A stretch of 64,000 bases of DNA from Pseudomonas sp. SL4(2022) (GTDB taxonomy: Bacteria > Pseudomonadota > Gammaproteobacteria > Pseudomonadales > Pseudomonadaceae), in the NCBI RefSeq assembly GCF_026625725.1, contig NZ_CP113060.1:248001-312000 (forward strand), read 5' to 3'. The notes below the pieces were generated by a model. It worked only from the letters and a program-made list of their open reading frames with translations, did not search any database and was not told where the DNA came from. Positions 1-64,000 of this stretch are shown here, in pieces. The translations under genes were made by a program, and so were the position numbers. Position 1 is the first letter of the stretch. Each line of letters starts with the position of its first letter.

Positions 1-558
1 CTGCCCTGGATTGAGCGCCTGGGCTGGACTGCGCGCTTTGACCTGGCCATGCTCGAACACTGCCTGGCCCATCTCAGCCAGCATGCGGCGCCGCTGGCAC
101 TCAGCTTATCGGCGGCCACCCTGCGCGACAGCGAAACGCTCAAACGCATGTTCGACATTCTTCGCCAGCACCCACAGCAGGCCAACCTGCTGACGCTGGA
201 AGTGGACGAACGCCACCTGCCACCGGCCGCGGAGCTGGAAGCCCTTAGCCAGAGCATCCGCGATACCGGTTTCAGCCTGGGCCTGCAACACTTTGGTGGA
301 CGTTTCAGCCTGATCGGCAACCTGACCCACCTGGGCCTGGCCTACCTGAAACTCGACGGCACCTATATCCGCGCCATCGACCAGGAAGGCGACAAGCGCA
401 TGTTTATCGAGGCAGTGTTCCGCGCCACCAATAGCATCGACCTGCCATTGATTGCGGAAATGGTGGAAACCGAGGGCGAGCTGGCAGTGCTCAAGGAGCT
501 GGGGCTATATGGTGCAATGGGCCGCCTACTGGGCGCGCCAGAACCGTGGAAAGACTGA
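1..558 (+). CDS. lapD: LapD-like c-di-GMP receptor, C-terminal degenerate EAL domain (5' truncated by window)
   Basis: The reading frame is open from base 1, so only about the last 185 residues are visible. They form the second part of an EAL domain. The catalytic features are degraded: the usual DDFG motif is replaced by QHFGGRFS, and the asparagine of the N-L-S motif is a serine (LSLSAATL). LKLDGTYIR and LIAEMVETEGE are retained. This pattern is typical of LapD, an inner-membrane protein that binds c-di-GMP through a dead EAL domain and holds the periplasmic protease LapG, which controls adhesin release. The N-terminal periplasmic, HAMP and GGDEF parts and any lapG partner lie outside the window. 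The gene converges on fleR. Another degenerate EAL receptor is possible but less likely. Confidence 0.8.
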   Translation: MPWIERLGWTARFDLAMLEHCLAHLSQHAAPLALSLSAATLRDSETLKRMFDILRQHPQQANLLTLEVDERHLPPAAELEALSQSIRDTGFSLGLQHFGGRFSLIGNLTHLGLAYLKLDGTYIRAIDQEGDKRMFIEAVFRATNSIDLPLIAEMVETEGELAVLKELGLYGAMGRLLGAPEPWKD

Positions 559-572
559 TCCGCCAACGCAAA

Positions 573-601
573 CGGGGTAGTCCGCTGTACAGCCTACCCC
601 G
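573..601. terminator. Hairpin between convergent lapD and fleR
   Basis: An 8-bp perfect stem (CGGGGTAG / CTACCCCG) with a 13-base loop lies in the 79-bp gap between the convergent stop codons. There is no long T tract on either side, so it is at best a weak or bidirectional terminator. Confidence 0.45.
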
Positions 602-637
602 ATTCAAGTACAGCGCTTAGAGCCCATCCACAGCGGT

Positions 638-2047
638 TCAGCTGGCAAACAGATAACCTTCCACATCCATCCCGGCATCACGCATCTGCGCCAGCTTGTA
701 GCGCAAGGTGCGCGGGCTAATACCCAGGCGCTCGGCGGCTTCCTTGCGACGACCACGCTCGGCGCGCAGTGTATCGATGATCATCTGGAACTCATGCCGA
801 CGCAGATCATCGCCCAACGCGCCAGCTTCAGCCGGCGAGGCGTCCTGCGGCGCAGGCGTGCTATTGACCACCACAGCCAACAGCGGCGACGGCGCAGGCG
901 GCGTAACCGCCGAACCAATAGGTGCCAGCAGGCAAAGATCCTGGGGCTGAATCAGCCCGCCCTGCTGCAGGATCAATGCGCGCTGAATAGCGTTATCCAG
1001 CTCGCGCACATTGCCCGGCCAGCTATGGCTCATCAGGCTCATCTGCGCCTGCGGGGAAAGCCGAATCGGCGCGTGATTCATTTTTTTCACATATTTGGCC
1101 AACAAGCGTTCGGCCAAAGGCACGATGTCCGCCGGGCGCTCACGCAGCGGTCGCCAGGCCAGTGGGAACACCGACAGACGATAGTAAAGGTCTTCACGGA
1201 AGCGCCCCGCCGCCACTTCTGCGGCCAAGTCACGGTTACTGGTGGCCAGCACGCGGATATCTAGAATAATCGGCTTGCGCGCGCCAACCCGTTCCACCTC
1301 ACGTTCTTGCAGTACGCGCAGCAGCTTGGCCTGCAACCCCAGTGGCATTTCAGAAATTTCGTCGAGCAGAATGGTGCCACCTTCGGCCAGCTCGAATTTG
1401 CCCGGCGTACTGGCAATTGCCCCGGTGAATGCGCCCTTCTCGTGGCCGAACAGTGTGGCCTCGAGCATGTTGTCCGGAATCGCCGCACAGTTGATGGCGA
1501 TAAAGGGTTTGCTGCCACGCGGCGACTGCTGGTGGATAAAGCGCGCCAGCACCTCTTTACCGGTACCAGACTCGCCCGTAATCAATACCGTGGAATCGCT
1601 CTGCGCCACCCGCGTGGCCAAAGCCAACAGCTGCACGCTGGCGGGTTCTTCGGCAACCGGGCCGTCCTGCTCGCTAACAGAAACCCGACCCAATGCATGC
1701 CGATCAACCAGCGTCAGCAAGGCCTTCGGTTCAAATGGCTTGACCAGGTAATCCGCCGCGCCCTGGCGCATGGCATCCACCGCCCGTTCCACGGCACCGA
1801 AAGCCGTCATAAGCAGCACCGGCAATTGCGGCTGACGCTGGCGAATCTGCGCCAGTAACTGATGGCCATCCATGCCAGGCATGTTCACGTCACTGACCAC
1901 CAGGCCAAACGGCTCTTCGGCAATCGCCAACAGCGCCGCTTCGGCGCACTCCACCGCCCGGTAATCATGCCCACCCAGCGCCAGGGTATCGCCCAGCGCC
2001 TCGCGCAGCGCGCGATCATCTTCGACCAAAAGAATTTTGCTCGCCAT
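638..2047 (-). CDS. fleR: FleR, sigma-54-dependent flagellar response regulator
   Basis: 469 residues. It is the NtrC-type activator of the mid-class flagellar genes (rod, hook, rings) in Pseudomonas. The receiver domain (about 1-120) has the phospho-acceptor D52 in VVSDVNMPGMDG. The AAA+ domain has Walker A GESGTGKE at about 157-164 and the sigma-54 contact loop GAFTGA at about 204-209. A Fis-type helix-turn-helix ends the protein (GISPRTLRYKLAQMRDAG). The start codon lies 6 bp after the fleS stop, so both belong to one operon and the cognate kinase is FleS. In the family it acts downstream of FleQ. Confidence 0.96.
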   Translation of the reverse strand: MASKILLVEDDRALREALGDTLALGGHDYRAVECAEAALLAIAEEPFGLVVSDVNMPGMDGHQLLAQIRQRQPQLPVLLMTAFGAVERAVDAMRQGAADYLVKPFEPKALLTLVDRHALGRVSVSEQDGPVAEEPASVQLLALATRVAQSDSTVLITGESGTGKEVLARFIHQQSPRGSKPFIAINCAAIPDNMLEATLFGHEKGAFTGAIASTPGKFELAEGGTILLDEISEMPLGLQAKLLRVLQEREVERVGARKPIILDIRVLATSNRDLAAEVAAGRFREDLYYRLSVFPLAWRPLRERPADIVPLAERLLAKYVKKMNHAPIRLSPQAQMSLMSHSWPGNVRELDNAIQRALILQQGGLIQPQDLCLLAPIGSAVTPPAPSPLLAVVVNSTPAPQDASPAEAGALGDDLRRHEFQMIIDTLRAERGRRKEAAERLGISPRTLRYKLAQMRDAGMDVEGYLFAS

Positions 2048-2053
2048 GGCTGG

Positions 2054-3262
2054 TTACTCCTGAATCAAAGGGTGCGAAGCACCAAGCAGCGGCAAGGTGA
2101 GAATGGCGCATGTGCCACGTCCCGGCCGCGAACGCAGTTGCACATCCCCCTGATGGGCGCGCGCCACTGCCTTGACCACGGCCAGGCCAAGCCCGGTGCC
2201 GGTGGTTTTGGTGGTAAAGAAAGGCTCGCCAAGCCGCGCCAGCGTCACGCTGTCGATGCCCGGGCCGTTATCGCTGATACACAGGCGCACTGTTTCACCG
2301 CGCTGATACAGATGAATTTTCAGGCGCGCCTCGCGGCCACCGGCCTGAATCGCGTTGTTAACCAGATTGAGTACGCTGCCTACCAGGGTGTCGCGGTTGC
2401 ACAGCAACTCGCCCATCCGGCTATCGCATTGCCAGCGCACCTGCATCCCTAGAACGTGCGGCTCGGCAGCACCGCGTAGCGCATCAAACAAAGCGACTGG
2501 AGCCAGACGATCTGGCAGTGGCAGTTCACCGCGAGCAAAGATCAGCATGTCACGCACCTGATGCTCCAGCTCATGCAGGCGCTCTTTCAGACGCCCCGCA
2601 AAACGCTGCTGCTGCTCAGCCGGCAGTACCTGCTCCGTCAGATGACTGGCATACAAAAGAGCAGCGGAAAGCGGTGTGCGGATCTGATGAGCCAGAGACG
2701 CCACCATACGCCCGAGAGCCGACAAGCGTTCATGCCGGGACAATTGATCCTGCAAGCGCCGGGTTTCTGTCAGATCGGTCAACAGCACCAGCTGGCCTGG
2801 TTCGGCGTGTAAAGAACGAGTGGCAATCGACAAACGCCGACCGTCCTTCAAGGAGATTTCATGGCCATCGTCTTCACGTGGCGCAAAATTACGGGCAATC
2901 ACCTGACGCCAGAGCATACCCACCAGAGGTAAGCCCAGCAGATTACGCGCCACCGGGTTGGCCTCGCGCACCACGCCCTGGCCATCAATCACGATCACTC
3001 CGCCCGGCAGCAGATCCAGCAGACTCTGCAGACGGTGAGCCAAGCGCTCCTTCTCGGCCAGCTCCTGCATACGCTGGGCACTGACCAACGCCAACTGGCC
3101 CTTGAGTTCAGTCACTCGGGCCTCCAGCATGCTGTATGAGGCACTGAGCTGGGTCGACATCTGGTTGAAGAGGGCAAAGGCCTGTTCGAGCCCGGCACGG
3201 CTGGCCTGCTCTACGGGAGCGGGCGCTTCGGATTCTTCAGGGCGTTGGACGTTAGCGTTCAT
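2054..3262 (-). CDS. fleS: FleS, flagellar two-component sensor kinase
   Basis: 402 residues with no transmembrane segment, so a cytoplasmic kinase. A coiled-coil-like N-terminus (about 25-80) is followed by a PAS-like domain (about 80-165). The HisKA box has H192 in ASLAHQIRTPLSA. The HATPase has the N box (LNLVNNAIQAGG), G1 (DNGPGID) and G2 (TGTGLGLAVV) motifs. It phosphorylates FleR to switch on the rod-hook-ring operons. A sigma-54-type promoter lies about 55-70 bp upstream, as expected for a FleQ-dependent operon. Confidence 0.95.
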   Translation of the reverse strand: MNANVQRPEESEAPAPVEQASRAGLEQAFALFNQMSTQLSASYSMLEARVTELKGQLALVSAQRMQELAEKERLAHRLQSLLDLLPGGVIVIDGQGVVREANPVARNLLGLPLVGMLWRQVIARNFAPREDDGHEISLKDGRRLSIATRSLHAEPGQLVLLTDLTETRRLQDQLSRHERLSALGRMVASLAHQIRTPLSAALLYASHLTEQVLPAEQQQRFAGRLKERLHELEHQVRDMLIFARGELPLPDRLAPVALFDALRGAAEPHVLGMQVRWQCDSRMGELLCNRDTLVGSVLNLVNNAIQAGGREARLKIHLYQRGETVRLCISDNGPGIDSVTLARLGEPFFTTKTTGTGLGLAVVKAVARAHQGDVQLRSRPGRGTCAILTLPLLGASHPLIQE

Positions 3263-3314
3263 GGTTCTCTCTCGCGCAGCGAGCCGTCATAAGACAGTCA
3301 GTTGCGAGAGAGTT

Positions 3315-3330
3315 AGCAATACCCGTGCCT
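3315..3330 (-). promoter_or_regulatory. Sigma-54 promoter of fleSR
   Basis: Read on the minus strand the site is AGGCAC-GGGTA-TTGCT. It has the required GG and GC dinucleotides separated by 10 bases and lies about 55 bp upstream of the fleS start. FleQ-dependent RpoN transcription of fleSR is known in P. aeruginosa. The site here is a sequence match only. Confidence 0.7.
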
Positions 3331-3359
3331 GAAAAAATATCCTTTTAAAATCAAAGCCA

Positions 3360-3400
3360 TAAAAATAAAGCCGAAGGCTTCGTCAAACCTTCGGCTTTAT
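3360..3400 (-). terminator. Rho-independent terminator after fleQ
   Basis: A 13-bp perfect stem (ATAAAGCCGAAGG / CCTTCGGCTTTAT) has a 10-base loop at 3378-3387. On the minus strand it is followed by TTTTTA. It lies about 50 bp downstream of the fleQ stop and insulates fleQ from fleSR. Confidence 0.85.
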
Positions 3401-3447
3401 TGAAGGAGCAAGCGCCAAGTCACTGACGATTGCCTGACAAACAAAGA

Positions 3448-4920
3448 TCAGTCGTCCAGCTCCTCATCATCACGCCGATTCATACCGTACTTACGCATTT
3501 TTTCAACCAGGGTGGTGCGGCGAATTCGCAGCCGTTCGGCGGCACGCGCGACGACGCCACTAGCATCGTCGAGTGCCTGCTGGATCAAGCCCTGCTCAAG
3601 ATTGCCCAGATAGTCCTTCAGATCCAAACCTTCCGGCGGCAGCATGGCCATCGAATCCACGCCAGGCAAACCGGCCATGATGGTGGCACGCTCATCCAAC
3701 TCATCACGCAGAGTCGCCACCATGTGCTCGTCTTCGTCATCGACATGGCGAAATTTCTTCGGCAGCTCACCGACACCAATCACACCATAGGGATGCATGA
3801 TCGCCATACGCTCGACCAGGTTGGCCAATTCACGCACGTTGCCTGCCCAGTCATGCTGGCACAGCGACATGATCGCTGCCGAGTTGAAACGAATGGAGCC
3901 ACGCTTTTCGAACTCCATGCGCGAGATCAGCTCATTCATTAACAGCGGAATATCCTCGATGCGCTCACGCAGCGGGGCCATCTCGATCGGGAAAACGTTG
4001 AGACGGTAATACAGATCCTCACGGAAGCTGCCGTCTTCGATCATCTTTTCGAGGTTCTTGTGCGTTGCAGCAATGATCCGCACATCAGCGCTCTGGGTCT
4101 TGTTGCTGCCCACCCGTTCGAAGGTGCGTTCCTGCAGTACGCGTAGCAATTTCACCTGCATCGGTAGCGGCATGTCGCCGATTTCATCGAGGAACAGGGT
4201 GCCGCCATTGGCCAGTTCAAAACGCCCAGCCCGGCTGGTGATCGCACCGGTAAAGGCACCCTTCTCGTGGCCGAACAACTCGCTCTCAAGCAACTCGGCA
4301 GGAATCGCACCGCAGTTGACCGGAACAAAAGGCGCTTCCCGACGCTTGGAGTGGTAATGCAAGTTACGCGCGACCACTTCCTTACCCGTGCCCGACTCAC
4401 CAAGGATCAGCACGCTGGCCTCGGTATCGGCCACCTGCTGCATCATCTGCCGCACCTGCTGAATGGCCCGACTGGTGCCCACCAGGCTGCGGAACAGGTT
4501 GGTTTCACGCTGCCGACCACGCTCACGAGCTTGGTCGTACATTTCTCGATAGACCTGCGCACGGTGCAGCGAGTCGAGCAGTTTGTTGTAGCTCAAAGGC
4601 ATTTCCAAGCAGGCCAGCACACTGCGACGCTGTTCTTCCGGCCACTCCGCCGCCACCTGCTCATTGATCAGCAAGGTCGGCAGAAATTCATCCCAGGCAG
4701 CCAGTTGCTTGAGCAATTCCAAAACACCACCTTTGGCGCTCACTTCGCCCAACAGAACACTGAGCACCTCACGGTTCGACGACAGTTCAGCCACACACTG
4801 TCGCCAGCTCTGACTGTCGCAGGCCAGATGCTCTTCACCCAGAAAGTTCAGGATCACCGTCAGGTCACGCCGACGCTCACTGTTGTCGTCAATCAGAAGA
4901 ATCTTGGTTTCACGCCACAT
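3448..4920 (-). CDS. fleQ: FleQ, master flagellar regulator and c-di-GMP sensor
   Basis: 490 residues, the same length as P. aeruginosa FleQ. FleQ is the sigma-54 enhancer-binding protein at the top of the Pseudomonas flagellar cascade; with c-di-GMP it also switches exopolysaccharide genes. The N-terminal REC-like domain is atypical and not phosphorylated in the family. Walker A is GESGTGKE at about 174-181 and GAFTGA is at 221-226. The known c-di-GMP contacts are present in register: LFRS with R144, and R185-N186 just after Walker A. A Fis-type helix-turn-helix ([15 protein letters not shown]) lies near the C-terminus. The gene is monocistronic: the terminator at 3360-3400 follows it and fliT is 214 bp upstream. 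It should activate fleSR, flgB, flgF and possibly the glycan operon promoters described here. Confidence 0.97.
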
Positions 4921-4977
4921 ATGTATTTACTGATCCTGGAGTGAAGGGAGTACGGTCTGCTGCCCAAGGCCCAGGCC

Positions 4978-4996
4978 AGTGCCGACAATTGGCACT
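4978..4996. promoter_or_regulatory. Inverted repeat upstream of fleQ
   Basis: AGTGCC, seven spacer bases, then GGCACT, 58-76 bp upstream of the fleQ start. There is no T tract, so it is not an obvious terminator. It could be an operator for a fleQ regulator or a hairpin in the leader. The function is not known from the sequence. Confidence 0.35.
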
Positions 4997-5134
4997 AGTT
5001 AAGTCAATTTTCTGTTCGCAGTCAATTTTATGGCGTGACTTTTATGCTGCTCAAAAAGCCAGCTAAGCCGCTGTAACAAAAAAGAAGAGGGGTAACAGGG
5101 CCGACATCGATTGAAATCGGCAAGAGAGAGGCAA

Positions 5135-5431
5135 TCAACCGAACAGCTGATAGACCCTTGCACCGTGCTGAGACTGGTTAAGCTGCACCAACTCATGGGA
5201 CAAGCGCTGCTGCTCCCTCTGACAAACAAGAACCAGCTCACGATACAAATCAAGCAACTCCTGCATTCGCGCACGCAGGGTGTCCTCATCACCGGCAGAA
5301 TCAACCATTGCCTCGTCAACAGCTTGACGACACTGCAGGTCCAGCTCACCGATTGCGGCCCAATCTTGAGTCGCCAGGGCTACCCGCAAGGCACTACCGG
5401 TTTCTTCAAGTCGCTTCACGGATGAACTCAT
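5135..5431 (-). CDS. fliT: FliT-like flagellar export chaperone
   Basis: 98 residues, mostly helical and charged (for example LDLYRELVLVCQREQQRLSHEL). The start MSSSVKR is chosen because the longer frame would run into the upstream fliS gene. FliT binds the filament cap protein FliD before export and in other bacteria influences flagellar regulation. Sequence identity in this family is low, so the call rests on size, helical character and position directly after fliD-fliS-fliS and before fleQ. It is the last gene of the flaG-fliD-fliS-fliS-fliT operon. Confidence 0.75.
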   Translation of the reverse strand: MSSSVKRLEETGSALRVALATQDWAAIGELDLQCRQAVDEAMVDSAGDEDTLRARMQELLDLYRELVLVCQREQQRLSHELVQLNQSQHGARVYQLFG

Positions 5432-5456
5432 AAACACTTCCTCGGATGGGAACGCC

Positions 5457-5837
5457 TCATTCGGCAATGGCGTCCCAGCCAGCTTTGACATTGCGCAACA
5501 GGTGAGTGACTTCATCAAGAGGCGCGATTTCGTTTTGCACATTGGCATCTAACAGGCGCATCGTCATGTACTCATACAAACGATCCAGATTTTCGGCTAC
5601 TTCACCGCCCTGTTCGAGATTAAGCCCTTCACGCAGGCCACCGATAATGCCGATCGCCTTCCCGATCAATTCACCTTTGAGGGCTACCTGGCCGCGCTCC
5701 ATTGCCCCGCGCGCTTGTGCCAAACGCGTAAGCCCACCTTCCATCAGCATCTGTATCAGGCGATGCGGGCTGGCTTCTACAGCTTGCGCCTGGGTATTGA
5801 CGGTTTGATACTGCTTGAGAGCCGCCATAGCGTTCAT
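5457..5837 (-). CDS. fliS: FliS, flagellin export chaperone (second copy)
   Basis: 126 residues. The start MNAMAALKQYQ is used rather than an in-frame codon 66 bp upstream, because it matches the FliS N-terminus. FliS family signatures are ASPHRLIQMLMEGGLTRLAQA, LREGLNLEQGGEVAENLDRLYEYM and NVKAGWDAI. FliS caps the C-terminal disordered helix of flagellin in the cytoplasm and prevents early polymerisation. It sits 71 bp after a divergent paralogue (5909-6301). Pseudomonas commonly carries two fliS-type genes here; the second is named fliS' or fleP in P. aeruginosa. Confidence 0.93.
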   Translation of the reverse strand: MNAMAALKQYQTVNTQAQAVEASPHRLIQMLMEGGLTRLAQARGAMERGQVALKGELIGKAIGIIGGLREGLNLEQGGEVAENLDRLYEYMTMRLLDANVQNEIAPLDEVTHLLRNVKAGWDAIAE

Positions 5838-5908
5838 CGTTGTTCTCGCTTCTTGCTGACCTGATACCTTGGATATCGGCTTTCCAGCGCAAAGCTTTAA
5901 CAATCAAA

Positions 5909-6301
5909 TCAACTAACTGCAGCAGGCTCTACTTCGGGACCAATTGCGTCCCAGGCACTTTTGATCTGCTCAAGTAGAACTTGAACTTCATCCAGCGTAC
6001 GCGGTGTAGAGTCAAGCGCTACACCGGCAAGACGACGGGTCATGTAGTCATACAAAGCATCAAGATTCTCGGCAATTTCCCCTCCCAGACTCTTGTCGAG
6101 ACTGGCTTGGAGCACACCCAGGATGGTGATGGTGCTGCCAACAGCCAAACCACGAACCTCTGCATCCCCTTCAGCTTGCGCATGCTTAGCCAACATCACT
6201 CGCTGTACCGCGCCCTCAAGCAGCAGTTGCACCGTACGATAAGGCGAGACATCGTGACTCGTATTGACCTGTTTATAGGTATCTATCGGCTTCTTGCTCA
6301 T
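5909..6301 (-). CDS. fliS: FliS paralogue, flagellar chaperone (first copy)
   Basis: 130 residues. It shares the FliS fold with its neighbour ([49 protein letters not shown]), but the two proteins differ widely outside these motifs. The start ATG is 2 bp after the fliD stop, so the genes are translated together. Two chaperones in tandem may serve different partners or different export stages. Which of the two is the main flagellin chaperone cannot be told from the sequence. Confidence 0.92.
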
Positions 6302-6303
6302 TA

Positions 6304-7761
6304 CTAATCCTTTTTCACAACACCTGGCAGCTTGGCAAGCTGATTGGCCAGGCTTTCACTGGTTTTCTGCAAGCGTCCTACCAAGGAATCCATCGCGTTG
6401 TATTGGGCATAGAGCCGTGTCTTCAAGCTCTCAACCCTTATGGCCAAGGCTTTGCGCTGCTCATCGACACTGACTTTGGTAGCCTGCAGGGCATCAGTTC
6501 GCTGCTTGAGTACACCTTCTGTGCCAACGTAGGCACCGACCGATTTAGACAAGCGCCCCATCAGGCCACCCTCACCCGCCAGATACCCGGCAACCTGGTC
6601 GAAGTTATTGTTGAGTGCCTTGGTCAACTTGGTGTCATCAAGTTTGAGCTTGCCGTCCTTTTCAGTGGCAATCCCCAGCTCGGCCAATGCACGCACACCG
6701 CCTTCGCCCGACATCTTCACCATTTCATTGCGTAAACCAGACAATACGTTGCGGATCGACGAATCACCCAGTAGAGGGCCGGTCACGGGATTGCCACCGT
6801 CGACAGGAACCACGGCGGTCAATTGGGATGTTGTACTGATCAATGCGTTGTAAGCATCGACAAACTTTTGCAGGTTGTTCTTCACACTGCTTTTGTCGAC
6901 CCCAACAGTCACGCTAATAGTCTTGCCATCGGCAAGATCAGTGGCGCTCTGCGCTGCGCTCAGATCAAGCGTCACCCCCTCAAGCGCATCAGTAATACTG
7001 TTGGTATTACGCACCAACTCCAGGCCATCGACTGATATTTTCGATGACTGAGCTTTGGTGATGACACCACCAGCACCCGTCGTAGAGTTTGGTGGAACGA
7101 ATGCATTGGGGTTGCCAGGAGCGACCGTGGGAGTAAACGCCTGGGATGTCAGCGTATTGGCTCCTGTGGTCACACCGTTTTCGGTTACAGCCACCTGAAT
7201 ATCGTTACCCGCACCGTTCTTGGTGGAGTTCAATACCAAACGTGAACCAGAGTCATCGGTAATGATGGTGGCGCTTACACCCGTTGCTTTACCAGCTTCA
7301 TTGATTGCATCGCGCATACCGGCCAAGGTGTTGTTGCTCGCCGTGATAGCCACGCCGAAACTGGAACTACCGGTGGAAATATTCAGCGTACCGCTATTGA
7401 AGGTGGCCGCACTGCCGCCGGACACAGACTGCAATGCAACCTTGCTACTGGTCGCCAGCTGTTTGACCTGAACATTGTAGTTGCCGGCAGGCGCCGTTGT
7501 GGTGGCGGTTACCTTGAGCGCACTGGTGTTCGATGAACTGGCTGTTCTCGACTCAAACAGAGCCGTTTTATTCAACGAATCGACAGCGGTTTTAAATGTA
7601 TTGAGCGCACTGGTTAGCGAACCCATTGCCGAGATGCGCGAGACCGTGGTTTTTTCAAGACGATCCAGCTGATTGGTCTTGGGTGCCTTTTCGGCATTGA
7701 CCATCGCCGCGACAATTTCGTCGATCTTGATCCCTGAGCCAATGCCCGTAATCCCGGCCAT
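6304..7761 (-). CDS. fliD: FliD, flagellar filament cap (HAP2)
   Basis: 485 residues. FliD forms the cap at the filament tip under which flagellin subunits fold; in P. aeruginosa it also binds mucin. The N-terminus ([24 protein letters not shown]) is the conserved FliD_N segment. The middle part is Ser/Thr/Asn rich, and the C-terminal FliD_C region ends in a coiled coil (residues about 420-480: [37 protein letters not shown]). It lies between flaG and fliS, and is probably transcribed with them. Confidence 0.96.
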
Positions 7762-7837
7762 GCTTCACCTCGCCAATAAAATGACTATAAACACCTAACA
7801 GGTGTAAGTAGTCAAAAGCCGTGCCAATTGAATGGAA

Positions 7838-8230
7838 TCAGGCCTCGGCTTTGAATAACAGACTACGAACCTCCGAAAGATTTTCTGCAAGCTGCAGCGC
7901 TTCTTCTGAAGGAATTTGCCGAATCACATCACCCGAACCTGCATCCGTCACCTTGACTACAACTCGACCACTCCCCTCCTCCAGGGAGAAATTGAGACTG
8001 CGCCGGACCGATTGAACGAAATCCTGAATTGTCGCAACAGCGGCTTCAACTTCTTCGCGAGAAGCTGCAGGACTGCTCTCAGCTTTAGTGGCGGTGGCCA
8101 CTGCAGCCTCTTCAGCCTGCTTACGCTCAACAGCATCAGTCGTAACTTTTGCAGATGAGCTTGGCGCTCGCTCTGCTTTTGAAGCAACGACGTTCGGGGC
8201 GGACGTAACCTGAATCGAACTAATGTCCAT
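7838..8230 (-). CDS. flaG: FlaG family flagellar protein
   Basis: 130 residues. The first 70 residues are low-complexity Ala/Ser/Glu. The conserved FlaG core follows, with VQSVRRSLNFSLEEGSGRVV, VKVTDAGSGDVIRQIPSEEA and QLAENL. FlaG is associated with filament length control in several genera; its exact role in Pseudomonas is less clear. It lies between fliC and fliD as in P. aeruginosa. Only 72 bp separate it from fliC, and that gap contains a hairpin, so transcription may come partly from fliC read-through. Confidence 0.93.
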   Translation of the reverse strand: MDISSIQVTSAPNVVASKAERAPSSSAKVTTDAVERKQAEEAAVATATKAESSPAASREEVEAAVATIQDFVQSVRRSLNFSLEEGSGRVVVKVTDAGSGDVIRQIPSEEALQLAENLSEVRSLLFKAEA

Positions 8231-8254
8231 AACTCTCTCCTCAGAATGAGGGAA

Positions 8255-8283
8255 CGGGGAGAAGAGCTAAGCCCTTCTCCCCG
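8255..8283 (-). terminator. Hairpin after fliC
   Basis: A 10-bp perfect stem (CGGGGAGAAG / CTTCTCCCCG) has a 9-base loop at 8265-8273. It lies 20-48 bp downstream of the fliC stop on the minus strand. The following T content is modest (TTCCCTCATT), so it is probably a partial terminator. It could let flagellin be made far in excess of the downstream cap and chaperones. Confidence 0.6.
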
Positions 8284-8302
8284 TAGTCTAGCGCCTTTAC
8301 CC

Positions 8303-9805
8303 TTAGCCGAGCAGGCTGAGCACAGCCTGTGGCAGCTGATTGGCCTGGGCCAAGATCGCAGTACCGGCCTGTTGCAGGATCTGGTTCTTGGTCAGTTCCG
8401 AGGTTTCAGCAGCAAAGTCGGTGTCACGAATCCGGCTACGTGCAGCCGAGGCGTTCTCAGAGATGTTCTGCAGGTTCGAGATGGTGTTCTCGAAGCGGTT
8501 CTGCACAGCACCGAGCTGGGCACGCTGACTGTCAATGTTGGATATCGCACCGTTGATGATCCCAAGAGCATCCTGAGCGCCAGTAGAAGTGCTGATATCG
8601 ATGTCCTTCACCGAGTCCAGAGTACTGAAGCTGCTGGCACCTGCTGCGCTGGCCACACCGGCACCCATACCGGTTACCTGGAAGGCATCAGGTGCTTCAA
8701 AGATAACCTGGCCATCCACGCGGGCATCGTTGGTTGTACCGCTGGTAAGGCTGACAGCCGCGCCAACAATTGCCGAACCGTCAAAGTTACGTGCTTCCAA
8801 CGATGCGGTTGCGGTACCACTGATGGAGAAGTTCTCGATCTTGATCGCATCGCCGCGATCACTGACCAGCTCAATGAAGCTGCCTTTCGATACAGCAGAA
8901 ATACCGGTCTTACCGCTTTCCTTGTTGATCGCCTCAGCCAGAGAAGAGAGGTCAGCAGTATCGGTGACCAGTGCCGAGATATTCGCGTTCTCGGTAGAGG
9001 TTGTTTTGCTGTTAGCGCCATACAGAGAGAACGCGATGGAACCAGAAGCAGACACGGTACCCAGACGCGCAACAGTACGGGCGTTGGCGGTTACGCCGGT
9101 TTCGTCGCTCTTCGAGTTGACCGCCGAGGCAATCTCACCGGCCGAACCACTGGCAGCAAAAGTTACTGCAGTGGCAGAGCTGTTCAGCTTGGAGTCAATG
9201 CTGAAGCCGGAGGAGCTGTAGACGCTGCCGCTGGTTGCGCTGAATGCACCACTGGTGGCGAACGCACCACCGCCAGAGGTGGTGTAACGGTTCACACCAA
9301 TGCGGTCAGTCGCAGCAGAACCGATGGATACGTTGATATTTTCATAGGCGTTGGCGCCTACCTGGAAGCTTTGCGAACCGAAAGAACCGTCAAGAATCTT
9401 GCGACCACCAAAGCTTGTGGTATCGGCAATACGGTTCAGCTCTTGCTGGAGCTGGGACACTTCACCCTGTAGGGCCGCGCGCTCAGAAGCACCGTTGGAA
9501 CCGTTGGCAGACTGCAGAGCCAAGTCGCGCATGCGCTGGAGAATACCAGTCGACTGCTGCAGGGCACCTTCAGCGGTTTGCGCCAGGGAGATACCGTCGT
9601 TGGAGTTACGGGTCGCAACGTTCAAACCGTTGATCTGACTGGTCAGACGGTTGGAGATCTGCAGGCCTGCGGCATCATCCTTGGCACTGTTGATACGGAA
9701 GCCGGTGGACAGGCGCTGCAGCGAGGTGTCCAGGCCTTTGGATGAGGTATTGAGGTTACGCTGAGTATTGAGCGACGCTACGTTTGTGTTGACTGTAAGG
9801 GCCAT
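8303..9805 (-). CDS. fliC: Flagellin FliC
   Basis: 500 residues from [19 protein letters not shown]; an in-frame codon five residues earlier is discarded. The conserved D0/D1 ends are present: the N-terminal part reaches about residue 150 (RISTG-type [19 protein letters not shown]) and the C-terminal part ends [14 protein letters not shown]. The central 150-400 region is variable and very rich in Ser, Thr, Gly and Ala ([20 protein letters not shown]). That is suitable for surface O-glycosylation, although sites cannot be assigned from sequence. A near-consensus FliA promoter lies upstream, and the presumed glycosylation operon directly precedes the gene. Confidence 0.97.
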
Positions 9806-9905
9806 GGTGTTTGCCTCCAAAGGACCGTGCTACTGAGTTTGTCTGAGCCTGCGAGCTCTGGGCCTGCTTTGCTCAGACGCCCCATAAAGTTCGCATTCGA
9901 TCTTT

Positions 9906-9932
9906 GTATCGGCGGTTTCAAGAGTAGCTTTA
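9906..9932 (-). promoter_or_regulatory. Sigma-28 (FliA) promoter of fliC
   Basis: On the minus strand: TAAAGCTA, 11 bases, GCCGATAC. This matches the sigma-28 consensus TAAAGTTT-N11-GCCGATAA at 13 of 16 positions with exact spacing. It lies about 100 bp upstream of the fliC ATG, with a usual long untranslated leader. Confidence 0.85.
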
Positions 9933-10077
9933 GCATCTGACTCTGTTTTTTTTTCCGCCAGCAGAACAAGTACTTATGCATCAAAGGCGGGAGAAACCTG
10001 GCATCTGCCGATAATTCGACAGCTATTACCAGGTTCCTGAACAAGCCACTACCCCGATGCCCGTCACTGTATCGGCA

Positions 10078-13000
10078 TCAGTTGGGCAACCATGAGGCGC
10101 GCCAGGCATCAAGGTTAGCGCCTTCCAGCATCCAGCCCTCACGCACCTGCCTGCGCAGCTCGTCGCCCATGCTGGCACTCGCATCCAGATCATTGATGTG
10201 CATACGGATGGCGTCGACCCAATCCTTGAATCGATTCTTGACTCGGGTAACAGGCAAAGCCCCCCGGTAACAAACCAGATCACTGCAAATCACCGGAAAA
10301 CCACAGGCACCGTATTCCAGAAGACGCAGGTTGCTTTTGCACTCGTTGAACAGGTTCTGCTCAACCGGAGCCAACGCCAGATCCAAATCCAGCTTGGCCA
10401 AAGCCGCCGGGTAACGCTCGATATCAACTCCCGCATGCACCTCATGCACATAAGGGCGGATTTTGTCCGGGCACATACCCATAAAGACCCACTCAACCTC
10501 TCCAGCCAGCTCTCTGACTACATCGAAAATCAATTCCAGGTCACCGGTGTGACTGATACCACCAGCCCAACCAACGCGAGGTTTGGCCCCACGACGCCGA
10601 GCCGCAGAGAGATCGCTCCACCAATCGAGCGGCAAGCGGTTCTCTATGACTCGAATATCATCATGTAAACCGGAAAAAGCTTCCGCCAACGGCTCGGTAG
10701 ACACCGTAAAGCGATCCACAAAGCTCAGCCCTCGGCGCAAAGACTTGAAAACATCTTTAGGCATTTGCGCTCGGTGAACACTCTTGATTGGGAGGTTAGG
10801 CAGGTAGTCATCCAGCTCATAAATGGTGAATGCTCGGGAGAACTTCTTGATCCTGCGCATCGCCTCCAGTCGGTCATCGCCGATCTGGCGCTGCAACACA
10901 ATCACATCGGGCTTCAAGCGTTCCAGATCAGGCACCTGAAGCAACCCAAAGGACATCATGCCATCGACCAGCCCAGCATCTTTCAGCGCTGAAAATGGCT
11001 TGATTACACGATAGTGCCCACAACCATAAGGATCAGCAGGGTGAGTCAGCACCACTGGCAGAGGCCGCCACGTAAGAGGGCGCCATGTCAGACCGGCATC
11101 GACTTCCAGATCAAAACCACGCCCGCTCAATGCCAGGTTTCGGTTATAAGCCGGATCATGCGCAATCGCTGACAAGTGACGCTCATAAAATGCATCCTGC
11201 TCAGCAACATCCGGCTCTCTGTACTCTTGCTCGTGCATAAGCAGCGCATGGGCCGCCCATACAGTCAGATAACCGGCGGCACGCACGCGCAAACAGAAAT
11301 CCACATCGCGATATGCACTCAACGTGACATCCAATCCGCCCAATTGGCGGAAGATGTCGGTGCGTACCATCAGGCAAGCCTCGCCGACAGCCGTGTAATT
11401 CTGATCAACCTGCAGCCGCTGCATATACCCTGCGCTGTCAATTGCCTCACCGGCAAAAGCGCGCGACGCAGGTCCGCGAAGCCCCAACAACAAACCAGCC
11501 TGATCGACATGCCCATCACTGCGCAGCAGTTTGCCCCCCACCACCCCGACTTCAGGTCGTTGTGCATGGTTCAGCAACTCATCCAGCCATATTTCAGAGA
11601 CCACAACTGATTCAGCGGACAAGAGCAGCAGGTAGTCACCCTGCGCATGCAGAGCAGCCGTGTTCTGCGCCTGCATAGCTGTATCGGCTGAAATCACTTG
11701 CAGCTTGGGATCCGCCAAACCGCTAATGCCCTGTAACCAAGCCTGGGTCGAAGCATCCAGCTGATCATGTGCTGCCAGGAGAACTTCGTAATTCGTATAG
11801 CGAGTCTTCTCAAGCAGGCTGTCCACACAGCGCTGCAGGCTGGCCAGGGATGCCTCTAGCGCAATAACAATGGACACCATAGGTGTGTCCATCTGGCCGT
11901 AATTGATGCGGTAGCGCGCCGGTAATCCGGGAATAACCTGCGCCTGATAACCACGCTGCAACAAATGACGCTCAATCACGCGGCACTCATCGGGGTTATC
12001 ACGCAATACCGGTGCATCAATGATGACCAGCGGCTCATCAATATGACCCAGCCCCACCAAGCCCTGGGCTTCAATGAGTCGAGCGATCAGGTCAAATTCA
12101 AGCGCATCGGAAAACTGCGCATCAAAACCACCCAGATCCAGCACAATGTCACGACGAAACAACCAGTAACGCGCCATAACCAAGGGGAAACTGAGCAACA
12201 TATCCAGGTTGAATGCCGGGAGAAATGCCCCCCCCAAAGCACCATCTGGAAGACGCTGCAACTGATCACCGTATACCGCACGGCAACCCGGGTTCGCCGC
12301 CAACTCGAGCCCCGCAATCATCAAGCCGCTGGAAGTAAATTCATCCCCCGCTCGGGCCAACATAAACCAGGAGACCTCACTGTCAGCCAACAGCCGATTG
12401 AGCTGCGATGCCAAATCTTCATCCGTCATATGGACAAAGTGCAGCTTGTCTTGCGCCGACGTGGCTGGCGTATCACGGCTGCTTGTCAGCACGACAATTT
12501 TCAGGGTGGCATACAAACAATGCTCACCAATCAAGCTCTTTAGCGTTTTCATCAAGGGGGCTGACTGCCCCTCAACATCCAGCACCATGATGCCGATTAA
12601 CGGACCACCACCCTGCTCCTGCAGGTGCTGGTTAATCAGACGATTTTCTGCTTGGGTGGGTAAACGCTGCGCCAACCAATGCTGCAAGGTGTAGGCCTCG
12701 CGCGAGGCTCCCGACGACACACCCAGACGTTGCAGCATGTCTTCGCGGGCGCGCTGTAGCGGCCCCGCTTGCGATCCTGGGTAACGTTGATAAAGCATCT
12801 GATAGAGCGCGGGAAAATTCTTTCTCTCTCGCCCCAGCATATGTTCGCCCGCAGCACTCTGTTGACGAGTGTGGACTTCGGTCGTCACCAGCGGCACATG
12901 GACAAAGGGATAATGCGTGGCGAGACGCAGGAGCATGTCCCAGTCTTCAAACGCCGCCAATCCAGTGTCGAATTCACCCACCACATTCAACATCTCGCGC

Positions 13001-14403
13001 GGGTGCGCCCAGGTATTGACCGGTATGTAATTCTGGGTGAACAGCCGATCCCGATCAAAAACCTCATGGCAGTAGGGTTGGCTGCGCGCCAGCTCAATTC
13101 GCTGCTCGCCTTCAAGCCGCTCACTGACGTATTCGACACCGGTGTAGATGACGCTGCCTGGATCGCGCACGAAGGCTTCGGCCAATACAGCAAGATGATT
13201 AGGCAGATAGATGTCATCGTCGTCCAGATAGACGATGTAACGTCCCCGCGCCAATTTCAAACCGGCATTTCGCGCAGCCGACAACCCCTGGTTACGCCCC
13301 TGACGCACGTAGGTCACCGGCATATCAACCTGAGCCAGCACGTGCTCCACAGGCTCGCCTGCGTCATTGATCACGATCAGCTCGTAGTCCTGCCACGCCT
13401 GGTTCTGAACACTGTGTAAGGCATCGATCAACAACCCGGGGCGGTTGTAGGTCGTGAGAATGATCGAAAACATGGGCGCCGATGTATCTTCTGCACGCTC
13501 AGAGGCAAACAACGCGCGGTGAATAGCTGCGACGCGATCAGCAATCTGCGCCCTCACCTCTTGAGAATACTGGCTCTGCCGGCGCTGATAGAGATCCCAT
13601 ATCAGACTGGCTTTTGCCCGTAAACGCGGCAAAACCTCAGGGCAAGCCAGGTTGAGCTCCAGAATCTCCGTATGTTCTAACAGCGGTTTTGAGGACGAGT
13701 AGAAACTCTGGGAAATTTGCCCGCCGTGCACGCGGTAGCCGACAGTGCGCTGGCGCAGAAATACAAAGTCTGGATTATGCCGAGCGATCCGCGTCCAGAG
13801 TTCCCAATCCCCCGCCACCAGATCAGGGCGGTGCACATTCCCATCAACAAGTTGCACATGCGCAAAAACAGCACGTCGGAACATAACGGCAGATGGGGTG
13901 ATGTAGTTATCGAAACTCAGCAGGTCGACAACTTCATCACGTCGACCAAAATACGAACAAAGGCGATGCCCGGGGTGGACTGGCTGTTGAGTCGCCGCAC
14001 CTGTTTCATCAATCCACTGGCACTGGGTGTAGACCAGGTCGGACTCCGGATGTAACTCCAAAGCCGCCACCTGGTTTGCTAAATGACCAGGGTAAAGAAG
14101 ATCATCCGAACCCAGGACAACGACGAAACGCCCTGTACCCGCTCGCAAACAGCGGTTGTAGTTACCCATCATGCCGAGGTTGTTCTGATTAACCTCATAT
14201 GAAAAACGCGCATCACTCGTGTAGCGTTGCAGCACATCGAGAGTCTGATCTGTCGAACAGTCATCAAATACAAACAGCTCCAGGCTGACACCCTCTTGGG
14301 CCAGCACTGACTCTATCGTCTGCGCGATGTAGGCACTGTTGTTGTAGGACATCACGGCGACCGTGACATCGGGTCGAATATTGGTCACACAGCCCCCTCG
14401 CAT
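10078..14403 (-). CDS. Large multi-domain glycosyltransferase, candidate flagellin glycosyltransferase
   Basis: 1441 residues from the ATG at 14403, which overlaps the upstream stop (TGATG); an upstream TTG is possible. At least three GT-A (family 2) modules are visible. The first (about 12-260) has FDDCSTDQT and LGSDDLLYPG. The second (about 310-560) starts IILTTYNRPGLLIDALHSV and has VYLDDDDIYLPNHL. A degenerate module lies at about 620-800 (MLARAGDEF). A further one (about 845-1080) has IVIALEASLASLQRCVDSLL and EVGVVGGKLL. The C-terminal 320 residues look like a GT-B (family 1/4) domain, with THPADPYGCGHYRVIKPF, GWAGGISHTGDLELI and LRLLEYGACGFPVICSD. Its position directly upstream of fliC matches fgtA or fgt1 of other pseudomonads. 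It probably attaches or extends the flagellin glycan; donor order is unknown. Confidence 0.85.
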   Translation of the reverse strand: MRGGCVTNIRPDVTVAVMSYNNSAYIAQTIESVLAQEGVSLELFVFDDCSTDQTLDVLQRYTSDARFSYEVNQNNLGMMGNYNRCLRAGTGRFVVVLGSDDLLYPGHLANQVAALELHPESDLVYTQCQWIDETGAATQQPVHPGHRLCSYFGRRDEVVDLLSFDNYITPSAVMFRRAVFAHVQLVDGNVHRPDLVAGDWELWTRIARHNPDFVFLRQRTVGYRVHGGQISQSFYSSSKPLLEHTEILELNLACPEVLPRLRAKASLIWDLYQRRQSQYSQEVRAQIADRVAAIHRALFASERAEDTSAPMFSIILTTYNRPGLLIDALHSVQNQAWQDYELIVINDAGEPVEHVLAQVDMPVTYVRQGRNQGLSAARNAGLKLARGRYIVYLDDDDIYLPNHLAVLAEAFVRDPGSVIYTGVEYVSERLEGEQRIELARSQPYCHEVFDRDRLFTQNYIPVNTWAHPREMLNVVGEFDTGLAAFEDWDMLLRLATHYPFVHVPLVTTEVHTRQQSAAGEHMLGRERKNFPALYQMLYQRYPGSQAGPLQRAREDMLQRLGVSSGASREAYTLQHWLAQRLPTQAENRLINQHLQEQGGGPLIGIMVLDVEGQSAPLMKTLKSLIGEHCLYATLKIVVLTSSRDTPATSAQDKLHFVHMTDEDLASQLNRLLADSEVSWFMLARAGDEFTSSGLMIAGLELAANPGCRAVYGDQLQRLPDGALGGAFLPAFNLDMLLSFPLVMARYWLFRRDIVLDLGGFDAQFSDALEFDLIARLIEAQGLVGLGHIDEPLVIIDAPVLRDNPDECRVIERHLLQRGYQAQVIPGLPARYRINYGQMDTPMVSIVIALEASLASLQRCVDSLLEKTRYTNYEVLLAAHDQLDASTQAWLQGISGLADPKLQVISADTAMQAQNTAALHAQGDYLLLLSAESVVVSEIWLDELLNHAQRPEVGVVGGKLLRSDGHVDQAGLLLGLRGPASRAFAGEAIDSAGYMQRLQVDQNYTAVGEACLMVRTDIFRQLGGLDVTLSAYRDVDFCLRVRAAGYLTVWAAHALLMHEQEYREPDVAEQDAFYERHLSAIAHDPAYNRNLALSGRGFDLEVDAGLTWRPLTWRPLPVVLTHPADPYGCGHYRVIKPFSALKDAGLVDGMMSFGLLQVPDLERLKPDVIVLQRQIGDDRLEAMRRIKKFSRAFTIYELDDYLPNLPIKSVHRAQMPKDVFKSLRRGLSFVDRFTVSTEPLAEAFSGLHDDIRVIENRLPLDWWSDLSAARRRGAKPRVGWAGGISHTGDLELIFDVVRELAGEVEWVFMGMCPDKIRPYVHEVHAGVDIERYPAALAKLDLDLALAPVEQNLFNECKSNLRLLEYGACGFPVICSDLVCYRGALPVTRVKNRFKDWVDAIRMHINDLDASASMGDELRRQVREGWMLEGANLDAWRASWLPN

Positions 14404-15476
14404 CAGACCACCCGCCAATCGGATGGATAACGCCCATTCACCAGGGCGTCGACATGCTCAACGAAATAGCGCTCGCTGGTCATTGGATTGAACAACAGGT
14501 AATCCCGCAACTCTTCAATTCGCACTTGCAAAAACTGCTCATGGCGCTTGGTCAACTGGAGTCGTTCAACCAAATGATCAACGTCGCGCACGACTAAACC
14601 AATGTTGTCCCGGCATTCGAACTGGATACCGCTTTTGCCCTCTTCCACCTCAGCCTGCGGCGCAAAAAACAGAGCAGGACGGCCAAATGTGAAAGCAAAG
14701 GTGAAGCCAGTACCCGAAACATCAGTCAACATCATGTCGCTGCGTGCATAGCTGGAGAAGTAGTTGGCCGAACGGTCCAGCTCAAACCCTTCAACGCCTG
14801 AGAAACGCGCCACAATATGCTCGACCACCGGTTTATCCTGATCCCGCCAGGATTCCATATGCGGCCTGAAAATCAGCCTCATGCCTGCGCCCAGGACCTT
14901 TTCAATCAGCTGTTCGCCATAGCGCCCCAGCACCGAATAGCTCTGATTCACGTAATAGGCATGCGTAGGTGCAAACACCACCGTCGTGGCGCCCTCGCGC
15001 GGATGATCGCTGGATGCCGCCAAGGCACAACGCTGGCCATCCAGCTTGGGATACCCCACTGGCAACAGCACCTTGCCACCCCAGCCGCGGCGCTGACCTA
15101 ACGCAGCAAACTCTTCCATGTGGTGGCGACCCGCACAGACAATCGCATCGAAGTGATCGAACATGGACTCGTCGTACACACCTTCCAAACTGGTAAGAGA
15201 CACCAGAAAGTGCACCCGCTTGGCGCCACGCGGGAAATGACTGGACTGCCCAACAAGAGGCGTCAAATACAAATCTGCCTGCTCAGCAGCAAGTTGCTGC
15301 TGGGACGTTTCAAAATGATATTCGACGCCTTTTTGCAGCTCGCCAGGGAACGCGGCTTGGGCAAACGCGTTGTAACAGCGCACTCGCCAACCCTGCTTGG
15401 CTAACAGCTCTGGAATGCCCCCCAGGTTGAGAACGTGCGAGGTATGGAGGCAATAGCAGATAACTTCTCGATTCAT
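14403..15476 (-). CDS. CDP-glycerol glycerophosphotransferase-like protein, candidate phosphoramidate transferase
   Basis: 357 residues with no clear membrane segment. The TagB/TagF-type GT-B motifs are visible: VFAPTHAYY at about 185, LIFRPHMESW at about 215, and MLTDVSGTGFTFAFTFGRPALFF at about 265, which corresponds to the SDxSS nucleotide loop of CDP-glycerol polymerases. Family members transfer phospho-alditols from CDP-linked donors. The operon should make a CDP-activated phosphoramidate and contains no enzyme for CDP-glycerol, so I infer that this protein may move the phosphoramidate group onto sugar. A glycosyltransferase role is the alternative. The start overlaps the upstream stop (ATGA) and the stop overlaps the next start. 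Confidence 0.7.
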   Translation of the reverse strand: MNREVICYCLHTSHVLNLGGIPELLAKQGWRVRCYNAFAQAAFPGELQKGVEYHFETSQQQLAAEQADLYLTPLVGQSSHFPRGAKRVHFLVSLTSLEGVYDESMFDHFDAIVCAGRHHMEEFAALGQRRGWGGKVLLPVGYPKLDGQRCALAASSDHPREGATTVVFAPTHAYYVNQSYSVLGRYGEQLIEKVLGAGMRLIFRPHMESWRDQDKPVVEHIVARFSGVEGFELDRSANYFSSYARSDMMLTDVSGTGFTFAFTFGRPALFFAPQAEVEEGKSGIQFECRDNIGLVVRDVDHLVERLQLTKRHEQFLQVRIEELRDYLLFNPMTSERYFVEHVDALVNGRYPSDWRVV

Positions 15477-16417
15477 TCACCCACTCCCTGCGAACCGATC
15501 CAGTTCAGAAACTCGCTGTAATCGCGCAGGTAGTCCTGCGAGTCGTAATCGTGTGATGCAAAAACCAGCAAAACAGCGTCCGCACTATATGCATATTGGC
15601 TGGCCCAAATACCGGCAGGCAGATACAACCCTTTATTGTTTTTATCCAAGAGGAACTCCTCTCGCGCATGGCCGTCATCCGCCATCACGCGAACAGTGCC
15701 CTGAGTACAAATCAAGAACTGCTCACACACTTTATGTGCATGTTCGCCTCGTACATCTTTGCTGGGAACGTTGAACACCATGAAGTAGCGCTTCGGTTCG
15801 AAAGGAATCTCACTGGAAAAACTACCCACGGTTAATGCACCACGCATGTCCTCATGAAGAGCGAAATGCTGGAGCACGACCCCACTCACGCGCGACGCGT
15901 ATCGCTGATCAGTCTGAGTCGGTGCCACAGCATCCGCCTGCGCTGGAACCGTAGTGGAATACCCCACGATGCGGGCAGGATTACCTACCACAATTGCATA
16001 GGGCGGCACTGAATGAGTCACCACAGCGCCAGCACCCACCATGGCATAGCGGCCAATGGTCAACCCCGGAAGGACGGTGGCGTTCGCCCCGATCGACGCC
16101 CCTCGTTCGACCTTAGTCGCCAAAAACCGCTCGGGATATTGCTTGCTGCGGGGAAAGCGATCGTTGGTGAACGTGGCATTCGGACCGATAAATACATCGT
16201 CCTCGATACGCAAACCGTCCCACAGCTGTACGCCACACTTAACCGTGACGCGATCACCAAGGACAACATCATTTTCGATGAACACATGGTCACAGATATT
16301 GCAGTCACGCCCCAGGCTGGCGCCCGGTAACACATGGGAAAACGCCCATATCCGAGTTCCCTCGCCCACATGAGCGGTTTCACAAAGCCCTTGAGGATGC
16401 ACCATAAAGCCACTCAT
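15473..16417 (-). CDS. WxcM-like bifunctional sugar N-acetyltransferase / dTDP-4-keto-6-deoxyhexose 3,4-ketoisomerase
   Basis: 314 residues. Residues about 1-150 form a left-handed beta-helix acetyltransferase (repeats such as VGEGTRIWAFSHV, GANATVLPGLTIG, AGAVVTHSVPPYAIVVGNPA), like FdtC/QdtC. Residues about 180-310 form an FdtA/QdtA-type cupin isomerase (GEHAHKVCEQFLICTQGTVRV, GLYLPAGIW). Xanthomonas WxcM has the same domain fusion. With the upstream aminotransferase it should give dTDP-3-acetamido-3,6-dideoxy-hexose (Fuc3NAc or Qui3NAc type) from dTDP-4-keto-6-deoxyglucose. The start is at MSGFMVHPQG, coupled to the upstream stop by TAATG. A longer in-frame start is rejected because it would overlap the aminotransferase coding end. 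Confidence 0.88.
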   Translation of the reverse strand: MSGFMVHPQGLCETAHVGEGTRIWAFSHVLPGASLGRDCNICDHVFIENDVVLGDRVTVKCGVQLWDGLRIEDDVFIGPNATFTNDRFPRSKQYPERFLATKVERGASIGANATVLPGLTIGRYAMVGAGAVVTHSVPPYAIVVGNPARIVGYSTTVPAQADAVAPTQTDQRYASRVSGVVLQHFALHEDMRGALTVGSFSSEIPFEPKRYFMVFNVPSKDVRGEHAHKVCEQFLICTQGTVRVMADDGHAREEFLLDKNNKGLYLPAGIWASQYAYSADAVLLVFASHDYDSQDYLRDYSEFLNWIGSQGVGE

Positions 16418-17514
16418 TAGGCGACTCCTTTTACAGCCTGCTGACATGCAGCAATGACTGTCGATATCTCGGTTTCAGTCAGCTCGGGGAAACATGGCAG
16501 GCTCATCAAGCGCGGCGTAACAGCTACGGTTACAGGCAAAGACACGGCCTCAGCCTGTCCACCGCCCTGCAGATGATCCGCAATGGGGTAATGAACATCA
16601 CTGCCGACACCAGCCTCGGCGAGGCGTTTGCGTACCTCATCACGCGCCGGCAACTGCACGACAAAGAGATGGCACACATCATCGTCATGAGGCTCACCCG
16701 GCAACACCCAACCGAGATTGGATAGCCCTGCGCGGTATGCCCGGGCAACGTCCCTGCGCTGCTCATTCCAGCGGTCTAGATGAGGCAACTTCTCCAGGAG
16801 AACGGCCGCTTGCAACTCATCAAGACGACTATTGCGGCCGCCGCCAACAACCACCTGATACTTGCTGCCCCAGCCATACTGACGCAGCTGACGCACGCGG
16901 CCCAAGGCATCATGATCCGTACCGGAAACAAGGCCACCATCGCCGAGCGCACCCAGGTTTTTGGTTGGGTAGAAACTGAACGTTGAAAGGTGCCCCCAGG
17001 CACCGGCTGCTCGCCCATCACGCCGAGCGCCATGGGCCTGAGCACAATCTTCGATCAGCGCGATACCGGCACCATCACACAACGCACGCAAACGCCCTAC
17101 ATCCGCCATTCGACCATAAAGGTGAGTGGCAATGACTGCACGCGTACGCGGCCCGATCAGCTGCGCAACCAATGAGACATCCATCAATAGGTGCACCGGT
17201 TCGATGTCCACATAACGCGGCTCTGCCCCCACGGCCCGAATAGCACTGCTGGCATACATACCAGCGTTCGCGACCGTAATCACCTCATCGCCAGAGCCAA
17301 CTTTCAGGGCGCGCAGTGCCAACTCCAGGGCATCGGTACCGTTACCCACAGCCACGGCATCCACGACCTCGAGATAGTTGGCAAACGCATGCTCAAAGGC
17401 CTGACCTTCCGGCCCCAGGATGTAGTAACCACGCCGCAAGACTCGTTCCATTGCGCGTTGCAAGTCATCAAGCAACGGCTGGTTGTGACGGTGCAGGTCG
17501 TTGATCGGCAGCAT
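16417..17514 (-). CDS. DegT/DnrJ/EryC1-family sugar aminotransferase
   Basis: 365 residues from MLPINDLHRHN; the longer open frame would overlap the methyltransferase gene. It is a PLP-dependent fold type I enzyme. The lysine that binds PLP is K185 in STFSFYPTKNLGALGDGG. GNGTDALELAL (about 58-68) and IEDCAQAHGA (about 154-163) are the other family motifs. The nearest functional types are FdtB/QdtB, which aminate C3 of dTDP-3-keto-6-deoxyhexoses. This fits the ketoisomerase/acetyltransferase encoded next. RmlA and RmlB, which make the starting nucleotide sugar, are not in this window and must be encoded elsewhere. Confidence 0.9.
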   Translation of the reverse strand: MLPINDLHRHNQPLLDDLQRAMERVLRRGYYILGPEGQAFEHAFANYLEVVDAVAVGNGTDALELALRALKVGSGDEVITVANAGMYASSAIRAVGAEPRYVDIEPVHLLMDVSLVAQLIGPRTRAVIATHLYGRMADVGRLRALCDGAGIALIEDCAQAHGARRDGRAAGAWGHLSTFSFYPTKNLGALGDGGLVSGTDHDALGRVRQLRQYGWGSKYQVVVGGGRNSRLDELQAAVLLEKLPHLDRWNEQRRDVARAYRAGLSNLGWVLPGEPHDDDVCHLFVVQLPARDEVRKRLAEAGVGSDVHYPIADHLQGGGQAEAVSLPVTVAVTPRLMSLPCFPELTETEISTVIAACQQAVKGVA

Positions 17515-17533
17515 AGGGTTACCTACTGGTAGC

Positions 17534-18280
17534 TCAGCGACGCTGAGCCACCCACACGTTAGTCGAATACGGGATCTGGATATGCGAAGTCTTGAGGCTG
17601 GCAAGGTAGTGCTCAATGGCATCAACCACCGCCAAGAAACGATCGCCAGCCTGACGCTGCAGGGTGGCGTGAGAGCGCCATGCCTCAACGCACTCTTCGA
17701 TGGACTGTTCATGCATCACATTGGCATCCAGATGCACCACCGGGCCGAACAGACCGCTGCCATCGATGATGGCCGTCTGGTCTTCACGGCGGGTGCCATA
17801 GCCGTAGCCTGACACCTCGGCCTTGATGATGTTTTCGATTTCGTTCTGGATCGGATCGTCCAGACGACGATGGTTCCACATGCACGCGAACCAGCCAGCA
17901 GGTTTGAGGATGCGCACGGTTTCCAGCAGTGCCTTGGGGCGGTCGCACACATTGAACGAGCTACCGAAAGTGACCATGTCAAACTGGCCATCCTGCTGTC
18001 CGGTCTGCTCGCCGGTGCCTTCAAACCAATTGACGTTGGCAAAGCTGGCGGTGCGTTTGATGCCATTGGCACGCATCGCATCGTTGGGTTCAACGGCCGT
18101 CACCTGAAACTGGCGGGCGGCAAGCATCAGCGTCAAATGCGCGACACCGGCACCCACATCGCAGATGCGCCCCTGCGTTAAACCGGCGATTGCCAACATG
18201 GCATCAATTGCCGCATCCGCGTAGTCCGGTCGCTTGAGATAGGCATCAGCGAGCGAGGTATAGTCCCATTCTGTTTTCAT
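17534..18280 (-). CDS. SAM-dependent methyltransferase, candidate phosphoramidate O-methyltransferase
   Basis: 248 residues, a class I Rossmann methyltransferase. Motif I is RICDVGAGVAHLTLML at about 36-51, followed by VTAVEPNDAMR. Motif post-II/IV is FDMVTFGSSFNVCDRPKALL. In C. jejuni the phosphoramidate enzymes are followed by methyltransferases of about 250 residues (Cj1419, Cj1420), and this gene holds the same position. The likely job is methylation of the phosphoramidate or of the sugar; the acceptor cannot be read from the sequence. It overlaps the upstream kinase gene by 4 bp. Confidence 0.8.
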   Translation of the reverse strand: MKTEWDYTSLADAYLKRPDYADAAIDAMLAIAGLTQGRICDVGAGVAHLTLMLAARQFQVTAVEPNDAMRANGIKRTASFANVNWFEGTGEQTGQQDGQFDMVTFGSSFNVCDRPKALLETVRILKPAGWFACMWNHRRLDDPIQNEIENIIKAEVSGYGYGTRREDQTAIIDGSGLFGPVVHLDANVMHEQSIEECVEAWRSHATLQRQAGDRFLAVVDAIEHYLASLKTSHIQIPYSTNVWVAQRR

Positions 18281-18810
18281 CTTGGCATCTCTTGTTCGGC
18301 TAGTTTCACAAGGGCTTGGAGCATGAGATCAACCGACAGGCCGGGCTGATAATCCAGTATCAGATCTGCGCTCAGCGGTTCATCGATAGGCAGATCCAGA
18401 CCGGCCACATGCCGAATCTCACCTGCATCGAAACGTTGGTAAAGGCCTTTAGGATCGCGACGACGAAGCTCATCAAGCGGTACCTTCAAGTAGACCTCGC
18501 GATAACCGGGCAGATGCTCACGGTTCCAGGCATGCACTTCACGGAACAGCGAAATGGTCGCGATGACTACAGTGAGCCCCTGCCGGGCCAGTACCTGGCA
18601 TAAATGCGCATATTGCATGGCCAAGCCAAGACGCCCTTCACGACCGTGATTGGCCTGACTATTGGCTACAGCCCCAAACACTTCGCGCAGCTCATCTCCG
18701 TCCAGCAATACGACGGCATCCCCGCCCTCACGCAGGTGTTCAGTCAGCGCGCGCGCCAGCGTACTTTTGCCGGCACCGGACAATCCGGTAATCCAGATCA
18801 CGCGGCTCAT
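18277..18810 (-). CDS. CysC-like kinase, probable cytidine diphosphoramidate kinase (Cj1415 type)
   Basis: 177 residues. It has the APS-kinase fold with the P-loop GLSGAGKST at 9-17, VVLLDGDELREVFG, and YLKVPLDELRRRDPKGLYQ. No sulfate assimilation gene (cysD, cysN, cysH) is nearby. The gene instead sits in an operon with homologues of the C. jejuni phosphoramidate enzymes. There the CysC-like protein Cj1415 phosphorylates the 3'-hydroxyl of the ribose of cytidine diphosphoramidate. Length and gene order match. Genuine APS kinase is the alternative, made unlikely by context. It overlaps both neighbours by 4 bp. Confidence 0.82.
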   Translation of the reverse strand: MSRVIWITGLSGAGKSTLARALTEHLREGGDAVVLLDGDELREVFGAVANSQANHGREGRLGLAMQYAHLCQVLARQGLTVVIATISLFREVHAWNREHLPGYREVYLKVPLDELRRRDPKGLYQRFDAGEIRHVAGLDLPIDEPLSADLILDYQPGLSVDLMLQALVKLAEQEMPR

Positions 18811-19553
18811 TGGGGGCCACCGGCCAGGGCCTGGGCTGATAGCAGGCGGTGATAGAGCTCAAGGTCCTCACAGGCGTCCACTTCGCCCCAGGGGCCCACC
18901 ACTGGCGACACGGCTATACGCTCGCCCGTGGCCAACAGCCGCCGCAGCAGAGTCGTCATATCCAGCCGATCAACGTCGCTCGCCTCCAGGCTCAACAACC
19001 ATTGCCTGATGCGTGCCCAGGCGGCCGGGGTAAATTTCAGCAGGCCCATGTACTGGCCCTGTATCTGCGCGACGGATGTGCAACGCTCCCCAATCGTCGC
19101 CAAGTCACCTTGCTGATCAAGGGAAAAACTTTCCGCATCGGCCAGCGGATCAGTGAAGCGCTGCGACCATAAGGTTAACCAGTTGGGGTCATAGGCGATG
19201 GCCAGCGCCGCAGGGTTAGCGGCGAGCGACATCACCGTATTGGCGGTGTAGACAATATCGCTGTAACTGACGATGCAATCGTCGCCAGACAGCCATTCGT
19301 CAGCCGCCAGCAGCGTGCGCACCATGTTGCTGCTAGCCCACAACGGGTTCTCCAGATAGTGCAGATCAAGGTCAAAAGCCTCACCACAATACCCACGCAC
19401 CAGAGCGACGTGTTCAATACCCGCGCCGTGTAATGCTGACACTTGCCAATCAAGCAAACGCCGGCCATGCAGGACGGCAAAACACTTGGGCTGATGGTCG
19501 GTCAGCGCTTTCATTCGACTGCCTCGACCAGCAGCCAGGATCAAACCTCGCAT
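18807..19553 (-). CDS. Nucleotidyltransferase, probable CTP:phosphoglutamine cytidylyltransferase (Cj1416 type)
   Basis: 248 residues. The N-terminal signature of sugar-1-phosphate and phosphocholine nucleotidyltransferases is clear (LILAAGRGSRMKALTDHQPK, residues 4-23). DCIVSYSDIVYT at about 90 carries the metal-binding aspartate. Related LicC proteins make CDP-choline, but no licA, licB or licD is present. In the phosphoramidate pathway the homologue Cj1416 joins CTP and N-phospho-L-glutamine to give CDP-L-glutamine plus pyrophosphate. Size and gene order agree with that role. The stop overlaps the kinase start by 4 bp. Confidence 0.84.
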   Translation of the reverse strand: MRGLILAAGRGSRMKALTDHQPKCFAVLHGRRLLDWQVSALHGAGIEHVALVRGYCGEAFDLDLHYLENPLWASSNMVRTLLAADEWLSGDDCIVSYSDIVYTANTVMSLAANPAALAIAYDPNWLTLWSQRFTDPLADAESFSLDQQGDLATIGERCTSVAQIQGQYMGLLKFTPAAWARIRQWLLSLEASDVDRLDMTTLLRRLLATGERIAVSPVVGPWGEVDACEDLELYHRLLSAQALAGGPQ

Positions 19554-19567
19554 TTAACCGCGCCCTC

Positions 19568-20182
19568 TCATTCCATATACCTGCGCTGCATCAGAAAATC
19601 GCTTACCCGGGCGACATCCTGCGGGTTGTAAGGTGTTTCACGCTCCGGATGCCACATCAGGCCAAGCACCGGCAGGCTCGAGTGACGCATGGCTTCCACA
19701 CAGCCATCTTCGGCATACGCCAGGGCGCACAGGGGATCAGGCAATGCATAAGCCCCCCAGCCATGGTAACTGTTCACATCATGCCAGGCGTTGCCGATCT
19801 GTAGCTGATGACGCGTACCCACATGCCCCTCAATCGCTTGCAGCTCGCCGCCGAAATAACGGATCAGAAACTGCATACCCCGGCACAGCCCCAAAAGCGG
19901 TAAGCCCTCTGCCAGGGCCTGATTGACCAGTGCAAGCTCGGTCGCATCGCGCTCGGGGGCATCGCCTCCCAAACAGGCCAGATCATTGCCTCCGGACAGT
20001 ACAACAGCCACCGGTTTAACCTGCGCCCAATAGTGCGCCACCAGCGCAGGATTATTGGGTACAGGCACTGCCAACACACCCATCTCGGCCAACCAGTGCA
20101 CCAACCGCTGGTCAAGCGCGTCACGACGCTCGCCACGCGCAGGCAAGCACTCAACTCGCTGGCTGAGCAGCACCGGTTTCAT
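19568..20182 (-). CDS. Class I glutamine amidotransferase-like hydrolase, probable gamma-glutamyl-CDP-amidate hydrolase (Cj1417 type)
   Basis: 204 residues from MKPVLLSQRVE. The catalytic triad of a peptidase C26/GATase 1 fold is visible: C100 in PLLGLCRGMQF, and H178 and E180 in LMWHPERE. The oxyanion region VVLSGGNDL is also present. There is no synthetase partner domain, so a free hydrolase is expected. Cj1417 releases L-glutamate from CDP-L-glutamine and leaves cytidine diphosphoramidate. PuuD-type gamma-glutamyl-GABA hydrolase is the usual automatic label, but no putrescine genes are nearby. The start overlaps the upstream kinase stop by 4 bp. Confidence 0.84.
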   Translation of the reverse strand: MKPVLLSQRVECLPARGERRDALDQRLVHWLAEMGVLAVPVPNNPALVAHYWAQVKPVAVVLSGGNDLACLGGDAPERDATELALVNQALAEGLPLLGLCRGMQFLIRYFGGELQAIEGHVGTRHQLQIGNAWHDVNSYHGWGAYALPDPLCALAYAEDGCVEAMRHSSLPVLGLMWHPERETPYNPQDVARVSDFLMQRRYME

Positions 20183-22518
20183 CGCAGAATGTCCACACGG
20201 CGCGCAGCACAATCGAGCTTCAAGACGCGCGCGGCCACCCATCGGTTGTAGAGCGCCTCACCGGCGCCGATCACGGCCGGAAGACCTAGCTCGTTGGCAC
20301 GGATGGCCATGTGCGAATTGACACCACCATAGGCCGTAACAAAACCGGCAATGCGGTGCGAAAACAGCCAATCAAACCCCGGATCGGCACTGGGAATCAT
20401 GACAATGGCACCAACCAGCTCATCACGCTGATGATGCGAAACTACGTTGCCAGTGGCCTGGCCATGGGTAATGAAATTAGGCTCACTCTGCGGCAGGTGA
20501 AAGACCAAGGCATCCTCAGGCGCAGTGATCAGCGGCGGCAGCATCAATTGGCAGGTCTCCGCGTAACGGCGACGACCATCAGCAATGCTGCTTGCCAGCA
20601 ACTCGTGAGGATCTGCACTGGCGGCGTGCAATTCCTTGATCACCTGAATATTGGCGAATGCCATGTCATCCTCACTGAAGCCGAGGCTGCGTCCAAAGTC
20701 GCGAAATAGGGACAGTGCATCGGAAAGGTTGCGGGTGAACACGAACTTGGCGTACTCACGCAACTCGATCCCGGCCTGGAGAAAGTCGAACAGTCCAACC
20801 ACGTCATGGGCAAGCCCGTGCTCAGCCAGCAGACGACTGATTGAACGCATCTGCTCCAGCGACAGTGCAAAACGTGGCGTACTCTGATGCGCCGTTTCCT
20901 GGCCGCTTGATTGCCAATCGAAATAGAGCTCAGGCGCCTCGTCGTAACGCGGCGAGAGGATGTCGTAAGTGCCCGGACGCAAATGCCCGTATCGACTGAG
21001 GAATGTGGTGCGATCCAGTTGTTGCCAGTCCCGCGTCATCTGCCCACTGACCGTGTTCAGCCCATTGAGGAAAGCGTTGTAATCCTCAACATCCAGCACC
21101 CCCACCGCAACCAGTGAGCGCAGCAGCTGCACCGCAATAAAGCCTGCCCGGGCCAAACCCGCGAATGGCAGGGTGCCATAGCGACTGCAATCTTCCAGCA
21201 GCCAGTAGATGCGAGACACCGGATCAGTGTCGGCGCTGAGGATTTCTTCCCGGCGCGCCAGCAAGACCTTCAGCTTGGCCTCGTCCGAACGCCACAGCCC
21301 GGTGTTGTTATCAACGATGCGATTGGTCAACTCACGCAGGCTAGCGGCCAGCTGTGCGCACTCCGCCTCACTGAACCCGGCCTCCCGTAGGCGCTCAAGG
21401 CGCTGCGGCAGATCGAGCGTGTAGCAGGAGAAAACGATTTCAAACTCAACCTTGTCATGCAGGCTGGGCGCCGACACCAGCCGCTCGATGTAGTAATTGA
21501 CCAGCTTGTCGGCCAGGGCTCCATCCAGATCGCGCGGCACGAACGAGTTGAAGCTCACACGAACATCGATATAAGGCAGCCCGTGAAAATGCAGCATCAA
21601 CGGAAAGCTGCGCAAATTACGGTAACCGTAATTATTGCGCTGGTAAGCCCAAATCATGTCCGTGACCAATTCACGGTACAGCGACAGCGCCAGCGGCTTA
21701 GGACGTACACCAATAATTTCCGCAGGATTCCAATCCGGCATCACGCCGTAGACCGTACGCTCGCCATGCAGAAACAGCTGTGGCCGCTGGCCGATACGGA
21801 TTCGCTCACGGATCAGCGACACTAGCTGGGTGTGCGTCGCCACATCGACTTCAGGCACCTGAAGCACGAGCGGACGCACTTGCAGCAAATACAAGATGCC
21901 CTGTGCATCGACAGCGAACTCAACATCCAGCGCAGTGCTCCCGAACAGGCACTGAAGCTCACGCAACATGGCCACTACCGGCTGCAGCGGTTGCGGAATT
22001 TGCTCGGCACTGTGGTGTGCATAAAAGTTATGCAGCTCATTGGAATCGCCTGACGTCACGCTGTCAGTACGGCCACTGCTGGAGTCGTAATTAATGACGA
22101 AATACGGCGCGGCCGAACTCGGCTCCACACCGAACGCCACACCGGCAGTCCTGACATTTTCAAGCATGGGCTGGACGAAAACTTCGTCGGCAGCGCTGGC
22201 GTGCTCGCCTCCCATGGAGGCAATGACCGCATAGATGGCGTCCTGCAAGCCGGCTGGCGCCACAGCCAAACAGGACTCGAACTGTCCGGCTGCTGACGCA
22301 TTAGCGGCGTCTTCACGCACGCTTGAGCTCCGCACCGCCATAGAGGCCCAGCCCGCGTCAATAATCCGTCTAAGGCAACTATCCGGCGCCTGTCGCCATT
22401 CACCCACCGAGAACACATGCTGAGACAACAGACTGGCACAGCTCAGCAGGCCTCTAAGGCCATCAAGCGTTCGTGCCTTGCTGGAAAACGCCACGCGGCG
22501 CTCTGTGCCCTTATTCAT
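20179..22518 (-). CDS. PEP-synthase-like L-glutamine kinase (Cj1418 type), first step of phosphoramidate synthesis
   Basis: 779 residues, first gene of the nine-gene operon. Residues about 15-225 form a PPDK-type ATP-grasp region (SMAVRSSSVREDAANASAAG, residues 59-78; FAVDAQGILYLLQVRPL). The C-terminus is the mobile phosphohistidine domain with the catalytic H736 in YGGVNSHMAIRANELGLPAV. The large C-terminal PEP/pyruvate TIM barrel of true PpsA or PPDK is absent; a different central region (about 230-680) replaces it. This layout, and the length, fit the C. jejuni L-glutamine kinase Cj1418, which phosphorylates the amide nitrogen of glutamine using the beta-phosphate of ATP. All three following pathway genes are present in the Cj order. 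Confidence 0.86.
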   Translation of the reverse strand: MNKGTERRVAFSSKARTLDGLRGLLSCASLLSQHVFSVGEWRQAPDSCLRRIIDAGWASMAVRSSSVREDAANASAAGQFESCLAVAPAGLQDAIYAVIASMGGEHASAADEVFVQPMLENVRTAGVAFGVEPSSAAPYFVINYDSSSGRTDSVTSGDSNELHNFYAHHSAEQIPQPLQPVVAMLRELQCLFGSTALDVEFAVDAQGILYLLQVRPLVLQVPEVDVATHTQLVSLIRERIRIGQRPQLFLHGERTVYGVMPDWNPAEIIGVRPKPLALSLYRELVTDMIWAYQRNNYGYRNLRSFPLMLHFHGLPYIDVRVSFNSFVPRDLDGALADKLVNYYIERLVSAPSLHDKVEFEIVFSCYTLDLPQRLERLREAGFSEAECAQLAASLRELTNRIVDNNTGLWRSDEAKLKVLLARREEILSADTDPVSRIYWLLEDCSRYGTLPFAGLARAGFIAVQLLRSLVAVGVLDVEDYNAFLNGLNTVSGQMTRDWQQLDRTTFLSRYGHLRPGTYDILSPRYDEAPELYFDWQSSGQETAHQSTPRFALSLEQMRSISRLLAEHGLAHDVVGLFDFLQAGIELREYAKFVFTRNLSDALSLFRDFGRSLGFSEDDMAFANIQVIKELHAASADPHELLASSIADGRRRYAETCQLMLPPLITAPEDALVFHLPQSEPNFITHGQATGNVVSHHQRDELVGAIVMIPSADPGFDWLFSHRIAGFVTAYGGVNSHMAIRANELGLPAVIGAGEALYNRWVAARVLKLDCAARRVDILR

Positions 22519-22582
22519 GCCTAGCCTTACTGTTACCAGGAGAAATGGATTCTGACGCGAATGTCCACGCTTCTCCGGCTAA

Positions 22583-22598
22583 TGCAAATAACCAGCCA
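22583..22598 (-). promoter_or_regulatory. Sigma-54-like promoter of the phosphoramidate/glycan operon
   Basis: On the minus strand: TGGCTG-GTTAT-TTGCA, 65 bp upstream of the ATG at 22518. GG and GC are spaced by exactly 10 bases. TTGCA is consensus and only two bases of TGGCAC differ. It lies in the 142-bp gap after flgL, the only place for a promoter in the operon. If real, RpoN with FleQ or FleR would couple glycan synthesis to flagellar assembly. Confidence 0.5.
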
Positions 22599-22660
22599 AG
22601 CATTCATGCAGGGTAGTACAGCGGCAGAACATTCCGTCCAGAGCGCGGCGGCTGACCTGA

Positions 22661-24331
22661 TTACAGACGGTTAAACAAATTCAGCCCGGCAATCTTCACA
22701 TAGCTCTGCTGTGCCGCCTCCAGCACCACCGTCTGGAAGGACAGACGCGAAAGCGCCTCGGCGTAGTCCAGCTCGCGCAGATCGGCCTGGACAGACTTGT
22801 TTACCAACGTGACGTCCTCGTTATCGATCTGGGTGGTTTCGATCAGGTTCATCCGGGCGCCAATCTCGGTCTGCACCTCCAGGACCTTGCCCAAACCATT
22901 GTCGAGGTTGGTCAAGGCAATGGCGACTTCATCGCGCACACCCAGATTGCCGGCCGCAGAAGAAGGGGCCGACTCAAGCGCCTGACGCAGGCGGCTGATC
23001 GTATTCAGAATACTGCGTTGTTCCTGAAACTGCGGCTGCACGCCAAATTCATCGCCGCCACCCGCCGCAGCCGGCGCAGAGACCGTGAAGTCAGCACCGA
23101 AGACAGTAAAGGTAGAGGGGTAAGGACCCGCAGCTGTGCCGGTTGCAAGCACGGGGCTTCCAGGGCCGACAGGCTGCGCATAAACCTCGTAGTTGGTGGC
23201 GTTGGTAAACCGCAGGACAACCCCCGAGGTCGGAAACTGGCTGTCAAAAGTCGCCTGGTTGCTGATACCAGACGGCGCAACAATCGCCGCCGAATTGTTG
23301 GTCGATGAGCGATTTACGGCAAACTCGGTCGGTGACGACCGCAGGGTAAAGGTGTGGGTGTTGATCCCCGGCGCACCCGGGGTTGCGGTATCGGCCAGCA
23401 GATTATCGAGATCCAGGGGGTTGTCGCCGGGCTTCAGCACCACATCCAGCTGAAACCGCATACCGCGAAAGTTGATGGTATTGCCGCTATTGACCAGCGG
23501 ATCAATCAAACCACCGCCTGGCACCTCTGAGGTGACATCAGCACCGGTGTTGTCATAGATGCGAAATTCCTTGCCGCTGACAAACGCCATCGAATACGGC
23601 TCGCCCGTGCGGAAGCTGGCATTGAACGCCTGACTGTCCTGCACCAGTCCGGGTGACATGAACATCCGCTGATCTGCCGCAGGCAGGGCCGGAATGTTGG
23701 TGGCTGGCAACGGCGGTGTCGGCAGCGCTGGGTTATTGATGCCCAGGGTTTTCAACACCCGGTTGGCATTGCTGACATCCTCGAACAGGCGCTTGCCGTT
23801 GTCGTTGATGGCCACATTACTGGATGTCGCCACCTGCAAGCTGCGCTGCCCTTCGTCACCCTGGTAGGAGTAAGTGCCGTCGGGGTTACGCAGGAACGGC
23901 TCGGTCTTGCCGATAAAACCACTGAACAGGTACTCGCCACGGGCGTTGCGACTGTTCATCAGGTTCAGCAATTCGCCTTCACGCTCGCTCAACTCCTTGG
24001 CCAGGGATTTACGGTCTTCGGCCGACAGCGCGCCGCCCCCGGATTGAACGGCCAACTCACGGATCCGTTGCAGCACGGTCACCACTGAGTTGATCGTGGT
24101 TTCCTCCTGGGTCAGGCTATTTTTCGCGGCAGTGAGGTTTTCCTTGTACTGCCCCAGCACGGCTTGCTGCTGCTCAAGCTGCAGCAGGCGCACGGAGGCC
24201 ACCGGATCGTCGGCCGGCGTCAGGATGCGATTACCGCTGCTGATCTGCTCTTGCGTGCGGATCACATTGGAATAGTTGCGCCCAAGACCATTAACACCGT
24301 TATTGAACGCCTGGATCGAAGAAATGCGCAT
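22661..24331 (-). CDS. flgL: FlgL, hook-filament junction protein (HAP3)
   Basis: 556 residues, longer than the roughly 300-400 residues of many FlgL proteins because of a large variable middle (about 190-430). The ends are typical: MRISSIQAFNNGVNGLGRNY at the N-terminus with QISSGNRILTPADDPVASVRLL, and EALSRLSFQTVVLEAAQQSY plus KIAGLNLFNRL at the C-terminus. An ATG two codons earlier is equally possible. FlgL forms the second ring between hook and filament. It is the last gene of the flgFGHIJKL run, and the glycan operon starts 142 bp downstream. Confidence 0.94.
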   Translation of the reverse strand: MRISSIQAFNNGVNGLGRNYSNVIRTQEQISSGNRILTPADDPVASVRLLQLEQQQAVLGQYKENLTAAKNSLTQEETTINSVVTVLQRIRELAVQSGGGALSAEDRKSLAKELSEREGELLNLMNSRNARGEYLFSGFIGKTEPFLRNPDGTYSYQGDEGQRSLQVATSSNVAINDNGKRLFEDVSNANRVLKTLGINNPALPTPPLPATNIPALPAADQRMFMSPGLVQDSQAFNASFRTGEPYSMAFVSGKEFRIYDNTGADVTSEVPGGGLIDPLVNSGNTINFRGMRFQLDVVLKPGDNPLDLDNLLADTATPGAPGINTHTFTLRSSPTEFAVNRSSTNNSAAIVAPSGISNQATFDSQFPTSGVVLRFTNATNYEVYAQPVGPGSPVLATGTAAGPYPSTFTVFGADFTVSAPAAAGGGDEFGVQPQFQEQRSILNTISRLRQALESAPSSAAGNLGVRDEVAIALTNLDNGLGKVLEVQTEIGARMNLIETTQIDNEDVTLVNKSVQADLRELDYAEALSRLSFQTVVLEAAQQSYVKIAGLNLFNRL

Positions 24332-24378
24332 GACCATAAAGCTAACCTCAAGGTTCTCTCAGCACGCCAAACCGCGCC

Positions 24379-26418
24379 TCAGAACGCATTAATCAGAGTA
24401 TCGAACAGGTTACGGGCAACTTGAATGATCTGCGCCGAGGCCTGGTAGTACTGCTCGAACTGAATCAGCTTGGCCGCCTCTTCATCCAGGTTGACCGCCG
24501 AAACCGAGTCGCGGTTATCGGTGGCCTGCTTGAGAATAGCGTTGGTGGCTTCGCCATCAACACGGGACTGACTGGTCAAGGTGCCCACACGCTCAACCAG
24601 GTCACCATAGGCATCGGTAAAACTGGAGCCGGTGGTGGTTGGCGCCAACGGGTTGATACCAATCGTGGTGCGATTCTGCAGATCGATCAACTTCAGGGCG
24701 TTGCGGTTATCCGAAACGCCGTTGGTGTTAAACGACACCGAGAAGTTGTCACCGGCCTGCGGCCGACCACTGATCGACACTTCATAGTCAAACGGCACAG
24801 GTACGGCGGGCGGCCCGGCAGTCGCGGGCACGGTGATGGTCAGCTTGTTGTTTTGTCCCGGTACGATGACACCGGTATCAATGGTGTTGCCGTTGATATC
24901 GACCACACTGTAGTTCTGCGTCGCACCGCCACCGGCACCCATCACAATGCGCAGCGGCGGCGCATTGCGCAGGCTGGTTTCCAGATTGCTTTGCGCGACA
25001 GGGTCATAGATGTTTATTGCAGTGACCAGCGTCGGCTGAGTGATCACCCCGGTGCCCTTGTTGGCCGGGCTGGTCTGAGCCTTGAGGGGTGCAGCAAACG
25101 CCAGCTCTTCAGGCCGTTTCATGTCGGCACGAATATCCTGACCGGCATTGCGGGTAGGCATAATGCGAAAGCGGTCGCCGGCCGCGAAGGTCCCGCTGGC
25201 CACACTCAGCGACACACCATCAAACTCGGGCGCCGGAACGACCGTGATATCGAACGGACCGAAACCGGTGCCGTCACTGATCCGGCGTACGGTGTAATTC
25301 GTCGCGCTGGTGAACTCCACCTCATAGTCACTGGTGGTCAGCTGAGTGGTGTCTCGGATAAAAACATTGAGGTTGGCTGTACTGTTGCTGTTGCCCAGCC
25401 GGGCCAGGCTGCGCTGCCCGATCAGCGTAGTGTCGTTCAGATCACGAAACAGGCCATTGCCGAATTGCCCGTTAAGGTCCAGCCCCTGCCCCAACTGGCG
25501 GTTGACCTGGTCAGTCACGGACAGCGCCAGACGCCCAACCGCGTTGAGCGTGGTATCCAGTACATCTTCGCGGTAACGAATCAGACCACCCATCTCACCA
25601 CCGGTGATCAGCGAGGTGATGCCCTGGCGTGAGTTACCACTGACAAACTCAACTTCGCTGCGTAGCGGGTCCGACAAGCCCGGCACCACGTCCAGCCGCG
25701 AGGCCTGACTACCCACAACCAGCGGCTGGCCGGAACCGATGAACAGGTTGTAACTGTTGTTATCCTGCTCAACCACTGTCACGCCAATAAAAGTTGCCAG
25801 CTTGCGTACCGCTTCCTCACGGGCATCAAGCAGGTCATTGGGCTCTTTGCCGTTCGCTGCAGCCACGGCAATCGCATCGTTGTAACCGGCAATCGAGGTC
25901 GCCAGCTGATTGACCTGGTCAGTCACCGCCGACAACTGCTTGTTGATAAAAGCGTTCTGCTCGTAGAGACGGTCATAGACCGTATTAAAGCGTTTGGCCA
26001 ACCCTTCGGCCTCGGACAATGCCAGTTGCCGGGCTGGAATATTGGCGGGGTCTTCGGCGGCCGTCTGCAGGGCAGCAAAGACCTTTTTCAGCGCCGGGCT
26101 GACACCCGTGGTACTGCCTGCCAGCAAGGAGTCGAGCTGGTTAATCTGACTCAGGTAAGACTGCACATCACTGTTGAGCGCCGTGCTGCTGCGCACCTGC
26201 GTCGTCAGAAACTCGTTATAGATACGCCGCACATCCACCAACGTGGTGCCCGAGCCAATGTAGCCTGCGCCACTGAATTGCGGAGTGCGCGTAGCCTGCA
26301 CCGACTCTTGCCGTGAAAAGCCGGGGGTGTTGACGTTGGTGATGTTGTGACCGGTAACCGACAGTGCCGTCTTGTTGGCAGCCAGACCCGAAAGGCCAAT
26401 ATTGAGTAAGTCAGCCAT
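24379..26418 (-). CDS. flgK: FlgK, hook-filament junction protein (HAP1)
   Basis: 679 residues. The N-terminus (MADLLNIGLSGLAANKTALS followed by VTGHNITNVNTPGFSRQ) is the conserved rod/hook-type helix and the C-terminus is the usual ending (NLDEEAAKLIQFEQYYQASA, then ARNLFDTLINAF). FlgK forms the first ring on the hook and is needed before filament polymerisation. The large central region is Ser/Thr/Asn rich and variable between species. The start lies 6 bp after the flgJ stop. Confidence 0.96.
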   Translation of the reverse strand: MADLLNIGLSGLAANKTALSVTGHNITNVNTPGFSRQESVQATRTPQFSGAGYIGSGTTLVDVRRIYNEFLTTQVRSSTALNSDVQSYLSQINQLDSLLAGSTTGVSPALKKVFAALQTAAEDPANIPARQLALSEAEGLAKRFNTVYDRLYEQNAFINKQLSAVTDQVNQLATSIAGYNDAIAVAAANGKEPNDLLDAREEAVRKLATFIGVTVVEQDNNSYNLFIGSGQPLVVGSQASRLDVVPGLSDPLRSEVEFVSGNSRQGITSLITGGEMGGLIRYREDVLDTTLNAVGRLALSVTDQVNRQLGQGLDLNGQFGNGLFRDLNDTTLIGQRSLARLGNSNSTANLNVFIRDTTQLTTSDYEVEFTSATNYTVRRISDGTGFGPFDITVVPAPEFDGVSLSVASGTFAAGDRFRIMPTRNAGQDIRADMKRPEELAFAAPLKAQTSPANKGTGVITQPTLVTAINIYDPVAQSNLETSLRNAPPLRIVMGAGGGATQNYSVVDINGNTIDTGVIVPGQNNKLTITVPATAGPPAVPVPFDYEVSISGRPQAGDNFSVSFNTNGVSDNRNALKLIDLQNRTTIGINPLAPTTTGSSFTDAYGDLVERVGTLTSQSRVDGEATNAILKQATDNRDSVSAVNLDEEAAKLIQFEQYYQASAQIIQVARNLFDTLINAF

Positions 26419-26424
26419 GATTCA

Positions 26425-27597
26425 TCATCCGCTGATGGACGGCGTACTGACTGCCGCAACTGTTTGATAGGTCTGCATCTGCCGCGCGATTTGAGCAATC
26501 TTGCGGGCATACTGCGGATCGGTGGCATAACCGGCTTTCTGCAGCTCACGCGCGAACTGCTCGGGCTTATCCGTCACGGCCAGGGCTTTCTCGTAGCGGC
26601 CATTGCCCTGCAGGAAACTCACATAGTCTTCGAAGCTGTGCGCATAGGACTCATAGGCGCGAAAGGACGCGGCTTCTTTAACCGCCTTGCCGCCCTGGAA
26701 CTCTGTGGTCAAGACACGCGCCGACTCACCGTCCCAGCTGTCATGGGTTTTGATACCAAACAGGTTGTGACTGCTGCTGCCATCCTGCTGACGAATGATC
26801 GACTTGCCCCAGCCCGTTTCCAGTGCGGCCTGGGCCACCAGATAACGAGGGTCGACGCCAATCTTGTCGGCGGCCTTCTCGGCCATCGGCAACATGGCCG
26901 CAATAAACTCATCCTTGGAGCCAAAAGCCGCCTTGCCCGGGGCCAGCGGTGGCTGAGCAATACGCCGACCGGTGATGGCATCCGCGCCATTGAGCGCCAG
27001 CGCGCTGTCTGTGGGTGCCGCAAAAGACTTGGCAGGAATCCAGTCATTCTGCGCCAGCGCCTGCCCTTCGGCGGCCGTGGCGGAAGGCACAATGCCCGCC
27101 AGCAGGCGATCCGTCAGTTTGCCGGGCAAGGCCAGACGGCGCTGATTGATCAGCGCCACATCATCACGGCCACTCTCAAGCTTGGCCATGGGCTTGCTAG
27201 GAGCACTCGGCACGGGTTCATTGACCTGAGCAAAAGGATTCGGTCGGCTGCTGGCATCCTTCATCTTCGACATCTGCCGCACCAGCACATCGGCAAGGCC
27301 GAGGCCATTCTGGTGATTGGACAGGGTCACCGACAGTTGCTGGTCGTGCATGTCCTGGTAGGTTTTGCTCTCGTTGCTGTTCATGAAGTTGCCTTCACCG
27401 AACACTTCGTTGGCCGAGCGCATGGCCTTGAGCATTTCATTGAGAAACAGCGACTCGAACTCCTGAGCCACCTTCTTGATGTTCTTTTCGCTGTCGCCGC
27501 CGACCTTGAACTGATTAAGGCGATTGAGATCGTTGTACGCGCCCGTGTCGACGTTGGCGGTGCCGCCGAGCAAACCGGCTGAAAGACGAGAGTCCAT
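26425..27597 (-). CDS. flgJ: FlgJ, rod cap and peptidoglycan hydrolase
   Basis: 390 residues with two parts. Residues about 30-130 form the rod-binding domain (KVAQEFESLFLNEMLKAMRS). The glucosaminidase domain at about 220-370 has YLVAQAALETGWGKSIIRQQ with the catalytic-region glutamate, and NLFGIKTHDSWDG. A proline/alanine-rich linker joins them. FlgJ opens a hole in the periplasmic peptidoglycan so that the rod can pass. It is encoded between flgI and flgK in the same operon. Confidence 0.95.
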   Translation of the reverse strand: MDSRLSAGLLGGTANVDTGAYNDLNRLNQFKVGGDSEKNIKKVAQEFESLFLNEMLKAMRSANEVFGEGNFMNSNESKTYQDMHDQQLSVTLSNHQNGLGLADVLVRQMSKMKDASSRPNPFAQVNEPVPSAPSKPMAKLESGRDDVALINQRRLALPGKLTDRLLAGIVPSATAAEGQALAQNDWIPAKSFAAPTDSALALNGADAITGRRIAQPPLAPGKAAFGSKDEFIAAMLPMAEKAADKIGVDPRYLVAQAALETGWGKSIIRQQDGSSSHNLFGIKTHDSWDGESARVLTTEFQGGKAVKEAASFRAYESYAHSFEDYVSFLQGNGRYEKALAVTDKPEQFARELQKAGYATDPQYARKIAQIARQMQTYQTVAAVSTPSISG

Positions 27598-27610
27598 AGC
27601 GTGCGCTCCC

Positions 27611-28714
27611 TTAAATCACGATCAAATCAGCCTGCAGCGCGCCAGCTTGTTTCAGCGCCTCCAGGATGGCCATAAGGTCGGAAGGCGATGCGCCCACCTG
27701 ATTTACCGCACGCACGATTTCATCCAGCGTGGTCCCAGGACCAAACTTGAACATCGGCTTGGCTTCTTCATCCGCATTGACCTTCGAGCGCGGAACAACA
27801 GCGGTTTGCCCACCCGACAAGGGGTCTGGCTGGCTGACGATGGGGTCTTCGGTAATGGTCACCGTCAGACTGCCGTGGGTAACCGCAGCTGGTTGCACAC
27901 GCACGTTCTGGCCAATGACAATGGTGCCGGTGCGCGAGTTGATGATGACCTTGGCAACGGCCTGGCCGATCTCGACTTCAAGATTTTCCAGAATCGACAG
28001 GTAATCAACACGCTGCCCCGGATCGAGCGGGGCACTCACCCGGACCGAACCGCCATCAAGAGCCTGCGCAACGCCTGGGCCGAGCAACTCATTAATGTGA
28101 TCGACGATGTTCTTGGCGGTGGTGAAGTCTGGCCGATTGAGATTGAGGGTCAGGCTGTTGCCTTGATCGAAACCACTTGGCACCGGTCGTTCAACGGTTG
28201 CCCCGCCCGGAATACGACCTGCCGAAGGCACGTTGACCGTGATCCGCGAACCGTCCGCACCGCCGGCATCAAAACCACCCACCACCAGATTGCCCTGGGC
28301 AATGGCGTAGACATTGCCATCAATGCCCTTGAGCGGGGTCATCAGCAAGCTGCCGCCACGCAGGCTCTTGGCGTTACCAATCGAGGAAATGGTGATATCG
28401 ATGGTTTGTCCGGGTTTGGCGAAGGGTGGCAGGTCCGCATGCACCGAGACGGCTGCCACGTTCTTCAGCTGTACGTTGCCGCCCTGCGGCACCTTGATGC
28501 CGAACTGCGCCATCATGTTGTTGAAGGTTTGTACGGTGAACGGCGTCTGCGTGGTCTGGTCACCACTGCCATTGAGCCCCACCACCAGGCCGTAACCGAT
28601 CAGTTGGTTACTGCGCACGCCCTGAATGCTGGCCAGGTCCTTGAGCCGCTCGGCCTGGGCAACAGTGGCCAGCAACAAGGCAAAAGCGGCGCACAGGTAT
28701 TTGTTAAGCATCAT
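27611..28714 (-). CDS. flgI: FlgI, flagellar P-ring protein
   Basis: 367 residues from the first of two adjacent ATG codons at 28714, preceded at the right distance by GAAGGTGG; an upstream in-frame start would overlap flgH. It has a Sec signal peptide ([21 protein letters not shown]) and then the conserved [33 protein letters not shown] and [16 protein letters not shown]. It assembles in the periplasm as the P-ring, the bushing around the rod in the peptidoglycan. Confidence 0.96.
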
Positions 28715-28725
28715 GTTGACCACCT

Positions 28726-29445
28726 TCAGAATGGCCACATTGGGCTAAGAAAGAACCGGCTCATCCAGCCCGGCTGTGAGGCATCGGCAAATGCGCCGGT
28801 ACCCGAGTAGGTGATACGCGCATCGGCAATCCGGGTCGAAGACACCGTGTTGTCGGTGGCGATGTCATCGGCCCGCACCAGGCCGGCAATCCGCACCAGC
28901 TCATCGCCGGTATTGAGGGTCATCCACTTCTCGCCACGCACCAGCAGAATGCCGTTGGGCATGACCTCGGCCACCGATACGGTAATCGAACCATTCAGGC
29001 TGTTGCTCTGTCCGGCCTGACCGGAACCATCCGCTGAGCGGGTCGCATCAAAACTGGCATCCAGGCCCAGGGTGTCGTTGGTCATACCCAGAGCACCAAT
29101 AGAGGCCAGCGGATTCTTTGGCGCTACCGTCATGCCAAACAGATTAGGCACGCCCAGGTTGGCAGAACTGTCCTTGCTGATCTTACTGCTGGTGTTCTTG
29201 CTCGCCTGGGTGCGCTCGTTCAGGGTGATGGTGATGATGTCGCCCACCCGATAGGCCTTGCGATCACCGAACAGGCCGTTTTCGAAACCAGCCTGGTAGA
29301 TCGAACCGTTGTTCTGCGCAGCCGGAAGCGGCGTACGCGGCATCACCGGAGCGTAATAGGGATCATCCGGCTTGGCTGCAGGTGCCATACAGCCGCTCAA
29401 GGCCAGTGGGCCAAGCAGTGCACTTATGATTATCAGCCGGTTCAT
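28726..29445 (-). CDS. flgH: FlgH, flagellar L-ring lipoprotein
   Basis: 239 residues. The N-terminus is a lipoprotein signal with lipobox LSGC (C19), as known for FlgH. Conserved features include [40 protein letters not shown] and [19 protein letters not shown]. The L-ring sits in the outer membrane and forms the outer bushing with the FlgI P-ring. The stop is 11 bp before the flgI start. Confidence 0.96.
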
Positions 29446-29566
29446 CTCTATTACCTCATGCGTTGCCTGGGATGGTGTACAACCTGAGCCACCAGTACCC
29501 GTTCAAGCGATTCCTTGCCGTATCCAAAGCCGAGCCTGTCGCTGAGCGACTAACCCGCTTTACCTA

Positions 29567-30352
29567 TCAAAGATTTTGCGAAATAAAGCCGAGCATCTGG
29601 TCAGCGGTAGAAATGACCTTGGAGTTCATCTCGTAGGCGCGCTGCGTGGTGATCATGTTCACCAACTCTTCGACAACACTGACGTTGGAGTTTTCCAGGG
29701 TGTTCTGCAGCGTGGTACCCAAACCGTTGAGGCCTGGGGTGCCGACTTGCGGCGCACCGCTGGATGCGGTTTCCAGAAACAGGTTGTTGCCGATCGCTTC
29801 CAGACCCGCCGGGTTGATAAAGTCCGCCGTCTGCAAGTTGCCCACCACCTGAGGCTGCGGGTTACCGGTGGTGGTCACCGAAACGGTGCCGTCTTCACCA
29901 ACGGTAAAGCTACGCACCTCATTGGGCAGGACAATGGCCGGCTCCAGGGCGTAGCCATTGGAGGTCACCATCTGGCCATCGGAATTGAGGTGGAAACTAC
30001 CATCGCGGGTGTAGGACACCGTGCCGTCAGGCAACAGAATCTGGAAGAAACCACGTCCGTTGATGGCCAGGTCCAGAGGCTGCTCGGTGGTCTGTAAGCT
30101 GCCGGCGGTGAAAATCTTCTGCGTGCCGACCACGCGCACCCCGGTACCCAACTGCAGACCCGATGGCAGCTGACTGTCCTGACTGGACTGACCGCCCGGC
30201 TGGCGACGGATCTGGTACAGCAGATCTTCGAATTCGGCGCGATCGCGTTTGAAGCCGGTGGTCGAAACGTTGGCCAGGTTGTTGGAAATGGTGGTCAGGT
30301 TCATGTCCTGAGCGGACAGACCGGTCTTGCTGACCCACAGTGCCGGAAGCAT
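29567..30352 (-). CDS. flgG: FlgG, distal rod protein
   Basis: 261 residues, the normal family length. It has the N-terminal rod signature (MLPALWVSKTGLSAQDMNLT, then SNNLANVSTTGFKRDRAEF) and the C-terminal helix (VVEELVNMITTQRAYEMNSK, then ISTADQMLGFISQNL). The distal rod spans the periplasm through the P- and L-rings. A 121-bp gap separates it from flgH without an evident terminator. Confidence 0.97.
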   Translation of the reverse strand: MLPALWVSKTGLSAQDMNLTTISNNLANVSTTGFKRDRAEFEDLLYQIRRQPGGQSSQDSQLPSGLQLGTGVRVVGTQKIFTAGSLQTTEQPLDLAINGRGFFQILLPDGTVSYTRDGSFHLNSDGQMVTSNGYALEPAIVLPNEVRSFTVGEDGTVSVTTTGNPQPQVVGNLQTADFINPAGLEAIGNNLFLETASSGAPQVGTPGLNGLGTTLQNTLENSNVSVVEELVNMITTQRAYEMNSKVISTADQMLGFISQNL

Positions 30353-30398
30353 ATCGATTCTCCTCGGGCGTCGTTTTAACGGCGCCGCGTGCTGATAA

Positions 30399-31139
30399 TT
30401 AGGTCATTTGCAAGACGCGAGCCATAGCCGCCGAATTGTCTTCGGCGGTGCGCATCATCTTGACTTGCAGTTCGAATTGACGGGACAGGGAGAGAATCGC
30501 AGTCATCTCTTCCACCGCATTGACGTTGCTCGATTCAAGAAATCCAGAGGTGATTTCCATGGTCGCATCAGCCAGCACCGGCTCTTGCCCCTTGAAGCGA
30601 ATCAGGCCATCGGTGCCCTTCTCCATCTGCTTCAAATCCGGGTTCACCAGCTTCAGACGGTCCACCTCGGCCAGTACACTGGGCGCCTCACCAAGCGCAC
30701 GAATACTGATGGTGCCATCCTTGCCAATCTCGATTTTCTGCTCAGGCGGCACGGCAATCGGCCCGGCATTGCCCATCACCGGCAAACCATTGCCGGTGCG
30801 CAACATGCCCAATGCATCGACATTCAGACTGGCAGTGCGGACGTAGGCTTCACCGCCATCGGGTGCCTGAACCGCCAGCCAGCCTTTACCACCCACAGCC
30901 ACATCGAGATCACGCCCCGTCTCCTGCAAGGAGCCTGGCGTAAAGTCAGTCCCCGGACGCTCGCTCATGGCATAAGCGCGTGCCGGATAACTGTCACCAA
31001 AAATCGGCATTGAGCGGGCCTGTTCAAAATCCCGTCGAAAACCGCTGGTGGAAATGTTTGCCAGGTTGTTGGCGTGGGCTCGCTGGGCCAGGGTGTTGTT
31101 GTGGGCCCCCGTCATGGAGACGTACAGCATCTTGTCCAT
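30399..31139 (-). CDS. flgF: FlgF, proximal rod protein
   Basis: 246 residues from MDKMLYVSMTGAHNNTLAQR; a longer frame reaches through the sigma-54 promoter and is rejected. It has the rod/hook N-terminal pattern (HANNLANISTSGFRRDFEQ) and C-terminal pattern (SSNVNAVEEMTAILSLSRQF). It is the first gene of the flgFGHIJKL operon, with a good sigma-54 promoter about 50 bp upstream. Confidence 0.96.
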   Translation of the reverse strand: MDKMLYVSMTGAHNNTLAQRAHANNLANISTSGFRRDFEQARSMPIFGDSYPARAYAMSERPGTDFTPGSLQETGRDLDVAVGGKGWLAVQAPDGGEAYVRTASLNVDALGMLRTGNGLPVMGNAGPIAVPPEQKIEIGKDGTISIRALGEAPSVLAEVDRLKLVNPDLKQMEKGTDGLIRFKGQEPVLADATMEITSGFLESSNVNAVEEMTAILSLSRQFELQVKMMRTAEDNSAAMARVLQMT

Positions 31140-31188
31140 GGTTATTCTCCGAGTTGGGCTTACCGCCCGCTGCTCTATGCAGGTGATA

Positions 31189-31205
31189 AAGCAATGGCTG
31201 TGCCA
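31189..31205 (-). promoter_or_regulatory. Sigma-54 promoter of flgF operon
   Basis: On the minus strand: TGGCAC-AGCCA-TTGCTT, a full match to the RpoN consensus, about 50-66 bp upstream of the flgF ATG and downstream of the flgE terminator. FleR-dependent control of flgFGHIJKL is established in P. aeruginosa. Confidence 0.9.
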
Positions 31206-31242
31206 GCATTCGAAAAAAACCACAAGCTACTGATTAATAAAG

Positions 31243-31277
31243 CTTTTAAAAAAAAGAAAGGGCTCCATCAGGAGCCC
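31243..31277 (-). terminator. Rho-independent terminator after flgE
   Basis: A perfect 7-bp GC-rich stem (GGGCTCC / GGAGCCC) has a 4-base loop. On the minus strand it is followed by TTTCTTTTTTTT. It ends the flgBCDE transcript, so flgF must have its own promoter. Confidence 0.92.
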
Positions 31278-31330
31278 TCTCAGCGTCAAAGCGGCGTGCT
31301 TTTGCCGCTCATGACAGACCTATACACCTA

Positions 31331-32647
31331 TCAGCGCAGGTTAATGATGGTCTGGGTGACCGCACTGTTGGTTTCAATGGTCTTGGCGTTGGCCTGGTAG
31401 TTACGCTGAGCAACGATCAGGTTGACCAACTGATCCGACAACTCCACGTTGGAGTCCTCCAGAGCCCCCGATTGCAATGCCCCCAGAGTGCCACTGCGCG
31501 GCGTGCCTCGTACCGGCTCACCCGATTCGAATGACTGCACCCAGGCGGTCTTGCCCACCGGCGTCAATCCTTGCACGTTGGCAAAGTTGGCCAACACCAC
31601 CTGCCCTTGCACCTTCGACTGGCCATTGGTGTAGCGCGCGAAGATCACCCCGGTGTCGTCAATTTCCAAGCCGGAAAGCTGGCCCGTCGTATAACCGTCC
31701 TGACTCACCCGGTTAACCGCAAAACTGCTGGCAAACTGTGTCGACTTGCGAATATCGATGCCAATACCAGTGGCACTGGCGCTCGCACCGTTGGGCCCCC
31801 ACACCGGCGGTACAGCCGTGTTAGGCGCCGCCGGCACCCAGGTGCTCAACTGGATCACGCCATTGGCATCCACGGTAAAACCTGTCGGCGTAGAGGCAAT
31901 CAGGGCCGGCACATTCAGTTGACCCGACGCGGTGTAGGTCAAAGGCACTGTCGATGGCGTCGTAAGCGTCGGGTTGGTTGGGTTGCGCCCATCAATCAGC
32001 ACGTTCATGTTCCAGGTATTAGGCCCCGTTTTGAGGAAATACTGGGTGAATACGTGGGCGTTACCCTGACTGTCATAGATATTGGTCGAAGTCGACGAGT
32101 TATACGACGTGGGGTCTGCCGGGTTAAACGGCACGGTGGTCGGTACCAAATTGGTGGAGTTCAGGTTGTAGACCTGCTCCAGACTCTCAGTCGCCCGCGG
32201 TTCCTGGCTCGCTGTTTCAATCTGCAAATCGCCGACAATACCGTTTTGCAGGTTACCGGCCGCATCCACCGTATAGCCCTGCAGGCGGTAACCGAAATTG
32301 TTGACCATGAAGCCATCACGATCCGTACCGAAGTAACCGGCACGGGTGTAGCTGACATCACCATTGTTGCTGGTTTGGAAGAAACCATTGCCGTTGATCG
32401 CCAGATCCAGGGCGTTCTGCGTGTAGTTGATATTGCCCTGGTTAAACAGTTGCGAAACGTTAGCCAGCAAAACGCCGCTACCCTGCGGGTTTGAGCCTGT
32501 ACCCAATACAGAGGCCGCATATACATCGGCAAATTCGGCACGTGACTGTTTGAAGCCCGCCGTGCCCGCGTTGGCAATATTGTTGCCCGTCACATTGAGA
32601 TCACTGGTTGCCGCACGCAGCCCACTCAAACCGATATTGAAGGACAT
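31331..32647 (-). CDS. flgE: FlgE, flagellar hook protein
   Basis: 438 residues. The N-terminus is the hook signature (MSFNIGLSGLRAATSDLNVT, then NNIANAGTAGFKQSRAEFAD) and the C-terminus is the conserved helix (LEDSNVELSDQLVNLIVAQR, then TIETNSAVTQTIINLR). The central domains are longer than in E. coli FlgE and carry Thr/Pro/Asn-rich stretches. It polymerises into the universal joint between rod and filament. It is the last gene of flgBCDE, followed by a strong terminator. Confidence 0.96.
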   Translation of the reverse strand: MSFNIGLSGLRAATSDLNVTGNNIANAGTAGFKQSRAEFADVYAASVLGTGSNPQGSGVLLANVSQLFNQGNINYTQNALDLAINGNGFFQTSNNGDVSYTRAGYFGTDRDGFMVNNFGYRLQGYTVDAAGNLQNGIVGDLQIETASQEPRATESLEQVYNLNSTNLVPTTVPFNPADPTSYNSSTSTNIYDSQGNAHVFTQYFLKTGPNTWNMNVLIDGRNPTNPTLTTPSTVPLTYTASGQLNVPALIASTPTGFTVDANGVIQLSTWVPAAPNTAVPPVWGPNGASASATGIGIDIRKSTQFASSFAVNRVSQDGYTTGQLSGLEIDDTGVIFARYTNGQSKVQGQVVLANFANVQGLTPVGKTAWVQSFESGEPVRGTPRSGTLGALQSGALEDSNVELSDQLVNLIVAQRNYQANAKTIETNSAVTQTIINLR

Positions 32648-32691
32648 GGATATCTCCTTTGCCGGAACTCCCGGCCATTAAAATCGCTGAA

Positions 32692-33360
32692 TTACTGGCC
32701 GATGACCTGGACCTTGGAGAGCGGAACAGCTCCCAGCCCGGCCAGATTAAGCATCAGTTCCTTGCCCCCCAACGTGACGCTGTCAACGTTGGCCGGCAAC
32801 ATGGTGTAAAGGCCCTTGGTGCCATCGGCGTAAGTGGCCTGCGCTTCAAATTTGTAGGTGCCCGGCGGCAACACCTTGCCGCTCGCATCCTTGCCATCCC
32901 ATATAAAGCTGACATTTCCAGCCGCCTGCTGCCCCAGATTGACTCGACTGACCGCAGCACCCGCACTGTCATAAACGTTGACATACACGTTACTGCTGGT
33001 TGCCGGCAGCACCAGACTGGCCTTGAAGCTTTGGCTGGTATCCACAACCGCCTTTTCACTGGGAATGATGACCTTGCGCCCGACCAGGGATGACGCCTGC
33101 AGGGCCTGCGAAGACTGATAACCACTGAGCAGCGAACTCATGCTGGTATTGAGCTTTTCAATACCCTCCACCTGACTGAACTGGGCCAGCTGAGCGATAA
33201 ACTCACCATTGCCTTGCGGCTCAAGAGGGTTTTGGTTGTTCAACTGCGCCACCAACAAGTTAAGGAACTCATTCTTGCCCAGCTCCTTGTTGGTCTTGGT
33301 TTCATTCTTGATCTGATACTTATCGAGCGCCGAAGCACTCACATCGCCAACCGTACTCAT
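32692..33360 (-). CDS. flgD: FlgD, hook cap / scaffolding protein
   Basis: 222 residues. The conserved N-terminal scaffold (KNEFLNLLVAQLNNQNPLEP, then NGEFIAQLAQFSQVEGIEKL) is followed by tudor-like and FnIII-like domains (FIWDGKDASGKVLPPGTYKF). FlgD caps the growing hook and leaves the mature structure. It is encoded between flgC and flgE. Confidence 0.96.
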   Translation of the reverse strand: MSTVGDVSASALDKYQIKNETKTNKELGKNEFLNLLVAQLNNQNPLEPQGNGEFIAQLAQFSQVEGIEKLNTSMSSLLSGYQSSQALQASSLVGRKVIIPSEKAVVDTSQSFKASLVLPATSSNVYVNVYDSAGAAVSRVNLGQQAAGNVSFIWDGKDASGKVLPPGTYKFEAQATYADGTKGLYTMLPANVDSVTLGGKELMLNLAGLGAVPLSKVQVIGQ

Positions 33361-33387
33361 GGGTATGTGCTCCTTTTATTCACGGGC

Positions 33388-33831
33388 TTACTGACCCAGG
33401 GTCAGTACGCGCTGCATCATCTGCTTGGCGGTGTTCATCATTTCAGTGTTGGTCTGGAAGGCCCGGCTGGCAGAAATCATGTCGGCCATCTCCTCCACCA
33501 CGTTGACATTGGGGTAGTACACGTAGCCTTTTTCATCTGCCGAGGGATGATTGGGCTCATAACGCGGCATCAGGCTGCTCTGATCTTCAACCACCCCCAG
33601 CACCTGAACCCCAACCCCGGCATTATCCTGATCAGCAAACAGCGAGCCGCGGTCGCCGCCCTGGGCAGACTCAAAAACCGTGGCAAATACCGGATGGCGG
33701 GCGCGATAGGTCTGATCAATGCTTGAGGAGACCGTCTCGGCATTGGCAATGTTGCTGGAAATGGTATTGAGACGAGTGCTCTGCGCGCTCATTCCCATCC
33801 CGGCGATATTGAAAACACTGGCAAGTGACAT
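33388..33831 (-). CDS. flgC: FlgC, proximal rod protein
   Basis: 147 residues, the usual length. It has the N-terminal helix (MSLASVFNIAGMGMSAQSTR, then LNTISSNIANAETVSSSID) and the C-terminal helix (NVVEEMADMISASRAFQTNT). It forms the proximal rod with FlgB and FlgF. The start lies 15 bp after the flgB stop. Confidence 0.96.
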   Translation of the reverse strand: MSLASVFNIAGMGMSAQSTRLNTISSNIANAETVSSSIDQTYRARHPVFATVFESAQGGDRGSLFADQDNAGVGVQVLGVVEDQSSLMPRYEPNHPSADEKGYVYYPNVNVVEEMADMISASRAFQTNTEMMNTAKQMMQRVLTLGQ

Positions 33832-33846
33832 GGCATCAGGCTCCTG

Positions 33847-34254
33847 TTATTCGCCGCGAAGGGCATTGACCAGCCCTTTGAACTTACTGTTGAGGAAGGT
33901 AAAGCTGGCCTGGAACTGCACCGAGTTTTCAGCGTAATTGGATTGTTCCAGTTGCAGGTCGACCGTGTTCTGGTCAATTGAAGGATGCAGCGGCGTGCGG
34001 TAAGCCAGACTGGCATCGGCCGACACCAGCCCCTCAGCAGGAATATGCTGGCTGTTGGTACGGTTCAAGCTGATCTGACCACGCTGACTTTTGGCGCTTT
34101 GCTCAGCCAGCACACTGGCGAACTCAAGATCGCGCGCCTTGTAATGCGGCGTATCCGCGTTGGCGATGTTGTTGGCCAGCACTTCGGCACGCTGGGCGCG
34201 AAAGCCGAGAGCCTGTTCATGAATGCCGAGTGCCCGGTCAAAACTGATGCTCAT
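33847..34254 (-). CDS. flgB: FlgB, proximal rod protein
   Basis: 135 residues. It has MSISFDRALGIHEQALGFRA, LANNIANADTPHYKARDLEF and the C-terminal SNYAENSVQFQASFTFLNSK. It is the first gene of flgBCDE, 50 bp downstream of a perfect sigma-54 promoter. FlgB is thought to contact the MS-ring/FliE base of the rod. Confidence 0.96.
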   Translation of the reverse strand: MSISFDRALGIHEQALGFRAQRAEVLANNIANADTPHYKARDLEFASVLAEQSAKSQRGQISLNRTNSQHIPAEGLVSADASLAYRTPLHPSIDQNTVDLQLEQSNYAENSVQFQASFTFLNSKFKGLVNALRGE

Positions 34255-34303
34255 GGTCAGAAACCTTTGCCTGATGGCGTTGCTGTTTTCCGTGCAAGAC
34301 CAT

Positions 34304-34320
34304 AAGCAAAGCTTGTGCCA
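34304..34320 (-). promoter_or_regulatory. Sigma-54 promoter of flgBCDE
   Basis: On the minus strand: TGGCAC-AAGCT-TTGCTT, a full match to the RpoN consensus with exact spacing, 50 bp upstream of flgB. It is almost identical to the flgF promoter. Confidence 0.92.
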
Positions 34321-34583
34321 CTAAATTTTATTCAAATATTTCAATCACTTAATCGGACACTGCAGGTAAATCCGAGGGAAAGCGGCAAAGCCTTTCCGCC
34401 TACTGGCAAACAGAGCGGCAACCTTCAGCCTGCCGCCATCACGCCGAACCGTGCGCATGGGAGATGCAAGCGCCACAGATAAACCGCTAAGCGAGGATCA
34501 GTCACACGACTCAGAACAGTTCAGCAACCCCAACGCCCCTCACGTACACAGACACCATTCATCAGACAATCACATTCAGCTTT
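34321..34583. other. Intergenic region between flgB and bfd
   Basis: This is most of the 392-bp divergent gap between flgB and bfd. Apart from the sigma-54 promoter next to flgB and the Fur-like site next to bfd, I see no gene, tRNA, strong hairpin or long repeat in it. An upstream FleR-binding site for flgB is expected in this region but cannot be recognised. Confidence 0.6.
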
Positions 34584-34602
34584 GACAAGCATTCTCATTA
34601 AC
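34584..34602. promoter_or_regulatory. Candidate Fur box upstream of bfd
   Basis: The 19-bp site GACAAGCATTCTCATTAAC matches the Fur consensus at 13 of 19 positions and lies 45 bp upstream of the bfd start. bfd is iron-repressed through Fur in P. aeruginosa, so the position is right. It is a sequence match only. Confidence 0.6.
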
Positions 34603-34646
34603 ATTAGTATCTTTCGCATCTCACCACCCAGCCACGAGCATCAATC

Positions 34647-34865
34647 ATGTACGTCTGTCTCTGTGAAGGTGTAACTGACGGTCAGATTCGCGAAGCCATT
34701 TACGAAGGCTGCTGCAGCTACCGTGACGTGCGGGCCACCCTGGGTGTCGCCAGCCAGTGCGGCAAGTGTGCTTGCCTGGCCAAACAGGTAGTGCGTGAAA
34801 CCCTCAGCGAAGTCCAGAGCAGTCAGGCAGCACGTGCTTACCCAGCAAATTTTGTTGCGGCATGA
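34647..34865 (+). CDS. bfd: Bacterioferritin-associated ferredoxin
   Basis: 72 residues. The four cysteines of the [2Fe-2S] cluster are C4, C6, C38 and C41 (MYVCLCEGV and SQCGKCACLAK). Bfd binds bacterioferritin, passes electrons to the core and so releases stored iron when iron is scarce. It is followed by its own terminator and then by bfr, the partner gene. A Fur-like site upstream fits induction under iron limitation. Confidence 0.97.
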   Translation: MYVCLCEGVTDGQIREAIYEGCCSYRDVRATLGVASQCGKCACLAKQVVRETLSEVQSSQAARAYPANFVAA

Positions 34866-34893
34866 TTGACTAGCACATCGCGCACAAAGAGAG

Positions 34894-34917
34894 CCGGACC
34901 AAGTGTCCGGTTTTTTT
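34894..34917 (+). terminator. Rho-independent terminator after bfd
   Basis: Stem CCGGAC / GTCCGG with a 5-base loop, followed by a run of T residues. It separates bfd from bfr, so the two can be regulated oppositely by iron. Confidence 0.92.
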
Positions 34918-35070
34918 ATGCCTTAAATTCAATACCTTAGCGCCCAAATGCATAACTTAAACATTCGTATTTATATTAATTTTAGCTTTGAATTCAAATA
35001 CTTAGGTTTGACAGTCGAAAATCATCAGCCCAGAATTTAAAGCCAACTCCCTTGCAAGGCAGACGCAGAC

Positions 35071-35541
35071 ATGAAAGGCGACAAGAAAGTCATCCAGCAT
35101 CTGAACAAGATCCTCGGTAACGAGCTGGTCGCGATCAACCAGTACTTCCTGCACGCGCGCATGTACGAAGACTGGGGCCTGAAAAAACTCGGCGAGCACG
35201 AGTATCACGAGTCCATCGATGAGATGAAGCACGCGGACAAGCTGATCAAGCGCATCCTGTTCCTTGAAGGCCTGCCCAACCTACAAGACCTCGGCAAAAT
35301 CCTGATCGGTGAAAACACCAAGGAAATGCTTGAGTGCGACCTGAAGATCGAACACAAGGCGCACATTGATCTGAAAGCAGCGATTGCCTACTGCGAAAGC
35401 ATCGGCGACTACGCCAGCCGCGAACTGCTTGAAGAAATCCTCTGCTCTGAGGAAGACCACATCGACTGGCTGGAAACCCAGCTCAGCCTGATCGAAGCCG
35501 TGGGCCTGCAGAACTACCTGCAGTCGCAGATGGACGAATAA
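35071..35541 (+). CDS. bfr: Bacterioferritin (BfrB type)
   Basis: 156 residues. The heme-ligating M52 is present (SIDEMKHAD), together with ferroxidase ligands E18, E51, H54, E94, E127 and H130 in the usual spacing ([31 protein letters not shown]). It forms a 24-subunit shell that oxidises and stores iron with heme between dimers. Adjacent bfd supports BfrB, the form that interacts with Bfd in P. aeruginosa. It has its own transcript with a strong bidirectional terminator downstream. Confidence 0.97.
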
Positions 35542-35557
35542 GCCAAACGTTTACGCC

Positions 35558-35598
35558 ATAAACAACAAACCCCGCACTTGGCGGGGTTTGTTGTTTAT
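35558..35598. terminator. Bidirectional terminator between bfr and grxD
   Basis: A nearly perfect 18-bp inverted repeat with a GC core (ACCCCGC / GCGGGGT), A-rich on the left and T-rich on the right, has a 5-base loop. It serves both convergent genes. Confidence 0.93.
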
Positions 35599-35609
35599 GC
35601 ACGACCGAT

Positions 35610-35936
35610 TTAGGCGTCGGCTTTCTGCACAGCGTCCTTGATCAGGGTTTGCAGCTCACCCTTCTCGAACATTTCCACCAGGATGTCACTGCCGCCGACC
35701 AGTTCACCACCGACCCACAGCTGCGGGAACGTTGGCCAGTTGGCATACTTCGGCAGATTGGCGCGAATTTCCGGGTTCTGCAGAATGTCGACATAAGCGA
35801 ATTTTTCGCCACAGGCCATCACAACCTGCGCTGCCTTGGAGGAAAAGCCGCACTGCGGAGCGTTCGGCGAGCCTTTCATGTACAGCAGAACGGTGTTATT
35901 ACCGATCTGTTCTTTGATAGTTTCGATGATATCCAT
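35610..35936 (-). CDS. grxD: Monothiol glutaredoxin GrxD
   Basis: 108 residues. The CGFS active site starts at C29 (APQCGFSSKAAQ), and WPTFPQLWVGGELVGGSDIL is the glutathione-binding part. CGFS glutaredoxins hold a [2Fe-2S] cluster between two monomers and pass it to acceptor proteins, with BolA-type partners. Its place beside bfd/bfr matches P. aeruginosa, where all three are linked to iron handling. Confidence 0.96.
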   Translation of the reverse strand: MDIIETIKEQIGNNTVLLYMKGSPNAPQCGFSSKAAQVVMACGEKFAYVDILQNPEIRANLPKYANWPTFPQLWVGGELVGGSDILVEMFEKGELQTLIKDAVQKADA

Positions 35937-36056
35937 TGGGCACCTCAGGACTTAACTTCCCGACTCACGGGTCGGCACGGTGGCGGCATTGTAGCGAAAA
36001 GCCGAGCGCAATGCTCGGCCTTCCCTGCCACATTCCTTGCGCCGAATGTCAGCCGG

Positions 36057-38165
36057 TCAAGCAGCCTCAACCTGTACCGGAACGCCGTTCAACGCCGCAT
36101 TGCCGGACAGGGCATCGAGCTGCCGCTCATCAGTCAGGTCATTGGCGCTGGCCCCCGGTTGCTCGCTGGCAATCGCCATCTTTACGCCTGGCCGGGCATG
36201 CCCCCAACCATGTGGCAGGCTGACCACACCGGCCATCATGTCCTCACTGGCAGCCACTTCCACTTCGATGACCCCGATCCGCGAACGCACGCGCACCAAT
36301 TGGCCATCGGTGAGCCCGCGCTGACTCAAGTCCGCTGGGTGCATCAGCAGCTGATGGCGCGGCTTACCTTTAACCAAGCGGTGGTAGTTATGCATCCAGG
36401 AATTATTACTGCGCACATGCCGGCGACCAATCAGCAGCAGCTCATCCGCCTTGGCAGCTGGCTGCGCGGCAAAGCGCTGCAGATCAGCCATGATCACCGC
36501 AGGTGCCGCTTGAATCTGCTTATTGGCGGTTTTCAGACGACCGCTCAGGTTGGGTTTAAGCGCCCCTAGGTCGAGCCCATGCGGGTGCTCACGCAGCGCA
36601 ACCAACGACAGTTTATGTTCTGACTTGTCGCCGTAACTACCAAACCGCAGACCCATGTCGATCATCTGCTCGGGGGCCATGGTCGGTTTCAGCTCCACGC
36701 CCGTTTTGGCGGCAAAGGCTTTGGCCAGACCGACGAAGATTTCCCAGTCATGCAGCGCGCCTACAGGTTTGGCCAGCACAGCTTCATTGAAGCGAGTGAC
36801 ATTGCGCACCGCGAACATATTGAACGTGGTGTCGTAGTGATCATGCTCCAGCGGCCCAGTCGGCGGCAGGATCAGGTCGGCATAACGGGTGGTTTCATTG
36901 ATGTAGAAGTCGATGCTGAGCATGAATTCCAGACCATCGAGCGCCTGCTCCAGCTGCCGGCCATTGGGCGTGGACAGCACCGGGTTACCGGCTATCGTCA
37001 CCAGCGCGCGCACCTGCCCTTCGCCGGCCGTGAGCATCTCCTCGGCCAGGGCCGACACCGGCAATTCACCGCCGTACTCCGGCAAGCCGGACACCCGGCT
37101 CTGCCAGCGATTGAAGTGCCCGCCAGAGGTTGAAGCCACCAGGTCCAATGCGGGTTCGGTGCAGAGCACACCGCCGACGCGATCCAGATTGCCGGTGACC
37201 AGATTGATCAGCTGCACCAGCCACTGACACAGCGTACCAAACGCCTGAGTGGAGACACCCATGCGCCCGTAACACACCGCCGATTCGGCAGCGGCAAAGT
37301 CGCGCGCCAACTGGCGAATCGTTGGCGCCGGCACGCCGCATTGGGCGCTCATGCTTTCGGCGGTGAAACCGGCAATCGCCTGACGCACGTCATCCAGGCC
37401 ATCAACGGCCAGGTGACTGGCGCGGCCGAGGTTTTCTTCGAACAGAGTATTGAGCAGGCCAAACAGCAGGGCAGCGTCCTGCCCCGGACGAACGAACACA
37501 TGCTGGTCGGCAATCGCGGCGGTTTCGCTGCGCCGTGGATCCACTACCACCAGTTTGCCACCGCGTTTCTGGATAGCCTTCAGGCGCTTTTCCACATCCG
37601 GCACGGTCATGATGCTGCCGTTGGATGCCAGCGGGTTGCCGCCGAGGATCAACATAAAGTCGGTGTGATCGATATCTGGAATCGGAATCAGCAAGCCATG
37701 GCCGTACATCAGGTGGCTGGTCAAGTGATGCGGCAGCTGATCAACCGAGGTAGCCGAATAACGGTTACGGGTTTTCAGCAGGCCAAGGAAGTAGTTGCTG
37801 TGGGTCATCAGGCCGTAGTTGTGCACACTGGGGTTGCCCTGATACACCGCTACGGCGTTCTGCCCATGCTCGGCCTGAATCGCACTCAAACGCTCGGCCA
37901 CCAGCACGAAAGCGTCCTCCCAGCCAATGGCCTGCCATTCATCCCCCACCCGGCGCATCGGCTGACGCAAGCGGTCAGGATCATTCTGAATGTCCTGTAA
38001 GGCTACGGCCTTGGGACATATATGGCCGCGACTGAAACTGTCCAGAGCATCGCCCTTGATCGAACGGATCTGCGTGGAACCGTCGTCCTGCACTTCGGTT
38101 TCAATGCTCAGGCCACAGATGGCTTCGCACAAATGGCATGCACGATGATGAAGGGTTTTGGTCAT
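36057..38165 (-). CDS. Molybdopterin-dependent oxidoreductase, formate dehydrogenase/nitrate reductase catalytic-subunit type
   Basis: 702 residues from MTKTLHHRACHLCEAICGLS; the open frame continues upstream across argF but that part is a shadow. The N-terminal [4Fe-4S] motif is C10-x2-C13-x3-C17, with a fourth cysteine in SRGHICPKAVAL. The molybdopterin domain includes FMLILGGNPLASNGS and VVDPRRSETAAIADQHVFVR; the C-terminal domain has LLIGRRHVRSNNSWMHNY and LPHGWGHARPG. There is no Tat signal, so it is cytoplasmic. No electron-transfer partner or FdhD is adjacent. The substrate is unknown; P. aeruginosa has an oxidoreductase gene at the same place between grxD and argF. Confidence 0.85.
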   Translation of the reverse strand: MTKTLHHRACHLCEAICGLSIETEVQDDGSTQIRSIKGDALDSFSRGHICPKAVALQDIQNDPDRLRQPMRRVGDEWQAIGWEDAFVLVAERLSAIQAEHGQNAVAVYQGNPSVHNYGLMTHSNYFLGLLKTRNRYSATSVDQLPHHLTSHLMYGHGLLIPIPDIDHTDFMLILGGNPLASNGSIMTVPDVEKRLKAIQKRGGKLVVVDPRRSETAAIADQHVFVRPGQDAALLFGLLNTLFEENLGRASHLAVDGLDDVRQAIAGFTAESMSAQCGVPAPTIRQLARDFAAAESAVCYGRMGVSTQAFGTLCQWLVQLINLVTGNLDRVGGVLCTEPALDLVASTSGGHFNRWQSRVSGLPEYGGELPVSALAEEMLTAGEGQVRALVTIAGNPVLSTPNGRQLEQALDGLEFMLSIDFYINETTRYADLILPPTGPLEHDHYDTTFNMFAVRNVTRFNEAVLAKPVGALHDWEIFVGLAKAFAAKTGVELKPTMAPEQMIDMGLRFGSYGDKSEHKLSLVALREHPHGLDLGALKPNLSGRLKTANKQIQAAPAVIMADLQRFAAQPAAKADELLLIGRRHVRSNNSWMHNYHRLVKGKPRHQLLMHPADLSQRGLTDGQLVRVRSRIGVIEVEVAASEDMMAGVVSLPHGWGHARPGVKMAIASEQPGASANDLTDERQLDALSGNAALNGVPVQVEAA

Positions 38166-38332
38166 GGCCGAGCCTCTTGTTTTGATTCGATGTACGCAGC
38201 ACCGCAAAGCATGACTATGGCGACAGTTCGGAGACTGCACCAGCAGGGTTCGCTGCGTGAATTGCACAGCATCAGGTCGACCGATAGCTACGTCTCGGCG
38301 ACTGCCCCGCTCAACGGGCTCATGCAGGCAAT

Positions 38333-38360
38333 TTGCGCCTGATCGGCGTTTGCTTATAAG
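38333..38360 (+). promoter_or_regulatory. Candidate sigma-70 promoter of argF
   Basis: TTGCGC, 16 bases, TATAAG, about 115 bp upstream of argF in the 309-bp divergent gap. TCGTCGC at about 38378-38384 resembles part of an ArgR half-site. The rest of the gap (38166-38474) shows no gene, hairpin or repeat. The promoter is a weak consensus match. Confidence 0.35.
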
Positions 38361-38474
38361 ATCGCGACTTCCCCGTTTCGTCGCATTGTGCGGCCACCCA
38401 GCCGCAGGTTCTGCCGTTTCTTGCATTCCACCAGGCCATTGAACCTGCGCCCTGCTGTCAAAAGGTAGTTGATG

Positions 38475-39395
38475 ATGAGCGCAAGACACTTTCTCTCGCT
38501 GATGGATTGCACACCGGACGAACTGGTGGGGCTGATCCGACGCGGCATGGAGCTTAAGGACTTGCGTAACCGCAGCGTATTGTTCGAGCCGCTGAAGAAT
38601 CGCGTACTGGGCATGATCTTCGAGAAGGCCTCGACCCGCACCCGCCTGTCGTTCGAAGCCGGCATGATCCAGCTCGGCGGTCAGGCCATCTTCCTGTCGC
38701 CGCGTGACACGCAACTGGGCCGTGGCGAACCGATTGGCGATGCAGCCATCGTCATGTCGCGCATGCTCGATGCGGTGATGATCCGCACCTTCGCCCACAG
38801 CACCCTGACCGAATTCGCCGCCAACTCGCGCGTGCCGGTGATCAACGGCCTGTCCGATGACCTGCACCCCTGCCAGCTGCTGGCCGACATGCAAACCTAT
38901 CAGGAGCATCGCGGCAGCATCAAAGGCAAAACCGTGGCCTGGATCGGTGACGGCAACAACATGTGTAATTCCTATATAGAAGCGGCCATGCAGTTTGACT
39001 TCCAACTGCGCGTCGCTTGCCCCGAGGGCTATGAGCCGAACGCCACGTTCCTCGCTGCCGCCGGCGAGCGCGTACAGATTCTGCGTGACCCGCTTGCCGC
39101 CGTTGCCGGCGCACACCTGGTGAGCACCGATGTGTGGGCTTCGATGGGCCAGGAAGACGAAGCCGCCGAGCGCCTCAAGCTGTTCCAGCCCTACCAGGTC
39201 AACCGCGCCCTGCTGGATGCCGCCGCCGAAGACGTGCTGTTCCTGCATTGCCTACCGGCTCACCGCGGCGAGGAAATCAGCGAGGATCTGCTCGACGACC
39301 CGCGCTCGGCAGCCTGGGACCAAGCAGAAAATCGCCTGCATGTGCAGAAAGCGCTGCTCGAATTTCTGGTTGAGCCGGCGTACCACCACGCATGA
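38475..39395 (+). CDS. argF: Ornithine carbamoyltransferase, anabolic
   Basis: 306 residues from the second of two adjacent ATG codons ([11 protein letters not shown]), which matches the family N-terminus; the ATG 3 bp earlier is possible. The carbamoyl-phosphate loop is [26 protein letters not shown] and the C-terminal [10 protein letters not shown] complete the active site. The enzyme makes citrulline from ornithine and carbamoyl phosphate in arginine synthesis. The stop overlaps the next start by 4 bp, a coupling also seen in other pseudomonads. Confidence 0.97.
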
Positions 39396-40498
39396 GCCAA
39401 CCTCTGCTAAACCTGCGCGAGCTGAGCTGCGGCTACCCCGGACACAAGGTGGTGCAGAGCCTCAACCTGCACCTGAATGCCGGCGATATCGGCTGCCTGC
39501 TCGGCCCATCAGGCTGCGGCAAGACCACCACATTGCGCGCCATTGCCGGCTTTGAACCGGTGCTGGAAGGCGAGATCCAGCTGGCCGACCAGGTCATCTC
39601 GAAAGCCGGTTTTACCCTGGCCCCGGAGAAACGCCGGATCGGCATGGTATTCCAGGATTACGCACTGTTCCCGCACCTGAGCGTGGCCGAAAACATCGGC
39701 TTCGGCATCCGCAAGCAACCCAACCGCGAGCGGGTTACTCAGGAACTGATGGAATTGGTCAAACTCGACCATCTCGGCAAGCGCTACCCGCATGAGCTGT
39801 CCGGCGGCCAGCAGCAACGCGTGGCACTGGCACGTGCGCTGGCACCGGAACCACAATTGCTGCTGCTTGATGAGCCGTTCTCCAACCTGGATGGCGAACT
39901 GCGCCGGCGCTTGAGCCATGAGGTACGCGACATCCTCAAGGCGCGCGGCACCAGCGCAATTCTGGTGACCCACGACCAAGAGGAAGCCTTCGCCGTCAGC
40001 GATCACGTCGGCGTGTTCAAGGAAGGCAAACTTGAACAGTGGGACACGCCCTTCAATCTCTACCACGAACCACTGACCCCGTTTGTCGCCAGCTTTATCG
40101 GCCAAGGCTACTTTATTCGTGGCCAGTTGCTCAGCCCGGACTCTGTACAGACCGAACTGGGCATGATTCGTGGCAACCGTGCCTATAACTGGCCAACCGG
40201 CAGCGCGGTCGACGTACTACTACGTCCAGACGATATCGTCTATGACCCGGACAGCACGCAAAAGGCGCTGATCGTCGGCAAGACTTTCCTCGGCGCAGCG
40301 ACCTTGTATCGCCTGCAATTACCAACCGGTAGCCAACTGGAATCAATCTTCCCCAGCCACGCCGATCACTTGCCCGGCCAGCAGGTCGGCATTCGTGTGG
40401 CCGCCGACCATCTGGTGGTGTTTGCCGCACCCGGCAGCATCGCCGCCCAGGTCAACCTGGGTGAGTCGGGCGTGCGTCGCTACAGCAGCGACAGCTGA
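39392..40498 (+). CDS. ABC transporter ATP-binding protein (PotA/FbpC type)
   Basis: 368 residues. Walker A is [18 protein letters not shown] (about 36-53), the signature is [19 protein letters not shown], Walker B is [13 protein letters not shown], and the switch histidine is in [11 protein letters not shown]. The C-terminal 120 residues form a TOBE-like regulatory domain ([26 protein letters not shown]). This layout is that of importer ATPases for polyamines, iron or sulfate. No permease or binding protein is adjacent in the same orientation, so the substrate is open. Translation is coupled to argF. Confidence 0.9.
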
Positions 40499-40499
40499 C

Positions 40500-41300
40500 T
40501 CACCCCAACAGCAACCGGCCACTGGCAATCAACAGCGCCTGGCCGGCAATCCTCACCCGCTCGCCAACCAACTCACAGTGCAACTCGCCGCCACGCGCAG
40601 AACACTGGAACGCACCGAGCCGGGTCTTGCCCAAACGCTGCGCCCAGTAGGGGGTAAGGATGCAGTGGGTCGAACCGGTTACCGGATCTTCATTGATACC
40701 GATAGACGGCGCGAAGTAACGCGAGACGAAATCATGCTGCTCACCGGGGGCGCTGACCAGCAAGCCCAACCCCGGCAACGTGGCTACAGCTGCCAGATCA
40801 GGCTGCAAAGCCCGCACTACAGCCTCGCTCGGTAGAATCGCCAGCAACTCCTGGATTCCCTGCCCCTCATGCAATGCCAACACGCTATCTACCGGCAAGC
40901 CCAGCGCCCGCTCAACGTCTGCGTGTAAGTCGCACGATTGCGCGCGGCGCACGGGGAAATCCAGTACCCGCTTGGCGCCAGCACGACTGACCCGCAGTGC
41001 GCCGGAGAGACAGGTAAAATCAAGCACATCGCCCGACTCACCGTAGACCTCGAACAGCACATGAGCAGTGGCCAGGGTGGCATGGCCACACAGCGGCACC
41101 TCTGCCGTTGGGGTAAACCAGCGGATATGCCAAGCTGCGCCTTCCTTCACCACAAAGGCGGTTTCCGCCAAGTTGTGCTCGGCGGCAATCTGCTGCATCA
41201 AGGCATCGTCAAGCCAGCTGTCCAGGCGATAAACCATCGCCGGGTTGCCGGTAAATGGTTGTGTAGCAAAGGCATCGACCTGGTGGAATTCAAGCTGCAT
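40500..41300 (-). CDS. PhzF-family isomerase/epimerase-like protein
   Basis: 266 residues from MQLEFHQVDAFATQPFTGNP; a GTG three codons earlier is also open. The PhzF fold has two similar halves, with the conserved N-terminal VDAFATQPFTGNPAMV, the catalytic-region glutamate in NLAETAFV and GHATLATAHVLF. The C-terminal half has YFAPSIGINEDPVTGSTHC. PhzF itself isomerises DHHA in phenazine synthesis, but no phz genes are nearby, so this is a YddE-type paralogue of unknown substrate. It converges with the ABC ATPase gene, with one base between stops. Confidence 0.9.
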   Translation of the reverse strand: MQLEFHQVDAFATQPFTGNPAMVYRLDSWLDDALMQQIAAEHNLAETAFVVKEGAAWHIRWFTPTAEVPLCGHATLATAHVLFEVYGESGDVLDFTCLSGALRVSRAGAKRVLDFPVRRAQSCDLHADVERALGLPVDSVLALHEGQGIQELLAILPSEAVVRALQPDLAAVATLPGLGLLVSAPGEQHDFVSRYFAPSIGINEDPVTGSTHCILTPYWAQRLGKTRLGAFQCSARGGELHCELVGERVRIAGQALLIASGRLLLG

Positions 41301-41430
41301 GGGGCGCACTCCGGATTCTTCGCACGTTAAAGCATGCCGAAAACAGGCTCCGTCTGCCCACTACAGCAGCGGCCAATTACAGCCATACAGCAGGCCATTA
41401 ACACCGAGCCTCACGACAGCCGTCCAACAG

Positions 41431-42207
41431 TCAGGGCCCCTGCACCCCATAAGCATCCAGTAAGGCCTGCAAACGGCCATTAGCGCGATAGCGCTGCACA
41501 CCCTGCTCGAAGAGCGCAACATAGCGTGGGCTGGACGCCAGCACTGGCGAAAATGCCAGGTAGATCGGCACATCCGGCACGCGGCAACCGGCCTCGCGCA
41601 ACTCGCCAGTGTGCCCCAGGCTGGCCAACATGGCTTGCATGACCCAGGCGTTTTCCAACACCACATCGACACGGCCATGGGTGAGCTTGCTGATGTTCAA
41701 CGTCAGCGCAGTGTCGCCAGCGGCAATCTGAATGCGTTCACTATCACCATGATGCAACGCAATGTAGGCATTCAATTGATCGCCATAACTGTAGTCATTG
41801 ATCACCCCGAGGCGTTGCCCGGCGAGCGAGGCAATACCGGTAAAACGCCAGTAGGACGCCTGCCGGGTGAAAAAGCAGTTCCGCGACGATGCCACAGGCG
41901 TAGCACCAAAAAGAAAGTCCGGTGCATCTTCAACGCCAGCACCGACGGCCGCATTCAACTCGCCACGCCGCACCATTTGTAAGGTACGCGCCCAGTTCAG
42001 GGCCTTGTACTGCACCTCAATGCCCGCCTCGGCAAAGATCTCTCGCGCCAGCTCAACGAAGATACCCGGCCGCTCGGATCCAGGCTGACAATTCACCGGA
42101 CACCAGATATCGCCGGCAATCACCAGCGTCTCAGCCCGCAAACAACCGGCACAGCCGAGCAGTACCAGCACACACCCACGCACAACCAGCCAGCGGCATT
42201 TCGACAT
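41431..42207 (-). CDS. Periplasmic solute-binding protein, SBP_bac_3 type
   Basis: 258 residues from MSKCRWLVVRG; a longer frame runs towards glpK and is rejected. It has an N-terminal signal sequence (hydrophobic about 8-20) with a possible lipobox (LLGC or CAGC) before ETLVIAGDIWCPVNC. The domain is the type II binding fold of amino-acid transporters (GIFVELAREIFAEAGIEVQY, RLGVINDYSYGD). It has no transporter genes beside it; solitary proteins of this type are common in Pseudomonas and their ligands are mostly unknown. Two cysteines in DIWCPVNCQPG may form a disulfide. Confidence 0.85.
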   Translation of the reverse strand: MSKCRWLVVRGCVLVLLGCAGCLRAETLVIAGDIWCPVNCQPGSERPGIFVELAREIFAEAGIEVQYKALNWARTLQMVRRGELNAAVGAGVEDAPDFLFGATPVASSRNCFFTRQASYWRFTGIASLAGQRLGVINDYSYGDQLNAYIALHHGDSERIQIAAGDTALTLNISKLTHGRVDVVLENAWVMQAMLASLGHTGELREAGCRVPDVPIYLAFSPVLASSPRYVALFEQGVQRYRANGRLQALLDAYGVQGP

Positions 42208-42251
42208 CCAAAGCCCCACGAAAGACCGGATTACTGGCAGTTTTACCACCC

Positions 42252-43739
42252 TCAGCCTTCGCTGCGCACTCTTTTCACCGCATCCAGCCAACCACCGTAG
42301 AGTTTATTGCGATGACTGTCAGCCATACGCGGCTCGAATCGTTGCTGACGATGCCAATGCCGCGCGATGCTCGCCAAATCCTTGTACAGCCCGGCTTGCA
42401 GGCCGGCCAGATAGGCCACACCGAGCGCTGTAGTCTCGGTGACTTCCGGACGCTCCACCGGCACCCCAAGGATGTCGGCGAGAAATTGCATGACCCAGTT
42501 GTTTTCCACCATGCCGCCATCGACCCGCAGTGCGCTGGGCTCAGCGGCGCCGTCCTGGCGCATGGCTTCGAGCAGGTCACGGGTCTGGTAGCACACAGAC
42601 TGCAGGCCGGCGGTGACGATTTCCTTGATCCCGGTGTCGCGAGTCAGGCCGAAAATCGCGCCACGGGCTTTCGGGTCCCAGTACGGTGCGCCCAGGCCGG
42701 TGAAAGCTGGCACCAGGTAAACACCGCAAGCATCGCCGGTCTGCTCGGCCATGGCTTCGGTATCGCGGGCATGGCTGATCAGCTTGATGCCGTCGCGCAA
42801 CCACTGCACAGCGGCGCCAGCGACGAAGATGCTGCCTTCCACCGCATAGGTGACCTGGCCATTCAGACGGTAACCGACCGTAGTGAGCAGGCGATTTTTC
42901 GAGGTGACCGGCGTACTGCCGGTGTTCTGGATCATAAAGCAGCCGGTGCCATAGGTGCTTTTGACCATACCTGGCTCGAAGCAGGCCTGGCCGATCAGGG
43001 CCGCCTGCTGATCACCGGCCATGCCCAGCACCGGAATCGCAGCACCGAGCAGGCTCGCCTCTGTACAGCCAAAATCGGCCGCGCAATCAAGCACCTCCGG
43101 CAGCAGGCTGGCGGGAATCTCGAACAGCTTGAGCAGCTCTTCATCCCACTGCTGGGTGTGGATATTGAACAGCAGGGTGCGTGAGGCGTTGCTGGCGTCA
43201 GTCTTGTGCGACTTGCCACCGGTCAGGCGCCACAGCAAAAAGGAATCCACGGTGCCAAAGCGCAGCTCGCCACGTTCGGCACGCTCACGGGCGCCCGGCA
43301 CCTTTTGTAGAATCCAGCGCAGCTTGGTGGCTGAAAAATACGGGTCGATCAACAAGCCGGTCTTGGCCGCGACCGCCGCTTCATGCCCCGCTTCTTTCAG
43401 CTCAGCGCAATAGTCGGCGGTGCGCCGATCCTGCCAGACAATCGCTGGATGAATCGGCGTACCGGTCTGCGCATCCCACACCAGAGTGGTTTCACGCTGA
43501 TTGGTAATGCCGATAGCCGCCACCTCACTGGCACTCAGACCACTCTGTTTAAGCGCCTCACGGCAGACCTTAAGAGTGCTCAGCCACAGCTCTTCGCCAT
43601 CATGCTCAACCCAGCCATCCTGCGGGAAGTACTGTTTGAACTCCTGCTGCGCGCGCGCAACGGGCAACCCTTGAGCACTGAAGACAATCGCCCGACTGCT
43701 GGTGGTGCCCTGGTCGATGGCAAGCAGGTAATGAGACAT
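42252..43739 (-). CDS. glpK: Glycerol kinase
   Basis: 495 residues from [24 protein letters not shown] kinase features include QGTTSSRA (phosphate 1), [45 protein letters not shown] and [17 protein letters not shown]. It phosphorylates glycerol to glycerol-3-phosphate, the substrate of GlpD encoded at 45339-46880. In P. aeruginosa glpK follows the facilitator glpF and reads in the same direction as glpR-glpD. Here it follows a ybaK-type gene on the opposite strand and glpF is not in the window. Confidence 0.97.
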
Positions 43740-43776
43740 GCAGATTTCCTTGTTTTTATAGGTTGTAGAGCGGCTG

Positions 43777-44247
43777 CTAGCCGCGACCAATAGGTGCAAA
43801 CAACGCCTGAGTCAGCTGCGCCAGCACGCTGGCCTCCAGCTGCACCTCCAGGCCGCGCCGTCCGGCGCTGACATAGATATTCGGGAAGTGCTGCGCCGAT
43901 TCGTCAATAAAGGTACGCAGGCGCTTCTTCTGCCCCAGGGGACTGATACCGCCGAGCAGGTAACCGGTAGCGCGCTGTGCTGCTGCGGGGTCGGCCATAT
44001 CGGCTTTCTTCACCCCGGCGGCCTGCGCCAGGGCTTTCAGGTCAAGCGTACCGGCTACTGGCACCACCGCCACCAGCAACTCGCCCTTTTCACTGGCGGC
44101 CAGCAGCGTCTTGAATACCTGGGCCGGCTCAAGGTTGAGCTTTTCCGCCGCTTCCAGGCCATAAGAAGCGGCTTTGGGGTCATGGTGATAACTGTGCACC
44201 TGGTGCGCAGCTTTAACCTTTTTCAGCAGATCAATGGCAGGCGTCAT
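43777..44247 (-). CDS. ybaK: YbaK/EbsC-family aminoacyl-tRNA deacylase
   Basis: 156 residues from [15 protein letters not shown]. Features are [20 protein letters not shown] near the N-terminus, the conserved lysine region [20 protein letters not shown], and the C-terminal [20 protein letters not shown]. YbaK hydrolyses Cys-tRNA(Pro) made in error by prolyl-tRNA synthetase. It starts a two-gene run with glpK (37 bp apart), divergent from glpR. The association with glycerol genes is probably positional. Confidence 0.93.
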
Positions 44248-44248
44248 G

Positions 44249-44260
44249 TTCGAATGTGAA
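44249..44260. promoter_or_regulatory. Candidate GlpR operator, site 1
   Basis: TTCGAATGTGAA lies immediately upstream of the ybaK ATG in the divergent ybaK-glpK/glpR region. The same 12-mer with one change lies before glpD (45293-45304). The TTCG core resembles E. coli GlpR half-sites. Binding is inferred only. Confidence 0.4.
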
Positions 44261-44384
44261 AACAATCTGACAAAGTTGGCGTACCTTAGCCGAAAAAACT
44301 GTTGGGAGCAGTCTTTAACGTCGCGTGGCTGCGGCCGCAAGGTGGCCGCTCAAATTGCAGACCATAAAATCTGCGACCACAGCC

Positions 44385-44390
44385 TATAAT
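44385..44390 (+). promoter_or_regulatory. -10 element of glpR
   Basis: A perfect TATAAT lies 25 bp upstream of the glpR ATG. No good -35 hexamer is found at 16-18 bp spacing. A ribosome site GAGGAG follows at about 44404-44409. Confidence 0.45.
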
Positions 44391-44414
44391 GGCGCGCACC
44401 TCTGAGGAGTTTTC

Positions 44415-45173
44415 ATGACCCTGCCGCCCCGCCAACACGACATTCTCGAACTCGCCCGCGAACGCGGCTATGTCAGCATCGACGAGTTGGCTCAGGCGTT
44501 TGCCGTCACCCCACAGACCATTCGCCGCGACATCAATCAGCTTGCTGAACAAGGTCTGCTGCGTCGCACGCATGGCGGTGCGGCCAATGAGAGTTCCAGC
44601 ACGCAGAACACCGCCTACAGCATGCGCGCTGGACAGATGCGTGAAGAGAAGCAGCGCATCGCTGCCGCCATTGCCGCACAGATTCCCAACCACGCCTCGC
44701 TCTTCATCAACATTGGTACCACCACCGAAGCCATTGCCCGTGAGCTGCTTGGCCACAAGGGCCTGAAGATCATCACCAACAACCTGCATGTGGCGACCCA
44801 GCTCAGCGCCAAGGCCGACTTCGAAGTGTTGCTGGCCGGCGGTACGGTGCGCAGCGATGGCGGCATCGTCGGCCAGGCGGCGGTGGATTTTATCCAGCAG
44901 TTCAAGGTCGACTTCGCCCTGGTCGGCATCAGCGGCATCGATGAAGACGGCAGCCTGCTCGACTTCGATTACCAGGAAGTACGGGTCTCCCAGGCGATTA
45001 TCAGCAATGCGCGCCAGGTGTTTCTGGCCGTCGACTCCAGCAAGTTCGGCCGCAACGCCGTAGTGCGCCTGGGCTCGGTCGCCCTGGTCGATCGGGTGTT
45101 CACCGATGCCGCGCCGTCCGCTGCCATCAACCGCCTGCTCGCCGAGCACAAAGTACACCTCGACCTGGTGTAA
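44415..45173 (+). CDS. glpR: GlpR, DeoR-family repressor of glycerol metabolism
   Basis: 252 residues. The N-terminal DeoR helix-turn-helix is at about 5-57 ([40 protein letters not shown]). The C-terminal sugar-phosphate sensor domain has [16 protein letters not shown] and [17 protein letters not shown]. In the family the inducer is glycerol-3-phosphate and the targets are glpFK and glpD. It is divergent from ybaK-glpK and 165 bp upstream of glpD on the same strand. Confidence 0.95.
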
Positions 45174-45292
45174 GACCGCCACCACTGGCCTGGCACCGGC
45201 TTAACCAATATCCCGCTACTGATTCCTCACAACCGCTGGGCGCGAAAGCGCACTTCGGGGTGGCGAATCCGTGGATATTCGACTAGCATATT

Positions 45293-45304
45293 TTCGAAAG
45301 TGAA
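45293..45304. promoter_or_regulatory. Candidate GlpR operator, site 2
   Basis: TTCGAAAGTGAA lies 34-46 bp upstream of the glpD ATG and matches site 1 at 11 of 12 positions. It would place GlpR over the glpD promoter. Confidence 0.4.
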
Positions 45305-45338
45305 CATTCAAAGTTCAATACTGACTTTCGGTGCCGCC

Positions 45339-46880
45339 ATGCCTACTCGTCCCGCCAGCAACAATCCACTCGCTGAAGTCTATGACCTTGCCGTGATCGG
45401 CGGCGGTATCAATGGTGTCGGGATTGCCGCCGATGCCGCCGGGCGCGGTTTATCCGTGTTCCTTTGCGAAAAGGACGATCTGGCGCAACACACATCGTCG
45501 GCCAGCAGCAAACTGATCCACGGTGGCCTGCGCTACCTGGAACACTACGAATTCCGCCTGGTACGTGAGGCCCTGGCCGAGCGCGAGGTGTTGCTGAGCA
45601 AAGCCCCGCATATTGTCAAACCCATGCGCTTTATCCTGCCGCACCGCCCGCACCTGCGCCCGGCCTGGATGATCCGTGCCGGGCTGTTTCTCTATGATCA
45701 CCTGGGCAAGCGCGAGAAGCTGGCCGGCTCACGCGGCCTGCGCTTCGGTGCCGGCAGCCCGCTGCAGGCCGAGATCAGCCGCGGTTTCGAGTATTCCGAT
45801 TGCTGGGTCGATGACGCCCGCCTGGTGGTACTCAATGCCATGGCTGCCCGCGAGCATGGCGCCCACGTGCACAGCCGCACCCGTTGCGTCAGCGCACGAC
45901 GCAGCAAGGGCCTGTGGCATATCCACCTGGAACGCCACGACGGCAGCCTGTTCTCGATTCGCGCCCGCGCTCTGGTGAATGCTGCCGGCCCTTGGGTGGC
46001 GCGGTTTATTCGCGAAGACCTGAAACAGGAATCGCCCTACGGCATTCGCCTGATCCAGGGCAGCCATATCGTCGTGCCGCGCCTGTTCGATGGCGAGCAG
46101 GCTTACATTCTGCAGAACGAAGACCGCCGCATCGTCTTCGCCATCCCCTATCAGGAGCGCTTCACCCTGATCGGCACCACGGACCGCGAATACCAGGGTG
46201 ACCCGGCCAAGGTAGCGATCAGCGAGGAAGAAACCAACTACCTGCTGAATGTGGTCAACGCCCACTTCAAGAAGCAGCTGCAGCGCAGCGACATCCTGCA
46301 CACCTATGCCGGCGTGCGGCCGCTGTGTGATGACGAGTCGGATGATCCGTCGGCAGTCACCCGCGACTACACCCTGTCGCTATCCGCTCATCCCGGAGAA
46401 GCCCCGTTGCTCTCGGTGTTCGGCGGCAAGCTGACCACCTACCGCAAGCTCGCCGAATCGGCGCTGGCACAACTGGCGCCCTTCTTTCCCAAAATGGGTC
46501 CTAGCTGGACGGCCAGCAGCCTGCTGCCGGGCGCTGAGCAACTCGACAGCCAGAGCGCGCTGGTGGAAGCTCTGTGCGCGCACTTCGGCTGGCTACCCAC
46601 CTCACTGGCACGGCGCTGGGCCAGCAGTTACGGCAGCCGCAGCTGGGTAATGCTCAACGGCGTGAGCAACCTCAGCGATCTGGGCGAACACCTGGGCGGC
46701 GGCCTCTACACCCGTGAAGTCGACTACCTGTGCCAGGAAGAATGGGCCATGCAGGCGGACGATATTCTCTGGCGCCGCAGCAAGCTCGGCTTGTTCACCA
46801 CCCCGGCGCAGCAAGCCAAGCTGGACAGTTACCTGCGCATCGAATCACCGCGCAACCCGGAAGATGCGCACGCAGCGTAG
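45339..46880 (+). CDS. glpD: Aerobic glycerol-3-phosphate dehydrogenase
   Basis: 513 residues from MPTRPASNNPLAEVYD; an in-frame GTG 39 bp earlier is less likely because it falls in the presumed operator. The FAD-binding motif is LAVIGGGINGVGIAADAAGR (about 17-36). HTSSASSKLIHGGLRYLEHY is characteristic of GlpD. The enzyme oxidises glycerol-3-phosphate to dihydroxyacetone phosphate at the inner membrane and passes electrons to ubiquinone. It completes the catabolic route begun by GlpK and is probably repressed by GlpR. Confidence 0.97.
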   Translation: MPTRPASNNPLAEVYDLAVIGGGINGVGIAADAAGRGLSVFLCEKDDLAQHTSSASSKLIHGGLRYLEHYEFRLVREALAEREVLLSKAPHIVKPMRFILPHRPHLRPAWMIRAGLFLYDHLGKREKLAGSRGLRFGAGSPLQAEISRGFEYSDCWVDDARLVVLNAMAAREHGAHVHSRTRCVSARRSKGLWHIHLERHDGSLFSIRARALVNAAGPWVARFIREDLKQESPYGIRLIQGSHIVVPRLFDGEQAYILQNEDRRIVFAIPYQERFTLIGTTDREYQGDPAKVAISEEETNYLLNVVNAHFKKQLQRSDILHTYAGVRPLCDDESDDPSAVTRDYTLSLSAHPGEAPLLSVFGGKLTTYRKLAESALAQLAPFFPKMGPSWTASSLLPGAEQLDSQSALVEALCAHFGWLPTSLARRWASSYGSRSWVMLNGVSNLSDLGEHLGGGLYTREVDYLCQEEWAMQADDILWRRSKLGLFTTPAQQAKLDSYLRIESPRNPEDAHAA

Positions 46881-46918
46881 AGCCTGAAATCCTTAAAGCC
46901 GATCTATCGATTGAGGCA

Positions 46919-46943
46919 TAAAAAAGGGCGACCGAAGTCGCCC
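46919..46943 (-). terminator. Rho-independent terminator after ccoM
   Basis: On the minus strand the stem is GGGCGAC / GTCGCCC with a TTCG tetraloop, followed by TTTTT. It lies 32 bp downstream of the ccoM stop and may also serve the convergent glpD. Confidence 0.9.
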
Positions 46944-46974
46944 AAATTGCCTTGCGTGCTCTGCTACTGGAGAC

Positions 46975-47091
46975 TCAGCCCAGCTTGGACTTCTGCGCGT
47001 CTTTCCAGATGAAATAACCAACCCCGGCACAGAACGCGACCATCAGTCCGACGGTGCCAATACCGGCGAGAACTACGACATCAATAAACAT
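46975..47091 (-). CDS. ccoM: CcoM-like small membrane subunit of cbb3 cytochrome oxidase
   Basis: 38 residues with one transmembrane helix (about 5-28: VVVLAGIGTVGLMVAFCAGV then GYFIWKDAQK). A strong ribosome site (AGGAGG) lies 6 bp before the ATG, and the gene has its own terminator. Size, single helix and the GYFIWKD ending match the accessory subunit CcoM described for P. stutzeri cbb3 oxidase, where it helps assembly and stability. It is not next to ccoNOQP, as in other pseudomonads. Two Anr-type boxes upstream indicate induction at low oxygen, as for the cbb3-2 oxidase. Confidence 0.8.
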   Translation of the reverse strand: MFIDVVVLAGIGTVGLMVAFCAGVGYFIWKDAQKSKLG

Positions 47092-47156
47092 GATTGCCTC
47101 CTGCGTGAAGCCTGTGTGGGTATGGCTTCAAATTAGCAGGGGCAGCAGGGACGCCA

Positions 47157-47170
47157 TTGATCCAGGTCAA
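47157..47170. promoter_or_regulatory. Anr/Fnr box proximal to ccoM
   Basis: TTGATCCAGGTCAA matches the Anr consensus TTGAT-N4-ATCAA except for one base, 65 bp upstream of the ccoM ATG, a suitable position for a class II promoter with a short leader. Confidence 0.75.
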
Positions 47171-47207
47171 CAAGCGGCGGGCGCTGTCAGGATGAGGCTT
47201 TGATTAG

Positions 47208-47221
47208 CTGATCCAGATCAA
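47208..47221. promoter_or_regulatory. Second Anr/Fnr box upstream of ccoM
   Basis: CTGATCCAGATCAA (minus strand TTGATCTGGATCAG) has one mismatch to the Anr consensus. It lies 38 bp beyond the first box, centre to centre 51 bp. It sits 25 bp past the stop of the small gene at 47247-47408, so it most likely also acts on ccoM. Confidence 0.6.
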
Positions 47222-47246
47222 AAAAACGGCTCATGACAGAGCGATT

Positions 47247-47408
47247 TCAAGGCTTTTTCGGTTTGCCCTTGGGCTTTTTCTTACCCTTGGGCAGTGGTAA
47301 GGCCTGCTCGAAGGCATCGCGCATTTCATTGAGTTTTTTGTCGCGCAGGTCATGAATGCGCTTGTCGCGCTCGGCGGCGAAATCAATCAGTTTGTCGTCT
47401 TTGCTCAT
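47247..47408 (-). CDS. Small charged hypothetical protein
   Basis: 53 residues from MSKDDKLIDFAAERDKRIHD. It is rich in Lys, Asp and Glu and ends in a very basic tail (residues 41-53, KGKKKPKGKPKKP). I do not recognise a family with a known function. It overlaps the upstream dioxygenase stop by 4 bp (ATGA), so it is translated from the same message. The basic tail suggests nucleic-acid or ribosome contact, but that is only a guess from composition. Confidence 0.75.
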   Translation of the reverse strand: MSKDDKLIDFAAERDKRIHDLRDKKLNEMRDAFEQALPLPKGKKKPKGKPKKP

Positions 47409-48034
47409 GGTCTCGGCTTGATCAAACGAAAGGTCAGGTTCAGGCGTGGCGCGCAGGCGCTGCGCGTCTTCGCCACTTGATGCTGCCAATAATGCTGGGT
47501 TGGCCCACGCATGACCAGCAGCGAACCATGCTGCAGCGGCAATGAGTGCTCGATGCGGCTCTGCCCTTTTCGGCGCAGATCAAAGCGCCGCGTGCCGCCC
47601 AGATTCAGCGAGGCGATCAACGGATTGGCGCCCAGTTCGGCTTCATCGTCGCTGTGCCAGCCCATGGAGTCCTGCCCATCACGGTAGTAGTTGAGTAACA
47701 CGCCATTCAGCGGTTGCCTCACTGCCTGCTCCACCTGCGCGCGAATCAGCGCCAACAGCGGCGTCCAGGGCAGCGGTTGATGGGTCAATCCGGAGTAGCG
47801 GTAGCTGGCCTCGGCATCGCCATACCAGGCCACCAGACGCGGCACCGGCAGTTGCCGACCGTAAAGTTGCACCTGCGGCTGCTGCCAAGGGGTCTGCGCC
47901 GTCAGCTCAGCCAACCAGCGGTCAGCCGTTGCGGCATTCAGCCACTGCGCATGCAGCTGCAAGTCAGCGTTGGCCAGATGCAAAGGGCTGTCGGCAAATA
48001 GATCCACGGAACCAGACTCGAACAGGCGAAGCAC
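47405..48034 (-). CDS. AlkB-like 2-oxoglutarate/Fe(II) dioxygenase
   Basis: 209 residues. The iron ligands of the 2OG-Fe(II) fold are seen in DSMGWHSDDEAELG (HxD) and in the later histidine of MRGPTQHYWQHQV. RFDLRRKG and the final APRLNLTFRLI give the 2OG-binding arginine (about R199-R205). RYSGLTHQPLPWTPLLALI resembles AlkB/ALKBH2 proteins, which remove alkyl groups from nucleic-acid bases. It is not next to ada, so the adaptive-response link is not shown. It is followed by a small basic protein gene in the same operon. Confidence 0.88.
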   Translation of the reverse strand: MLRLFESGSVDLFADSPLHLANADLQLHAQWLNAATADRWLAELTAQTPWQQPQVQLYGRQLPVPRLVAWYGDAEASYRYSGLTHQPLPWTPLLALIRAQVEQAVRQPLNGVLLNYYRDGQDSMGWHSDDEAELGANPLIASLNLGGTRRFDLRRKGQSRIEHSLPLQHGSLLVMRGPTQHYWQHQVAKTRSACAPRLNLTFRLIKPRP

Positions 48035-48048
48035 CTAGTGTGCCCAGA

Positions 48049-48348
48049 TCAGACCTCCACATCCACCCACAAGCCCTGACGAGGCAGTTCACTGACCACA
48101 GCCTCATCGGCCTTGGCCACTTCACCTTCGGCCAGTTCTTCCGGGGAGTAGCCGTGGCGGCGCTGGCGACGGCGCTGCTCTTCGCGCAGGAGCATTTCGG
48201 CTTCCTGAGGGTGGCGTTTATCCAGGCTCACACCACTTTCCTTGGCGCTTTCCGCAGACGCTGTAACCGGCGGGATTTCCGGACGAGGCTTGACCACATC
48301 CTGCTGGACGGTGACGGGAACCAGACTGTGGGGGATCGGCGGCAGCAT
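48049..48348 (-). CDS. Conserved hypothetical protein upstream of rapA
   Basis: 99 residues, soluble and low in hydrophobic residues. A Pro/Val-rich first part (about 1-30) is followed by a charged helix (about 46-80, EAEMLLREEQRRRQRRHGYS, then PEELAEGEVAKADEAVV). No known domain is recognised. It lies 14 bp upstream of the alkB-like gene and is divergent from rapA. Related short proteins are usual at this place in Pseudomonas. Confidence 0.7.
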   Translation of the reverse strand: MLPPIPHSLVPVTVQQDVVKPRPEIPPVTASAESAKESGVSLDKRHPQEAEMLLREEQRRRQRRHGYSPEELAEGEVAKADEAVVSELPRQGLWVDVEV

Positions 48349-48521
48349 CTCGTAGTCCTCCTTTGGTCAGACTGTCGGCGAGCCAAGCCGCGACTTGAGC
48401 CTCGCCTCACTACACTTTTGATCGACCTGATTACACAAAGTGCCCGATGCGTAGCAATGCGCCTTTGGCCATGGCCCGACGCTGCGTTAACATAGTCGGC
48501 TTTTTCACGCGGGAGACAAGC

Positions 48522-51365
48522 ATGGCGCAGTATGAACCGGGGCAACGCTGGATCAGTGACAGCGAAGCAGAACTGGGTTTGGGAACTGTTCTGATGCAGG
48601 ACGGCCGCATGCTCACCATGCTCTACCCGGCCACTGGCGAAACTCGCCAGTACGCCCTGCGCAATGCACCCTTGACGCGTGTGCGCTTCTCGCCGGGTGA
48701 TGAAATCACCCATTTCGAAGGCTGGAAGCTGACCGTTCAGGAAGTCGACGATATCGACGGTCTACTGGTCTATCACGGCCTCAATGCCCAGCATGAAAGC
48801 GTTAGCCTGCCGGAAACCCAGCTGTCGAACTTTATCCAGTTCCGCCTGGCCAGTGATCGCCTGTTCGCCGGGCAGATCGACCCGCTGCCCTGGTTCGCCC
48901 TGCGCTACCACACCCTCGACTATACCAGCCGCCAGTTGCAATCCAACCTCTGGGGCCTGGGCGGCGTGCGTGCGCAACCGATTGCGCACCAGCTGCATAT
49001 CGCCCGCGAAGTCGCCGACCGCATCGCCCCGCGCGTACTGCTGGCCGACGAAGTGGGCCTGGGTAAAACCATCGAAGCCGGTCTGGTGATCCATCGCCAG
49101 CTGCTCTCCGGGCGTGCCAGCCGCGTGCTGATTCTGGTTCCAGAAAACCTCCAGCACCAATGGCTGGTGGAAATGCGCCGGCGCTTCAACCTGGATGTCG
49201 CGCTGTTCGACGAAGAACGCTTTATCGAAAGCGATGCCAGCAATCCGTTTGAAGACTGCCAGTTGGCCCTCGTGGCCCTGGAATGGCTGTGTGAAGACGA
49301 AAAAGCCCAGGACGCGCTGTTTGCCGCGGACTGGGACCTGATGGTGGTCGATGAAGCGCACCACCTGGTCTGGCACCCGGAACACGCCAGCCCGGAATAC
49401 GCACTGGTTGAACAACTGGCTGGGGTGATTCCCGGCGTCCTGCTGCTCACCGCCACCCCGGAACAGCTCGGCCAAGACAGCCACTTCGCCCGTTTGCGCC
49501 TGCTCGACCCCAACCGTTTCCATGACCTGGCCGCCTTCCGCGCGGAAAGCGAGCATTACAAGCCAATTGCCGAGGCCGTGCAGGAACTGCTCGACCAGGG
49601 CCGCCTGTCGGATGCGGCACACAAGACCATTCACGATTTCCTCGGCGCCGGCGGTGAAGAGCTGCTGGCAGCCGTCAACGCCGGTGACAGCGAGGCCTCG
49701 GCGCGCTTGGTGCGTGAATTGCTCGACCGCCACGGCACCGGCCGCCTGCTGTTCCGTAACACCCGTGCAGCCGTCAAAGGCTTCCCCGATCGCGAACTGC
49801 ACCCCTACCCGCTGACCAGCCCTGACGAATACATGGAGCTGCCGCTGGGCGAGCATGCCGACCTGTACCCCGAAGTCAGCTACCAGGCGCAGCCGGATGT
49901 CGATGAAGAGCAGCGCTGGTGGAAGTTTGACCCGCGCGTCGAGTGGCTGATCGACACCCTGAAGATGCTCAAAAAATTCAAGGTACTGGTGATCTGCGCC
50001 CACGCCGAAACCGCCATGGATTTGGAAGACGCCCTGCGCGTACGCAAAGGCATCCCAGCTACAGTGTTCCATGAAGGCATGAGCATCCTGGAACGCGACC
50101 GCGCCGCCGCCTACTTCGCCGACGAAGAGTTCGGTGCCCAGGTACTGATTTGCTCGGAAATCGGCTCGGAAGGTCGTAACTTCCAGTTTGCCCACCATCT
50201 GGTGCTGTTCGACCTGCCGGCCCACCCGGATCTGCTCGAACAGCGTATCGGCCGCCTCGACCGTATCGGTCAGAAGCACCGTATCCAGCTGCACGTGCCC
50301 TACCTGGAGAACAGCCCGCAGGAACGCCTGTTCCAGTGGTACCACCAGGCGCTGAATGCCTTCCTCGCCACCTGCCCAACCGGTAACGCCCTGCAGCACA
50401 AGTTCGGCAGCCGCCTGCTACCGCTGCTGGAAAGTGGCGACGACGGAGAATGGCAAGCCCTGGTGGATGAAGCCAAAGCCGAACGCATTCACCTGGAAGG
50501 TGAACTGCACGCCGGTCGCGATCGCCTGCTGGAGCTCAACTCCGGCGGCGCGGGTGAGGGGGAAGCGTTGGTCGCGGCGATTCTCGAGCAGGACGACCAA
50601 TTCGCCTTGCCAATCTATATGGAGCAGCTGTTCGACGCCTTCGGCATTGACAGTGAAGACCACTCCGACAACGCCCTGATCCTGCGCCCCAGCGAAAAAA
50701 TGCTGGATGCCAGCTTCCCCCTGGGTGACGACGAAGGCGTGACCATCACCTACGACCGCGACCTGGCCCTGGCCCGTGAGGACATGCAGTTCCTCACCTG
50801 GGAACACCCCATGGTGCAAGGCGGCATGGACCTGGTGCGTTCCGGCTCGATGGGCAACACCGGCGTGGCGCTGATCAAGAACAAGGCTTTGAAACCCGGT
50901 ACCGTGCTGCTGGAGTTGCTCTACGTGAGTGAAGTGGTGGCCCCGCGCGCCCTGCAACTGGGCCGCTATTTGCCGCCCATCGCGCTGCGTTGCCTGCTTG
51001 ATGCCAACGGCAATGACCTGGCCAGCAAGGTGTCCTTCGAGAAACTCAACGAACAGCTGGAGCCAGTGCCCCGGGGCAGCGCCAACAAGTTTGTCCAGGC
51101 GCAACGCGACAGCCTTAACCCGTTGATCAACGCCGGCGAAAGCAAGGTGGCGCCACGCCATAGCGACCGTGTCGACGAAGCCAAGCGCCGCCTGGCTGCA
51201 GAAACCGACGAAGAGCTGGCCCGCCTGATCGCCCTGCAAGCGGTCAACCCGAGCGTGCGCGACAGCGAACTCAACGCCCTGCGCCAGCTGCGCGAGCAAG
51301 GCCTGGCCATGCTCGACAAAGCGGCACTGCGCCTGGAGGCCATTCGCGTCTTGGTTGCTGGCTAA
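48522..51365 (+). CDS. rapA: RapA, RNA polymerase-associated Swi2/Snf2 ATPase
   Basis: 947 residues from [20 protein letters not shown], with GGGAGA upstream; a longer frame is discarded. It has N-terminal tudor-like domains (about 1-110) and Walker [21 protein letters not shown] at about 174. The DEAH box is in [12 protein letters not shown], and the helicase C-lobe has [20 protein letters not shown]. The Rap-specific C-terminal region is complete. RapA binds core RNA polymerase and helps recycle it from stalled post-termination complexes. Confidence 0.97.
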
Positions 51366-51395
51366 GCGTTGCAAATGAGCATCCGGCGCCCGCAG

Positions 51396-51481
51396 GTAGG
51401 TTGGCGCTGAGCGCAGCGAAGCCCAACAGGCCTTGACTGGTGTCGTTGGGCTTCGTCGCACTGCTCCTCAACCCAACCTAC
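51396..51481. repeat. Imperfect inverted repeat downstream of rapA
   Basis: Outer arms GTAGGTTGG (51396-51404) and CCAACCTAC (51473-51481) enclose inner arms GAAGCCCAAC (51418-51427) and GTTGGGCTTC (51445-51454). The fold gives a long hairpin with interior loops in the gap between rapA and the cyclase gene. It resembles the extragenic palindromic elements common in Pseudomonas. It may also stop or stabilise the rapA transcript. Confidence 0.65.
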
Positions 51482-51555
51482 GCCGAGGTGCACTCCACAC
51501 GGGCTGCTAGAGTCAGAAACACTACTTCTGTCACTCCAGCCCACAGGAGCTCACA

Positions 51556-53403
51556 GTGCCTGCACGCGCCGCCTCGCGACGATTTCGTCATAGCCTCGGC
51601 GGGCTTTGCCTGCTGGCGCTGCTCCTACTTCCACTGCTGCATCTGTGGCCCGCCCTGAACGGGTTGAACAACGCCCACCTCGACTGGCTGATCCGCCAGC
51701 GCGCCGCCGAACAGACGCCCGACCCACGCCTGCTGCTGATAGATATCGACGATCTGAGCCTGCAAGTGCTGGCCGGTGAAGCCGGTAAATGGCCTTGGCC
51801 GCGCTCGCTGCACGGCGAACTGCTGGAATACCTGCTCAGACAACAGCCCAAGGCCGTAGCCTTCGACATTCTGTTCAGCGAACCCGACCAGTTCAACCCG
51901 GACGCCGACAGCTACTTTGCCGAAGTGCTGCAACGCAGCTCCAACGTCTACCTCGCCGCTCTGGTCCAGCAAGCCGACGCAGGCAGCCAGCCGCCACTGC
52001 TGCGCGACTACCCTGCCCCCACCTGGCAAGCACCCGGGCAACGCGGCGCAGACGATCAACGCGGCCTACTCCTGCTGCCTAACGCCGTCCCCAGCGAGCT
52101 GTGGCGCCTGGGCAGCATCAACTTTCGCCCGGATGCCGACGGCATCGGACGGCGCTATGAGCTGTACCGCAATTTTGCCGACTGGCGTCTGCCCAGCCTG
52201 CCTGCACGCATCGTGTATGACCTGACCGGTGCCTTGCCGACGCAACAAAACCTGCTGCTGGACTGGCCCGGCACCAGCCGCTTGCCCTACCCACGGCTGC
52301 CCTATGCCGCCGTGCTGGCTGCCGCGCGCAATCAGGGCGAACCGCTGGCAGCCGAACAGTTCAAGGACCGCATCATCGTTATCGGCACCACCGCCGCCGG
52401 CCTGCATGACCTGCGCCCGACCCCGCTGGACACTCTCTATCCCGCGCCATTTATCCTGATGACAGCCATCGACAACCTGCTCAACAACAGCCAGTTGCAC
52501 GAAGCCGACAGCTGGCTGGAAGTGCTCGGCCCGCTGCTGCTATTGCTCAGTCTGAGTGCATTGCTGCTGCGCGAGCAGCTACCGGCGGCCTTTGCCCTGA
52601 GCCTGTTAGGCAGCCTGACACTGGTTGCCTGCAGCTACTGGCTGGCCTTGCAGGGCACGCTGCTCGGCGTAGTGCCCGGGCTGATCTGTCTGTGGCTGCT
52701 GCTGGCGACCGCGCTCGCGTTGTTCTACCTACGCCGGCGTCAGCAATTGCAGGACACCATTCGCCTGTTCAGCCGCTTTATGGACCCGGTGGTCGTCAAC
52801 CAACTGGTATCGCGCGACGACCCGGAAGCCTTGCTGGCGAGCAAGGAGTGCCAGCTAACCGTGCTGTTTTCCGATATCCGCAGCTTTACCACCCTCTCCG
52901 AGCAGCACACGCCAAGCGAAATCGTGCACCTGCTCGAAGGCTATTTCAGCAGCCAGGTCGAGGTGCTGTTCAAACACCAGGCGACCCTCGACAAGTTTAT
53001 CGGCGACGCCATCATGGCATTCTGGGGCGCACCGCTGGACAACCCGCAGCAAGCCGATCAAGCCATCCTCGCGGCGATGAAAATGCTGGATAACCTCGAC
53101 GCCTTTCGCCGCGACTACAACTGCCCGGATTTCGACATCGGCATTGGCCTGCACACGGGACCAGCGGTCGTCGGCCTGGTCGGCGCCAAGCAGCGCTATG
53201 ACTACACTGCAATAGGCGACACGGTGAACTTGGCCAGCCGCATCGAAGGGCTGACCAAGGGCCGCGCCCATCTGCTGATTTCTGCCGCCACCCGTGAGGC
53301 CTGCACACTTGATCTGGACTTCGTGCCCCGGGGCGAACACCAGGTAAAAGGTCGCGCCGAAGCCGTAATGCTCTTTGAGCCGCGAAGGAGACATGATGAA
53401 TAA
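51556..53403 (+). CDS. CHASE2-domain class III adenylate cyclase
   Basis: 615 residues from a GTG start with AGGAG 6-7 bp before it. A hydrophobic segment at about 15-35 is followed by a periplasmic CHASE2 sensor domain (about 40-320; LLLIDIDDLSLQVLAG, PKAVAFDILFSEPD). Three membrane segments lie at about 325-395. The cyclase domain (about 430-605) has the metal aspartates in VLFSDIRSFTTLSEQH and the second one in LDKFIGDAIMAFWGAP. GLHTGPAVVGLVG and YTAIGDTVNLASRIEGL are also present; the K and D positions indicate ATP rather than GTP. It should make cAMP in response to a periplasmic signal. The stop overlaps the next gene. Confidence 0.9.
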   Translation: MPARAASRRFRHSLGGLCLLALLLLPLLHLWPALNGLNNAHLDWLIRQRAAEQTPDPRLLLIDIDDLSLQVLAGEAGKWPWPRSLHGELLEYLLRQQPKAVAFDILFSEPDQFNPDADSYFAEVLQRSSNVYLAALVQQADAGSQPPLLRDYPAPTWQAPGQRGADDQRGLLLLPNAVPSELWRLGSINFRPDADGIGRRYELYRNFADWRLPSLPARIVYDLTGALPTQQNLLLDWPGTSRLPYPRLPYAAVLAAARNQGEPLAAEQFKDRIIVIGTTAAGLHDLRPTPLDTLYPAPFILMTAIDNLLNNSQLHEADSWLEVLGPLLLLLSLSALLLREQLPAAFALSLLGSLTLVACSYWLALQGTLLGVVPGLICLWLLLATALALFYLRRRQQLQDTIRLFSRFMDPVVVNQLVSRDDPEALLASKECQLTVLFSDIRSFTTLSEQHTPSEIVHLLEGYFSSQVEVLFKHQATLDKFIGDAIMAFWGAPLDNPQQADQAILAAMKMLDNLDAFRRDYNCPDFDIGIGLHTGPAVVGLVGAKQRYDYTAIGDTVNLASRIEGLTKGRAHLLISAATREACTLDLDFVPRGEHQVKGRAEAVMLFEPRRRHDE

Positions 53404-53899
53404 AGGCCTCTGCAGTGCCCTTGCGGCGCTGATATTCAGTTTCTACGGATTCTCGGCGCTGGCCGAAGTACGCCAGGCGCAGACCTTGCAGGACAATACC
53501 CTGCGCGCCGACCCCAGCGCCTCGGCAGCCAGTGTCGGCCAGGTCGGCAAGCAGGCGCAGGTATTGGTACTGGAACGCCAGGGCGGTTGGTATCAGGTGG
53601 AAACCCCAAGCGGTCAACGCGGTTGGCTGCCATTGCTCAGCCTGCGCTTTGCCAAGGATGCGCAAGCCAGCCGCAGCAATGACCTGGGCAGCCTGCTCAA
53701 ACTCGGCAACCAGGCCTCCCCCGCCAGCGGCGTAGCCACCGGAATTCGCGGCATCAGCGACGAGGAATTGCGCAGCGGCAGTGCCGAGACCTCGGCCAGC
53801 GTGCAGAGCCTGGATGCCTTCGCCGCCAGCCCGAGTGAAGCGCGCAGCTTCGCCCAGCAAGGCGGCCTGCGCAGCCAGAACCTGCCCTACGCCCGCTAG
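53396..53899 (+). CDS. Exported SH3-domain protein
   Basis: 167 residues from the second of two ATG codons, 5 bp after GGAG; the first ATG is too close to it. A Sec signal peptide (MNKGLCSALAALIFSFYGFS then ALA-E) precedes a bacterial SH3 domain at about 25-85 (LRADPSASAASVGQVGKQAQ, GGWYQVETPSGQRGWLPLLS). The C-terminal half is Ser/Ala/Gly rich, without known domains. Such SH3 domains often bind peptidoglycan. The gene overlaps the cyclase gene by 8 bp and precedes a metalloprotease, so the three probably form one unit. Confidence 0.85.
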   Translation: MNKGLCSALAALIFSFYGFSALAEVRQAQTLQDNTLRADPSASAASVGQVGKQAQVLVLERQGGWYQVETPSGQRGWLPLLSLRFAKDAQASRSNDLGSLLKLGNQASPASGVATGIRGISDEELRSGSAETSASVQSLDAFAASPSEARSFAQQGGLRSQNLPYAR

Positions 53900-53919
53900 C
53901 ACGCCGCGAGGAGAGCGAT

Positions 53920-54807
53920 ATGCAAACTGCCACATTACTCAAGTGCGCCAGCCTGCTCGGCCTGATCGTCAGCCTCAGCGCCTGCCAAGGTCTGGAGGGT
54001 GTGCAGATTCAGGGCGTCGACCTGGGCAAATTGGCCAGCGCCGGCCAGCACCTGACCAACATGGGTCAGAAAAGCGTCGATGAAGAGCGGGTGATCGGGC
54101 AGAACACCGCCACCATCCTGCTGAGCAAAGCTGCAGTGCTGAACAATCCGCCGCTACAGGCCTACGTCAACCGCGTCGGCCTGTGGGTCGCCCAGCACAG
54201 CGAACGCCCCGACCTGCCCTGGCGCTTCGTCGTGCTCGACAGCCCACAAGTAGCCGCCTATGCAGCACCCGGCGGTTACGTATTCATCACCAGCGGCATG
54301 CTTACCCGGATGAACAGCGAGGCCGAACTGGCCGGCGTACTGGCCCACGAAGTGGCACATGTGGTGCAGCAACATCACCTCAAGGCCATTCAGCAACAGG
54401 CGCAAACCGGCTTGCTGGCCGACCTGGCCACCCTGGCCGTGCAAGCCAGCGCCGCCGACAAGGGCGGCAGCCAGGCCGGCGAGCTGACCGACCGTTTTAC
54501 CCGCAGCGTCAGCGACCTCTACAGCCGCGGTTTAGACCGTGGTGATGAATACGAAGCCGATGCCATGGGCGCGGTGATCGCCACCCGCGCCGGCTATGAC
54601 GCCTATGGCTTGGCTGGGGTGCTGCAGACACTGGGCACGACACGCCAGGATGATGCGGCGCTGAGCAGCTTCCTCAAGGTGCATCCAGGCATTGATGACC
54701 GCCTGCAACGCCTGCAGCCGGTGTATCTGTACATCGAAACAACCGCCAGCGGTCCGACGCAGAGCCTCGACACCCGCTATCAGCAAGCGCTCAAAAGCAA
54801 GCGGTAA
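53920..54807 (+). CDS. M48-family metalloprotease lipoprotein
   Basis: 295 residues. The lipobox is LSAC with C22 (LIVSLSACQGLEG); Gln at +2 suggests the outer membrane. The catalytic HExxH motif is AHEVAHVVQQHH (about 145), and the third ligand is in GDEYEADAMG. The first part has the family segment AYVNRVGLWVAQHSERPDLP and WRFVVLDSPQVAAYAAPGGY. Related periplasmic M48 proteases (BepA, LoiP, YcaL) process outer-membrane proteins. It lies 20 bp after the SH3 gene. Confidence 0.9.
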   Translation: MQTATLLKCASLLGLIVSLSACQGLEGVQIQGVDLGKLASAGQHLTNMGQKSVDEERVIGQNTATILLSKAAVLNNPPLQAYVNRVGLWVAQHSERPDLPWRFVVLDSPQVAAYAAPGGYVFITSGMLTRMNSEAELAGVLAHEVAHVVQQHHLKAIQQQAQTGLLADLATLAVQASAADKGGSQAGELTDRFTRSVSDLYSRGLDRGDEYEADAMGAVIATRAGYDAYGLAGVLQTLGTTRQDDAALSSFLKVHPGIDDRLQRLQPVYLYIETTASGPTQSLDTRYQQALKSKR

Positions 54808-54824
54808 AGGCAAGTAGCCATTTC

Positions 54825-54872
54825 AGAACCTGTTTTGGATCTCGCGAGCTAAAGCGAGACAAGGCAGGTTCT
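54825..54872. repeat. Interrupted inverted repeat between convergent M48 protease and HD-GYP genes
   Basis: Outer arms AGAACCTG / CAGGTTCT and inner arms CTCGC / GCGAG form a cruciform-like hairpin of 48 bp. It may end both convergent transcripts or be a copy of a dispersed Pseudomonas element. The right arm touches the stop codon of the HD-GYP gene. Confidence 0.6.
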
Positions 54873-56830
54873 CAGTGAGTGTGAGGATGTTCGCGGGTAC
54901 ACGAAGGCTCGTAATCACACACATGGTGACTGAACGGCGCTGTGGTATGTGAACCCGGCGGCCCCGTGACCTGAAAGCAGCGGTTGTTGATGAACAGCTG
55001 CACCAGCTCGGCGTCGAGCAAACCGCTCTGCGCTTCGCTCTTAAGAATATCCAACGCCCGCTCGAGTGGCATCGCCGGTTTGTAGGGCCGATCAGCAGCC
55101 GTCAGGGCGTCATAGATATCGCAGATGGTCATGATCCGTGAAGCACAGGGAATCGCATCGCCGATCAGACCTTTGGGATAGCCACTGCCATCCAGCTTCT
55201 CATGATGCGCCCCGGCAATGTGCGGTACACCCTGTAGATCCGGCGTCCAGGGAATCAGGCTGAGAAACTGCTGGGTGTGCACCACATGCCGCTCAATTTC
55301 TTCACGCTCGGCCTTAGTCAGGCTGCCCTTGCGCACCGCCAGGGCATTGAACTCGCCCTCGCTGAGCAGGCTGACCAGGCAATTACCGGGCGCCTTGACT
55401 AATTCGCCCTGTACTTCCTGCAGGTGCTGAAAATCTCCCTCACTGAGCATGCTCGGCTCGTTCGCCTGAATGATGTTGTTCAGGTAACGCTCCAGCCGCT
55501 CGCATTCATAGGCCAGCTCGGCTTCCATTTGCAGGCGCCGCTCATCGCTCAGGCCACCCTGATGGCGGTAGGCATGCAGCATCTTGCGCAGGGTCTGGTT
55601 GCGCAGGTTTTCCTGGGCCAGGGCGACGCGATAACGCAGGTTTTCCAGCACCGGCTCGGCGAGCTTCTTGGCTTTTACCAGCACATGTTCGCGCACCCCG
55701 ACCTTGCCGAAGTCATGCAGCAAGGCGGCGTAACGCAGCTCGCGCAAACCATCGACGCTTAGCGTCTGTTCGCGCAAACGCGAATCTGGGGCGTGGGGCA
55801 ACTGGTTGGCCAAGGCCAGGCACAGTTCGGCCACTCGGAAGGAATGGCCACTGGTGGTCGGGTCACGCTGTTCGATGGCAAACACCGAAGCCTGCACAAA
55901 GCCATCGAACAATCGGCTGATGTCATCCAGCAATTGACGATTCTCAATAGCCACCGCCGCCTGGCTGGCCAATGCACGCAAAGACACAGCGGTTTCTTGA
56001 TCAAAGGCAATCAGCTCAGGCTCAAGCTGCTCGCTGCCCTTACGCTGGCGGTTGATAAACTCCAGCACACCGACCACTTCATGGCGATGGTTACGCATGG
56101 GGATCGCCAGGATCGACATGGTGCGGTAGCCCATCTGCAGGTCGAAAGAGCGGTTGAAGCGGTACGGCGCATCGGCGGCAATCGCGTACACGTCCTCGAT
56201 ATTCAGCTCGGTGCTGGTCAGCGCAACGTACCCGGCAATCGAGGCTTTGCTCAGCGGCATGCGCTGGTCCTGAAAGCTGCTCTGGCTGAGCGTGCCGTTC
56301 TGCGTTAGCTTGAAGATCAACTGCGCCGGCGCATCCGGCCGGCGGCTGACCAGAAACAGCGAAGCGGCGTCGCTGTTGGACAAGCGGCGCCCTTCAATCA
56401 GGATTTTTTCCAGCAGGCGGTCCAGGTCACGTTCGGCTGATAGCGCCAGGCCGACGTCGACCAACTTGCTCAAGTCATCATGTTTGCCCGCCAAGGCGGC
56501 GGCCAACTGCTCGGTCTGATGACGCAGGCTGTACTGCTCGCCGGCAAAACGCAGCAGTGCTGCCAGCGCCTCGACACTGGCGTGCGGCGGCAACGGCAAT
56601 ACGCCAGGCTGGTCCATGCAGCCTACCAAAATCGCGCCACAATCCAGCCAATCGGCCAGCGGCCGGAGTGCCAATAGCCGCTCGTCAAGCAGCACCAGCG
56701 CCAGTTCATCCGGCAACAGGTCAGGTGCATCAATCGGCTGCAAGCTCAGTGGGCACTGAACCAGGAGGTTATACAGGGGGTGTTCGCCAAGCGCATTGCT
56801 GTGGCCCAGCACAAGGCGGGAAGTGCCCAT
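54872..56830 (-). CDS. GAF/HD-GYP c-di-GMP phosphodiesterase-type protein
   Basis: 652 residues from MGTSRLVLGHSNALGEHPLY; a longer frame is rejected as it crosses the intergenic hairpin. The first 130 residues look like a receiver-type or orphan domain without a clear phospho-site. A GAF domain follows at about 150-320 (DLDRLLEKILIEGRRLSNSD, MRNHRHEVVGVLEFINRQR). The HD domain has ALLHDFGKVGVREHVLVKAK and the GYP motif is intact (IAGAHHEKLDGSGYPKGL). HD-GYP enzymes hydrolyse c-di-GMP to GMP. No membrane segment is seen, so it is cytoplasmic. Confidence 0.9.
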   Translation of the reverse strand: MGTSRLVLGHSNALGEHPLYNLLVQCPLSLQPIDAPDLLPDELALVLLDERLLALRPLADWLDCGAILVGCMDQPGVLPLPPHASVEALAALLRFAGEQYSLRHQTEQLAAALAGKHDDLSKLVDVGLALSAERDLDRLLEKILIEGRRLSNSDAASLFLVSRRPDAPAQLIFKLTQNGTLSQSSFQDQRMPLSKASIAGYVALTSTELNIEDVYAIAADAPYRFNRSFDLQMGYRTMSILAIPMRNHRHEVVGVLEFINRQRKGSEQLEPELIAFDQETAVSLRALASQAAVAIENRQLLDDISRLFDGFVQASVFAIEQRDPTTSGHSFRVAELCLALANQLPHAPDSRLREQTLSVDGLRELRYAALLHDFGKVGVREHVLVKAKKLAEPVLENLRYRVALAQENLRNQTLRKMLHAYRHQGGLSDERRLQMEAELAYECERLERYLNNIIQANEPSMLSEGDFQHLQEVQGELVKAPGNCLVSLLSEGEFNALAVRKGSLTKAEREEIERHVVHTQQFLSLIPWTPDLQGVPHIAGAHHEKLDGSGYPKGLIGDAIPCASRIMTICDIYDALTAADRPYKPAMPLERALDILKSEAQSGLLDAELVQLFINNRCFQVTGPPGSHTTAPFSHHVCDYEPSCTREHPHTH

Positions 56831-56898
56831 GATGGTTGTCCTCAGTCGCAGTTGCGTGACAGCAGTGCGACTGAGTATTGCACAGGGTTTAGCCGTTG

Positions 56899-56930
56899 CC
56901 TGGCCGTCCGGCGCATGCCGAACGGCCAGG
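56899..56930. terminator. Hairpin between MFS gene and HD-GYP gene
   Basis: A 9-bp perfect stem (CCTGGCCGT / ACGGCCAGG) with a 14-base loop starts 10 bp after the MFS stop. There is no T tract, so termination, if any, is weak. Confidence 0.4.
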
Positions 56931-56939
56931 TAAAACGAC

Positions 56940-58277
56940 TTAAGTAGCGGGCTGCAGCTGCATGCTTTGCTGCATTCTGACGGCATCGGCCACAAAGCAG
57001 CGCGAGGCTTGTAGCAACGCCAGCATGGTCAGCATCAAGGCCACCGGGATCAGGTACATGGCATTGTGCAGGCCTACAGCCTTGAAGGTTTCATTCATCT
57101 CACTGGCGCCAGCGGCAAGCATTGCAGCCTGCGAGTAATGGTCCGACAGCATGCCCACGACCACGGGCCCCAGACCACCACCAAGTAGATACAGACCCGC
57201 GAAGAACAAGGCCATGGCCGTTGCCCGCAGACGCGGTTCAATCACGTCCTGAATCGCGGTATAGACACAGGTGTAAAAGTTATAGGCAAACAGCCAGCCA
57301 ATGCTGAACAGTGCAACAAACAAGGCAATTTCAATCCGCCCCGCCACCAGCGCATACCCTGTAGCCAGTGCTGCAACCAGCATACTCAGGGCCGCAAACA
57401 GCAAGCGGCCGGCCTGCCAGCGCTGGTGGATCTTGTCCGCCAACCAGCCGCCCAGTGTCAAACCAACCAGCCCCGTCAAGCCGACGATAACCCCAGTGGC
57501 CATCGCCGCCTGCTCCAGCGGCATCAGGAAGTAGCGTTGCAGCATCGGCACCATGAACGAATTGCAGGCATAGGTGGCGAAGTTGAAGGCCAGGCCGGCC
57601 ATCACCAACCACCAGAATGTGCGAATCGCCAGCACCTTACGCAGGGGTTTTTCCACCGGCGTGGTGCGCGACTGCACCAGCTCCGCCGCACCGCGCTTGG
57701 GCTCTTTGATAAAGAACATAAACAGCGCCAGGATCAGCCCCGGCACCGCCGCAATAAAGAAGGGCGCGCGCCAGCTGTCGAACACCTTGACCATCGCACC
57801 GATGGTGAAGAACGCCAGCAGCAGGCCAATCGGCAGGCCGAGCATAAAGATGCCCATAGCCCGCGCACGCTTGTGCGCCGGAAACAGATCGCCGATCAGC
57901 GAGTTGGCAGCAGGCGCATAGCTGGCCTCACCGATGCCAACCCCCATGCGAATCAGCAGAAAACTCCAGAAGTTCCAGGCCAGGCCATTCACAGCCGTCA
58001 ACCCACTCCATACCGCCAGTCCCCAGCCCATGATTTTGCGCCGCGCACCAGTGTCCGCCATCCGCCCCAGCGGAACACCGGCAATCGCATAGACAATGGT
58101 AAAGGCGGTACCGATCAAGCCCAGCTGCAGGTCACTGAGATGCCATTCCATGCGGATCGGCTCGATGATGATCGCTGGAATGGTGCGATCAAAGAAATTG
58201 AACAAATTGGCCAGAAAGAGCAGAAACAGAATGCGCCAGGCATTCGCTGCTTGTTGAGACTGCTGCATGGGATCCAT
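56940..58277 (-). CDS. Major facilitator superfamily transporter
   Basis: 445 residues from MDPMQQSQQAANAWRILFLL; the ATG three codons later is also possible. Twelve hydrophobic segments are visible. The loop 2-3 signature is YAIAGVPLGRMADTGARRKI, and RMGVGIGEASYAPAANSLIG lies in the fourth to fifth helix region. This pattern fits the spinster-like/anion:cation symporter group of MFS, which carry organic acids or lipids. The substrate is unknown. The gene is separated by a hairpin from the HD-GYP gene downstream. Confidence 0.88.
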   Translation of the reverse strand: MDPMQQSQQAANAWRILFLLFLANLFNFFDRTIPAIIIEPIRMEWHLSDLQLGLIGTAFTIVYAIAGVPLGRMADTGARRKIMGWGLAVWSGLTAVNGLAWNFWSFLLIRMGVGIGEASYAPAANSLIGDLFPAHKRARAMGIFMLGLPIGLLLAFFTIGAMVKVFDSWRAPFFIAAVPGLILALFMFFIKEPKRGAAELVQSRTTPVEKPLRKVLAIRTFWWLVMAGLAFNFATYACNSFMVPMLQRYFLMPLEQAAMATGVIVGLTGLVGLTLGGWLADKIHQRWQAGRLLFAALSMLVAALATGYALVAGRIEIALFVALFSIGWLFAYNFYTCVYTAIQDVIEPRLRATAMALFFAGLYLLGGGLGPVVVGMLSDHYSQAAMLAAGASEMNETFKAVGLHNAMYLIPVALMLTMLALLQASRCFVADAVRMQQSMQLQPAT

Positions 58278-58576
58278 CTCTAATTGTTTTTATCGAAACA
58301 CGTCAGCGGCTATAAGCCGGTACCGCATCCAGCACCTGCGGGGGCAATCTAGAGCCTCCCGCTAGGGCTGTCTGTGACTATTTGTGGCGTGTATGCAGGG
58401 TAATCGACACACCCGCCGACAGCGGCGTCACAGCGTGTTTGTAAAAACTCGATGGAACACCAAGTAAAACCATGCAAGAGCGCGAGAATTTCCATTTTTC
58501 ATGCTACAAACAAGCCTAGCGAGCGCAATGTGGCCATTTGCCCCTCTAACCCTGTTAGCCGCCGGACTGTCTCCAA
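58278..58576. other. Intergenic region upstream of the tubulin-like gene
   Basis: A 299-bp divergent region between the MFS gene and the tubulin-like gene. I see no coding sequence, tRNA, strong hairpin or recognisable operator in it. Base composition is more AT-rich near 58440-58510, where promoters could lie. Confidence 0.5.
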
Positions 58577-60781
58577 ATGAAAACAAAAAAAGACGCTGTG
58601 ACCTCCCCCGCGACCGAAGCCACTCTGGCTGACCTGGCAGATACCTTACTTCCTCCTCTTGAGCCGCGCCCTTCTAGCGCGCCACGGGTGCCGGTCAGCA
58701 TCGACAACAGCGGCGAGCAGTACATGTATTTCACCGAGCGCGACATTGATCGCATTCTCGACAACCTCGACGGTTTGCGCAGCCTGGTGTTTCCACCGGT
58801 GCCGCACGATGAGGAACACGACCGCCGGGTGCAGCACTTCCCGTCGGTATGCCTGATTGGTCTGGGCCGCTGTGGCTCGAACATCGCGCTGGATGTCGCC
58901 TCTCTGGTCTACAACGCGCGACAGTTCTACCTGAGCGAATTCAATAATGAAGAGAAGACTGTCACCGAGCAGGATTTCCGCCCTACCCGCTGGATCCGCA
59001 GCAATTTGCTGCGTGCACCGAGCAAGGACAGCAAGCCGGTCTTTCTGATCGAGCCGCTGGTGATGCTCGGCGACCTGGACAAGGACATTGAGGGCCGCAT
59101 CCGTTTTTCACGCAAGGGTGAAACCAGCGGCTTCCTCAGCGACTACAGCAAGATGAAGATCATGGACCTCTCCGAAGTCCATGCGGGCGGTGCCGGTAAC
59201 GCGCCGATCCTCGGCCAGTACCTGGCCAAGATCATCCTCAATAAGGATACCCAGCGCTTCACCAATGAAGACTGGAAATTTATCCACAGTTATCTGATCG
59301 ACTCCTGCGGCATCAAGGCCAACCAGTCCCGGCTTTACTTCTACATCTTCAGTGCCGGCGGCGGTACCGGTTCAGGCATGGCATCGGAGTTTGGCCTGGC
59401 TCAGCAATTTGCCTACATGAGCAAGACCTTCGACACCAAAATTTTTGATGACAGCCCGGAGAATCGCGACCACAGCTTCGTCTTCGAGCCAATTTTCACC
59501 AGCGGCATCTGTATCCTGCCGAACATCTCCGACCAGCGCAGCGAGATGTCCGAGGCCCTGCATATCAACGCCGGGCGACTCTTGTGCAAATACCTCGCTG
59601 AAGAATGGGATTTTTCCTACAACTTCGATAATGAAGAAAACAGCGAAGAAAGCGTGATGCGCCGCATCCGCCCGTGGAACGCGATGATGCTGATTTCCAA
59701 CGACATCATGCGTTACGCCGAAGAAAGTGATGATGGCAATATCCAGAATATTGATGTCAATGCCATGGAACGTCACGCCAACCAATACATCTCGCAGCAG
59801 ATTTTCAACATCCTTACCGCCCAGGCGGTCACCACTGACTACGACCAGAACTACTTCCGTCGCGCCGGCATCGACATCGGTGAAACCATCCGCCTGGATG
59901 CCAATGACCTGTTCATGAGTCTGGCCGGCCCTGTGGCAGTGGCCTATGCCGAATCAGTGGTACCCGAGCAAAGCACTGCGGCACTGGACAAGTTCCGCGT
60001 GCTGGATAAAGAACCGTCGCGCCTGAATATCGATGACCTGTTTTTCCGCTCCATCGACCTGCCACACTTCAACAAGGTCACCCAGGCCATCGAGGGTATC
60101 AGCCTGCTACCCATCGAATCCAAACGCTACCGTGCGGCGCTGGATGAGTACAAGAAGTCCAATTTCGATGCAGCAAAACTCAGTGACCTGCACTTTTTCA
60201 AAAATTGCTCTTCGGTTGTGTCAATCGTCTCGCTGCCAAAGGACTACAAACTCTCCTATATGGATCTGAACCGGCTCAAGACCCACCTCAACAGCCTGTT
60301 CCCCAACACCACCCTGAAACGTTACGCCTTGGTAATTGGCGCGTCGGCCAACTTGTCGTTGACCACGTTGATCGTCAAGAGTCCGTGCCTGTCGGACGAC
60401 TTCCTAACCCTGATCGTGGCCTTTATCAAACGCTGCTTCGCGCGCGACCCACACCGTTTCGACGACAGCCTGGACAACGCCATTCTTGACTTCATCATGA
60501 GCGAGGAGTTCGACGAAGTTCGGGTTGACGCCATGCTTAACGAGTTTGAGAACCCGGCAAAAATTCTCGACACCAACTGGTATGCGATCAAACCGATGTA
60601 TGAGAAAAAGTACCGCGAACTGATCCATGACCAGGACAAGTTTGTGTCGATCAACGATATCCGCCTCTCGCGTGAAAGCGTGAAGAAGGCAATCAAGTAC
60701 CTGCGCGAGATCTATCGCCATCGCATCGGCAAGACCCGGGTCATCTCGCTTAACAAGTACGCTGACGATAAGCCCGACTGA
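58577..60781 (+). CDS. Tubulin/FtsZ-superfamily GTPase-like protein of unknown function
   Basis: 734 residues, much longer than FtsZ. The Rossmann-type GTPase core carries the three phosphate-binding loops in the right order. They are a T1-like VCLIGLGRCGSNIALDVASL (91-110), a T3-like VHAGGAGNAPILGQ (201-214) and the tubulin signature SAGGGTGSGMASEFG (259-273). A T7-like segment with acidic residues may be IRLDANDLFMSLAG (about 435-449), which is less certain. The first 85 residues are Pro-rich and disordered, and the last 230 residues are charged and helical. There is no membrane segment. The gene stands alone, and division or plasmid partition genes are absent. Whether it binds GTP or polymerises is not known. 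Confidence 0.8.
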   Translation: MKTKKDAVTSPATEATLADLADTLLPPLEPRPSSAPRVPVSIDNSGEQYMYFTERDIDRILDNLDGLRSLVFPPVPHDEEHDRRVQHFPSVCLIGLGRCGSNIALDVASLVYNARQFYLSEFNNEEKTVTEQDFRPTRWIRSNLLRAPSKDSKPVFLIEPLVMLGDLDKDIEGRIRFSRKGETSGFLSDYSKMKIMDLSEVHAGGAGNAPILGQYLAKIILNKDTQRFTNEDWKFIHSYLIDSCGIKANQSRLYFYIFSAGGGTGSGMASEFGLAQQFAYMSKTFDTKIFDDSPENRDHSFVFEPIFTSGICILPNISDQRSEMSEALHINAGRLLCKYLAEEWDFSYNFDNEENSEESVMRRIRPWNAMMLISNDIMRYAEESDDGNIQNIDVNAMERHANQYISQQIFNILTAQAVTTDYDQNYFRRAGIDIGETIRLDANDLFMSLAGPVAVAYAESVVPEQSTAALDKFRVLDKEPSRLNIDDLFFRSIDLPHFNKVTQAIEGISLLPIESKRYRAALDEYKKSNFDAAKLSDLHFFKNCSSVVSIVSLPKDYKLSYMDLNRLKTHLNSLFPNTTLKRYALVIGASANLSLTTLIVKSPCLSDDFLTLIVAFIKRCFARDPHRFDDSLDNAILDFIMSEEFDEVRVDAMLNEFENPAKILDTNWYAIKPMYEKKYRELIHDQDKFVSINDIRLSRESVKKAIKYLREIYRHRIGKTRVISLNKYADDKPD

Positions 60782-61611
60782 CGCACCACAACCGGCAACC
60801 CGGGCCACTCGGGTTGCCGATACTCAAACCAGCTCGTTTGCCATTCACGCAGCCAGCTCAGGCTGGCTTGGGTACCTGCCTCTCCCGGTCGGTATTCCGC
60901 CGCCAGCCAACCCCGATAACCACTGTCACGTAGCGCCTTGAGCAACATCGCAAACTGCAGCTCGCCGGTGCCAGGCGCGCCACGGCCAGGGTAGTCGGCA
61001 AACTGCACATGGCCGATACGCCCTGCCAGCAAGGCGATACCGGCCGGCACATCCAGGCCCTGCCGTGCCATGTGGTAGAGGTCGTACTGCGCCGCCAGGT
61101 TGGGGTGGCCCACAGCATTGAGCAATTCATCCAGCTGCGCCGGCGTGTTGATCAGAAAGCCCGGCATATCCAGCGGATTGATCGCTTCCACCACCACGCC
61201 AATGCCCAACACCTGAAAAGCTTCGGCGGTCTTGCGCAGATTGGCGATCAGGCAGACCAACGCCTGCTCAGGCTCAACGCCCTCAGCCAGGCGACCCGGC
61301 AGCACGTTGACCAGCGCCGGCCGTGCCATGGCCGCATAATTCAGCGCCGCCTGCAAAGCGACCTCATACTCAGCCTGACGCATGGGCACAGCCGCCAGAC
61401 CGGCACCACCGCTCATCAAATCACCTGCCGGCAGGTTGATCAGGCGCAGCGGCATGGCCGCCGCATCCAGCGCCTCTTTCAGGCGAATGGCCGGCAGCTC
61501 ATAGGGGAACTGAATTTCCACGCCATCAAAGCCCGCCGCAGCCGCCGCCACCACGCGGTCAATCAACGGCAGTTCGTTAAACAGTAACGACAGATTGGCC
61601 GCAACCTTCAT
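60712..61611 (-). CDS. hyi: Hydroxypyruvate isomerase (Hyi) with extended C-terminus
   Basis: 299 residues; the family is usually about 260. It has the xylose-isomerase-like TIM barrel: MKVAANLSLLFNELPLIDRV, GFDGVEIQFPYE, VVVEAINPLDMPGFLINTP (metal-ligand Glu) and AAQYDLYHMARQG, with HVQFADYPGRGAPGTGEL and AAEYRPG. It interconverts hydroxypyruvate and tartronate semialdehyde, feeding the reductase encoded next. The last 30-40 residues lack family features, and the final 70 bp overlap the 3' end of the tubulin-like gene on the other strand. The start overlaps the reductase stop (ATGA). Confidence 0.9.
   Translation of the reverse strand: MKVAANLSLLFNELPLIDRVVAAAAAGFDGVEIQFPYELPAIRLKEALDAAAMPLRLINLPAGDLMSGGAGLAAVPMRQAEYEVALQAALNYAAMARPALVNVLPGRLAEGVEPEQALVCLIANLRKTAEAFQVLGIGVVVEAINPLDMPGFLINTPAQLDELLNAVGHPNLAAQYDLYHMARQGLDVPAGIALLAGRIGHVQFADYPGRGAPGTGELQFAMLLKALRDSGYRGWLAAEYRPGEAGTQASLSWLREWQTSWFEYRQPEWPGLPVVVRQSGLSSAYLLSEMTRVLPMRWR
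60793..60819. terminator. Hairpin downstream of the tubulin-like gene, inside the hyi 3' end
   Basis: A 10-bp perfect stem (CGGCAACCCG / CGGGTTGCCG) with a 7-base loop starts 12 bp after the stop of the tubulin-like gene and lies within the extended end of hyi. Position suggests a terminator for the plus-strand gene, although the T tract is poor. Confidence 0.5.
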
Positions 61612-62498
61612 GATTGAGAATCCCGGTACAACTGCACAAGGGTGGCGGGATCACGCTCCAGATTGCCCTGACTGCCATGTTGCCGCATCAACTGCGCGGC
61701 CAGGCCACTGAGGGGCGTGGCCGAACCGATCTGCTGCGACAGTTTCACGGCCGTATCGAGATCCTTGAGCAGGGTTCGTACATGCCACTTGATCGGCTCG
61801 AACTGACTCTCAGCCATCTGCGGCGCGAGAATCTGCAGCGGTTTGGAATCGGCGAAACCGCCGGCCAGCGCTGGCGCAATCAGGCGGGCATCAACCCCAG
61901 CCTGCTCGGCCAGAGCCACCACTTCGGCGATCACCAGCGCATTGCAGGCGACGATCATCTGATTGCACACCTTGGTCACCTGGCCTGCGCCAACGTCGCC
62001 CATGCGCGTCAGCCGCTGCCCCAGATGCGCGAGAATCGGTCTAACCCGCTCAATATCTTCGCTACGGCCACCCGCCATGATCGCCAACGAACCGTTGACC
62101 GCCCCCGGCGTACCGCCTGAGACGGGGGCATCGATCCAGTGCATGCCGCAACGGGCGTGCAACTCAGCAGCCATCTGGCGGGTGGCCGCAGGCTCCAGGC
62201 TGGAAAAATCCACCAGCAACTGTCCGGGCTTTGCCGTTTCCACAATACCGCCTGGCCCGAACACCACCTCACGCACCACCTCAGTGTTCGCCAAACAGAG
62301 CATGACGATATCCGCTGCCATACACAGCCGTGATGGGTTGGCAGCCAACTGCGCGCCCTGATATTGCAAAGACGCACATTTTTCAGGCGAGCGATTCCAG
62401 ACCGTCAGAGGATAATCGGCAGCCAGCAGGCGCTGGCTCATGGGCAGGCCCATCAGGCCGATTCCGGCAAATGCCAAGGCTGGAAGAGAGGTGGACAT
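61608..62498 (-). CDS. glxR: 2-hydroxy-3-oxopropionate (tartronate semialdehyde) reductase
   Basis: 296 residues from MSTSLPALAFAGIGLMGLPM. The NAD(P)-binding N-terminus has FAGIGLMGLPMSQRLLAADY, the substrate loop has HWIDAPVSGGTPGAVNG, and the catalytic lysine is in GAGQVTKVCNQMIVACNALV. It reduces tartronate semialdehyde to D-glycerate. The overlap with hyi shows a shared transcript for glyoxylate or hydroxypyruvate use. The gcl carboligase that often precedes them is not here. Confidence 0.9.
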   Translation of the reverse strand: MSTSLPALAFAGIGLMGLPMSQRLLAADYPLTVWNRSPEKCASLQYQGAQLAANPSRLCMAADIVMLCLANTEVVREVVFGPGGIVETAKPGQLLVDFSSLEPAATRQMAAELHARCGMHWIDAPVSGGTPGAVNGSLAIMAGGRSEDIERVRPILAHLGQRLTRMGDVGAGQVTKVCNQMIVACNALVIAEVVALAEQAGVDARLIAPALAGGFADSKPLQILAPQMAESQFEPIKWHVRTLLKDLDTAVKLSQQIGSATPLSGLAAQLMRQHGSQGNLERDPATLVQLYRDSQS

Positions 62499-62583
62499 AG
62501 ATAGACTCCGGCGCAGTGATAGCCGCCATCTTAACCTAGCGCTGCGCAAACCTGCCCCGCCAGTCAACACTCATGCAGCAGGT

Positions 62584-62952
62584 TTACAGACCGTCTTTTT
62601 CAAGGTGATCGAGATTGACCGGCTCACCACTATGAGCACCGAGTTTGCGCCGTATATCCTCGAACATCAGGTCATATTCAGCATGACCACGCATGATCAG
62701 GCTGGTATTGGTCGGCAGGCCATACTTGTGTGCTACACGACTGACCACACTGGCGAAGTTGAACGCGGTGTCGCGGTGCAGTTCAAACGCCTCGCTGAAC
62801 GCCTGGCCACCGACCTGGCCTTGCAGGCGCATATGCAGCATCGGGCCTTCGATGGGATCCTGACGCACTTCGTAGTAGAGATCGGCACTGAACAACGGCG
62901 TGTCCGCCGAAGCCACGTGATTGGTGCGGTGTAGATGACCGGGCTCAAACAT
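62584..62952 (-). CDS. DUF5064-type hypothetical protein
   Basis: 122 residues, starting MFEPGHLHRTNHVASADTPL. It is soluble, probably an alpha/beta protein with a beta-rich first half (LYYEVRQDPIEGPMLHMRLQ) and a helical second half. Small proteins of this kind are common in Pseudomonas and have no known function. It lies 85 bp upstream of glxR on the same strand and may be separately transcribed. Confidence 0.75.
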   Translation of the reverse strand: MFEPGHLHRTNHVASADTPLFSADLYYEVRQDPIEGPMLHMRLQGQVGGQAFSEAFELHRDTAFNFASVVSRVAHKYGLPTNTSLIMRGHAEYDLMFEDIRRKLGAHSGEPVNLDHLEKDGL

Positions 62953-63026
62953 GCTGGCAACCTCCTGAATTGATCCATGTTGCTGCCAGCATAGTCGCTG
63001 ATGGTGGACGCTAAAAACGGGCTAAA

Positions 63027-63344
63027 TCAGTGCAGCGCAGGACGCTCGCAGCGCTCCTGCGCCAGCACCCAGGGGGCAACCACCACCGCCCACAATTCTG
63101 GATCGCGCTTTAACAGGTCTTCGGCACGACTGTCGTCGGCCTTACTCAAGATCCCTGCGGCCAGCCAGTCAGCCACTTTCGCCTGATCATTCTGCGCCAC
63201 AGCCTGCGCCACCTCGATCAGATCCTGAGCGCCATCGACCAGCAACAAGGCACCGCGAGCAAAGAAAGGCTGCAGCTCTTGCCAACTAATCGCCGCAGTT
63301 TCTCCAAGCAGCTTGGCATAGAGGGTGCTAGGTTGTTCAGTCAT
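63027..63344 (-). CDS. DUF2288 family protein
   Basis: 105 residues from MTEQPSTLYAKLLGETAAIS; a longer frame into the intergenic region is rejected. The conserved pattern is ISWQELQPFFARGALLLVDG and VADWLAAGILSKADDSRAED, with WAVVVAPWVLAQE near the C-terminus. The protein is soluble and helical, without known function. Confidence 0.8.
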   Translation of the reverse strand: MTEQPSTLYAKLLGETAAISWQELQPFFARGALLLVDGAQDLIEVAQAVAQNDQAKVADWLAAGILSKADDSRAEDLLKRDPELWAVVVAPWVLAQERCERPALH

Positions 63345-63641
63345 GGATTGTCCTGTCACAAAAGGCCACTGAGCAGATAGACGCGCATGATAACGTCGAG
63401 CTGCCAGCAGGCAAATTCGCGACGCTGGCCGAGCCAACCAAGACACGCCGTTTTTCTATACATTTATTGCGTTAAAGCGACACCCTCAGGTTTTGCCCCC
63501 AGCAAGCCGCTTTTCAAGCCGTAAAGCCGCGCTCTACACTGCACCGGTACAGTTGCCGGGGGAACGACCGGGGGAACATCCCGGTTCTGCAGCTTTGGCC
63601 GCCAGAACTACAACAATCAAAACCAATAAGAGTGGAGCACT
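63345..63641. other. Intergenic region upstream of braC-like gene
   Basis: A 297-bp divergent region. It holds a small hairpin CCGGG / CCCGG with a 7-base loop at about 63569-63585 and AT-rich stretches near 63450-63480 that could contain promoters. No gene or tRNA is seen. A purine-rich segment (AGAGTGGAG, about 63630-63638) provides the ribosome site for the next gene. Confidence 0.5.
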
Positions 63642-64000
63642 ATGAACAAGGCTACTAAGCAGATGTCCAAACTGTTTGCCGCCATGGCCATGGCTGGCGT
63701 TGCCAGCTACTCGGTAGCGGCAGACACCATCAAGATTGGCCTGGCAGGCCCAGTCACCGGCGCAGTCGCGCAGTACGGTGAAATGCAATTCATCGGGGCC
63801 AAAATGGCCATCGAGCAGATCAACAAGGCCGGCGGGGTAAACGGCGCACAACTCGAAGGTGTGGTCTATGACGACGCCTGTGATCCAAAGCAAGCCGTTG
63901 CCGTTGCCAACAAAATCGTCAACGACGAAGTCAAGTTTGTTGTTGGTCACCTCTGCTCCAGCTCCACCCAGCCGGCGTCCGACATCTACGAAGACGAAGG
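63642..64000 (+). CDS. braC: Branched-chain amino acid ABC transporter substrate-binding protein, N-terminal part
   Basis: The first 119 residues are seen; the gene is cut by the window end. The signal peptide MNKATKQMSKLFAAMAMAGV ends at about 26 (SVAA). The mature protein begins DTIKIGLAGPVTGAVAQYGE and continues with GAKMAIEQINKAGGVNGAQL and VVGHLCSSSTQPASDIYEDE, which is the LivJ/BraC type I binding fold including the leucine-binding CSSSTQPA loop. It should bind Leu, Ile, Val (and Ala or Thr) in the periplasm for a Bra/Liv importer encoded downstream. Confidence 0.92.
   Translation, partial: MNKATKQMSKLFAAMAMAGVASYSVAADTIKIGLAGPVTGAVAQYGEMQFIGAKMAIEQINKAGGVNGAQLEGVVYDDACDPKQAVAVANKIVNDEVKFVVGHLCSSSTQPASDIYEDE

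What the first reader, a model, noticed from the sequence alone, without database searches (positions are those of the whole stretch)
17534..22518. Complete phosphoramidate biosynthesis cassette inside a Pseudomonas flagellin glycosylation island
Four consecutive genes correspond in family, length and order to the C. jejuni enzymes Cj1418, Cj1417, Cj1416 and Cj1415 (L-glutamine kinase, gamma-glutamyl-CDP-amidate hydrolase, CTP:phosphoglutamine cytidylyltransferase, cytidine diphosphoramidate kinase). A SAM methyltransferase follows, as Cj1419/Cj1420 do in Campylobacter. Each join but one is a 4-bp overlap. In Campylobacter the product decorates capsule; here the genes lie between flgL and fliC, where Pseudomonas flagellin glycan genes are found. 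This suggests an unrecorded O-methyl phosphoramidate on a flagellin glycan. Automatic annotation would probably miss it, as each gene alone looks like sulfate, choline, putrescine or PEP metabolism.
Basis: partly seen in the sequence, partly recalled or inferred. Interest (0 to 1): 0.95.

Follow-up and report, generated by a model that had tools for sequence, protein, structure and literature searches.

The report
Phosphoramidate gene set in flagellin island
Between two flagellum genes, a Pseudomonas genome carries relatives of all four enzymes that Campylobacter uses to make a rare nitrogen-phosphorus sugar decoration, so this bacterium likely puts that decoration on its flagellum, where our literature searches found no report of it.

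Summary
Nine minus-strand genes run head to tail between flgL and fliC. The first four match the Campylobacter phosphoramidate-donor enzymes far better than PpsA, PuuD, IspD or CysC; the fifth is a methyltransferase 42% identical to one in the C. jejuni cassette. C. volucris has the same four-gene order. I propose gene 8 (14403-15476), a PF04464 protein whose confident model has teichoic-acid polymerase TagF as best Foldseek match; a TagF-like gene sits with the cassette in 19 of 21 Pseudomonas loci. Published work on P. aeruginosa PAO1 and C. difficile proposes such enzymes for moving a CDP-activated phospho-group onto flagellin sugar. Four other Pseudomonas species carry the cassette in the same flgL-fliC slot; 16 of 22 carriers have it elsewhere. 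The flagellin target is well supported by context but not shown chemically. The O-methyl group is weaker: Cj1419/Cj1420 knockouts changed nothing. Glutamine kinase, called 'C. jejuni-specific' in print, is in 22 of 249 genomes of this genus. New variant of a known kind.

The parts
20179..22518 (-). L-glutamine kinase homologue (779 aa), Cj1418 type; phosphohistidine motif NSHMAIR, His736 (role of the His recalled)
   Evidence: NF004508 964 bits vs best PEP-synthase model 50; 43% identity over 776 aa to the C. jejuni gene, 666 vs 30 bits for E. coli PpsA
19568..20182 (-). gamma-glutamyl-CDP-amidate hydrolase homologue (204 aa), Cj1417 type; Cys100, His178, Glu180
   Evidence: NF045546 best at 112 bits (cut-off 250 not met), PuuD model 46; 89 and 85 bits to Campylobacter vs 45 to E. 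coli PuuD
18807..19553 (-). CTP:phosphoglutamine cytidylyltransferase homologue (248 aa), Cj1416 type
   Evidence: 115-121 bits to Campylobacter cassette enzymes, E. coli IspD not reported by phmmer; LicC of the PDB 33 bits
18277..18810 (-). cytidine diphosphoramidate 3'-kinase homologue (177 aa), Cj1415 type
   Evidence: NF004041 206 bits, apsK 112 below cut-off; tree splits 35 cassette kinases (this one included) from 3 housekeeping APS kinases at 100/100; the genome has two other APS kinases over the cut-off
17534..18280 (-). SAM methyltransferase (248 aa) of the kind found in Campylobacter cassettes; predicted phosphoramidate O-methylation, unproven
   Evidence: 42% identity over 253 aa to the C. 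jejuni in-cassette methyltransferase; 73-79% to those of nine stand-alone Pseudomonas cassettes and three f47 loci
16417..17514 (-). DegT/DnrJ sugar aminotransferase (365 aa from the preferred start; longest ORF starts at 17712)
   Evidence: PF01041 316 bits
15473..16447 (-). Fusion of hexapeptide acyltransferase and FdtA-type 3,4-ketoisomerase (324 aa): predicted dTDP-3-acylamino-3,6-dideoxyhexose synthesis
   Evidence: PF00132 and PF05523
14403..15476 (-). TagF-like CDP-dependent phosphotransferase (PF04464, 357 aa): proposed phosphoramidate transferase
   Evidence: PF04464 over cut-off; model pLDDT 95; best Foldseek match TagF; TagF-like gene in 19 of 21 Pseudomonas cassette loci
10078..14403 (-). 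Multi-domain flagellin-island glycosyltransferase (three GT2 domains)
   Evidence: PF00535 x3; homologue in 82 of 119 genomes of the genus, fliC follows in 7 of 8 cassette-free regions read, chosen among its best hits
8303..9805 (-). fliC flagellin (500 aa), presumed acceptor; central part 27% Ser+Thr (ends 20% and 17%)
   Evidence: Sequence
7838..8230 (-). flaG-like gene after fliC (name from recall and position)
   Evidence: ORF; same neighbour in the four relatives
22661..24337 (-). flgL, upstream border of the island
   Evidence: ORF; homologue in the same place in L047, L049, L050, L051
22583..22598 (-). RpoN-like -24/-12 site upstream of the glutamine kinase (weak)
   Evidence: 9 matches in the window vs 2.83 expected; no such site before the gene in the four flagellin-island relatives
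9907..9932 (-). FliA-like promoter of fliC
   Evidence: 2 matches in the window vs 0.00 expected

Best explanation
This nine-gene run between flgL and fliC encodes homologues of all four Campylobacter enzymes that make the activated phosphoramidate donor, and it likely uses that donor to put a (probably O-methylated) phosphoramidate group on the flagellin glycan. Shown here: the four homologues, their order, the in-cassette type of methyltransferase, the TagF-like gene, the dideoxyaminosugar-type genes, the glycosyltransferase and the position. Inferred: (1) the kinase phosphorylates the amide nitrogen of glutamine, the cytidylyltransferase makes the CDP-linked product, the hydrolase removes glutamate to leave CDP-amidate, and the APS-kinase-like enzyme adds a 3'-phosphate, as in C. 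jejuni (the net reaction is in PMC11800397; the step order is recalled). (2) FdtA, the aminotransferase and the acyltransferase make a dTDP-3-acylamino-3,6-dideoxyhexose that the 1446-aa glycosyltransferase adds to flagellin. (3) The TagF-like protein moves the phosphoramidate from the CDP-linked donor to that glycan with release of (phospho-)CMP, by the logic proposed for CD0244 and PA1091 with CDP-threonine. (4) The methyltransferase may methylate the group.
For: Family and pairwise tests favour the Campylobacter set over PpsA, PuuD, IspD and CysC for all four enzymes; 35 cassette 3'-kinases split from E. coli CysC and two other APS kinases of this genome at 100/100. Of 21 Pseudomonas loci found by the kinase and read besides the window (one is a second genome of this species), 21 have hydrolase and cytidylyltransferase, 17 the 3'-kinase, and 19 a TagF-like gene, which is next to the 3'-kinase or cytidylyltransferase in 18. 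Four other Pseudomonas species, and the second genome of this one, have the cassette between flgL and the flagellin glycosyltransferase, with fliC and flaG following in all four other species; the five species' glutamine kinases form one clade at 100/100. In another family, two of three genomes of one genus have cytidylyltransferase, 3'-kinase, methyltransferase and hydrolase among flagellin genes, with the glutamine kinase on another contig. Fold: TagF is the top Foldseek match. Precedent for CDP-activated phospho-groups on flagellin: PMC11833859, PMC10714395 (passages).
Confidence: 0.65

Rival explanations
1. The cassette makes the same donor, but the phosphoramidate goes to another surface glycan (LPS or exopolysaccharide), and its place between flgL and fliC is incidental.
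For: In 16 of 22 cassette-bearing genomes of the genus it sits elsewhere; Xanthomonas LPS and Shewanella carry phosphoramidate (PMC3907429 passage).
Against: The nine genes are collinear and tightly spaced up to the flagellin-island glycosyltransferase; the slot is shared by five species and flagellin genes neighbour a partial cassette in two genomes of another family.
Confidence: 0.17
2. The enzymes have drifted to a related but different CDP-linked unit, for example CDP-glutamine (hydrolase not cleaving it) or an unmethylated phosphoramidate, so the group on flagellin is not methyl phosphoramidate.
For: Hydrolase below the equivalog cut-off; four of 21 Pseudomonas cassettes lack the 3'-kinase; PAO1 and C. 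difficile are proposed to move CDP-activated threonine by a similar route.
Against: NF045546 is still the best hydrolase model and Cys100, His178 and Glu180 are present (the same search patterns found only the Cys motif in C. volucris and neither motif in C. jejuni S4); the window's type of methyltransferase occurs with the 3'-kinase in 10 of 21 Pseudomonas loci.
Confidence: 0.14
3. The four genes are ordinary paralogues of PEP synthase, PuuD, a choline-type cytidylyltransferase and CysC with no joint pathway.
For: Shared Pfam domains.
Against: Each test made separates them from the housekeeping enzymes compared, and hydrolase and cytidylyltransferase are present in 21 of 21 Pseudomonas loci found by the kinase alone.
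Confidence: 0.02

Closest known systems
Campylobacter jejuni capsule phosphoramidate genes cj1415-cj1418 (with cj1419-cj1422)
   Same: All four donor enzymes, similar lengths, same four-gene order in C. volucris, in-cassette methyltransferase
   Different: Decorates capsule there; here the genes lie in a flagellin island with dideoxyaminosugar-type genes and a TagF-like gene; hydrolase diverged; no comparison with Cj1421/Cj1422 was made
P. aeruginosa PAO1 b-type flagellin glycan (PA1088-PA1091) and C. difficile Type A glycan (CD0240-CD0244)
   Same: Flagellin core sugar capped by a phospho-unit proposed to come from a CDP-linked donor by a TagF-like phosphotransferase, with a methyltransferase and a cytidylyltransferase (PMC11833859, PMC10714395 passages)
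   Different: The unit there is (di)methyl-threonine phosphate; here the donor genes are those of phosphoramidate
Flagellin glycosylation island of other Pseudomonas (for example L157)
   Same: flgL - small modification genes - acyltransferase - aminotransferase - FdtA - glycosyltransferase - fliC
   Different: L157 has methyltransferase, HAD, cytidylyltransferase-like and a methyltransferase-PF04464 fusion in place of the phosphoramidate cassette
Unmethylated phosphoramidate in Xanthomonas campestris LPS and Shewanella (named in PMC3907429)
   Same: P-N group on a bacterial surface glycan
   Different: On lipopolysaccharide, not flagellin; their genes were not examined here

Membership tests
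Campylobacter-type CDP-phosphoramidate biosynthesis set | Glutamine kinase of the Cj1418 family | tested here: met
   NF004508 964 bits, cut-off 501; C. jejuni and C. volucris genes hit the same model
Campylobacter-type CDP-phosphoramidate biosynthesis set | Gamma-glutamyl-CDP-amidate hydrolase at the NF045546 equivalog cut-off | tested here: not met
   112 bits vs 250, although it is the best of all models and 2.4 times PuuD's score
Campylobacter-type CDP-phosphoramidate biosynthesis set | Cytidylyltransferase closer to Cj1416-type enzymes than to housekeeping ones | tested here: met
   115-121 bits to Campylobacter cassette enzymes; E. coli IspD not reported by phmmer; best NCBIfam model 51 bits, MurU, far below its cut-off
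Campylobacter-type CDP-phosphoramidate biosynthesis set | 3'-kinase outside the APS kinases | tested here: met
   NF004041 over cut-off, apsK below; tree 100/100
Campylobacter-type CDP-phosphoramidate biosynthesis set | Enzyme activities and the product | not testable with these tools
   Needs purified proteins
Campylobacter MeOPN transferases Cj1421/Cj1422 | Homology of a gene here to Cj1421/Cj1422 | not tested
   Those sequences were not obtained
PF04464 CDP-glycerol glycerophosphotransferase family | Pfam match over the gathering score for gene 14403-15476 | tested here: met
   35.1 bits vs 22.1; TagF best by Foldseek
Pseudomonas flagellin glycosylation island | Glycan genes and flagellin glycosyltransferase between flgL and fliC | tested here: met
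PAO1 b-type / C. difficile Type A phosphothreonine pathway | HAD-family phosphotransferase (PA1089/CD0241 type) in the cluster | tested here: not met
   No HAD domain among the nine island proteins at E 0.001; one is present in L157
Housekeeping APS kinase (CysC) | apsK equivalog cut-off | tested here: not met
   112 vs 138.7 bits; the Campylobacter 3'-kinases also fall just below it, 136 and 133

The most novel reading that the evidence does not exclude
Flagellin of several Pseudomonas species carries a P-N bonded (methyl) phosphoramidate cap, and TagF-like enzymes are a general class of phosphoramidate transferases that take the donor from the 3'-kinase encoded next to them. Flagellin islands then swap whole CDP-donor modules (phosphothreonine or phosphoramidate) around one kept transfer step.
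Probability: 0.55. Interest if true: 0.86.

Novelty: new variant of a known kind. Interest (0 to 1): 0.76.

Why it matters
A review calls the glutamine kinase C. jejuni-specific (PMC9561416 passage), and another says the O-methyl phosphoramidate has so far been identified only in Campylobacter (PMC6429109 passage). The kinase gene is in fact in 22 of 249 genomes of the window's genus, and kinase, hydrolase and cytidylyltransferase lie together in cyanobacteria, a clostridium and an archaeal bin. If the flagellin target is right, a P-N bond sits on a protein-linked glycan of a surface organelle. Phosphoramidates are generally acid-labile (general chemistry, not from a call), so routine acidic mass spectrometry could miss it. 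It also gives a concrete candidate family for the transfer step. In C. jejuni the group is recognised by many phages (PMC9561416 passage), so flagellum-binding phages are a natural thing to look at.

Tried and rejected
Housekeeping paralogues: rejected by curated models, pairwise scores, own-genome controls and a tree. Sulfotransferase-fold transferases: considered because the donor resembles PAPS (recalled) and some cassettes elsewhere (L060, L094) have Sulfotransfer_3 proteins near them; set aside here because the window's genome gave no PF13469 match; PF00685 was not searched in it. RpoN control of the run: one -24/-12-like site has no counterpart before the gene in the four flagellin-island relatives, so left as weak. 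Profile search of the PDB with the TagF-like alignment found nothing significant (best E 0.11). The structure model of the class B 401-aa neighbour was poor (pLDDT 57) and was not used; its link to the TagF-like family rests on hhalign (probability 92.8, E 4e-7) and weak profile hits (E 1e-5 to 1e-4) in 7 of 9 members. Two of the three profiles behind the 19-of-21 count were built from 9 and 4 of those same loci, so those hits are by construction; for the four, the family link is a Pfam hit on the one tested (L050) and weak profile hits on three. The PF04464 scan of 119 genomes found 9, but it missed the window's own gene and that of G411, so it undercounts. My catalytic-motif patterns did not all match the Campylobacter proteins. 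I did not compare anything with Cj1421/Cj1422. Of papers: PMC6643271 and PMC5938751 are not held; a Legionella longbeachae capsule paper (PMC11419355) that mentions methyl phosphoramidate was seen in the listing only. Of the 139 papers found, 40 were listed and most were not opened. No paper was read whole; passages only.
Full report
OBSERVATION. The finding's coordinates hold five minus-strand genes, and they are the first five of nine that run from flgL to fliC without a strand change. Three of the four joins among the five are 4-bp overlaps and one is a 14-bp gap. G+C content of the nine (0.54-0.60) does not set the run apart from flgL, fliC or the window mean of 0.58. The window lies in a 4.44-Mb one-contig genome with one glutamine kinase gene over the family's cut-off.

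ARE THEY THE CAMPYLOBACTER ENZYMES? One collection scan for the glutamine kinase motif in A+T-rich codons gave 24 loci, among them C. jejuni isolate S4, C. volucris, C. bilis, five named Helicobacter species, two Aeromonas species, Prochlorococcus, SAR86, Pelagibacteraceae, Clostridium and a Woesearchaeota bin. Against the C. jejuni and C. volucris proteins, the kinase of the window is 43% and 40% identical over 776-779 columns (666 and 623 bits; E. coli PpsA 30), the hydrolase scores 89 and 85 bits (PuuD 45), the cytidylyltransferase 115 and 121 (IspD not reported), the 3'-kinase 131 and 118 (CysC 78), and the methyltransferase is 42% identical over 253 columns to that of C. jejuni. NCBIfam agrees: the same top model for the window and Campylobacter kinase (NF004508) and 3'-kinase (NF004041), and NF045546 first for the hydrolase, although the window's protein falls below that model's cut-off. 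The genome has two other APS kinases over the apsK cut-off, and a tree separates 35 cassette 3'-kinases from these two and E. coli CysC at 100/100. In C. jejuni these four enzymes make CDP-phosphoramidate 3'-phosphate from glutamine, ATP and CTP (PMC11800397 passage).

HOW COMMON IS IT? 22 of 249 Pseudomonas genomes (the window's and a second of its species included) have the glutamine kinase over its cut-off, and 14 of 398 genomes drawn from the phylum have the hydrolase at E 1e-20 (the same two included). I called reading frames in about 20 kb around the other 21 Pseudomonas kinases and in 12 further loci of the phylum found by the hydrolase. All 21 Pseudomonas loci have hydrolase and cytidylyltransferase, 17 the 3'-kinase and 10 a methyltransferase of the window's type; of the 12 others, 12 have hydrolase and cytidylyltransferase, 10 the kinase, 7 the 3'-kinase and 7 such a methyltransferase. 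The 21 fall into groups: five with the cassette between flgL and the flagellin glycosyltransferase (L047, L049, L050, L051 and L052, the last being this species); nine with a stand-alone operon (L039-L046, L048); and seven more distant ones (L053-L059).

THE FLAGELLIN LINK. In the four other species of the first group the glycosyltransferase is followed by fliC and flaG, 4 of 4. Their glutamine kinases and the window's form one clade at 100/100. Their 3'-kinases (35-39% identical) and PF04464-type genes are not close relatives of the window's and lie on the opposite strand within the island; L050 has a different methyltransferase (400 aa; frames of the same length in L047 and L051, none seen in L049). 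So parts were exchanged while most of the set was kept. The window's 3'-kinase and methyltransferase instead group with the stand-alone operons and with another family, f47. In that family two of three genomes of one genus have cytidylyltransferase, 3'-kinase, methyltransferase and hydrolase among flagellin and FlgK genes (domains checked in one), with the glutamine kinase on a different contig; the third has a whole cassette with no flagellin gene on its contig. The glycosyltransferase has a homologue in 82 of 119 Pseudomonas genomes, and in 7 of 8 cassette-free regions, chosen among its best hits, fliC follows it (not in L155). Against the link, 16 of 22 cassette-bearing Pseudomonas genomes have the cassette elsewhere.

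PRECEDENT. P. aeruginosa PAO1 b-type flagellin carries a deoxyhexose linked through phosphate to what mass spectrometry supports as N,N-dimethylthreonine; the postulated donor is CDP-(dimethyl)threonine, and the phosphotransferase domain lies in PA1091 (PMC11833859 passages). In C. difficile, loss of CD0244, a TagF-like protein, leaves only the core GlcNAc in the later study, whereas an earlier one saw a mixture (PMC10714395 and PMC4441256 passages). A cassette-free Pseudomonas island, L157, has flgL, a methyltransferase, a HAD protein, a cytidylyltransferase-like protein, a methyltransferase-PF04464 fusion, acyltransferase, aminotransferase, FdtA, glycosyltransferase and fliC in a row. Set beside the window, this reads as a module swap at one slot with the transfer step kept. 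That is inference.

THE METHYL GROUP. The methyltransferase belongs with the cassette, and the C. jejuni group can exist with and without the methyl (PMC9561416 passage). But Cj1419 and Cj1420 have no assigned function because knockouts did not change the capsule (PMC11800397 passage). The methyl step is therefore a guess here and in Campylobacter.

LITERATURE. Searches for phosphoramidate with flagellin, glycosylation island, Pseudomonas, glutamine kinase, Aeromonas or Shewanella showed no paper on a flagellin phosphoramidate in their listings. Passages of five listed papers that hold both words were read; they use the term in reference titles, for capsule or for phosphohistidine. Most listed papers were not opened, and the library lacks most subscription papers.

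VERDICT. The cassette is real and the donor pathway is well supported; flagellin is the best-supported target; the methyl group and all chemistry are untested.

Noticed in passing
L039-L046, L048: Stand-alone operon in nine Pseudomonas genomes: remote TagF-like protein - 3'-kinase - methyltransferase - glutamine kinase - hydrolase - cytidylyltransferase, with none of the window's sugar or glycosyltransferase genes in the region (in L042 next to a Mg-chelatase-like gene). Its acceptor is unknown.
   Followed up: partly
L157:7790-11690: Cassette-free Pseudomonas flagellin island with methyltransferase, HAD, cytidylyltransferase-like protein and a methyltransferase-PF04464 fusion, a PAO1 b-type-like set next to FdtA-type sugar genes.
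   Followed up: partly
L153:6861-8624: 587-aa fusion of a sugar epimerase/dehydratase and an APS-kinase domain inside a Pseudomonas flagellin island.
   Followed up: no
L047, L049, L050: Formyltransferase-domain (PF00551) protein beside the 3'-kinase in the flagellin islands of three relatives, absent from the window's island.
   Followed up: no
L056-L059: Four Pseudomonas cassettes with glutamine kinase, hydrolase and cytidylyltransferase but no 3'-kinase within the 20 kb read; two have a TagF-like gene after the cytidylyltransferase, two have none.
   Followed up: partly
L148, L163, L164: Genus g108 of family f47: in two genomes the cassette is split, with the glutamine kinase on a different contig from the other genes, which lie among several flagellin genes.
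   Followed up: partly
L075, L077, L088, L078, L080: Glutamine kinase with hydrolase and cytidylyltransferase in a Woesearchaeota bin, Prochlorococcus, SAR86 and Pelagibacteraceae.
   Followed up: no
L060, L094, L083: Sulfotransferase-domain proteins near phosphoramidate cassettes (below cut-off in L083): possible alternative transferases for a PAPS-like donor.
   Followed up: partly
window 5874-5899 (-): A second FliA-like promoter match besides the one upstream of fliC.
   Followed up: no
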